Below are positions 1 through 33,090 of a stretch of 33,090 nucleotides of DNA, piece after piece (within the stretch, counting starts at the first letter, position 1; each line of letters begins with the position of its first letter). The notes beneath the pieces were generated by a model, which was not told the origin of the DNA, did not search any database, and worked only from the letters and a program-made list of their open reading frames with translations. Both the position numbers and the translations under genes were made by a program. The DNA is taken from positions 1-33,090 of the forward strand of contig DUPE01000171.1 of the NCBI GenBank assembly GCA_012838475.1. Direction: 5' to 3'. Source of the stretch: Clostridiaceae bacterium. GTDB taxonomy: Bacteria; Bacillota; Clostridia; Saccharofermentanales; DTU023.

Positions 1-95
1 ACTTTGATTCTCCTTTGCGGCGGATTTGGCTCGCTGAGGGAGGCAGAGCTCTGGTGATTACGGCAGATGAAGTTATTCCGTATTTGATTAATTAG
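1..95 (+). CDS. 3' fragment of an upstream CDS (truncated by window edge), product unknown
   Basis: Frame from nt 3 is open to TAG at 93-95 (..FDSPLRRIWLAEGGRALVITADEVIPYLIN*), immediately before the next gene. Too short to assign a family. Confidence 0.4.
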   Translation, partial: FDSPLRRIWLAEGGRALVITADEVIPYLIN

Positions 96-99
96 AACG

Positions 100-1659
100 G
101 TGGGTCCTATGGCGGGTATCTATGATCTTGTTGTTGTTGGCGGAGGCGCTTCAGGCTTGGTTGCGGCAATTTCAGCGGCACAATCCAACGATAAGCTGAA
201 AATTCTAATCCTGGAGGCGCAGGATCAGCCGGGCAGAAAAATCCTCGCCTCGGGCAATGGCAGATGTAATCTGTCCCATCTTAATGTCAGTTCGGATAAC
301 TATCAGGGAAATATCTTTACGCGCTCGTTGCTGGCAAAATTTTCTGCGGAAACGCTGCAGTATTTCTTTGACGCTTTGGGATTATATACAATGGTTGACG
401 ATGAAGGAAGGATGTATCCTCTCTCAAATCAAGCCTTAACTGTTCTAACCATCCTCAAAGAAGCCATAGAGAAAAATAACATCGCGACTCGAACTGACAG
501 CCCCGTGATCCGTATTTCATTACTAAACAACAGTTGGAACCTGACCCTTCTGTCGGGAGAAGTAATTAGGAGCAGAAGGGTAGTTCTTGCCACCGGAGGT
601 TTAGCTGCTCCTCAGTTGGGCGGGTCGCGTTCCGGTTATTTGTTAGCTTCAGCTCTTGGGTTGGTCGTTGTTCCTGTTGTTCCTGCACTGACTCCCTTGG
701 TTTTGGCAGAAAAGCTAATGTGTCAACAGCTCAAGGGTCTGCGTTTTCGTGCAGTTTCCAGGCTCTTGCACAAAGGTAATTATGATGGATCTGAGGGAAA
801 TAACGGAACTGAGGATAGCGTTGCCTCACAAACAGAGATTCTCTCTGAGCCGCCTAACAACTGGCAGACGGTCAGAATTTCAGAAGGAGAATTCTTGTTC
901 GCAGATTATGGCCTATCCGGGATTGCCGCCATGGAGCTATCTGAAGCTGTTGCTTCTCATTGTTTTATAGACGGGAGTGAAGGACCGGCTTTGCCGATCA
1001 AGCGAGCTAAGTTGCGTCCAGTCGAAGACTGGTATGCCTTGCCCGAGGAAAAAGAATTCATTCTTAAGCTGGATTTGCTGCCGGATTATTCTGACCGGGA
1101 GCTGGAAAGCAGACTTTGGCAGCGACTGTCAAGCTTATCTGTAGACAACCGAGATCGGCTTTTGGTGGGGATGCTGCCTTTGGCTTTGGCCGAGTATCTG
1201 GGACAAGAAGCGGTAAGAAAAGTTGTCTCAGTCTTTGAAGACAAGCAAAAGTCGGAATTGTCAGGGCAAAGTCTGATTATGTCTGATTTAGCCGGTAATG
1301 TTTTGCAAAGTGATTCTGAACGTCATGTCCGCAAAAAGGTAGATTCCGGTTCGTCTATCAGAGGACAAAACCTTGATGACGCCTGCCTTATCAGCACAAC
1401 AATAAGCACCCTCAAATCCTGGGATCTTAATGTAGTGGGAGTCAGAGGCTTCGAGCAGGCTCAGGCAAGCCTTGGAGGACTGGAGACATCAGCGGTTAAT
1501 CCACGCACCATGGAAGTGTATGACCTGCCCGGTCTCCATGTCACAGGAGAGTTATTGGATGTTCTGGGTGATACCGGCGGATATAATCTTCATTTTGCTT
1601 TTGCCAGTGGTATTGCAGCAGGAGAAGCGGCAGCTGCAAAATTGACTGCCGGCGAATGA
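100..1659 (+). CDS. NAD(P)/FAD-dependent oxidoreductase, HI0933/YhiN (BaiN-like) flavoprotein family
   Basis: 519 aa ORF; N-terminal dinucleotide-binding GGGASGLVAAISAA, GRKILASGNGRCNLSH motif and C-terminal GLHVTGELLDVLGDTGGYNLHFAFASG typical of the family. Start may be GTG 100 or ATG 109. Confidence 0.88.
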   Translation: MGPMAGIYDLVVVGGGASGLVAAISAAQSNDKLKILILEAQDQPGRKILASGNGRCNLSHLNVSSDNYQGNIFTRSLLAKFSAETLQYFFDALGLYTMVDDEGRMYPLSNQALTVLTILKEAIEKNNIATRTDSPVIRISLLNNSWNLTLLSGEVIRSRRVVLATGGLAAPQLGGSRSGYLLASALGLVVVPVVPALTPLVLAEKLMCQQLKGLRFRAVSRLLHKGNYDGSEGNNGTEDSVASQTEILSEPPNNWQTVRISEGEFLFADYGLSGIAAMELSEAVASHCFIDGSEGPALPIKRAKLRPVEDWYALPEEKEFILKLDLLPDYSDRELESRLWQRLSSLSVDNRDRLLVGMLPLALAEYLGQEAVRKVVSVFEDKQKSELSGQSLIMSDLAGNVLQSDSERHVRKKVDSGSSIRGQNLDDACLISTTISTLKSWDLNVVGVRGFEQAQASLGGLETSAVNPRTMEVYDLPGLHVTGELLDVLGDTGGYNLHFAFASGIAAGEAAAAKLTAGE

Positions 1660-1698
1660 TAAGGCAGATAAGAGAAATGCCGGCCAAACTATTCACAA

Positions 1699-1726
1699 TT
1701 CAGGGTTTCCAGCCCTGGAATTTTTT
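1699..1726 (+). terminator. Rho-independent terminator after the flavoprotein gene
   Basis: TTCAGGG..CCCTGGAA hairpin with one bulge, followed by TTTTTT. Confidence 0.6.
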
Positions 1727-1786
1727 AAATACTCTTGCTTAGGGAAGGCGGGATATGTTAGCATACGAGTGTTGCGCATTTGAGAT

Positions 1787-1860
1787 TGCCGATTAGTGTA
1801 ATGGTAGCACACCTGACTCTGACTCAGTTTGTGAGGGTTCAAATCCTTCATCGGCAGCCA
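1787..1860 (+). tRNA. tRNA-Gln (anticodon CTG)
   Basis: Acceptor TGCCGAT/ATCGGCA, anticodon loop CTCTGAC (CTG at 34-36), T arm GAGGG-TTCAAAT-CCTTC, G73 and encoded CCA. Confidence 0.9.
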
Positions 1861-1867
1861 AATAACA

Positions 1868-1897
1868 AAGGGGTCATCTTGCTTGAGATGACCCCTT
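1868..1897. terminator. Bidirectional terminator-like hairpin between tRNA-Gln and the convergent gntP-like gene
   Basis: Perfect 12-bp stem AAGGGGTCATCT/AGATGACCCCTT with short loop; weak T tract. Confidence 0.55.
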
Positions 1898-1932
1898 CGC
1901 TATTAAGTCTAATCTGGGCAGGACAGTTGTCG

Positions 1933-3288
1933 TTACAAAATAAAGCTCAGAACAATTAGTACGACAAATCCTACCGCCCAACCAATCGTTGTCGTTACCG
2001 ACCAGACCCTTATTTGTTCTTTAGTTTCTCTAATACCCATTAATCGGGTTGTGACCCAGTAAAAACTATCGTTGAAATATGAGAAAAATAGTGAACCGAT
2101 ACAGGCTGCAAAGGCACCTAGCATCATGCTGCCTCCGGCTTGAGCAATAATCGGGGCGGAGATGCCGGCTGAGGTGAGCATGGCAACGGTTCCTGAGCCT
2201 TGTGCGAAACGTACCAGAGTGGCGACCAGAAACGGCAGCAAGAACAAGGGAATGCTCGTTTTTACTAGAGCATTTGCAATTTCGTTACCAATTCCCGAAT
2301 CTTGCAGGACGCGTCCGAGGGCGCCACCGCCGCCGGTTACAAACACAATGATGCCGGCGCTGCGGATGCCTACTTCCATTTCATCCAGCAGCTCCTGCCG
2401 TGGTGTGCGTAGAGCAAGAGTATATATGGCTAAAATTAGACCAAGGGCGACTGCGACGATCGGGTTACCAAGGAAAATGATGACTTCAAAAACTCCGGTT
2501 GTCAATTCTAAGGCTTTGAATACCGTGTTCATAAGAATCAGCAAAATAGGTAAGAGAAGCGGAGCGAACGAAACAAAAGCGCTGGGAAGCTCCTTTTCCG
2601 GTTCTTCATCCAGCAGACTGTAGTCAGGTTCTTGATAAGGCGGACGATGCCAGCCATCAGTACCTTCCGGCAGTTGATAAATCTGCTTGCCAAGCCATTT
2701 TGCGTATATAGTCATTGCTATTACTATCGGGATAGAGACAGCAATACCGATCAAAATAAAAAGACCTATATCTACATCGAATATTCCTGCTACGCCAAGA
2801 GGGCCGGGAGTAGGTGGTACGATAGAGTGAGTGACAACTAAGCCACTGGCGAGTGCTACACCAAGACTAACCATTGACTTCTTGCTTGCTCGAGATATTG
2901 CCCGGGCAAGAGGAGCTAGGATAACAAAGCCGGAGTCGCAGAAGATCGGGATTGAGACGATGAAGCCGGTCAGGGCCAACGCCCATTCTTCTTTGCCTTT
3001 CCCGAATATCTTGAGAAAGGTGCGAGCCATACGTTCGGCTGCTCCGGACATCTGGAATATCTGTCCGAGCATGACGCCGAAGCCAATAATTATTCCGATA
3101 TTACCTAAAGTGCCGCCAAATCCGGCAGATATGGCGGCCACCGTGCCGTCGGTACCGAGTCCCGCCATTATACCAATAGCAATTGCGCTTATAATCAAGG
3201 CCAAAAAGGCGTGGATTTTTGTCTTTAGAATTAAAAAGATCAACAGCGCAAGACCGATCACAAGAGCCAAAATCAATTGTGTGTCCAT
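1933..3288 (-). CDS. GntP family gluconate/sugar-acid permease
   Basis: 451 aa, multiple hydrophobic segments, GntP-like motifs (SIPIFCDSGFVILAPLARAI, HSIVPPTPGPLGVA, QGSGTVAMLTSAG, NDSFYWV). Confidence 0.88.
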   Translation of the reverse strand: MDTQLILALVIGLALLIFLILKTKIHAFLALIISAIAIGIMAGLGTDGTVAAISAGFGGTLGNIGIIIGFGVMLGQIFQMSGAAERMARTFLKIFGKGKEEWALALTGFIVSIPIFCDSGFVILAPLARAISRASKKSMVSLGVALASGLVVTHSIVPPTPGPLGVAGIFDVDIGLFILIGIAVSIPIVIAMTIYAKWLGKQIYQLPEGTDGWHRPPYQEPDYSLLDEEPEKELPSAFVSFAPLLLPILLILMNTVFKALELTTGVFEVIIFLGNPIVAVALGLILAIYTLALRTPRQELLDEMEVGIRSAGIIVFVTGGGGALGRVLQDSGIGNEIANALVKTSIPLFLLPFLVATLVRFAQGSGTVAMLTSAGISAPIIAQAGGSMMLGAFAACIGSLFFSYFNDSFYWVTTRLMGIRETKEQIRVWSVTTTIGWAVGFVVLIVLSFIL

Positions 3289-3367
3289 GATACCTCCTCA
3301 TAAAGTCATCTTGAATCTAATTGGACATTAGAATATTTTTACGGATCAAGATCCGTTATACCTGCAG

Positions 3368-4375
3368 TTAATTTTTTGAACTGACAAAATTTGGCGCGTA
3401 CTCGGCGGCCAGTCGAATAGCTTCAACCATGCTGACTGCGCTGGCGATATTCCTCCCGGCAATGTCAAAGGCTGTACCGTGATCAACTGATGTCCGTAAG
3501 ATCGGCATCCCGCAGGTTACCGAAATAGTACGCTCAAAATCGTACGTTTTTGAGGCGATGTGCCCCTGATCATGATAGAGGGAGAGAACGCTGGCAAAAT
3601 TGCCTTGCAGAGCAAGATGAAAGATAGAATCAGCACCTATAGGTCCAACAACATCATATCCCTCTGCCTGCAACTCCTCGACAGCCGGTGTTACATGGTT
3701 TACTTCCTCGTCTCCAAAAAGGCCATGCTCGCCACAGTGAGGATTCAAACCTGCGACACCTAATAATCCACTTTTAACTCCCAGCTGTTCCAAAGCATCG
3801 AAAATTCGTACAGAATAATCCTTGATCCGGTCTTTGGTTACCAGGTCGCAAGCCTGGCGCAGTGACACGTGGCGTGATAGGAAAAATATGCGCATGTGGT
3901 TGACTTCAAACATAGTTAATGGGTCAGCAGTACCGGTAAGGTCGCCGAAAATTTCCGTGTGACCTATATAGGGCACATTGGCAGCATGAAAAGATTCCTT
4001 GTTTATCGGGGTTGTCGCAACAGCGTCGACCTCTCGATTCATAGCAAGTTCGATGCTCTTTTCTATGAATTCGTAAGCTGCCCGTCCTGCCCGTGCACCA
4101 ACCTGACCAATTGTATAATCCGCTGCTGCGATATTCTTGAGGTCAAGCAGCGGGATAGTATCAGGATCATCGGGAACCTCTGCAGCGCTATCAACAAGAT
4201 ATGGTTTTAGAGAGAGTCCAGTGAAATCGAGGGCTTCCTCAACCACGCGCAAGTCACCGATGACGAGCGTAAGAGCCTCGTCACGAAGTTCACGATCAGC
4301 TAGAGATTTCACTACAATTTCAGGCCCGATACCTGCCGGATCGCCCAGAGGGATTGCAATCAATGGTTTCTTCAT
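3368..4375 (-). CDS. pdxA2: PdxA-family dehydrogenase, probably PdxA2-type D-threonate/D-erythronate 4-phosphate dehydrogenase
   Basis: [38 protein letters not shown] motifs. The ORF-track start at 4393 is likely upstream of the real start; AGGAG lies just before ATG at 4375. PdxA2 rather than PdxA from linkage to a four-carbon acid sugar kinase and GntP permease. Confidence 0.85.
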
Positions 4376-4386
4376 AAATACTCCTT

Positions 4387-5688
4387 TCAGCATGCACGTT
4401 TTCCACGCGCAGGTGTTTTAATCAGATGGTCGGCACAGTCAATAATTGCATCTGTGTCACCTACCATACCTCCTTTTGTAATTACGGCCAGACCTTCATA
4501 AGAGCCACCTATTAAATAACCGAAGGAGCCGAGAGGTACTATTTCTGATTTTAATTCAAGCGCCTCAGCATGTAATTTCTCGTAAGCAGCAACTGTGATG
4601 TCTCCGCCACTGGTAAACATGCCTTGTATGGAAGTGTCTTGTTCCAGGAGAAGTTTGGCAATCTCGGCAAAACCCTCATTTATCTGTTCCGATGGTGTCA
4701 TCCCGTTAACATCGCTATATTGAGACAAATCGACCCTTCCTTTAGGATCAAGTCCTTCACTGATAATCAGCAGCAATGAACTATCTGTTTCTAATCCTTC
4801 TGAAACTACGCGCATAATTTCTTTATCCCGGCGATCAGGCTCTAATAGATCTCTTGTGCGCACTATGATCTGATAAGGAGAGCGTTTAGCTCGCAGCAAG
4901 GCAACCTGTGCTCCGACAACCGGATTGATACTGCCGACGACGCAGAGAACGCGGCGTGCTGCAACGGTTTGTGCAGGCGTGATAATCCGTTCCGCAAGTG
5001 TTGCAGTGAAGACGCCGGGATCGACAGCGATAAAGGGAACTTGTGATTTTATCACGGCATCAGCAATTTCCTCTATATCATTGCTTGTAATTGCATCACA
5101 AATAACTATTCTGATTCCTTCAGAGTGCATGTCTTTCAGCTTCGCCGCTACAAATTCATCTCCTTCACGCAAATCATTTAGTCCCACCCAGCCGAATTTC
5201 CGCTCGGTTTGTCGTTGAAAAATCTTGGCTGCATCTGAGGTATCAACCGGTGTCAGAGGATCCGTTGCCGCCTCTGTCAGATCCAGCGGCACACCGTTGA
5301 CCAGCAGATGCCCTCCTACGATTATGCGTCCAGCGGAAGGGAAACAGGCAACGACAATTGCCATGCGGTCATCACCGAGTGCGTCAAGAAAAGCATCAGT
5401 CTCCGAACCCAGGTTGCCGCGGAGAGTGCTGTCGATACGTTTGCTGTAAAGAGCCAATGCCGGCTCTCTCGCTGCCCTGACAGCATTATAGACCAGCCGA
5501 TAAGCCTCTTTGGCAGGAGTTGCCCGGCTTGATGTCGGCTTCATCAAAGCGTCGGACTCTGTTTGCCTTACCTGCTCTGGTGTGAGTTCACCAAAGAATG
5601 TCTCGGCAGAGAACCCGCGAGTAGTCAATTGTACACCATTCGCATTTGCACCGGTCAGGTCATCTGCTATGACAATCATTTGTACCAT
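4387..5688 (-). CDS. Four-carbon acid sugar kinase family protein (DUF1537; DtnK/OtnK-like)
   Basis: [16 protein letters not shown]-terminus, [22 protein letters not shown], and C-terminal [14 protein letters not shown] / KGGMVGD motifs; linked to PdxA2 and GntP. Confidence 0.88.
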
Positions 5689-6145
5689 AGTTTGCCTCCT
5701 CAGTCGTGATGGTTACAATTTCTTGTCGAATTTATTGTGTCCCGGAATGCTTATTATCATAACGAAATCCAACGGATTAAATTGTGCAAACGCACTAATA
5801 CTTGCCTTCTGGAGATAGTTATTTTGTGGATTTAAGTAAGATTATAGCATAAACGCTCACTCATTGATAAGTGTTGCGCAAATAATTATTAATTTATTAA
5901 TAAATTCCTAGATTATATTTATTCGTCATGATGGTTTGAAGGCGCTAAAGGCACAGTATCTGCTGTTTTGGTAATTTACGTAGGATGCTCTCTGCTAATT
6001 TATGTTAAGGGCACGATGACGGCTGTGTGCAGCAATATGTCTTCAACTCAGCAGATTATTGCTCGAATCTATTCGCTGTAATAATCTTTGGATTACTGTA
6101 AACTGTGTACGGACCAAGAGTATTTCCGTCTTAGTAGGTAAGAGC

Positions 6146-7957
6146 ATGAGAGAATATCAGACAATATTTCCATTTATCAGCGCCAACAAGAGGCGTTATT
6201 TCTTGGGCATATTTGCCTTGCTTTTTGTCGATGCCGCGAACCTGCTGATTCCTCAGATAATGCGCATTTTTGCTGACTGGGCACAATTTGGTGAATTAAC
6301 ACGAGATCGCATAATCTGGGCTGCCGGCGTCATCCTTCTGCTTGGTCTAATGGTTGCGGTTGGGCGCTATGGCTGGCGCGTATATATTTTTGGCACTGCG
6401 CGCAGGCTGGAATATTGGCTGCGGGATAAATTATTCAAAAAGTATCTTAGTCTGGACGATCAGTTCTTTAATCATCATCGCACAGGGGATCTGATGGCCC
6501 ATGTGACCAATGATGTTCTAATGGTTCGCCACTCCATGGGCGGCGGCATCATTATGATTATTGATGCCGTCTTTATGACTTTGTTTACAGTTATTATGAT
6601 GATTTATACGGTTGGTCTGAGGACTTCTCTGGTTGCTTTATTAGCGTTGCCCTTTATTACTATTGTGGTGCTAGCTATGTCTAAGCCGTTGCATCAGCGC
6701 AGTCGGGAAGTGCAAGATACATTTTCTGAGCTATCTAATGAAGTACAAGAGAATATTTCCGGCATAAACAATATCAAAGCTTTCGGTATTGAAGACAGAA
6801 GATCCGCTGATTTCTACGAGGTGAACAACAAATATCAGGAGAAAAATATGGGGATGCTGCGTATTAGTGTCCTCTTTGACCCTTTGATTGAATTGATTTC
6901 CGGCATCTCTCTAGTTGTTTTTATTATTTACGGCATTAACCGCATACGTGAGGGCAGCCTCACATTGGGTGATTTCATCGCTGTGCTCAACTATCTGCGC
7001 ATGATGGTCTGGCCTCTAGTCGCTATTGGTCTGGTGGTTAACAGCTTTCAGCGCGGCATAGCTGCCATGGGTCGAATCAACGAGATTTTAGCTGTTCAGC
7101 CTAAAGTCAGTGAAGCAGATTCCCCCACGAGAATTGAGCAGGAAGATACCCAGGACCGGGATTCCAATCCCGGTCTCAATATTGAGTTCCGGGATGTTTG
7201 GTTCCGTTACGAAGAGAATTTACCCTGGGTTTTGCAGGGAGTGAGCTTTGAACTGAAGGACGCTCAGAGTTTGGCGATTCTAGGGCGGACAGGCACGGGC
7301 AAGAGCACAGTTTTGAACCTGTTGTTGCGACGTTATGATGTCAGCTCTGGGCAGATTCTTATTAATGGCACGGACATAAGAGATATTGCCTTCAAAGAAC
7401 TATATGAAAAAATTGCTTTCGTCGAGCAGGAAAGTTTCATTTTCTCACGTACGATAGCTGATAATATCGCTTTCAGCAGCGATGGTAATTATGATCCGGA
7501 GCGGGTTAGATTAGCGGCAGAGTTTTCACAGGTTGCCGGCGATATAGAGGCTATGCCGGATCAATACGATACCTGGGTTGGTGAGCGGGGGGTGACACTT
7601 TCCGGAGGGCAAAAACAGCGGCTGGCAATCGCACGCGCATACTATCAGGACTCAGATCTGCTGGTTTTGGATGACTCTCTTTCCGCAGTGGATACCAATA
7701 CGGAAAGAGAAATCCTTGATCATCTGGATGAGGTGCAGCGCGGTCTTATAATGGTTAGTCAGAGAGTGTCGACGGTGCAGCGGGCAGATCAGATCCTGGT
7801 GCTGGAAAGCGGGGTCATCTCGCAGAGGGGCAACCATAAGAGCCTCTTACAGGACACTGATGGCTTCTATGCCAGATTGTACCAAAGACAGCTTCTGGAG
7901 CGAAAGCTTGGTGAGGAAAGCGGGGAGGTGACGCAGCATGGCTCAAAGCAGCTATAA
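6146..7957 (+). CDS. ABC exporter half-transporter (heterodimer subunit 1, degenerate NBD)
   Basis: TM region plus NBD: GRTGTGKST, LSGGQKQR, LVLDDSLSAVD (Asp in place of catalytic Glu), and VSQRVST where H-loop His is replaced. Start reassigned from 6059 to ATG 6146 by alignment to family N-termini. Confidence 0.88.
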   Translation: MREYQTIFPFISANKRRYFLGIFALLFVDAANLLIPQIMRIFADWAQFGELTRDRIIWAAGVILLLGLMVAVGRYGWRVYIFGTARRLEYWLRDKLFKKYLSLDDQFFNHHRTGDLMAHVTNDVLMVRHSMGGGIIMIIDAVFMTLFTVIMMIYTVGLRTSLVALLALPFITIVVLAMSKPLHQRSREVQDTFSELSNEVQENISGINNIKAFGIEDRRSADFYEVNNKYQEKNMGMLRISVLFDPLIELISGISLVVFIIYGINRIREGSLTLGDFIAVLNYLRMMVWPLVAIGLVVNSFQRGIAAMGRINEILAVQPKVSEADSPTRIEQEDTQDRDSNPGLNIEFRDVWFRYEENLPWVLQGVSFELKDAQSLAILGRTGTGKSTVLNLLLRRYDVSSGQILINGTDIRDIAFKELYEKIAFVEQESFIFSRTIADNIAFSSDGNYDPERVRLAAEFSQVAGDIEAMPDQYDTWVGERGVTLSGGQKQRLAIARAYYQDSDLLVLDDSLSAVDTNTEREILDHLDEVQRGLIMVSQRVSTVQRADQILVLESGVISQRGNHKSLLQDTDGFYARLYQRQLLERKLGEESGEVTQHGSKQL

Positions 7958-9758
7958 GCATTTGGATGAGACTTGGCAACAGGATCGACGACCTGACCGC
8001 AAGACCTTAAAGCGTCTCTATAATTACGGTATACCCTATCTGAAGCAGTTTATTCTGGTTTTTATTCTTATCTTCGCTACAATTGGCATGACGCTGCTGC
8101 AACCTCGACTTATTCAGCTTCTGATCGACAATAATATCAGCATTCTTGTTAATCCGGCCACGAGCCAGGCGGAAAACAGTCAGGCCTTGACCGGGGCTCT
8201 GCAAATGGGTTTGCTTTATCTTGGGACAGTCGTGATCGCTTTTCTTTCGAGTTATGGACAGGCCTATCTCTTACAAAAAACGGGACAAAAAATTCTTAAA
8301 ACAATAAGACAGAGCTTATACGATCATATTCTGAAGCTGCCGATGACTTTTTTCGACAGCTATCCACAGGGGAGTCTGATGACCAGAGTTACCAATGATA
8401 CGGAAACCATCAATGAGATGTTTACATCGGTGCTCTCCAACAGTCTGCGCAGTTTCATCTCTCTGGCAGGGATAATCGTCATTATGTTCATAATGAATGT
8501 CAGTCTGGCTTCTTATGTTCTGCTCTTGCTCCCGTTCGTTATTATTATTTCAGTGATTTTTCGCCGTATTATTCGGAAGATTTACTTTGCTCAACGTCGG
8601 GCACTCTCCATTATCAACACCAAGCTTTCTGAGAACATCTCCGGTATGCGCACAATCCAGGTCTTTCACCGTCAAAAGCAGGTGGGCGCAGAGTTTGATG
8701 AAGTAAATGCGGAGCATCTGCGGCTGAGCCAGAAAGAGGTTACCTACTATGCTACCTATCGCCCCTTTATCGAGACAATTCGCGCTCTAGGCATAGCCGG
8801 GCTGATCTGGTTTGGCGGTCGTCAATATTTGGACGGTATCATTACTTTTGGTGTTCTCTATGCATTTATTGATTATATTCAGCGTTTCTTCCAGCCTATT
8901 TTGGAACTGGCGGAGACCTACAATATCATTCAGTCTGCCATGACTTCTTCACATAGAATCTTTCAGTTGTTTGATCAGGAGACTGAAGACGAAGGCGGCA
9001 ATGTTTCAGTTCCTGTAGAAGGCCTGAAGGGCAAAATAGAATTTAAAAATGTCTGGTTTGCTTATATTGAGGAGGAGTGGGTACTGCAAGACGTCTCTTT
9101 CACAGTTGAGCCGGGAGAGTTTGTAGCCTTTGTCGGTGCAACGGGTGCGGGAAAATCAACCATCATGCATTTGCTCTGCCGTTTTTACGACATCAATAAG
9201 GGGCAGATAATTCTGGACGGGACAGATATCAAAGAATACAATCTCCGAGGGCTGCGAGAAGCAATTGGCGTTGTGCAGCAGGAAGTTTTCTTATACTCGG
9301 GCAGCATAATTGAAAACATTAGCCTTAATCGTCCCAGGGTGAGCAAAGCAGATGCTAGAAGGGCCGCAGAAATAGTCAATGCCGATTCCTTTATCAATAA
9401 TTTGCCGGAGCGGTATGAGGAGCAGGTCAGCGAGCGAGGCAGTACTCTGTCGGCCGGGCAAAGGCAGCTCTTGTCCTTTGCCCGCACCATAGCAGCCAAA
9501 CCGTCCTTGTTAATATTGGATGAGGCGACTGCCAGCATTGACACCGAAACCGAGCTATTGATTCAGGACGCAATCAACAAGATGTCTTCGAATCGAAGTA
9601 TGGTTGCCGTGGCACACCGCATTTCTACCATAGCAGATGCCGATAAAATAATTGTTATGCATCGCGGTAGAATAGCAGAGCAAGGAACCAGAGAAGAACT
9701 GTTGGATCAAGACGGCCTGTTCAATGTGCTATATAAATTACAGTACGAAGGATACTGA
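7938..9758 (+). CDS. ABC exporter half-transporter (heterodimer subunit 2, canonical catalytic residues)
   Basis: 606 aa; GATGAGKST, LSAGQRQ, LLILDEATASID, AHRIST; overlaps the upstream subunit by 20 nt. Confidence 0.9.
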   Translation: MAQSSYKHLDETWQQDRRPDRKTLKRLYNYGIPYLKQFILVFILIFATIGMTLLQPRLIQLLIDNNISILVNPATSQAENSQALTGALQMGLLYLGTVVIAFLSSYGQAYLLQKTGQKILKTIRQSLYDHILKLPMTFFDSYPQGSLMTRVTNDTETINEMFTSVLSNSLRSFISLAGIIVIMFIMNVSLASYVLLLLPFVIIISVIFRRIIRKIYFAQRRALSIINTKLSENISGMRTIQVFHRQKQVGAEFDEVNAEHLRLSQKEVTYYATYRPFIETIRALGIAGLIWFGGRQYLDGIITFGVLYAFIDYIQRFFQPILELAETYNIIQSAMTSSHRIFQLFDQETEDEGGNVSVPVEGLKGKIEFKNVWFAYIEEEWVLQDVSFTVEPGEFVAFVGATGAGKSTIMHLLCRFYDINKGQIILDGTDIKEYNLRGLREAIGVVQQEVFLYSGSIIENISLNRPRVSKADARRAAEIVNADSFINNLPERYEEQVSERGSTLSAGQRQLLSFARTIAAKPSLLILDEATASIDTETELLIQDAINKMSSNRSMVAVAHRISTIADADKIIVMHRGRIAEQGTREELLDQDGLFNVLYKLQYEGY

Positions 9759-9978
9759 CTGGTTTGATCCTACAATACTTTGACTGCGGCAGACGATAAT
9801 CCACCGATGATGGCCGATGATTCTCCAAGGCAGATGAAAATCCTCTGAGGACAGCCTTTAAACTGTCAAGTTGAATTGTTGCAGGCGCTTACATCGTCCT
9901 ATTATTTGTATCCAATGAGACAAATCTTTCCGGGGGTCGCTTGTGCAGTCTCATAAGCTCGAGTAAAATATCTGCGAT

Positions 9979-10012
9979 AAGACTCGGGACAATTATCCGA
10001 GCCTTGTTTTTT
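9979..10012 (+). terminator. Terminator-like hairpin in the leader of the 10077 gene (possible attenuator)
   Basis: AAGaCTCGG - GACAATTAT - CCGAGcCTT stem (one mismatch) followed by GTTTTTTC. Confidence 0.5.
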
Positions 10013-10076
10013 CTTATCAATAAGATTGAGTGAGGATACAGCGCCATATTAAGAAATTCTGACTGGAGATAATAAT

Positions 10077-10835
10077 ATGACAGAAGAAGAAAGAACCGGC
10101 AAGAAAGATATTGATATGAAAGATTTGCCCCAAAAAGGCGAGAAATTCGTTCCTCAGCTTGAAACTCCGCTGCGCAAAAAAATTATTACAGTACCAGAAG
10201 CAATCTACAAGGCCTCCGGTTTAATGATCATGAGACGGAGAATAAAATCCGTACTTTTCACCACAGATATTGCCATCATGCGCAACAATAATGCCAATGC
10301 TCTTATGGTTGTATATCCCTTTACGCCGGAACTGATCATCACTCAGGCGGCCATGTCTGTCGCCAATGTTCCGGTCTTTGCCGGAGTTGGCGGGGGGACT
10401 ACAACGGGGAATCGTGCAATCGGCATAGCTTTTCAGGCAGAGTTGATGGGCGCAGCTGCAGTGGTAGTTAACAGCCCCACTTCTAATCTGGTAATTTCAG
10501 GTATGTGTCGCAGTGTGGATATTCCCGTCATAGCGACAGTAGCTTCCTTTTATGACGATATCGAAGGTAAAGTAAATGCAGGAGCCAGAATTCTAAACAT
10601 TTCCGGCTCCAAGGATACTCCGGAGCTGGTGCGAAAAGCCAGAGAGCTGGTGGGTCCTGAATATCCCATCATAGCAACAGGAGGTCCGACAGAAGACAGT
10701 ATTCTGGAAACTATAAGGGCAGGCGCCAACGCAATCACCTATACACCACCCAGCGTTGCGGAGATTTTCGCTGATACAATGCAACTTTATCGGGATCAGT
10801 CTGCTCAGAAGGCACTGGATCCCAAATTTGAGTAG
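10077..10835 (+). CDS. Uncharacterised TIM-barrel-like protein, resembling aldolase/ThiG-like folds
   Basis: 252 aa ORF with alternating beta/alpha pattern and phosphate-binding-like C-terminal motifs (IIATGGPTEDSILETIRAGANAITYTPPS). Confidence 0.65.
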   Translation: MTEEERTGKKDIDMKDLPQKGEKFVPQLETPLRKKIITVPEAIYKASGLMIMRRRIKSVLFTTDIAIMRNNNANALMVVYPFTPELIITQAAMSVANVPVFAGVGGGTTTGNRAIGIAFQAELMGAAAVVVNSPTSNLVISGMCRSVDIPVIATVASFYDDIEGKVNAGARILNISGSKDTPELVRKARELVGPEYPIIATGGPTEDSILETIRAGANAITYTPPSVAEIFADTMQLYRDQSAQKALDPKFE

Positions 10836-10932
10836 AAGCAAGAAGTCAAAAGTCCCATAATTTTGCCGGACCGATTTGGCAGTCGATTTTCAGTCCGTTA
10901 GTTAGTCCGTCAGTCCGTCCGTCCTTTAAATT

Positions 10933-11001
10933 TGGCTGTCTATCTTCGGTTCGATAGAGCTCCTACCGTTTGCTTCCGGAGCAAGGTGGAGTAAACAGCC
11001 A
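10933..11001. other. Predicted three-way-junction structure in the convergent intergenic region
   Basis: TGGCTGT (10933-10939) pairs perfectly with ACAGCCA (10995-11001), enclosing CTATC-ttcggttc-GATAG and CTCC-t-ACC-gt-TTGCT-tccgg-AGCAA-GGT-GGAG hairpins. Confidence 0.5.
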
Positions 11002-11022
11002 TCTTCAGTTCGCCTGGAACGT

Positions 11023-13512
11023 TCAGCTGTTTTCAGTCAGACCAAGCTCATGAGCCATAGCATCCCGCAGGCGATGCTTTTGGATTTTTCCGGCGGCATT
11101 CATAGGGAAGCTTTCGACGAAGACAATATAGCGCGGGACTTTGCTTTTTGCCAGACGTTCTCTGGTAAACCCGGTGAGATCATCCGGAGTTATAGCAGCT
11201 CCCTCTCTAGGGATGACACAGGCACAGACCTCTTCGCCGTATTGCCTGTCAGGGACCCCCACAACTTGCACGTCTCTGACATCGGGATGGGCATAGAGAA
11301 AATCCTCGATCTCCTTTGGGTAAACATTTTCACCTCCGCGAATTATCATGTCGCGGATGCGTCCGGTAATGCAGAAGTTCCCCTCGGGAGTCTGCTGGGC
11401 CAGGTCGCCGGTATGCAGCCAGCCATCATTATCAATGGCCTGTGCTGTCGCCGAGGGCATCTTGTAGTAACCCTTCATAATATTGTAGCCGCGAGCTACA
11501 AATTCTCCGTCTTGTCCCGGCGGCAATTCTGCTCCGGTCTCCGGATCGATGATGCGACATTCGACTTCCGGCAATGGGCGTCCCACGGTAGAAACGCGGA
11601 CTTCTATGGGGTCGTCAGCTGTACTCATGGTACAGCCTGGAGAGGATTCGGTCTGACCAAAGACGATAGTAATCTCAGTCAAATTCATCTTCTCCTGAAC
11701 TTGCCTCATTACACTGACCGGGCAAGGACTTCCGGCCATAATACCGGTCCTGAGCGAACTAAAATCAACTTGATCAAATTCCGGATGCTCCAGAATAGCG
11801 ATAAACATCGTGGGCACTCCGTTTACTGCAGTAATACGTTCCGTAGCGATAGCAGCGAGGGCAGTTCCGGCGTTGAAGTAGGGTACCGGATACATTGTAC
11901 TGCCATGGGTCATACTGGCGAGCATTGACAGCACCATGCCAAAGCAATGGAACATAGGAACTTGTATCAGTAAACGATCGGCTGTAGACAGATCCATGCG
12001 GTCGCCAATGCACTTGCCGTTATTGACAACGTTGTAGTGAGTAAGCATAACTCCCTTAGGAAAGCCGGTCGTCCCCGAGGTGTACTGCATATTGCAGACA
12101 TCATTAACATTGATGTTATGGGCGCGGCGCAAGACTTCCCGCTGTGGAACTTCTTCGTGCCTCTGTATGGCTTCGTTCCAGTTTTGGCAGCCTTGCATGT
12201 CGAAGCCTACCGTAATGATATTGCGCAAGAAAGGCAGGCGCCGGCTGTGCAGAGAAGCAGCAGGGTCTTTTCCCTTTAGCTCAGGACAAAGTTCCTGCAT
12301 GGTGGCAGCAAAATTTGAGTCGCGATTACGTTCGACCATGACCAGTGTGTGTGTGTCAGACTGGCGCAGGAGATACTCGGCTTCATATATTTTGTAATCA
12401 GTATTAACTGTGACCAGGACAGCACCGATCTTAGTTACTGCCCAAAAGGTGAGAAACCACTCCGGAACATTTGTCGCCCAGATGGCTACCTTATCGCCGG
12501 GTCTGACTCCCAAAGCGATAAACATGCGTGCTGCGCGGTCCACATCAGCACGAAAGTCGTTGTAACTGCGCGTATAATCTAGTGTCGTGTAGCGGATTAC
12601 CGTCTGATCCGGGAATATGTCTGCCATAGTGTCCAGCACTTGTGGCAGCGTTTGGTCAATCAGGCGGTCCTTTTTCCAAACATAACTGCCGGTATGACGG
12701 TTATTGCTGTAAAGATGGACGGGTGAGCGTACCGGGGCAGTAAACTGCGAAGTCCAGGCAGCAAAATGAACCAATACCACCTCCAGATCTCTAAGACCTG
12801 GCAGCCAGTCCGGCGACCATTCACAAGAAATAAAGCCATCGTAATTGATTGAACTCAAGGCGAGAAACACTTCGTCTAGAGGGAGATCACCTTCTCCTAC
12901 CAACCTTTGCTCGCTGCCGGCCGCATCTCGGAGATGGACATGACGGACATAAGCACCCAGCTCACGAATAGTTGTTTCGGGAGATTCACCGGCCTGACAG
13001 CTGTGTGGCACATCCCATAATGCCGCCAAATAGTCATCAGCAAAAGAGTCCAGAATCTGACACAGGGCTTTTGAATCAGCATAAGGACCGATGGTTTCTA
13101 CTAGCACTGTGATGCCGTATTCTTTAGCTATAGGCAGGATCTTCTCCAGCGCCGTACGAGTCGAAAAACCCTCATCATTATCAGGACGCAGAGTGCGTAC
13201 CCGCAAAGCAGGGCTCTGAATAGCGGCAGCAAATTCAATCGCATCGCGAAAACCTTGTTCGACTGCGAAATCAGTTGCTACGTCTTGCAGTTCACCGGCG
13301 GCGTCAACACAAGGGATTTCCAGCTGCAGATTAGCCAGCTGGCGTACAGCCGCACGTATCCTTTCGCGATCACTCAGTCCGAGCTGCCAGACAGCCTGCT
13401 GAGCGGTATCGTAATAGAGTTCAATGCCTTTATAGCCCAGCTGTCGGGCAAGATCTACAAAGTCGGACCAGCTATGTTCCTGCCAGCCTTTGGTAGAAAA
13501 TGAACGTTTCAT
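11023..13512 (-). CDS. Fusion: N-terminal sugar phosphate isomerase/epimerase-like TIM barrel plus C-terminal AMP-dependent acyl-CoA synthetase
   Basis: N-term about 275 aa retains AP-endonuclease-2-like positions (VLVETIG, LWDVPHS, VRHVHLRD, ISCEWSPDW). C-term has MQYTSGTTGFPKGVMLTH, VFGQTESSPG, DGWLHTGDL, GRIRDMIIRGGENVYPKEIE, AAGKIQKHRLR. Confidence 0.85.
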   Translation of the reverse strand: MKRSFSTKGWQEHSWSDFVDLARQLGYKGIELYYDTAQQAVWQLGLSDRERIRAAVRQLANLQLEIPCVDAAGELQDVATDFAVEQGFRDAIEFAAAIQSPALRVRTLRPDNDEGFSTRTALEKILPIAKEYGITVLVETIGPYADSKALCQILDSFADDYLAALWDVPHSCQAGESPETTIRELGAYVRHVHLRDAAGSEQRLVGEGDLPLDEVFLALSSINYDGFISCEWSPDWLPGLRDLEVVLVHFAAWTSQFTAPVRSPVHLYSNNRHTGSYVWKKDRLIDQTLPQVLDTMADIFPDQTVIRYTTLDYTRSYNDFRADVDRAARMFIALGVRPGDKVAIWATNVPEWFLTFWAVTKIGAVLVTVNTDYKIYEAEYLLRQSDTHTLVMVERNRDSNFAATMQELCPELKGKDPAASLHSRRLPFLRNIITVGFDMQGCQNWNEAIQRHEEVPQREVLRRAHNINVNDVCNMQYTSGTTGFPKGVMLTHYNVVNNGKCIGDRMDLSTADRLLIQVPMFHCFGMVLSMLASMTHGSTMYPVPYFNAGTALAAIATERITAVNGVPTMFIAILEHPEFDQVDFSSLRTGIMAGSPCPVSVMRQVQEKMNLTEITIVFGQTESSPGCTMSTADDPIEVRVSTVGRPLPEVECRIIDPETGAELPPGQDGEFVARGYNIMKGYYKMPSATAQAIDNDGWLHTGDLAQQTPEGNFCITGRIRDMIIRGGENVYPKEIEDFLYAHPDVRDVQVVGVPDRQYGEEVCACVIPREGAAITPDDLTGFTRERLAKSKVPRYIVFVESFPMNAAGKIQKHRLRDAMAHELGLTENS

Positions 13513-13532
13513 AGCAATTCAATCCTCATATC

Positions 13533-14966
13533 TTATCTGCTCTGTATACTTTCTTCGTTAGCGATTTTATTCAGAGCGTTGACATAAGCACGGATACTCG
13601 ATCCGATAATATCAGTTGACAAACCCGTTCCTGAAAACAACAGTCCTTTATAGCGCAGGCGTATGAAGGCCTCACCCAGAGCTTCATGTCCTTGAGTTAT
13701 GGCCCTTATCTGAAAATCATCCAGCTCAAAGCGATGTCCGACGATGCGTTCTATGGCACTGAAAGCGGCATCAATCGGTCCGTTACCGGAACCAAGCCCT
13801 TCTAAGATCCCGCCTTCCAACCCCAGTCGGATCTGACAGAAGGCACCGGCGCTGGTCTCAGTTACTGCGTAGTGTTCCAGAGTGTAGGTGGGACTTACCT
13901 GCATAGAAGTTTCAGCCACGATTACGTCCAGTTCATGCAAACTGACGGATTTGCCTGCGGCGATTTCTTGAAAGGCTTCATAAACTCTGAGCTGGTCTTC
14001 CGCATTGAGTGTATAGCCCAACTGCTGAATCGCCGCATTGATAGTGTCGGCACCATCTTCGCTGGTGAAAACGTGTTCAGATTCCTCAGCTGTAGCTTCG
14101 GGCAGACCTTTTCCGCTTACTGCTGCCGGGCTGCGTTCTGAATCCGGTGTTGCCAGTACCAGAATCTGATCTGCCAGATGTTCCGCTAAAGTCGCCTCCA
14201 GCCTCGTTTTAATCGGCAAATCACTGCGTAGCCTTTCCAGGCGTGCAAGATTAATAGTATTGCATATGCCTGACGCACCGATAACGCTGGTTTTGAGTAC
14301 AGAAATGCCTGCATCCAGCGCTGCCAGTGAATTAGCTTCAGCCAAACTTACATTGCTGCCACATTGGACTCCGACAGGCACCTCCTGCAAACGAGGTATA
14401 TTTGCCAATTGTCTTTCAATGAAGGCGCTGAACTCGTAAGGTAGGTATCCATCCTGGCGATCACAGAAGGTGACACTGGTTGCCCCGGCGTCCAGAGCAG
14501 TATTAACCACCTCTTGCAGGAAATCTTCCCTGGCTCGGGTAGCATCTTCAGCTATAAACTCTACATCATTTGTGTGGTTGCGAGCCGCCTCAATCAGGGT
14601 TCTCGTCAACTCCAGCAGCTGCGACGGCTTCAAATGCAGCTCATACTCCATCATGACTGTTGACACAGGCAGCATCACCTGCAAACGGGCATCAGGCGTC
14701 TTCTCCAGCGCAGCGCAGGTCTGCTCAAGTTGTTCGGCGGTCACACCAACCGGAACGGCCAATCTGCTTTGCTTGAGTACAGCGGCAAGAGACTTAAGCA
14801 AAAGACTGTCCTCCTGTAGATTCTCGATTGGAGGGCAATCGATAATGTCAACACCCAGCTGATCAAATAGTCGGGCTATCTTGATTATTTTATTGAAACC
14901 CAAACCCGCATCAGCCAAGTGAGAGATTTCACGTAAAGTTACATCAGATATGTTCACAGTTTTCAT
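13533..14966 (-). CDS. LeuA-like protein (divergent HMGL-like domain plus alpha-isopropylmalate synthase regulatory domain)
   Basis: C-terminal LeuA-dimer-like domain (GSGNGPIDAAFSAIERIVG..GLSTDIIGSSIRAYVNALNKI). N-terminal TIM barrel with EFIAEDATRAREDFLQEVVNTALDAGATSVTFCDRQDGYLPYEF. Start reassigned from 15191 to ATG 14966 (AAGGGAG Shine-Dalgarno). Confidence 0.82.
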   Translation of the reverse strand: MKTVNISDVTLREISHLADAGLGFNKIIKIARLFDQLGVDIIDCPPIENLQEDSLLLKSLAAVLKQSRLAVPVGVTAEQLEQTCAALEKTPDARLQVMLPVSTVMMEYELHLKPSQLLELTRTLIEAARNHTNDVEFIAEDATRAREDFLQEVVNTALDAGATSVTFCDRQDGYLPYEFSAFIERQLANIPRLQEVPVGVQCGSNVSLAEANSLAALDAGISVLKTSVIGASGICNTINLARLERLRSDLPIKTRLEATLAEHLADQILVLATPDSERSPAAVSGKGLPEATAEESEHVFTSEDGADTINAAIQQLGYTLNAEDQLRVYEAFQEIAAGKSVSLHELDVIVAETSMQVSPTYTLEHYAVTETSAGAFCQIRLGLEGGILEGLGSGNGPIDAAFSAIERIVGHRFELDDFQIRAITQGHEALGEAFIRLRYKGLLFSGTGLSTDIIGSSIRAYVNALNKIANEESIQSR

Positions 14967-15079
14967 AATGGACTCCCTTCCTGGAGCTAAAGAATCGCAG
15001 ACCGGAGAGTGGACTGCGAAGCATGCGTGAAGTCTATCATATATGGCAAAGTCAGAGCAAACAATCTGTTTCTGCCTGC

Positions 15080-15107
15080 TTGACATAATTTGACAATTTG
15101 GTAAAAT
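15080..15107 (+). promoter_or_regulatory. Sigma-A-type promoter for T-box leader 1
   Basis: TTGACA (15080-15085), 16-bp spacer, TAAAAT (15102-15107). Confidence 0.6.
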
Positions 15108-15114
15108 CACTTCA

Positions 15115-15409
15115 ACGGTAGAGACGAAGACGGTGCTATGCTCAACTGTGCACAGAGAAACGGTGTATGCTGAGAACCGGGGACAGCGCATAGTGACCTA
15201 TCCCTTCTGAACCGGAGTGCTGAAATTGCAGCGACTGAATTGACGATTGATTGTCCGGTCGTCGTTGCCGAGATTAGGTGCTTCCGCGCAGGCTGCGTTA
15301 GTGCCGGAGGTTTGATGGAACCTCGCTGAGTGGTCGGCATTGAGCCGGCAATCTGAGTGGTACCGCGGGTCACGCCCGTCTCAGGCAAAGCTTGAGACGG
15401 GCGTTTTTT
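15115..15409 (+). ncRNA. T-box riboswitch leader 1
   Basis: GACGAAGA stem I start pairing with CCGgTCGTC, ACAGAGA, GGTG distal motif, CCGGAG, canonical T-box GAGTGGTACCGCGGG (15355-15369), then an intrinsic terminator. Confidence 0.92.
15373..15409 (+). terminator. Regulated intrinsic terminator of T-box 1
   Basis: Perfect 11-bp CGCCCGTCTCA/TGAGACGGGCG stem followed by TTTTTT. Confidence 0.88.
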
Positions 15410-15455
15410 ATTGCCTGCCAGGCTGTCGTGAATATGAGCATAAAGAGGAAAAACA

Positions 15456-17765
15456 ATGAGCCAACAAAACACCACTATCTTGATCAGGGATGTCGCACAC
15501 CGGCTGCGTGCCATGAGAGAACTCTCAGGCTATACCACCGCCGATATGGCTGCGAAAATCGGCACAACAGTTGAGGCATATGAGGATTATGAACAAGGCA
15601 TAAAGGATTTCCCCTTTTCCTTCCTGCACAAGGCCGCCAATGCCCTGAATCTGGACTTGACTGAACTGTTGGAAGGTCGTGACGCCACAACTTTGAGTGA
15701 CTATCAGCTCATTCGTCGTGGCAAAGGTCAGATAACTTCCGGCGGTGAAGGTGTAGAGATTTTTAGTCTGGCACCCTGGTTTCGTGACAAGCTGGCCGAG
15801 CCGTATTACTGCGTATACGAATACGAAGAAGCCTTGCAGGACAGGCCTATCGATCTAGTTACTCACAGTGGACAGGAGTTTAACCTGATTCTTAAGGGCA
15901 GCCTTAAGGTACAGATTGACGGGCATTTTGAAGTTCTCGATGAAGGCGATTCAATATATTACAACTCCGCCACCCCGCATGGCATGATTGCTGTCGGAGG
16001 CTCTGATTGTGTTTTTGTCGCTGTTGTGATTCCCGGGCCGGAGGAAACACCTGTTCCTTCAGTATATAAGGCTACGAAGGAAAGTGTTTTAAAGCCTCCT
16101 ACCCGTCTTGTCGCCGCACCGAATCCGGCAGCAAGATTCGTTCAGGTCGATGAAGACGAGCAAGGTAATCCAGTTGCCATTAAATACAGCAATGAGGAGA
16201 GCTTTAATTTTGCCTATGATGTTGTAGACTTCATTGCAGAGAAGGATCCCAACCGCTTAGCCATGCTGCATGTCGGCGTCGATCATCGGGAGCGTCGCTT
16301 TGATTTCAGGGATATAAGTCGCGAGTCGAATCGCGCTGCCAATTATTTCTATTCGCTTGGCATCCGGCGTGGCGATCATGTGATGATTTGCCTGAAGCGC
16401 CATTACCAGTTCTGGCCGATCCTCATAGCTCTGCACAAACTGGGTGCAACAGCTATTCCAGCCACCGACCAATTGCATAAACAGGATTTTGTCTATAGGT
16501 TTGAAGCGGGTAAGGTTAAAGCCATCATCTGTACGACAGATAATGAAACAGCCGTATTCGCAAAACAAGCCGGAGAAATTTGTCCTACTGTTGAGCATTT
16601 TATACTGGTTGACGGCAATGACAGCGGCAAAACCCTGGAAGGTTGGCTGGACTTTAATACTGAGGTTCAGCGATATCGCTCTGTCTATGATAGACCAGAC
16701 AATTCGCCTTGTGGCAGCGAGCCCGCCCTGGCATTTTTCACCTCGGGTACGACAGGGTATCCCAAGCTGGCTGTCCATGACCATAAGTATGCTCTTGGCC
16801 ATTACCTTACTGCCAGCCACTGGCATGGCGTAGAGCCGGATGGTTTGCATTTTACGGTTGCCGATACCGGCTGGGGTAAAGCCTTGTGGGGTAAAATTTA
16901 CGGGCAATGGCTATGTGCCGCACCGGTCTTCACTTATGACTTCGACCGCTTCGACGCAGATGACATGTTAACCATGCTGTCCCGCTATCCCATCACCAGT
17001 TTTTGTGCTCCTCCTACGATTTATCGCATGCTGATCAGAGAAGATCTCACTGCCTACGATTTGAGATCGGTCCGTGAGGCCACCAGCGCCGGGGAAGCAC
17101 TTAATCCTGAGGTTTTTAATCAGTTCTTCCAGGCTACAGGTGTCTCGATTAGAGAAGGCTTTGGACAAACCGAAACGACACTTTCTGTCGCAACTTTCAA
17201 AGGCACGGCGGCAAAACCGGGATCCATGGGCAAACCATCTCCATTGTATAAGATGAGTATAATTCGTCCGGACGGCACAAAAGCCAAGACGGGTGAGCCC
17301 GGCGAAATTGTTATCGATACCGGTGATGGCGCGCCCTGCGGACTCTTCCAGGGATATTATGATGAACAGTTCAAGACTGATCAGGTTTGGCATGATGGGA
17401 TCTATCACACAGGCGATCAGGCCTGGGAAGATGAAGACGGTTTCTATTGGTTTGTTGGCCGTAACGACGATATTATCAAGTCTTCCGGCTATCGTATAGG
17501 ACCCTTTGAAATCGAAAACGTCATCATGGAGTTGCCATATGTCCTCGAGTGCGGTGTCTCAGCAGTCCCCGACGAGCTGCGCGGGCAAGTGGTCAAGGCG
17601 AGCATTGTCCTGATTCTCGGCAAGGAAAAGAGTGAAGAGCTGAAAAAGGAGATCCAGAACTATGTGAAGGATAAGACCGCTCCTTACAAATATCCTCGTG
17701 TTATTGTCTTCCGTGACAGCCTGCCCAAGACTGTCAATGGTAAGATCCAGCGCAGCCAACTGTAA
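15456..17765 (+). CDS. XRE-family HTH / cupin / AMP-dependent acyl-CoA synthetase fusion protein (paralog 1)
   Basis: HTH LRAMRELSGYTTADMAAKIGTTVEAYEDYEQG; cupin HSGQEFNLILKGSLKVQI..DEGDSIYYNSATPHGM; ligase FFTSGTTGYPKLAVHDH, EGFGQTETT, YHTGDQAWEDEDG, C-terminal PKTVNGKIQRSQL. Confidence 0.9.
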   Translation: MSQQNTTILIRDVAHRLRAMRELSGYTTADMAAKIGTTVEAYEDYEQGIKDFPFSFLHKAANALNLDLTELLEGRDATTLSDYQLIRRGKGQITSGGEGVEIFSLAPWFRDKLAEPYYCVYEYEEALQDRPIDLVTHSGQEFNLILKGSLKVQIDGHFEVLDEGDSIYYNSATPHGMIAVGGSDCVFVAVVIPGPEETPVPSVYKATKESVLKPPTRLVAAPNPAARFVQVDEDEQGNPVAIKYSNEESFNFAYDVVDFIAEKDPNRLAMLHVGVDHRERRFDFRDISRESNRAANYFYSLGIRRGDHVMICLKRHYQFWPILIALHKLGATAIPATDQLHKQDFVYRFEAGKVKAIICTTDNETAVFAKQAGEICPTVEHFILVDGNDSGKTLEGWLDFNTEVQRYRSVYDRPDNSPCGSEPALAFFTSGTTGYPKLAVHDHKYALGHYLTASHWHGVEPDGLHFTVADTGWGKALWGKIYGQWLCAAPVFTYDFDRFDADDMLTMLSRYPITSFCAPPTIYRMLIREDLTAYDLRSVREATSAGEALNPEVFNQFFQATGVSIREGFGQTETTLSVATFKGTAAKPGSMGKPSPLYKMSIIRPDGTKAKTGEPGEIVIDTGDGAPCGLFQGYYDEQFKTDQVWHDGIYHTGDQAWEDEDGFYWFVGRNDDIIKSSGYRIGPFEIENVIMELPYVLECGVSAVPDELRGQVVKASIVLILGKEKSEELKKEIQNYVKDKTAPYKYPRVIVFRDSLPKTVNGKIQRSQL

Positions 17766-17802
17766 CCCGGGGAGAACAGTCGGGCAAGAATTTTGAATTA
17801 GC

Positions 17803-17839
17803 GCCTTGCTTCCCGGTTCTCATCTGTGCTAGTATATCG
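17803..17839 (+). promoter_or_regulatory. Possible promoter of T-box leader 2
   Basis: TTGCTT, 18-bp spacer, TAGTAT upstream of the leader. Confidence 0.35.
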
Positions 17840-17844
17840 AACTA

Positions 17845-18127
17845 TAACGGCTTTGATGGAGAGTTCGTCGAGCCCGGATCTGTTACAGAGAATGCGGGAA
17901 ATGCACATTGGTGCCAGCTGAGAACCGCGACAGAGAGGCTAGACGGAGGTCGCTCCGGAGCTGGAGAGCAGAAAGCGTCTAAACGAGACGTCAGTAGATC
18001 TCTTCCGATTTGACCGCGTTAAGATCCAAGACCGACAGGTCTGAGAGGCGGCTGTTAAGTCGCAACTTGAGTGGTACCGCGGGTTCAGCCCGTCTCAAGA
18101 AGTAATTATCTTGAGACGGGCTTTTTT
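17845..18127 (+). ncRNA. T-box riboswitch leader 2
   Basis: GATGGAGAG, CAGAGA (17886-17891), GGTG, CCAGCT/AGCTGG stem, CCGGAGC, GAA + candidate specifier, AGTAG, CCG, canonical GAGTGGTACCGCGGG (18069-18083) and terminator. Confidence 0.92.
18088..18127 (+). terminator. Regulated intrinsic terminator of T-box 2
   Basis: Perfect 13-bp GCCCGTCTCAAGA/TCTTGAGACGGGC stem followed by TTTTTT. Confidence 0.9.
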
Positions 18128-18200
18128 ATTGTTTGACAGGCCCTATTACAGACATCGGAAATCAACCTTTGCGGGGGTCTGATTCGACAGGGAGGACACA

Positions 18201-20510
18201 ATGGTAATCAACGCACTTGACTACAAAATTCAGCTTATGGGGCAGCGCATCCGTGAGCTGCGCGAAATAGAGGGGCTTAGTGTTGAGGAAATGGCCGAGC
18301 TGACTGACGTTTCTGCAGACCATTATCTGGCCTGTGAAGCAGGCAGGGCCGACCTCACTTTTGCCTTTATTTATCGCTGTGCGCTTGCTTTAAATGTAAA
18401 CGCGACTGAGATTATAGAAGGCACAACTCCCAGGCTTGACCTCTACACAGTGACGCGCAGAGGAGAAGGACAGGAAATTAATAACGCTCACGGCATGACT
18501 TATTTTAGTTTGGCGGGTCCCTTTAAGAATCGTATCGCGGAGCCGTTACTGGTTTGTGCCTCTTACGACCCTGAGGCACAGCATGAGGCGATGCAACTGA
18601 CTACTCACAAGGGACAAGAATGCGATATCGTTATCAGCGGCCAGCTAAAAGTACAGGTAGGAGAGCACGAGGAGATCCTCGGCCCGGGCGACAGTATCTA
18701 CTTCAACTCAGAATACCCTCATGGTGAGCGGGCTGTTAATGGCGAGGACTGCTATTTTTATGCTATTGTGCTCAATCCTATGGAGGAGGTTTTCGATGCC
18801 AGGCCGCAGGCTAGCCGTATTCCGGCTCCTAGACCGGCGGCTATTCAGACCGTTGAGCCTCTCTGGTCTCCTTATATTGACGTGGAAGAAAATGAGAACG
18901 GTACGCCTGTCTCTATTCGCTACAAGAATACCGAAAATTTTAATTTTGTCTACGACATATTAGATGTTATGGCAGAACGGGAGCCCGATCGACTGGCAAT
19001 GCTGCATCTGGATCGCAATAAGACTGAACGGAGATTCACTTTTGCTGACATCAGCCGCCTCTCTTGCCGCTGTGCTAATTATTTCAAAGCATTGGGTATT
19101 GAGGCCGGCGACAAAGTAATGCTTTGTCTTAAACGTCACTATCAGTTTTGGCCTATACTGATGGGTCTAAACAGGATTGGTGCGATCGCCGTTCCTGTCA
19201 CAAATCTCCTCATGGAAAAAGACTTCGATTATTATTTTTCGAAAGCGGAAATCAGCACTATCATCTCTACTGCTGATGGCGACACTATAACGGAAGCTGA
19301 GCAGGCCAGCGTGAGGTATCCTGGATTAAAGCTTAAAATAGCTGTGGAAAGCCAGGGTAATAGCATTCCTGATAATCTGCCCGGGGATTGGCGCGATTTT
19401 AACTCGGAGTTCAGCCTGTATCGTTCTTCCTGTCCTCGCAGTAAGGATACGCCCGGCGGAAAAGATAATATGCTGTTTTTCTTTACTTCAGGAACTACCG
19501 GTTATCCTAAAGTTGCCATGCACAACTTCACCTATCCACTGGGTCACTTCCATACAGCCCGCTACTGGCACAATATTGATCCGGAAGGACTGCATATTAC
19601 TGTTGCCGACACCGGTTGGGCTAAAGCTCTGTGGGGCAAGCTATACGGGCAATGGCTTTGTGGAGCTGCTGTTATGGTCTACGATTTTGATCGCTTTGAT
19701 GCAGTTGACCTTCTCCCCATGATCAGCAAATACCGGGTAACTACCTTTTGTGCGCCTCCTACAATTTGGCGCCTGATGATGAAAGAAAACCTTTCCAATT
19801 ATGACCTAAGCTCCATCAAACACGCATCTACAGCAGGTGAGGCACTTAATCCTGAGGTCTTCCGTCAGATTGAGTCTCAAACCGGTATCCGCATTATGGA
19901 GGGTTTCGGCCAGTCAGAATCTACTGTCATGGTCGGCAATCTTACAGGAGATCAACACAAATTCGGCTCGATGGGCAAACCTGTCACTGTTTATCCTATT
20001 GATATTGTCGGTGAAGACGGTAAACCTGTATCAACCGGTGAAACGGGCGAGATCGTCATTCGGACCCGGCCCGGAGATATCTGTGGTCTCTTTACCGGTT
20101 ATTACCGTGACATTGAACAGACAGAAAAGGTCTGGCATGAAGGTCTCTACCATACAGGTGACACAGCATGGCGCGATGAAGACGGCTACTATTGGTATGT
20201 CGGCAGATTGGATGATGTTATTAAGTCTTCAGGTTACCGTATTGGGCCTTTCGAGATTGAATCCGTAATCATGGAGTTGCCCTATGTGCTCGAATGCGGC
20301 GTCAGTCCTGAGCCGGATCCTGAACGCGGTCAGCTTGTCAAAGCCAGCATCGTGTTGACTGCCGGCATCGAGGAAACTGAAGAACTTAAAGAAGAGATTC
20401 AAGATTATGTCAAACATAAGACGGCGCCGTATAAATACCCTCGCATCGTTGCCTTCCGCGATTCTTTGCCAAAGACAACCAGCGGCAAGATTATGCGTAA
20501 TCAACTGTAA
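18201..20510 (+). CDS. XRE-family HTH / cupin / AMP-dependent acyl-CoA synthetase fusion protein (paralog 2)
   Basis: 769 aa, same length and domain order as paralog 1; HTH IRELREIEGLSVEEMAELTDVSADHYLACEAG, cupin HKGQECDIVISGQLKVQV..YFNSEYPHG, ligase FFTSGTTGYPKVAMHNF, PKTTSGKIMRNQL; GGGAGG upstream of ATG. Confidence 0.9.
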   Translation: MVINALDYKIQLMGQRIRELREIEGLSVEEMAELTDVSADHYLACEAGRADLTFAFIYRCALALNVNATEIIEGTTPRLDLYTVTRRGEGQEINNAHGMTYFSLAGPFKNRIAEPLLVCASYDPEAQHEAMQLTTHKGQECDIVISGQLKVQVGEHEEILGPGDSIYFNSEYPHGERAVNGEDCYFYAIVLNPMEEVFDARPQASRIPAPRPAAIQTVEPLWSPYIDVEENENGTPVSIRYKNTENFNFVYDILDVMAEREPDRLAMLHLDRNKTERRFTFADISRLSCRCANYFKALGIEAGDKVMLCLKRHYQFWPILMGLNRIGAIAVPVTNLLMEKDFDYYFSKAEISTIISTADGDTITEAEQASVRYPGLKLKIAVESQGNSIPDNLPGDWRDFNSEFSLYRSSCPRSKDTPGGKDNMLFFFTSGTTGYPKVAMHNFTYPLGHFHTARYWHNIDPEGLHITVADTGWAKALWGKLYGQWLCGAAVMVYDFDRFDAVDLLPMISKYRVTTFCAPPTIWRLMMKENLSNYDLSSIKHASTAGEALNPEVFRQIESQTGIRIMEGFGQSESTVMVGNLTGDQHKFGSMGKPVTVYPIDIVGEDGKPVSTGETGEIVIRTRPGDICGLFTGYYRDIEQTEKVWHEGLYHTGDTAWRDEDGYYWYVGRLDDVIKSSGYRIGPFEIESVIMELPYVLECGVSPEPDPERGQLVKASIVLTAGIEETEELKEEIQDYVKHKTAPYKYPRIVAFRDSLPKTTSGKIMRNQL

Positions 20511-20681
20511 AGGTAGATCCTACGCAGTCAGATAATTCGCCTCACAGTCTCTTCTTTGCTTGGGTAAGAGTGAATCTTAACAATTACAAAGATAAAGATA
20601 ATGTATAATCGAAAAGCCGGAAAGTAAAGGTTATGAGAATCAAAGCTGAGAAAGAAGAGATATATTCACGGGAGAGATGAA

Positions 20682-21437
20682 TTGGGTAAGCCTCGATTGT
20701 TTAAAAGGAAAATTACCACTGCTGATGTGAAGAAAGTCATCGGGTTTGTTCTTTGGCTGTCTCTTTTCGTCTCCATGGGATATGCGATATACAGAATAAT
20801 TATCACTCCTCCTGATGCTGTTCCTCCGGATACTCCCCGCTTGCAGTCTGATTACATCTTGATGCTAGTGTCTTGTGTAGCGGGCATTATTGTAATGCGG
20901 CTGCCCAACTTTCTGGAGAAGAATCTAAAAATCCAAATAACTGACAGCCTTTCCATAATATATTATATTTTTCTCTATGCAGGAATCTTCCTTGGCGAGG
21001 TGAGAGATTACTTTCAGGTTTATGCTCACTGGGATACGATTCTCCACATTTCCAGTGCCGGCATGCTTGCTGCCCTGGGCTTCAAACTAATTTCTACCTT
21101 GAATAACTGGGAACGATTGCGACTGAATTTGTCACCGGCTTTTTTGGCCTTTTTCAGTTTTTGCTTCTCAGCCACTGTTGGTGTTCTTTGGGAGATATAC
21201 GAATTCGCCGCCGATTCTTTGTTTGGCATGAATATGCAGAAGTTTATGCTGCCAAACGGCGCGCTATTGTCAGGTCAGGAAGCGCTGGCCGATACCATGT
21301 GGGATTTCATAGTTAATGTTGCCGGTGCCCTGATCGTATCAGTTTATGGTTTTTTCACCATACGAAACAGGCGTAAGAAGGAATTTGAGCAACCGGACAG
21401 TAAAAAGGAAAAAGGCTCTGCAGACCAAATCACATAA
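20682..21437 (+). CDS. Membrane protein, possibly DUF2238/YjdF-like
   Basis: 251 aa with several hydrophobic segments; HWDTILHISSAGMLAALGF and GVLWEIYEFAAD; TTG start with GGGAGAG Shine-Dalgarno. Confidence 0.65.
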   Translation: MGKPRLFKRKITTADVKKVIGFVLWLSLFVSMGYAIYRIIITPPDAVPPDTPRLQSDYILMLVSCVAGIIVMRLPNFLEKNLKIQITDSLSIIYYIFLYAGIFLGEVRDYFQVYAHWDTILHISSAGMLAALGFKLISTLNNWERLRLNLSPAFLAFFSFCFSATVGVLWEIYEFAADSLFGMNMQKFMLPNGALLSGQEALADTMWDFIVNVAGALIVSVYGFFTIRNRRKKEFEQPDSKKEKGSADQIT

Positions 21438-21589
21438 GCATGTGCTGCTGCGAATTTATTTTCCCCTGCAGGCATGTTTTCTTTTTTGCAGCTGAAGACT
21501 TAATCTTGTATTTGCTCCAACGCTAACATTGCACTATGCTTAGCTTTGTCTCAGCAGCAAGAATTCCTATTGGTAACTGAAGTGTAAGG

Positions 21590-22666
21590 CTAGTCGAATC
21601 TGGGAACCGTGGAGACCCAGCCATAAGCGTCTTCAACTCTTTGCTTTTGAATTCCTGTCAAAACATCATAGAACATCTGTGCTACCGGACCAATTTCATT
21701 ATTGTTAATAACGATGCTTTGATCCTGCCAGGTTAGTTCGCCGACTGGAGAGATAACAGCTGCCGTCCCGGTGCCGAAGGCTTCCTGCAGTCTGCCTTGA
21801 GCACTGGCCTCAAAGAGCTCTGTGACAGGGATTTTTCGTTCTTCAACAGACAAGCCTTTGTCGCGTGCCAATTGCAGGATTGAGTCTCGGGTGATTCCGG
21901 GCAGGATAGTATCTCCCAGCTCTGCCGTTACCAGCTTGTCATCGATTACGAACATCATGTTCATAGCCCCTACTTCTTCAACGTATTTTTGTTCGCGTCC
22001 GTCCAGCCAAAGAACCTGTTGATAACCCGCTTCCATCGCTTCTTTTGTCGCCTTAAAGCTGGCAGCGTAATTGCCACCGGTCTTTGCTCTGCCCATGCCG
22101 CCTTTGACTGCGCGGACATAATGGGTCTCAATCAGGATACGGATAGGCTTGATGCCCTCAGGATAGTAGGAGCCGGAGGGGGAACAAATTACATAATAGA
22201 TGAATCTGGAAGCGGAGTGAGCGCCGAGACTGGCACCATCAGCAATCATGGTCGGTCGTAGATAGAGAGATGTGCCCTCGCTGGTCGGGACCCAATCGCG
22301 GTCGAGGTCAACCAGACGGCAGATGGCCTCATATTGCAGCTCTATGTCAAGCTCAGGCATGCAGGTACGGATTGCACTCTGGTTCATCCTGCGTGCATTG
22401 TCGCGTATCCTGAAGAGTCCAACTTCGCCGTTGTCAAGCGCATATGCTTTAGCTCCCTCGAAGATCTCCTGCCCGTAGTGCAGGACGGGAGAGGCGGGGT
22501 CTAAAGAGAGATTCTGATAAGGTATTATGCGGGGGGCATGCCAGCCGAGATCTTTTTCGAATTCGACTACAAACATATGATCAGTGAAAATTGATCCGAA
22601 CCCCAGTTTGCTTTCGTCGACGGGTTTTATCTTTGGATTTTCGTTCTTTGTTACGCTGATTTTCAT
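21590..22666 (-). CDS. ilvE: Branched-chain amino acid aminotransferase
   Basis: 358 aa; YGQEIFEGAKAYAL, MNQSAIRTCMPELD, GGNYAASFKATKEAMEAGYQQVLWLDGREQKYVEEVGAMNMMFV, GTGTAAVISPVG. Confidence 0.92.
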   Translation of the reverse strand: MKISVTKNENPKIKPVDESKLGFGSIFTDHMFVVEFEKDLGWHAPRIIPYQNLSLDPASPVLHYGQEIFEGAKAYALDNGEVGLFRIRDNARRMNQSAIRTCMPELDIELQYEAICRLVDLDRDWVPTSEGTSLYLRPTMIADGASLGAHSASRFIYYVICSPSGSYYPEGIKPIRILIETHYVRAVKGGMGRAKTGGNYAASFKATKEAMEAGYQQVLWLDGREQKYVEEVGAMNMMFVIDDKLVTAELGDTILPGITRDSILQLARDKGLSVEERKIPVTELFEASAQGRLQEAFGTGTAAVISPVGELTWQDQSIVINNNEIGPVAQMFYDVLTGIQKQRVEDAYGWVSTVPRFD

Positions 22667-22700
22667 ATCAAGCCCTTTCTCGTCTGAAAATTTCCTTTTA

Positions 22701-22760
22701 CGCGGATGGCAAATTAATTTTGTCTACGTATTATATATTTATCCGCGAATTTTCGCTCAA
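22701..22760 (-). promoter_or_regulatory. Putative ilvE promoter with flanking inverted repeat
   Basis: On the minus strand: TTGAGC (22760-22755), TATAAT (22735-22730), 19-bp spacer. Perfect 7-bp inverted repeat CGCGGAT (22701-22707) / ATCCGCG (22741-22747). Confidence 0.4.
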
Positions 22761-22829
22761 CCCTGCCATGATTAATTCGACACAGGTAGAGGCACCCCTG
22801 AAATGATTTACCTGATCGTCGGTTTAGAC

Positions 22830-23372
22830 TTAAACATTGACACAGTCGGCTCCCCGTTGAAGTGCGACTTCGTTAATCTCGACAAGATTAGCTTTTTTGC
22901 CGGTGAAAATATTGCGGAGCATATCAACGACAGTCTCAAATTTGAGCAGTTTAGTTGCTTCAATGAAGGCTCCCAGCATAACCATATTGGCGACACGCAA
23001 GTTGCCAAGTTCCGCTGCGATTTCCTGCGAAGGGACATAGACTGCTCTGACGTCATTGCGCTCTACTTTGCGCTCGATAATAGATTCATTAACCAGAATA
23101 AGGCCGCCCGGCTTAACAGCTGATTCAAACTTGTCCAGAGAGGGAAGATTCATGGCAATCAGCTCGCTGGGCTCCAACACGATCGGCGAGATGATTTCTC
23201 CGTCGGAGATGACAACATTACAGTTGGCTGTGCCGCCCCTCATTTCAGGTCCGTAAGAGGGCAGCCAGCTGACATTTAGACCTTCAGACATTGCTGCTTC
23301 AGCCATCGTTGTTCCTATAGACATTACGCCTTGCCCACCAAAGCCGGCAATTACAATTTCGTTATAAGACAT
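22830..23372 (-). CDS. 2-oxoacid:ferredoxin oxidoreductase gamma subunit (VorC/KorC-like)
   Basis: [57 protein letters not shown]. Start reassigned from 23447 to ATG 23372. Confidence 0.88.
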
Positions 23373-23374
23373 CT

Positions 23375-24124
23375 TTAGGCCTCCTCTTTTGTCACGTCGC
23401 GGTAGACGCCGAGAGGAAATACCGGGAGCATATTCTCTTTGACCCATTCCAGAGACTCGACCGGCGTCAAACCCCAGTTGGTCGGGCAGGTGGAGAGCAC
23501 TTCAATCATGGTAAACCCTAGTCCCGCAATTTGCAGTTCAAAGGCTTTCTTGATTGATCTTTTTGCCTTCATTACGCTGGCGGGCGTGGTAACCATGACC
23601 CGCTCAATATATGCCGCGCCATCGATTGTTGCCAGCATCTCAGACATACGGATCGGAGAGCCATAGTGTCCCGGATCTCTGCCCAGAGGAGCGGTCGTGG
23701 CTTTCTGACCTACTAAAGTAGTAGGAGCCATCTGGCCGCCCGTCATTCCGTAGATCGCATTGTTCACGAAGATGACAGTAATTTTTTCACCGCGCATGGC
23801 GGAATGCACTGCTTCAGCAATGCCTATGGCAGCCAGATCCCCATCGCCTTGATAAGTAAAGACTACATGCTGGGGCAGAACTCGTTTGATTCCGGTTGCT
23901 ACTGCAGGTGCGCGACCATGCGCTGCCTCCTGCATATCACAGTTAAAATAATCATAGGCAAATACTGCGCAGCCGACAGGCGCGACTCCCACTGCTTTTC
24001 CTAAGACATCAAGTTCTTCTAAAGTCTCTCCCACCAGTTTATGAACAATGCCGTGGGTACATCCGGGGCAATAGTGCAGCTCAGCGTCGGTAAGCCCTTT
24101 AGTTTTTTGATATACAATAGCCAT
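23375..24124 (-). CDS. 2-oxoacid:ferredoxin oxidoreductase beta subunit (TPP-binding; VorA/KorB-like)
   Basis: 249 aa; YCPGCTHGIVHKL, TYQGDGDLAAIGIAEAVHSAMRGEKITVIFVNNAIYGMTGGQMAPTT. Confidence 0.9.
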   Translation of the reverse strand: MAIVYQKTKGLTDAELHYCPGCTHGIVHKLVGETLEELDVLGKAVGVAPVGCAVFAYDYFNCDMQEAAHGRAPAVATGIKRVLPQHVVFTYQGDGDLAAIGIAEAVHSAMRGEKITVIFVNNAIYGMTGGQMAPTTLVGQKATTAPLGRDPGHYGSPIRMSEMLATIDGAAYIERVMVTTPASVMKAKRSIKKAFELQIAGLGFTMIEVLSTCPTNWGLTPVESLEWVKENMLPVFPLGVYRDVTKEEA

Positions 24125-24127
24125 TTC

Positions 24128-25195
24128 TTACCTCCCCAGCGCTTTCTTAGCCGCTTCTGCCACTTCATAAGGAGTGGGTATGATTCCACCTGCGCTGCCA
24201 ACAAAAGAAACTGGCCTGGCTCCTTTGACGGCGATGCGGACATCATCAATCATCTGTCCTGTGTTCATTTCGACGGTGACAACAGCTTTAACGCTGTCCT
24301 GGGCTGCAATTTTATACAGCGCATCATAGGGATAAGGCCAGACAGTAATCGGTCGGAAAACGCCAGCCTTGATTCCATCCTCAGCCAGAAGTCTGACTGC
24401 GGCTCGTGCCAGCCGGGCCGGTGTGCCGAAGGCGACAAAGATTACTTCGGCGTCTTCGGTATCATTGGTTTCATAGCGCTGCTCACTCTCTGTGACGCGG
24501 GCGTATTTTTCTTCCAGGCGTATATTATGCTGATTACAGGCATCAGGATCGATGAAGAGGGAGTTAATTATATTTGGAAGACGCTTATTTTTGGTTCCGG
24601 TTGTAGCCCAGGGCTTCTCGGGCAAGTCTTCCGGTGCAATCGCAGGCCTTTTCCACTCTACCGGTTCCATCATCTGTCCAATCATACCGTCGAGGAGCAT
24701 CATAACGGGCATGCGGTATTTATCTGCCAGGTCGAAAGCCTCCTGCATAAGGTCTACTACTTCCTGAATATTTGCCGGTGCGAACACAATCAAGCGATAG
24801 TCACCGTGACCGCCGCCGCGGGTGGCTTGGAAATAGTCACCCTGCGCAGGCTGAATCGTTCCCAGGCCTGGGCCTCCGCGCATGACATTGACTATCACGC
24901 CGGGGAGCTCCGCCCCGCACATATAAGAGATACCCTCTTGTTTTAGGCTGACTCCCGGTGAAGAAGACGACGTCATTACTCTGGCACCCGCTCCTGTGGC
25001 TCCATATACCATATTAATGGCAGCAACTTCAGACTCGGACTGCAGGAATACGCCTCCTGCTTTCGGCATATGCAGTGACATATACTCAGGTATTTCGCTT
25101 TGCGGGGTGATTGGATAACCAAAATAACAGCGACATCCGGCCCTGATAGCAGCTTCGGCTATTGCTTCATTGCCTTTCCATAATTCTTTGCTCAT
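24128..25195 (-). CDS. vorB: 2-oxoacid:ferredoxin oxidoreductase alpha subunit (3-methyl-2-oxobutanoate dehydrogenase VorB-like)
   Basis: 355 aa; KGNEAIAEAAIRAGCRCYFGYPITPQSEIPEYMS, GATGAGARVMTSSSSPGVSLKQEGISYMCGAELPGVIVNVMRGGPGLG. Confidence 0.88.
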   Translation of the reverse strand: MSKELWKGNEAIAEAAIRAGCRCYFGYPITPQSEIPEYMSLHMPKAGGVFLQSESEVAAINMVYGATGAGARVMTSSSSPGVSLKQEGISYMCGAELPGVIVNVMRGGPGLGTIQPAQGDYFQATRGGGHGDYRLIVFAPANIQEVVDLMQEAFDLADKYRMPVMMLLDGMIGQMMEPVEWKRPAIAPEDLPEKPWATTGTKNKRLPNIINSLFIDPDACNQHNIRLEEKYARVTESEQRYETNDTEDAEVIFVAFGTPARLARAAVRLLAEDGIKAGVFRPITVWPYPYDALYKIAAQDSVKAVVTVEMNTGQMIDDVRIAVKGARPVSFVGSAGGIIPTPYEVAEAAKKALGR

Positions 25196-25208
25196 CTAAA
25201 ATGTTCTC

Positions 25209-25421
25209 CTATTCACGTTCCACGGTAATTACGGAATCGGGGCACATACGTGCGCAGTGGGCGCAGCCGGTGCATTTTTCCATTTCGTCTATCCTGACGG
25301 GGTGGTATCCCTTCCTATTCGTGTAATCCCTGTCTAAGTAAATAATCCGAGGTGGGCAGACATAGACACAAAGTTCGCAGCCTTTGCACAAATCCTCTCT
25401 GAATCTTACATATCCAGCCAT
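25209..25421 (-). CDS. 4Fe-4S dicluster ferredoxin-like delta subunit of the VOR/KOR complex
   Basis: CKGCELCVYVCP and CTGCAHCARMCP motifs; GGAGG precedes ATG at 25421 (track start 25457 is likely too far upstream). Confidence 0.88.
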   Translation of the reverse strand: MAGYVRFREDLCKGCELCVYVCPPRIIYLDRDYTNRKGYHPVRIDEMEKCTGCAHCARMCPDSVITVERE

Positions 25422-26119
25422 GTGAATTGTCCTCCTTCTTCTTCGCTCAGTTCCCAAGGTTTGATCATATATATATCAAGGGGAAAAAATGAGCCCTTAA
25501 GTTTTCCTTCTAATTCTTTTTGGAATTTTCGCTCGCCTGTGGTGCAGATGAGCGGGAGTCCCAGTTTTTTAGCTGTCTCAGCAGCAAAAGCATCTCCCTT
25601 CACTATATCTTCAATTCCAGTCTCACGTCCAAGATGAGTGTTATTAACAATGCCGGTAATTTTTTGCTGACTCATCATTTGCGTGAGTTCAAAATAGTGT
25701 ACTACATTTTCAAGCGTAGAAGTCTCCGGACGATTATGATTTATTACAAACCAAAAATCAAAATCCGTCTCCTCCAGTTGTGGCCTGTAATATCCAAGTA
25801 TCCGGGCCCCGGCGGGATCTCCGCCCAAATCTATTACGCTCTGCTGATCTTTATTCATGAAGACTGACATGATAGAACCCGGCAGTGAGGGAATATCAGC
25901 TTGCCCTTCATTGGATGTCACATGTACTGTGATACCTGCCTTCTCCATTTCGCGCCTGCGTTCAAAGGAACGAAAGTAGGGGTTAATAATATCCAAATCG
26001 ACGAGTGAGACATCTCTGCCATCTCGCGCCATGGCAAAGACCAGATTCACGGCAAACTCCGTTTTGCCTGTCCCATAATGGCCGGAGATGATGGTTACTT
26101 GCTTATCAGGTAAGATCAA
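25406..26119 (-). CDS. P-loop NTPase of the ParA/MinD/CobQ-like type linked to the VOR operon
   Basis: 237 aa; deviant Walker A ISGHYGTGKTEFAVNLVFAMARDG, SLVDLDIINPYFRS, VIDLGGDPAGAR; overlaps the ferredoxin subunit start. Confidence 0.78.
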   Translation of the reverse strand: MILPDKQVTIISGHYGTGKTEFAVNLVFAMARDGRDVSLVDLDIINPYFRSFERRREMEKAGITVHVTSNEGQADIPSLPGSIMSVFMNKDQQSVIDLGGDPAGARILGYYRPQLEETDFDFWFVINHNRPETSTLENVVHYFELTQMMSQQKITGIVNNTHLGRETGIEDIVKGDAFAAETAKKLGLPLICTTGERKFQKELEGKLKGSFFPLDIYMIKPWELSEEEGGQFTWLDM

Positions 26120-26369
26120 TTATATTCTCCTGTCAATAATATTTTGTAATTGCGGTTATTAAGGAGCTTTCTCTTAATTTTAACGCTCAGTTGCAGTCAA
26201 TAATGTTTCACAAGTATCCGGGCCTGCATAAGAGCCTCCCGTTGCAGTCGATCTCTTTGATAGTATTCCATAAGTATCTGCAGTCCGCGGCGGCCTCTCT
26301 ATCTCAATTCAAGTAAATCGCCGATACCACGATAAAAGCGAGACTTTCGGGACGGGGCTTTTTAACGCA

Positions 26370-27446
26370 TCAAGCCTCCTTGCTATATTTCAGGATCGGT
26401 TTTTTCTCGCCCAGAGCTTCGTCAACAGCTTGAGCCAAAGCCTTTAGTTCGTCCTCACCGGGGAAAACTCTGACAGGAGCGATGAATAATACACGCTCAA
26501 TAATCCACTCTACCAGATAGGTGTCATAAGCCAGTCCCCCTGTCAGCAAGATGGCATCCACCTCTCCCTTGAGTACGGTTGCGGCACTGCCGATTTCTTT
26601 GGCAATTTGATAAGCCATAGCATCAAGTATGAAACGAGCTTCTTCATCACCTGACTCAATACGCCGATCTACTTCTCTTGCATCATTTGTGCCTAGATAA
26701 GCCAGCAGTCCACCTTTGCCTACAAAGGAAGTCTTTACATCAATGGCGTCAGCAAAGTTACCTGAGAAACAAGCTTCGATCACTGAGATGACCGGCAGTC
26801 CGCCGGTGCGCTCAGGCGAGAAGGGTCCCTCTCCGTTAAAGGCATTGTTTACATCTATGACCTCGCCTTTCTCATGGACCCCTATAGATATGCCTCCGCC
26901 CATATGCACAATTATCAGATTGTATTCTTCATATTTTCCGCCTTGCCCATAGGCGAATTTGCGGCCCACAGCTTTGTGGTTTAGGGCATGGAAGATCGAT
27001 CTGCGCTCAAATTCCGGCCAGCCGCTGATGCGCGCCAGGGGTTGCAGTTCATCGACAATAACAGGGTCAGCAATATAGGATTTGAGACCGTAAGGCTTGG
27101 CAATAGAGTCCGCCAGCAAGGCTCCCAGATTACAGGAGTGCCAGCCATACCTGCTGGTATTAAGGTCATCGATCATATCTTGATTAACTTCATAAACACC
27201 TCCTTTAAGGGGGTGAAGAAGCCCGCCACGTGCAACAATAGCATCCATCGATCCAAGATCAATGCTCTCGTTTCTTAGGAGATCAAGAATCATTTTTTCC
27301 CGGGCAGCCAGTTGGTCGGGGCCAAAGATCGGCCCTCCCATTTCAGTTGCATGTTCGATTTTGCGAGTCATGGTGAACTCGCCGGATATATACACTCCGA
27401 TTTTTGTTGAAGTAGAACCCGGATTAATAATCAAAAACCTGGACAT
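26370..27446 (-). CDS. buk: Butyrate kinase (or branched-chain fatty acid kinase)
   Basis: 358 aa; RFLIINPGSTSTKIGVY, VARGGLLHPLKGGVYEVN, VHMGGGISIGVHEKG, DALLLTGG-like VDAILLTGGLAYD. Confidence 0.9.
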   Translation of the reverse strand: MSRFLIINPGSTSTKIGVYISGEFTMTRKIEHATEMGGPIFGPDQLAAREKMILDLLRNESIDLGSMDAIVARGGLLHPLKGGVYEVNQDMIDDLNTSRYGWHSCNLGALLADSIAKPYGLKSYIADPVIVDELQPLARISGWPEFERRSIFHALNHKAVGRKFAYGQGGKYEEYNLIIVHMGGGISIGVHEKGEVIDVNNAFNGEGPFSPERTGGLPVISVIEACFSGNFADAIDVKTSFVGKGGLLAYLGTNDAREVDRRIESGDEEARFILDAMAYQIAKEIGSAATVLKGEVDAILLTGGLAYDTYLVEWIIERVLFIAPVRVFPGEDELKALAQAVDEALGEKKPILKYSKEA

Positions 27447-27800
27447 AATTGACCTTCTTTCATCATTGATTCTGCTGTTGCCTCTATGAAGAATACATCA
27501 TCCAGGGCAAAAATTCTTCCGATCGGTTCAGCAAATTATTCTGCCTTCTCTGATCAGATTTGCTGTCACTCTGTTAGCGTTATTATCGTCGCCTTCATCA
27601 ATCAAAAAAGGATATGCCGTCAATACCTTAAGCGGTTAACATCCCCGACTTCTTAGGCTCGCTTCAGTAGTCGGAAAACCCGCTGTCTGTCTGACTATAT
27701 ATGAAGTCTACACCAAGAACAGCTGATCTTGCATCTATTGATACTGTTCTTTCACGCTCTGATGGTATTTCTTTGTCCGCAGCTGTTAGAATGTTTAGCG

Positions 27801-29729
27801 ATGAGCATCCTTACGTTGGAAAACATTCATAAGACATATTTCGGCAAGAGGGTTCTGGACGGCCTGTCCCTGAGCCTGGATTTTGGTGACCGACTGGTCT
27901 TGACAGGAGCGAATGGCACGGGCAAAAGTACACTGCTCAAGATCATAAGCGGGCAGGAGGAACCGGATACTGATATTGGACTCTTGAATCTGGCTTCAGG
28001 CACAGTTATCGGGTATTTGCCCCAGCAGCTTTCCAGTGAGCCTGACCCCGCTAAGACCTGCCTCTCTCATCAGAGATATGATGATTTGATGCTGCAGATG
28101 CGAAGTCTCGAAGAAGATATGGCGGAGCACCCTGAGCAGTTTGCTGAGCTTTCCACGGCATACGATCAGACGATTCGCAGCTTCGAGGCTCTGGGCGGGT
28201 ACGGATTTCAAGCGGATCTTTTGGCAGCGTTATATGGACTGGGCCTATCCGATCAGATTCTTCGCCGTCCGCTGAACACTCTGTCCGGAGGTGAGCGCAT
28301 GCGCTCAGCATTGGCCCATATCATTGTCAGCAGACCTGATTTGCTGCTCCTGGATGAGCCGACTAATCATTTGGATATCGACGGCATAGAGTGGCTGGAA
28401 GAATGGCTGAGCTCTTTTTCCGGCACAGTCATCGTAATTTCTCATGACAGAAGCTTCATGGATAATATTGCTACGCATACTGCTCTGTTGTCACAGGGTA
28501 AAATGACAGTTCGCGCAGGCAATTATTCAGAATTTAAAGAAACTGAAGCAATGATACACTTCTCCCGCGAACGAGAGCTGAAGAAACTGCAGGAAACACT
28601 GAAGCACGAACAGAAGGTAACCCAGACCATGTTTTCGCATCGCAAAATGAACCAGTATCACAGCAGGGAAAAAAGAGTGGCCAAACTGTCACGACAGATA
28701 AATGAAGTTGAGAAAAATCTGGTATCAGAACAGACACGGGTCAAGTTCTCTTTCCAGTCTGATCCGGAACGCAAAACGCGTTCCGGCTGCCTGATTCAGG
28801 CTGAAGATATTAGCCTTTCCTATGATGACAATACTCTATTCAGTGGTTTTAGTTCCAGCATATTTCCTCAGGATAGAATCATGATCACCGGACCTAACGG
28901 CTGTGGCAAAACTTCGCTGCTGAATATTATGGTGGGCAGCCTTAGACCTTCATCCGGTCGAGTAGAGATTAATTCAAGGGCGAAAATCGGTTATATGGGA
29001 CAGCTCTTACAGTTTAATTCAGAGGTCAACACCTTACTGACGGAAGTAAGGCAAGCAGATCCCGGCTTAACTGAAGGGCAGGGCCGAGATCTGCTTGCCG
29101 GTTATGGGTTCCGAGAAATAGACGTCTTCAAAAGAATACAAGTTTTAAGCGGCGGTGAGAGAGCCAGACTATACCTATGCAAGCTGCTTTTGCAGAAACC
29201 GGATCTTCTCTTGCTGGATGAGCCAACCAATCATCTGGATATTGCCTCCAGAGAAATCCTGGAGCAGGCATTATTGGACTATGACGGCGCGCTCTTGTCA
29301 GTAAGTCATGATCGCTATTTCATCGACAAGACAGCCAGGAAGATCTGGGGATTTATCGGCGTGCAGGTACAAGAATACAATTCTTACCAGAGCTGGCGCG
29401 GAATGGTGAGAGCCGGCAAAGCCAATATCTCCGTACCTACCCAGTCTGAGCAGAGTGAAATTGCTGAAAAGGAAAATAATTCAGGCAGGAAGAATACTGA
29501 TACCAAACAAATCGCAGCGGAAAAGAGAAAAAAAGCCGCAGAACAAAGGCAAATAATTCAGACACTGGAGGCGATAATCCACGAACAGGAGGCGGAAATC
29601 AAATCCATGGAAGCGTCTTTTGCAGAAGATACGCCTGCTGTAGTTTATGAGCAGTATGCGGATCTTATACAAGAACTGGAAGAAAACACCACCTCTTATC
29701 TCGAACTGCTGGAGAAAAAAGACAGTTAA
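27801..29729 (+). CDS. ABC-F family ATP-binding protein
   Basis: Two ABC domains without TM segments: GANGTGKST, LSGGERMR, LLLLDEPTNHLDIDGIEWLE; GPNGCGKTS, LSGGERARL, LLLLDEPTNHLDIASREILE; charged C-terminal extension. Start moved from 27729 to ATG 27801. Confidence 0.88.
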   Translation: MSILTLENIHKTYFGKRVLDGLSLSLDFGDRLVLTGANGTGKSTLLKIISGQEEPDTDIGLLNLASGTVIGYLPQQLSSEPDPAKTCLSHQRYDDLMLQMRSLEEDMAEHPEQFAELSTAYDQTIRSFEALGGYGFQADLLAALYGLGLSDQILRRPLNTLSGGERMRSALAHIIVSRPDLLLLDEPTNHLDIDGIEWLEEWLSSFSGTVIVISHDRSFMDNIATHTALLSQGKMTVRAGNYSEFKETEAMIHFSRERELKKLQETLKHEQKVTQTMFSHRKMNQYHSREKRVAKLSRQINEVEKNLVSEQTRVKFSFQSDPERKTRSGCLIQAEDISLSYDDNTLFSGFSSSIFPQDRIMITGPNGCGKTSLLNIMVGSLRPSSGRVEINSRAKIGYMGQLLQFNSEVNTLLTEVRQADPGLTEGQGRDLLAGYGFREIDVFKRIQVLSGGERARLYLCKLLLQKPDLLLLDEPTNHLDIASREILEQALLDYDGALLSVSHDRYFIDKTARKIWGFIGVQVQEYNSYQSWRGMVRAGKANISVPTQSEQSEIAEKENNSGRKNTDTKQIAAEKRKKAAEQRQIIQTLEAIIHEQEAEIKSMEASFAEDTPAVVYEQYADLIQELEENTTSYLELLEKKDS

Positions 29730-29737
29730 TCCCCGAA

Positions 29738-30658
29738 CTAATTGAGCTGATAATCCTGGGGTACCACTAATGGGAAAACTGCAGGAACAACCTCTATGGT
29801 AACGGGCAAAGCACCCTTTTGTTCGCCGTCCATGTCAAGCAATGTTTCTTTGTTATCCAGCTCAATGACTGTAGCCTTTGTAGACTGTTTATAATAGAAG
29901 TTTCTGTGCTCAACATGACTGCAATTTATAGTCTTAACTAGAAGGGAAGCCATCGAACTGATCGGGGCAGGACCTTCGGCTCGAATGGCGATTATGTCCA
30001 ATAAGCCGTCGTTGGGTACTGAGGCGGGGGCTATTTTGCGAAAACCGCCAACGCTGCGGGTGTTTGCTGCCATAAACAGATACATTGGTCCAGTGATTTT
30101 ATCGTTATCGGTTTCGATGCTTAGATTTAATGGTCTAAAGAGACGTGCGGGCAGATCAGTAGCTGCATTCAAGATATAAGCCAGCCGGCCGAGGACTGTT
30201 TTGCTGGTTCTGGTAGTGCGGTAAGCAACATCAGTGAGCATGCCTCCTGCACAGACATTAAAGAAGTAGTTACCGCCTGAAAAACCAAGGTCAATCATAA
30301 AAGTACGTGGCGTTAACAGCATTTGACGGATGTCCTCAGTATTAACAGGCAGATTTATTGCTGAGGCGAAGTCATTAACTGTTCCTGCCGCCACGATAGA
30401 GACAGGGGTATTATGGCCGGCCTGCATTAAGCCGTTAACAACTTCGTGGACTGTGCCGTCTCCCCCCACCGCCACGATAATGTCATAATTGCCGCCTTCC
30501 TCTTGTGTCAAGGTACTGGCGTGGCCGAGTCCTTGAGTGTAACGGAAGTCTATCTCGCTATAAGCCGCTGTATCTTTAAGGCTGCTTAGCATTGTATAGA
30601 TTTCTCTCTGGAAGTTTTCTCTGCCGGCGGCAGGATTTATGATAGCTAGCAAGCGCAT
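29738..30658 (-). CDS. Diacylglycerol kinase family lipid kinase (YegS/DagK-like)
   Basis: 306 aa; AIINPAAGRENFQ, VAVGGDGTVHEVVNGLM, VAAGTVNDFASAI, LLDMDGEQKGALPVTIEVVP. Confidence 0.88.
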   Translation of the reverse strand: MRLLAIINPAAGRENFQREIYTMLSSLKDTAAYSEIDFRYTQGLGHASTLTQEEGGNYDIIVAVGGDGTVHEVVNGLMQAGHNTPVSIVAAGTVNDFASAINLPVNTEDIRQMLLTPRTFMIDLGFSGGNYFFNVCAGGMLTDVAYRTTRTSKTVLGRLAYILNAATDLPARLFRPLNLSIETDNDKITGPMYLFMAANTRSVGGFRKIAPASVPNDGLLDIIAIRAEGPAPISSMASLLVKTINCSHVEHRNFYYKQSTKATVIELDNKETLLDMDGEQKGALPVTIEVVPAVFPLVVPQDYQLN

Positions 30659-30876
30659 ACATATACCTCGTAAGTGGTCTATCAGTATCAGATTATAACA
30701 TGTCTATATATTTTCACATCAAAAATGCAGTTGATCATATAGCGGGCACGGTGTAGATATTCCTGAAGTTGTTCATTTTGCCGTCGGCATGGTTCGCAAC
30801 ATTGCTGTATAATAGTACGGCATAAAAATACAGGCGGCGAATAAAGTCGCCATTAATATATAGAGGTGCATGAAGT

Positions 30877-32697
30877 ATGGCGGAATTGAATCCGGGCTGG
30901 ATACGTAGTTGTCGCACTGCTGAAGTAACTAATGAAATGATCGGCAAACGACTTACTCTTATGGGCTGGTGTCACAAACAAAGAGATCTGGGCGGCTTGA
31001 TCTTCATTACACTGCGTGATCGCAGCGGCGAAGTTCAACTTGTACTGGACGAAGACAGCCCTGCAGCAATGAGAGATAAGGCGGCTTCGGTTAGAAGCGA
31101 ATTTGTGTTGGCGGTACAAGGCATTCTCAGGAAACGCAGTTCCGTTAATCCCGATATGAAAACAGGCGAAGTTGAGCTTTGGGTCGAAGACTTGAGAATT
31201 CTTTCAACTGCCAAGACTCCGCCTTTCTATATCGAGGATGATGCAGGCGCTAACGAAGCGCTACGGCTAAAGTATCGCTACCTCGATTTGAGACGTCCTG
31301 TCATGCAGGAGAATCTGATTTTACGACATCGGGTTACCAAGCTGACACGTGATTTCTTTGATGTTGAGGGTTTTTTGGAGATTGAGACTCCCTTATTGAT
31401 TAAAAGCACACCGGAGGGGGCCCGCGACTATCTGGTACCTTCGCGTGTGTTCCCCGGGCATTTCTTTGCTCTGCCGCAATCACCACAGCTCTTCAAGCAA
31501 TTATTAATGGTGGCTGGCTACGATCGCTATTTTCAGATTGCTCGTTGCTTCCGTGATGAAGATCTTCGGGCGGACCGTCAGCCTGAATTTACCCAGATCG
31601 ACTTGGAACTGGCCTTTGCCGGTCAATCTGAGATTATGGACATCAACGAGAGATTTATCTCTATGCTCTTTAAGGAGGTGCTGGGAAGAGAGCTGGCTTT
31701 GCCATTTCCCAGGCTTACCTGGCAGCAGGCTATGAGCAGGTTTGGCTCTGACAAACCTGACTTGCGCTTCGGGATGGAATTGCATGATATCTCAGATTTG
31801 GCTGCAGACAGCGATTTTAGAGTTTTTCAGGCGGCTTTAAGTGCAGGAGGATCTGTCCGGGCAATTACGGTGCCTCATGGAGCAGATATATCGCGCAAAG
31901 AGATAGATAGTCTGGCAGAGTACGTCAAAACCTACCGTGCCCAGGGTTTGGCCTGGCTCGTGCCTTCAGATCTGCCACGGGGTTCAATACTCAAATTTGT
32001 CGATGCCGACTTGATAAAGAAGCTTGCCGAGCGCTGCGACGCCAGCACTGAAGACCTGATTCTCATCATAGCTGACAGTTCTGATGACATTGTTCTTACT
32101 TCTCTGGGTGAGCTGCGCCTGGAGACTGCCAGAAGATTTGGGCTAATACCTGAGGGCAAATGGGAGGCTCTTTGGGTGACTGAGTTCCCTCTCTTTGAAT
32201 ATGATGAAGAAGAGAAAAGACTGGTGGCCAAGCATCATCCCTTCACCGCGCCAATGCTGGAAGATATGGGCCTTTTAGACACTGCGCCGGAGCAGGTTAG
32301 AGCTCAGGCTTATGATATCGTTGTCAACGGTGTGGAGCTTGGCGGCGGCAGCATTCGTATCCACGATCAGGATATGCAAAATAAGATGTTCTCGCTCTTG
32401 GGGCTTGGTCCGGAGCTGGTTGAGGAGAGATTCGGCTTCTTGCTCGAAGCCTTCCAATACGGCGTTCCGCCTCATGGAGGAATTGCCTATGGTCTGGATC
32501 GTCTGATGATGCTGTTGGCGGGAGAGTCCAGCATCAGGGAAGTGATCGCCTTCCCGAAAGTGCAAAATTCTTCTTGTCTGATGACAGGAGCTCCGGGGAT
32601 AGTGGATAACGATCAATTGATGGAGCTCAGCTTATTTGTACAGCACAAAAAGGACGAAACGACAACGCCTGATGATATTGATGAAGATCGGGAGTAG
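30877..32697 (+). CDS. aspS: Aspartyl-tRNA synthetase
   Basis: 606 aa; GWCHKQRDLGGLIFITLRDRSGEVQLV, QSPQLFKQLLMVAGYDRYFQIARCFRDEDLRADRQPEFTQIDLELAF, GIAYGLDRLMMLLAG. Confidence 0.95.
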   Translation: MAELNPGWIRSCRTAEVTNEMIGKRLTLMGWCHKQRDLGGLIFITLRDRSGEVQLVLDEDSPAAMRDKAASVRSEFVLAVQGILRKRSSVNPDMKTGEVELWVEDLRILSTAKTPPFYIEDDAGANEALRLKYRYLDLRRPVMQENLILRHRVTKLTRDFFDVEGFLEIETPLLIKSTPEGARDYLVPSRVFPGHFFALPQSPQLFKQLLMVAGYDRYFQIARCFRDEDLRADRQPEFTQIDLELAFAGQSEIMDINERFISMLFKEVLGRELALPFPRLTWQQAMSRFGSDKPDLRFGMELHDISDLAADSDFRVFQAALSAGGSVRAITVPHGADISRKEIDSLAEYVKTYRAQGLAWLVPSDLPRGSILKFVDADLIKKLAERCDASTEDLILIIADSSDDIVLTSLGELRLETARRFGLIPEGKWEALWVTEFPLFEYDEEEKRLVAKHHPFTAPMLEDMGLLDTAPEQVRAQAYDIVVNGVELGGGSIRIHDQDMQNKMFSLLGLGPELVEERFGFLLEAFQYGVPPHGGIAYGLDRLMMLLAGESSIREVIAFPKVQNSSCLMTGAPGIVDNDQLMELSLFVQHKKDETTTPDDIDEDRE

Positions 32698-32706
32698 GGT
32701 ATAGCA

Positions 32707-33090
32707 TTGAATAGCGAGCATAAAGAATACAGTTCAGATCTTGAACTTGAAATGAATTCGGGTGAGCAGATCAGGGCTGATAGTGATCTTGCAAACGCTG
32801 CGGGTGTGAAAGCCAAAGAACAGCGGAAGCAGTTCTTCTATTGGCTTCGTTTTGTTCTGTTCTGGTTGATAATCGGTATTCTCTTTTCCCAGTTTGTTTT
32901 GCAGCGTAACACCGTATATGGAGAATCGATGGTACCGACTCTATATAGTCTTGATGAGCTCTTAGTCGAAAAGGTGACCCGCTTCTTTGGCGGCATATCC
33001 AGAGGGGATATTGTTACTTGCAGGTCACATCTGGGTAATAGCGAGCAAAACACTAATATTGTTAAGAGAGTAATAGGCCTGCCGGGGGAA
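32707..33090 (+). CDS. lepB: Signal peptidase I, N-terminal part (truncated by window edge)
   Basis: Not in the ORF track. Frame from TTG 32707 (or ATG 32752): ..FYWLRFVLFWLIIGILFSQFVLQRNTVYGESMVPTLYSLDELLVEKVTRFFGGISRGDIV..NIVKRVIGLPGE, with the S26 motifs GESMVPTL, RGDIV and KRVIGLPGE. Confidence 0.88.
   Translation, partial: MNSEHKEYSSDLELEMNSGEQIRADSDLANAAGVKAKEQRKQFFYWLRFVLFWLIIGILFSQFVLQRNTVYGESMVPTLYSLDELLVEKVTRFFGGISRGDIVTCRSHLGNSEQNTNIVKRVIGLPGE

Follow-up and report, generated by a model that had tools for sequence, protein, structure and literature searches.

A degenerate LeuA homologue as a probable leucine-sensing subunit of a neighboring acyl-CoA ligase

Introduction

Rumen and gut anaerobes have long been known from their physiology to use isobutyrate, isovalerate, and 2-methylbutyrate as amino acid precursors. 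The role of such short branched acids in these organisms is also treated elsewhere (PMC7356843). Among the ligases that may act on them, MbcS of S. aureus accepts 2-methylbutyrate and isobutyrate but takes isovalerate poorly (PMC10026030). Given this substrate preference, isovalerate would call for a ligase of its own. In the literature that we found, neither the assignment of ligases to individual acids nor the control of the branched-acid route is settled. A described solution to the problem of feedback control in another pathway is HisZ, which descends from an aminoacyl-tRNA synthetase. HisZ, the regulatory subunit of the short-form ATP phosphoribosyltransferase HisG_S, is noncatalytic, binds the end-product amino acid, and makes another enzyme subject to feedback by it (PMC9734150).

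Here, we describe a homologue of 2-isopropylmalate synthase (IPMS; LeuA) encoded in a stretch of 33,090 nucleotides from a clostridial genome (hereafter, the window), together with its relatives, collectively referred to as LeuA-like proteins to distinguish them from true LeuA.

Results

The LeuA-like gene of the window (Table 1) opens with an ATG at 14966 and closes with a stop codon ending at 13533. The mechanically drawn open reading frame reaches 15191 through start codons further upstream; we place the start at 14966 because a good ribosome site, GGAAGGGAG, precedes it and because the relatives align from there. Pfam searches of the 477-aa product detected an HMGL-like domain at residues 4 to 234 and a LeuA_dimer domain at residues 344 to 468, and IPMS structures were the top Foldseek matches of its AlphaFold model (pLDDT, 90.7; pTM, 0.65), the best being 3rmj with an E value of 5e-21. 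A GSGNGP segment is common to the protein and MtIPMS, with a nonsignificant E value. The LeuA equivalog model TIGR00973 matched in two pieces scoring 118 and 97 bits, far short of its cutoff of 598.7.

In addition to the window, we collected 80 relatives from Clostridia, Lentisphaeria, and Eggerthellaceae; a comparison set of 87 LeuA-like proteins and 31 true LeuA proteins was examined for residue conservation, and a class-wide sample of 291 genomes included 36 carriers, among them the window genome. In a tree obtained with a quick search method and rooted on E. coli LeuA, the LeuA-like proteins form a single clade (support, 100) nested within clostridial LeuA. Thus, the domain composition, with an HMGL-like barrel and LeuA_dimer, the LeuA fold, and the position in the tree establish that the protein is a member of the LeuA family by descent. 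The earliest-branching members are those of loci L146 and L147, whose genomes still contain LeuA and IlvC, and which are candidate stepping stones from a duplication to a pseudoenzyme. The nearest relative found for the window genome is Mageeibacillus sp. UBA1046 (L002; Clostridia, Oscillospiraceae according to NCBI), the two halves of its LeuA-like protein being 73 to 84% identical to that of the window. At 7386 to 8886 of that locus, some 110 additional bases and a shift of frame interrupt the LeuA-like reading frame near residue 165, which may represent either an assembly error or a genuine disruption.

Table 1. Positions of the features of the window considered in this study
Feature	Positions	Strand	Evidence
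Partner gene: fusion of a xylose-isomerase-like TIM barrel (residues 1-270) with an AMP-forming acyl-CoA ligase (residues 285-825)	11023..13512	minus	Domain searches
LeuA-like protein (477 aa; predicted catalytically dead 2-isopropylmalate synthase homologue)	13533..14966	minus	ORF, Pfam, alignment, structure match
LeuA_dimer (putative leucine-binding regulatory) domain, residues 344-468, intact	13563..13937	minus	Pfam E 1.3e-27
Degenerate DRE-TIM barrel, residues 1-265	14172..14966	minus	Pfam HMGL-like E 1.7e-30; Foldseek best hit 3rmj
Lys225 (Lys in 85/87 LeuA-like proteins, Glu in 31/31 true LeuA)	14292..14294	minus	Alignment
QCG replacing HxH metal pair, residues 201-203	14358..14366	minus	Alignment
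LRE replacing LRD, residues 11-13, metal Asp lost	14928..14936	minus	Alignment
T-box leader with ATC (Ile) specifier, upstream of first XRE-cupin-ligase	15112..15386	plus	Rfam 65.2 bits, E 6.8e-14, below gathering score 93
XRE-HTH + cupin + MbcS-like acyl-CoA synthetase 1 (putative Ile branch, by T-box)	15456..17765	plus	Profile searches
T-box leader with GTC (Val) specifier, upstream of second XRE-cupin-ligase	17844..18100	plus	Rfam 68.4 bits, E 7.5e-15, below gathering score 93
XRE-HTH + cupin + MbcS-like acyl-CoA synthetase 2 (putative Val branch, by T-box)	18201..20510	plus	Profile searches
Branched-chain amino acid aminotransferase (BCAT)	21590..22666	minus	TIGR01123 388 bits, cutoff 250
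2-Ketoisovalerate:ferredoxin oxidoreductase (Vor) subunits gamma, beta, alpha (VorB)	22830..25195	minus	VorB 541 bits, cutoff 399

The original prediction had described a LeuA-like protein without the HxH motif, which was borne out and in fact understated the loss, as the metal Asp, both His residues, the Asn, the GER motif, and the GIHQDG region are all gone. The motifs that it had read as SDVTLREISHL and VQCGSNVSLAEANSLAAL are indeed those of the protein. An alignment with N. meningitidis IPMS (3rmj) displays the change from LRD to LRE and sets Gln201 and Gly203 against H204 and H206, the metal-binding His pair. Furthermore, the GER/N240 loop of 3rmj is deleted or replaced, and the shortening that the prediction had noticed around GIHQDG corresponds to the absence of the entire subdomain that bears this motif; the C-terminal regulatory domain, as anticipated, is intact.

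The same pattern extends to the family. The catalytic Arg, the metal Asp, both His residues, and the Asn are each present in 31/31 true LeuA proteins, whereas among the 87 LeuA-like proteins the catalytic Arg is kept in 38, the second metal His in none, the metal Asp gives way to Glu, Gln, Val, and other residues, the Asn is replaced throughout, and GER has been deleted. No other set of conserved metal ligands turned up at the ancestral site in the 87 members, where these positions are variable; the original prediction would have counted such ligands, together with demonstrated condensation activity, against itself. The barrel retains D8, S102, Y108, E136, D141, and R144, and it has acquired a new and nearly fixed lysine, Lys225, where strand 7 of the barrel ends; this lysine is replaced by Ala or Thr in L146 and L147. 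Judged from its predicted residues, the protein lacks the features that define the enzyme and should not be annotated as a 2-isopropylmalate synthase.

The distribution of constraint along the protein is inverted with respect to true LeuA. Mean identity is 62% in the barrel and 44% in the regulatory domain of true LeuA, versus 39% and 63%, respectively, in LeuA-like proteins, and the regulatory domain is the better conserved of the two in 3,734 of 3,736 pairs of LeuA-like proteins versus 11 of 464 pairs of true LeuA. In particular, positions conserved in LeuA are kept in at least 90% of LeuA-like proteins at 20/108 sites of the barrel, 3/41 of the linker subdomain, and 13/19 of the regulatory domain. 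Such an inversion is the signature of a protein retained for its effector domain. Among close relatives, dN/dS is about 0.02 to 0.33 in the barrel and 0.01 to 0.23 in the regulatory domain, values indicating that the protein is under purifying selection and is not decaying. Sequencing error, chance, and decay were considered as origins of the lost motifs and are ruled out by these values and by the recurrence of the same losses in 87 members.

The gene next to that of the LeuA-like protein, which in the window starts 20 bp downstream, encodes the TIM-ligase fusion in 80/80 loci; in the class-wide sample, the two genes adjoin in 35/36 carriers, the exception ending at a contig edge. In the same sample, the ligase occurs without a LeuA-like protein in 58/93 ligase-bearing genomes, and therefore it does not need this protein to work. 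In all 20 lone ligases (L103 to L122), the TIM domain carries an E-D-H-H-E site without variation, and none of the 20 lacks any of E139, D167, H193, and E231, versus 35/75 linked ligases missing at least one of these residues; the linked ligase of the window retains all four. Since one branch separates lone from linked ligases, this relaxation of the TIM domain amounts to a single phylogenetic contrast and is suggestive. A PDB search with the ligase did not fix its substrate. An Amidohydro_2 protein often follows the pair (25/80 loci; e.g., L049, 13874 to 14704). At 10077 to 10835 of the window lies a gene for a 252-aa protein with no Pfam match, weakly resembling KDPG aldolase, which also adjoins the module in L002.

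No T-box was detectable ahead of the window's own LeuA-like protein-ligase pair. Rfam T-box leaders lie just upstream of the LeuA-like gene in L007 (118 bits), L011 (122 bits), and L028 (110 bits), as well as upstream of the lone ligase of L122 (122 bits), and a T-box motif occurs less than 400 nt ahead of the LeuA-like gene in 38/77 loci. Specifiers were called by a fixed-geometry reading, which also called 3 to 5% of shuffled leaders. Among the 33 called leaders of LeuA-like genes, into which a small number of genuine leuA leaders collected as controls may have slipped, 27 have a Leu specifier (CTC or CTG); Leu specifiers were also seen for leaders of LeuA-like genes in the Rfam alignments. 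Ligase leaders carry CTC (Leu) in 7 of 11 calls, lone ligases likewise pointing to Leu, and of the 17 calls for leaders of MbcS-type ligases, about 14 are Val (GTA or GTC) or Ile (ATC). In a genome-wide T-box survey, the specifier codon agreed with function in all verified cases (PMC2494555). The predicted specifiers place one ligase each with Leu, Ile, and Val. The fusion of regulator-like domains (XRE-HTH and cupin) to a metabolic enzyme, in tandem behind two T-boxes, is unusual in itself.

BCAT, Vor, and the XRE-cupin ligases accompany the LeuA-like gene in about 25 to 29 of 80 loci, frequently as a single operon, and the window also contains a butyrate kinase gene (26370 to 27446). A small P-loop (MinD/Mrp-like) ATPase gene beside the Vor genes (25406 to 26119; recurring in 23/80 loci) perhaps serves iron-sulfur loading of Vor. 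Further away, at 1933 to 5688, genes for a GntP-type transporter, a PdxA-like protein, and a DUF1537-like kinase form, as read from sequence, an apparent cluster for the utilization of four-carbon acid sugars.

In terms of genome counts uncorrected for relatedness, IlvC is present in 4/36 carriers of the LeuA-like protein versus 150/255 other genomes (p = 4e-8), and LeuA is present in 2/36 versus 89/255 (p = 2e-4). No difference from the rest is seen in genomes that have the ligase and no LeuA-like protein (IlvC in 29/58). In the window genome (1.88 Mb, 92% complete), profile searches gave no match to IlvC, IlvD, or Aconitase_C. A second, true LeuA or a CimA was looked for in the same 92% complete genome and rejected, the only PF00682 match being the LeuA-like protein itself.

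Discussion

We consider it likely that the LeuA-like protein is a pseudoenzyme acting as a leucine-sensing regulatory subunit of the adjacent acyl-CoA ligase, in a pathway that makes branched-chain amino acids from branched acids. The starting acids would be isovalerate, 2-methylbutyrate, and isobutyrate, and reductive carboxylation would lead from them to the branched amino acids. In the leucine branch, the fusion ligase would activate isovalerate, its presumed substrate, Vor would reductively carboxylate isovaleryl-CoA to 2-ketoisocaproate, and BCAT would aminate the latter to leucine. Leucine is expected to bind at the LeuA_dimer interface and to alter the barrel, which may contact the ligase, probably at its N-terminal TIM domain; the leucine-bound protein would then presumably inhibit the ligase rather than activate it, much as HisZ passes histidine control on to HisG_S. 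Where a T-box is present, transcription would answer uncharged tRNA-Leu, and the LeuA-like protein would add a fast leucine feedback. In genomes that lost the feedback step of LeuA, end-product control could thus be restored, supplying the feedback that the branched-acid route is missing. On balance, we lean toward a scenario in which a dead LeuA feedback module was re-attached to an acyl-CoA ligase, bringing leucine feedback to the isovalerate route after the loss of acetolactate-based synthesis, with the fused TIM domain of the ligase decaying once the LeuA-like protein takes over.

Of the two possibilities raised by the original prediction, the amino acid-sensing pseudoenzyme gains from the site loss, the inverted constraint, the leucine T-boxes, and the leucine-pathway context, whereas changed chemistry does not, as no reaction is indicated in spite of the new Lys225. 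The occurrence of the ligase without the LeuA-like protein and the lack of a detectable T-box at the window's own pair nevertheless weigh against a sensor subunit. A barrel that is under selection and holds a nearly invariant Lys225 is more than a simple spacer would require and also speaks against it, and it is possible to imagine that the protein is still an enzyme with metal-independent chemistry, for instance, through Lys225 as a Schiff base or acid-base residue, on an acyl-CoA or 2-oxoacid of the pathway. The retention of D8, S102, Y108, E136, D141, and R144 would agree with this, but the catalytic Arg is unconserved, the metal site is variable, GER and GIHQDG are deleted, the barrel changes far more quickly than the regulatory domain, the reverse of true LeuA, and Lys225 itself is replaced in the two earliest-branching members; we therefore regard continued catalysis as unlikely. 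Quite unlikely, too, is a constitutive activator or stabilizer of the ligase, that is, an assembly factor that would use the leucine domain for dimerization only. The near-obligate linkage with the ligase and the relaxed TIM domain of ligases that have a LeuA-like partner are consistent with such a role, but the regulatory domain is the most conserved part, keeping LeuA-conserved positions beyond the needs of dimerization, and leucine T-boxes link the pair to leucine.

The gene set of the window could also run in the direction of branched-chain amino acid fermentation, which weighs against a sensor subunit in a synthetic pathway. BCAT, Vor, and butyrate kinase occurring together are what a catabolic cluster yielding branched acids would contain, and the LeuA-like protein would then sense leucine to turn it on. 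This reading appears very improbable: a T-box induces when its cognate amino acid runs short, as suits a synthetic role, the ligases belong to the AMP-forming class, and the carriers are mostly devoid of IlvC and LeuA. We thus retain the leucine-sensing subunit of a biosynthetic ligase as the preferred reading.

Our literature search, with subscription papers outside its scope, returned no isopropylmalate synthase pseudoenzyme, nothing relevant under the name of the regulatory domain, and nothing on the linked ligase with T-boxes. The proposed LeuA-derived feedback device would be widespread and is apparently undescribed. In evolutionary terms, it would be a clear example of an allosteric domain that survives the loss of its catalytic site and acquires a new target, and the early-branching members, in genomes that still contain LeuA and IlvC, allow this course to be traced.

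Compared with LeuA (PF00682 plus PF08502; NmIPMS, 3rmj; MtIPMS, 1sr9/3fig), the LeuA-like protein shares the domain order, the barrel fold, and an intact LeuA_dimer domain; different from LeuA, it has no metal or catalytic site, no GER motif, and no GIHQDG region, scores below the equivalog cutoff, and shows inverted constraint. MbcS of S. aureus is the best NCBIfam match of the two XRE-cupin ligases of the window (413 and 399 bits); however, these are below the cutoff (850), fused to HTH and cupin domains, and T-box controlled, and the ligase linked to the LeuA-like protein is from another, PRK12583-like subfamily. In its proposed role, the LeuA-like protein resembles HisZ, with which it has in common the loss of the catalytic site, the retention of the effector domain, and a constant partner enzyme of the same pathway, as reflected in the gene linkage (80/80 and 35/36) and the leucine T-box. 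Different from HisZ, it has an unrelated fold and derives from LeuA rather than HisRS, and the target of its putative regulation would be an acyl-CoA ligase.
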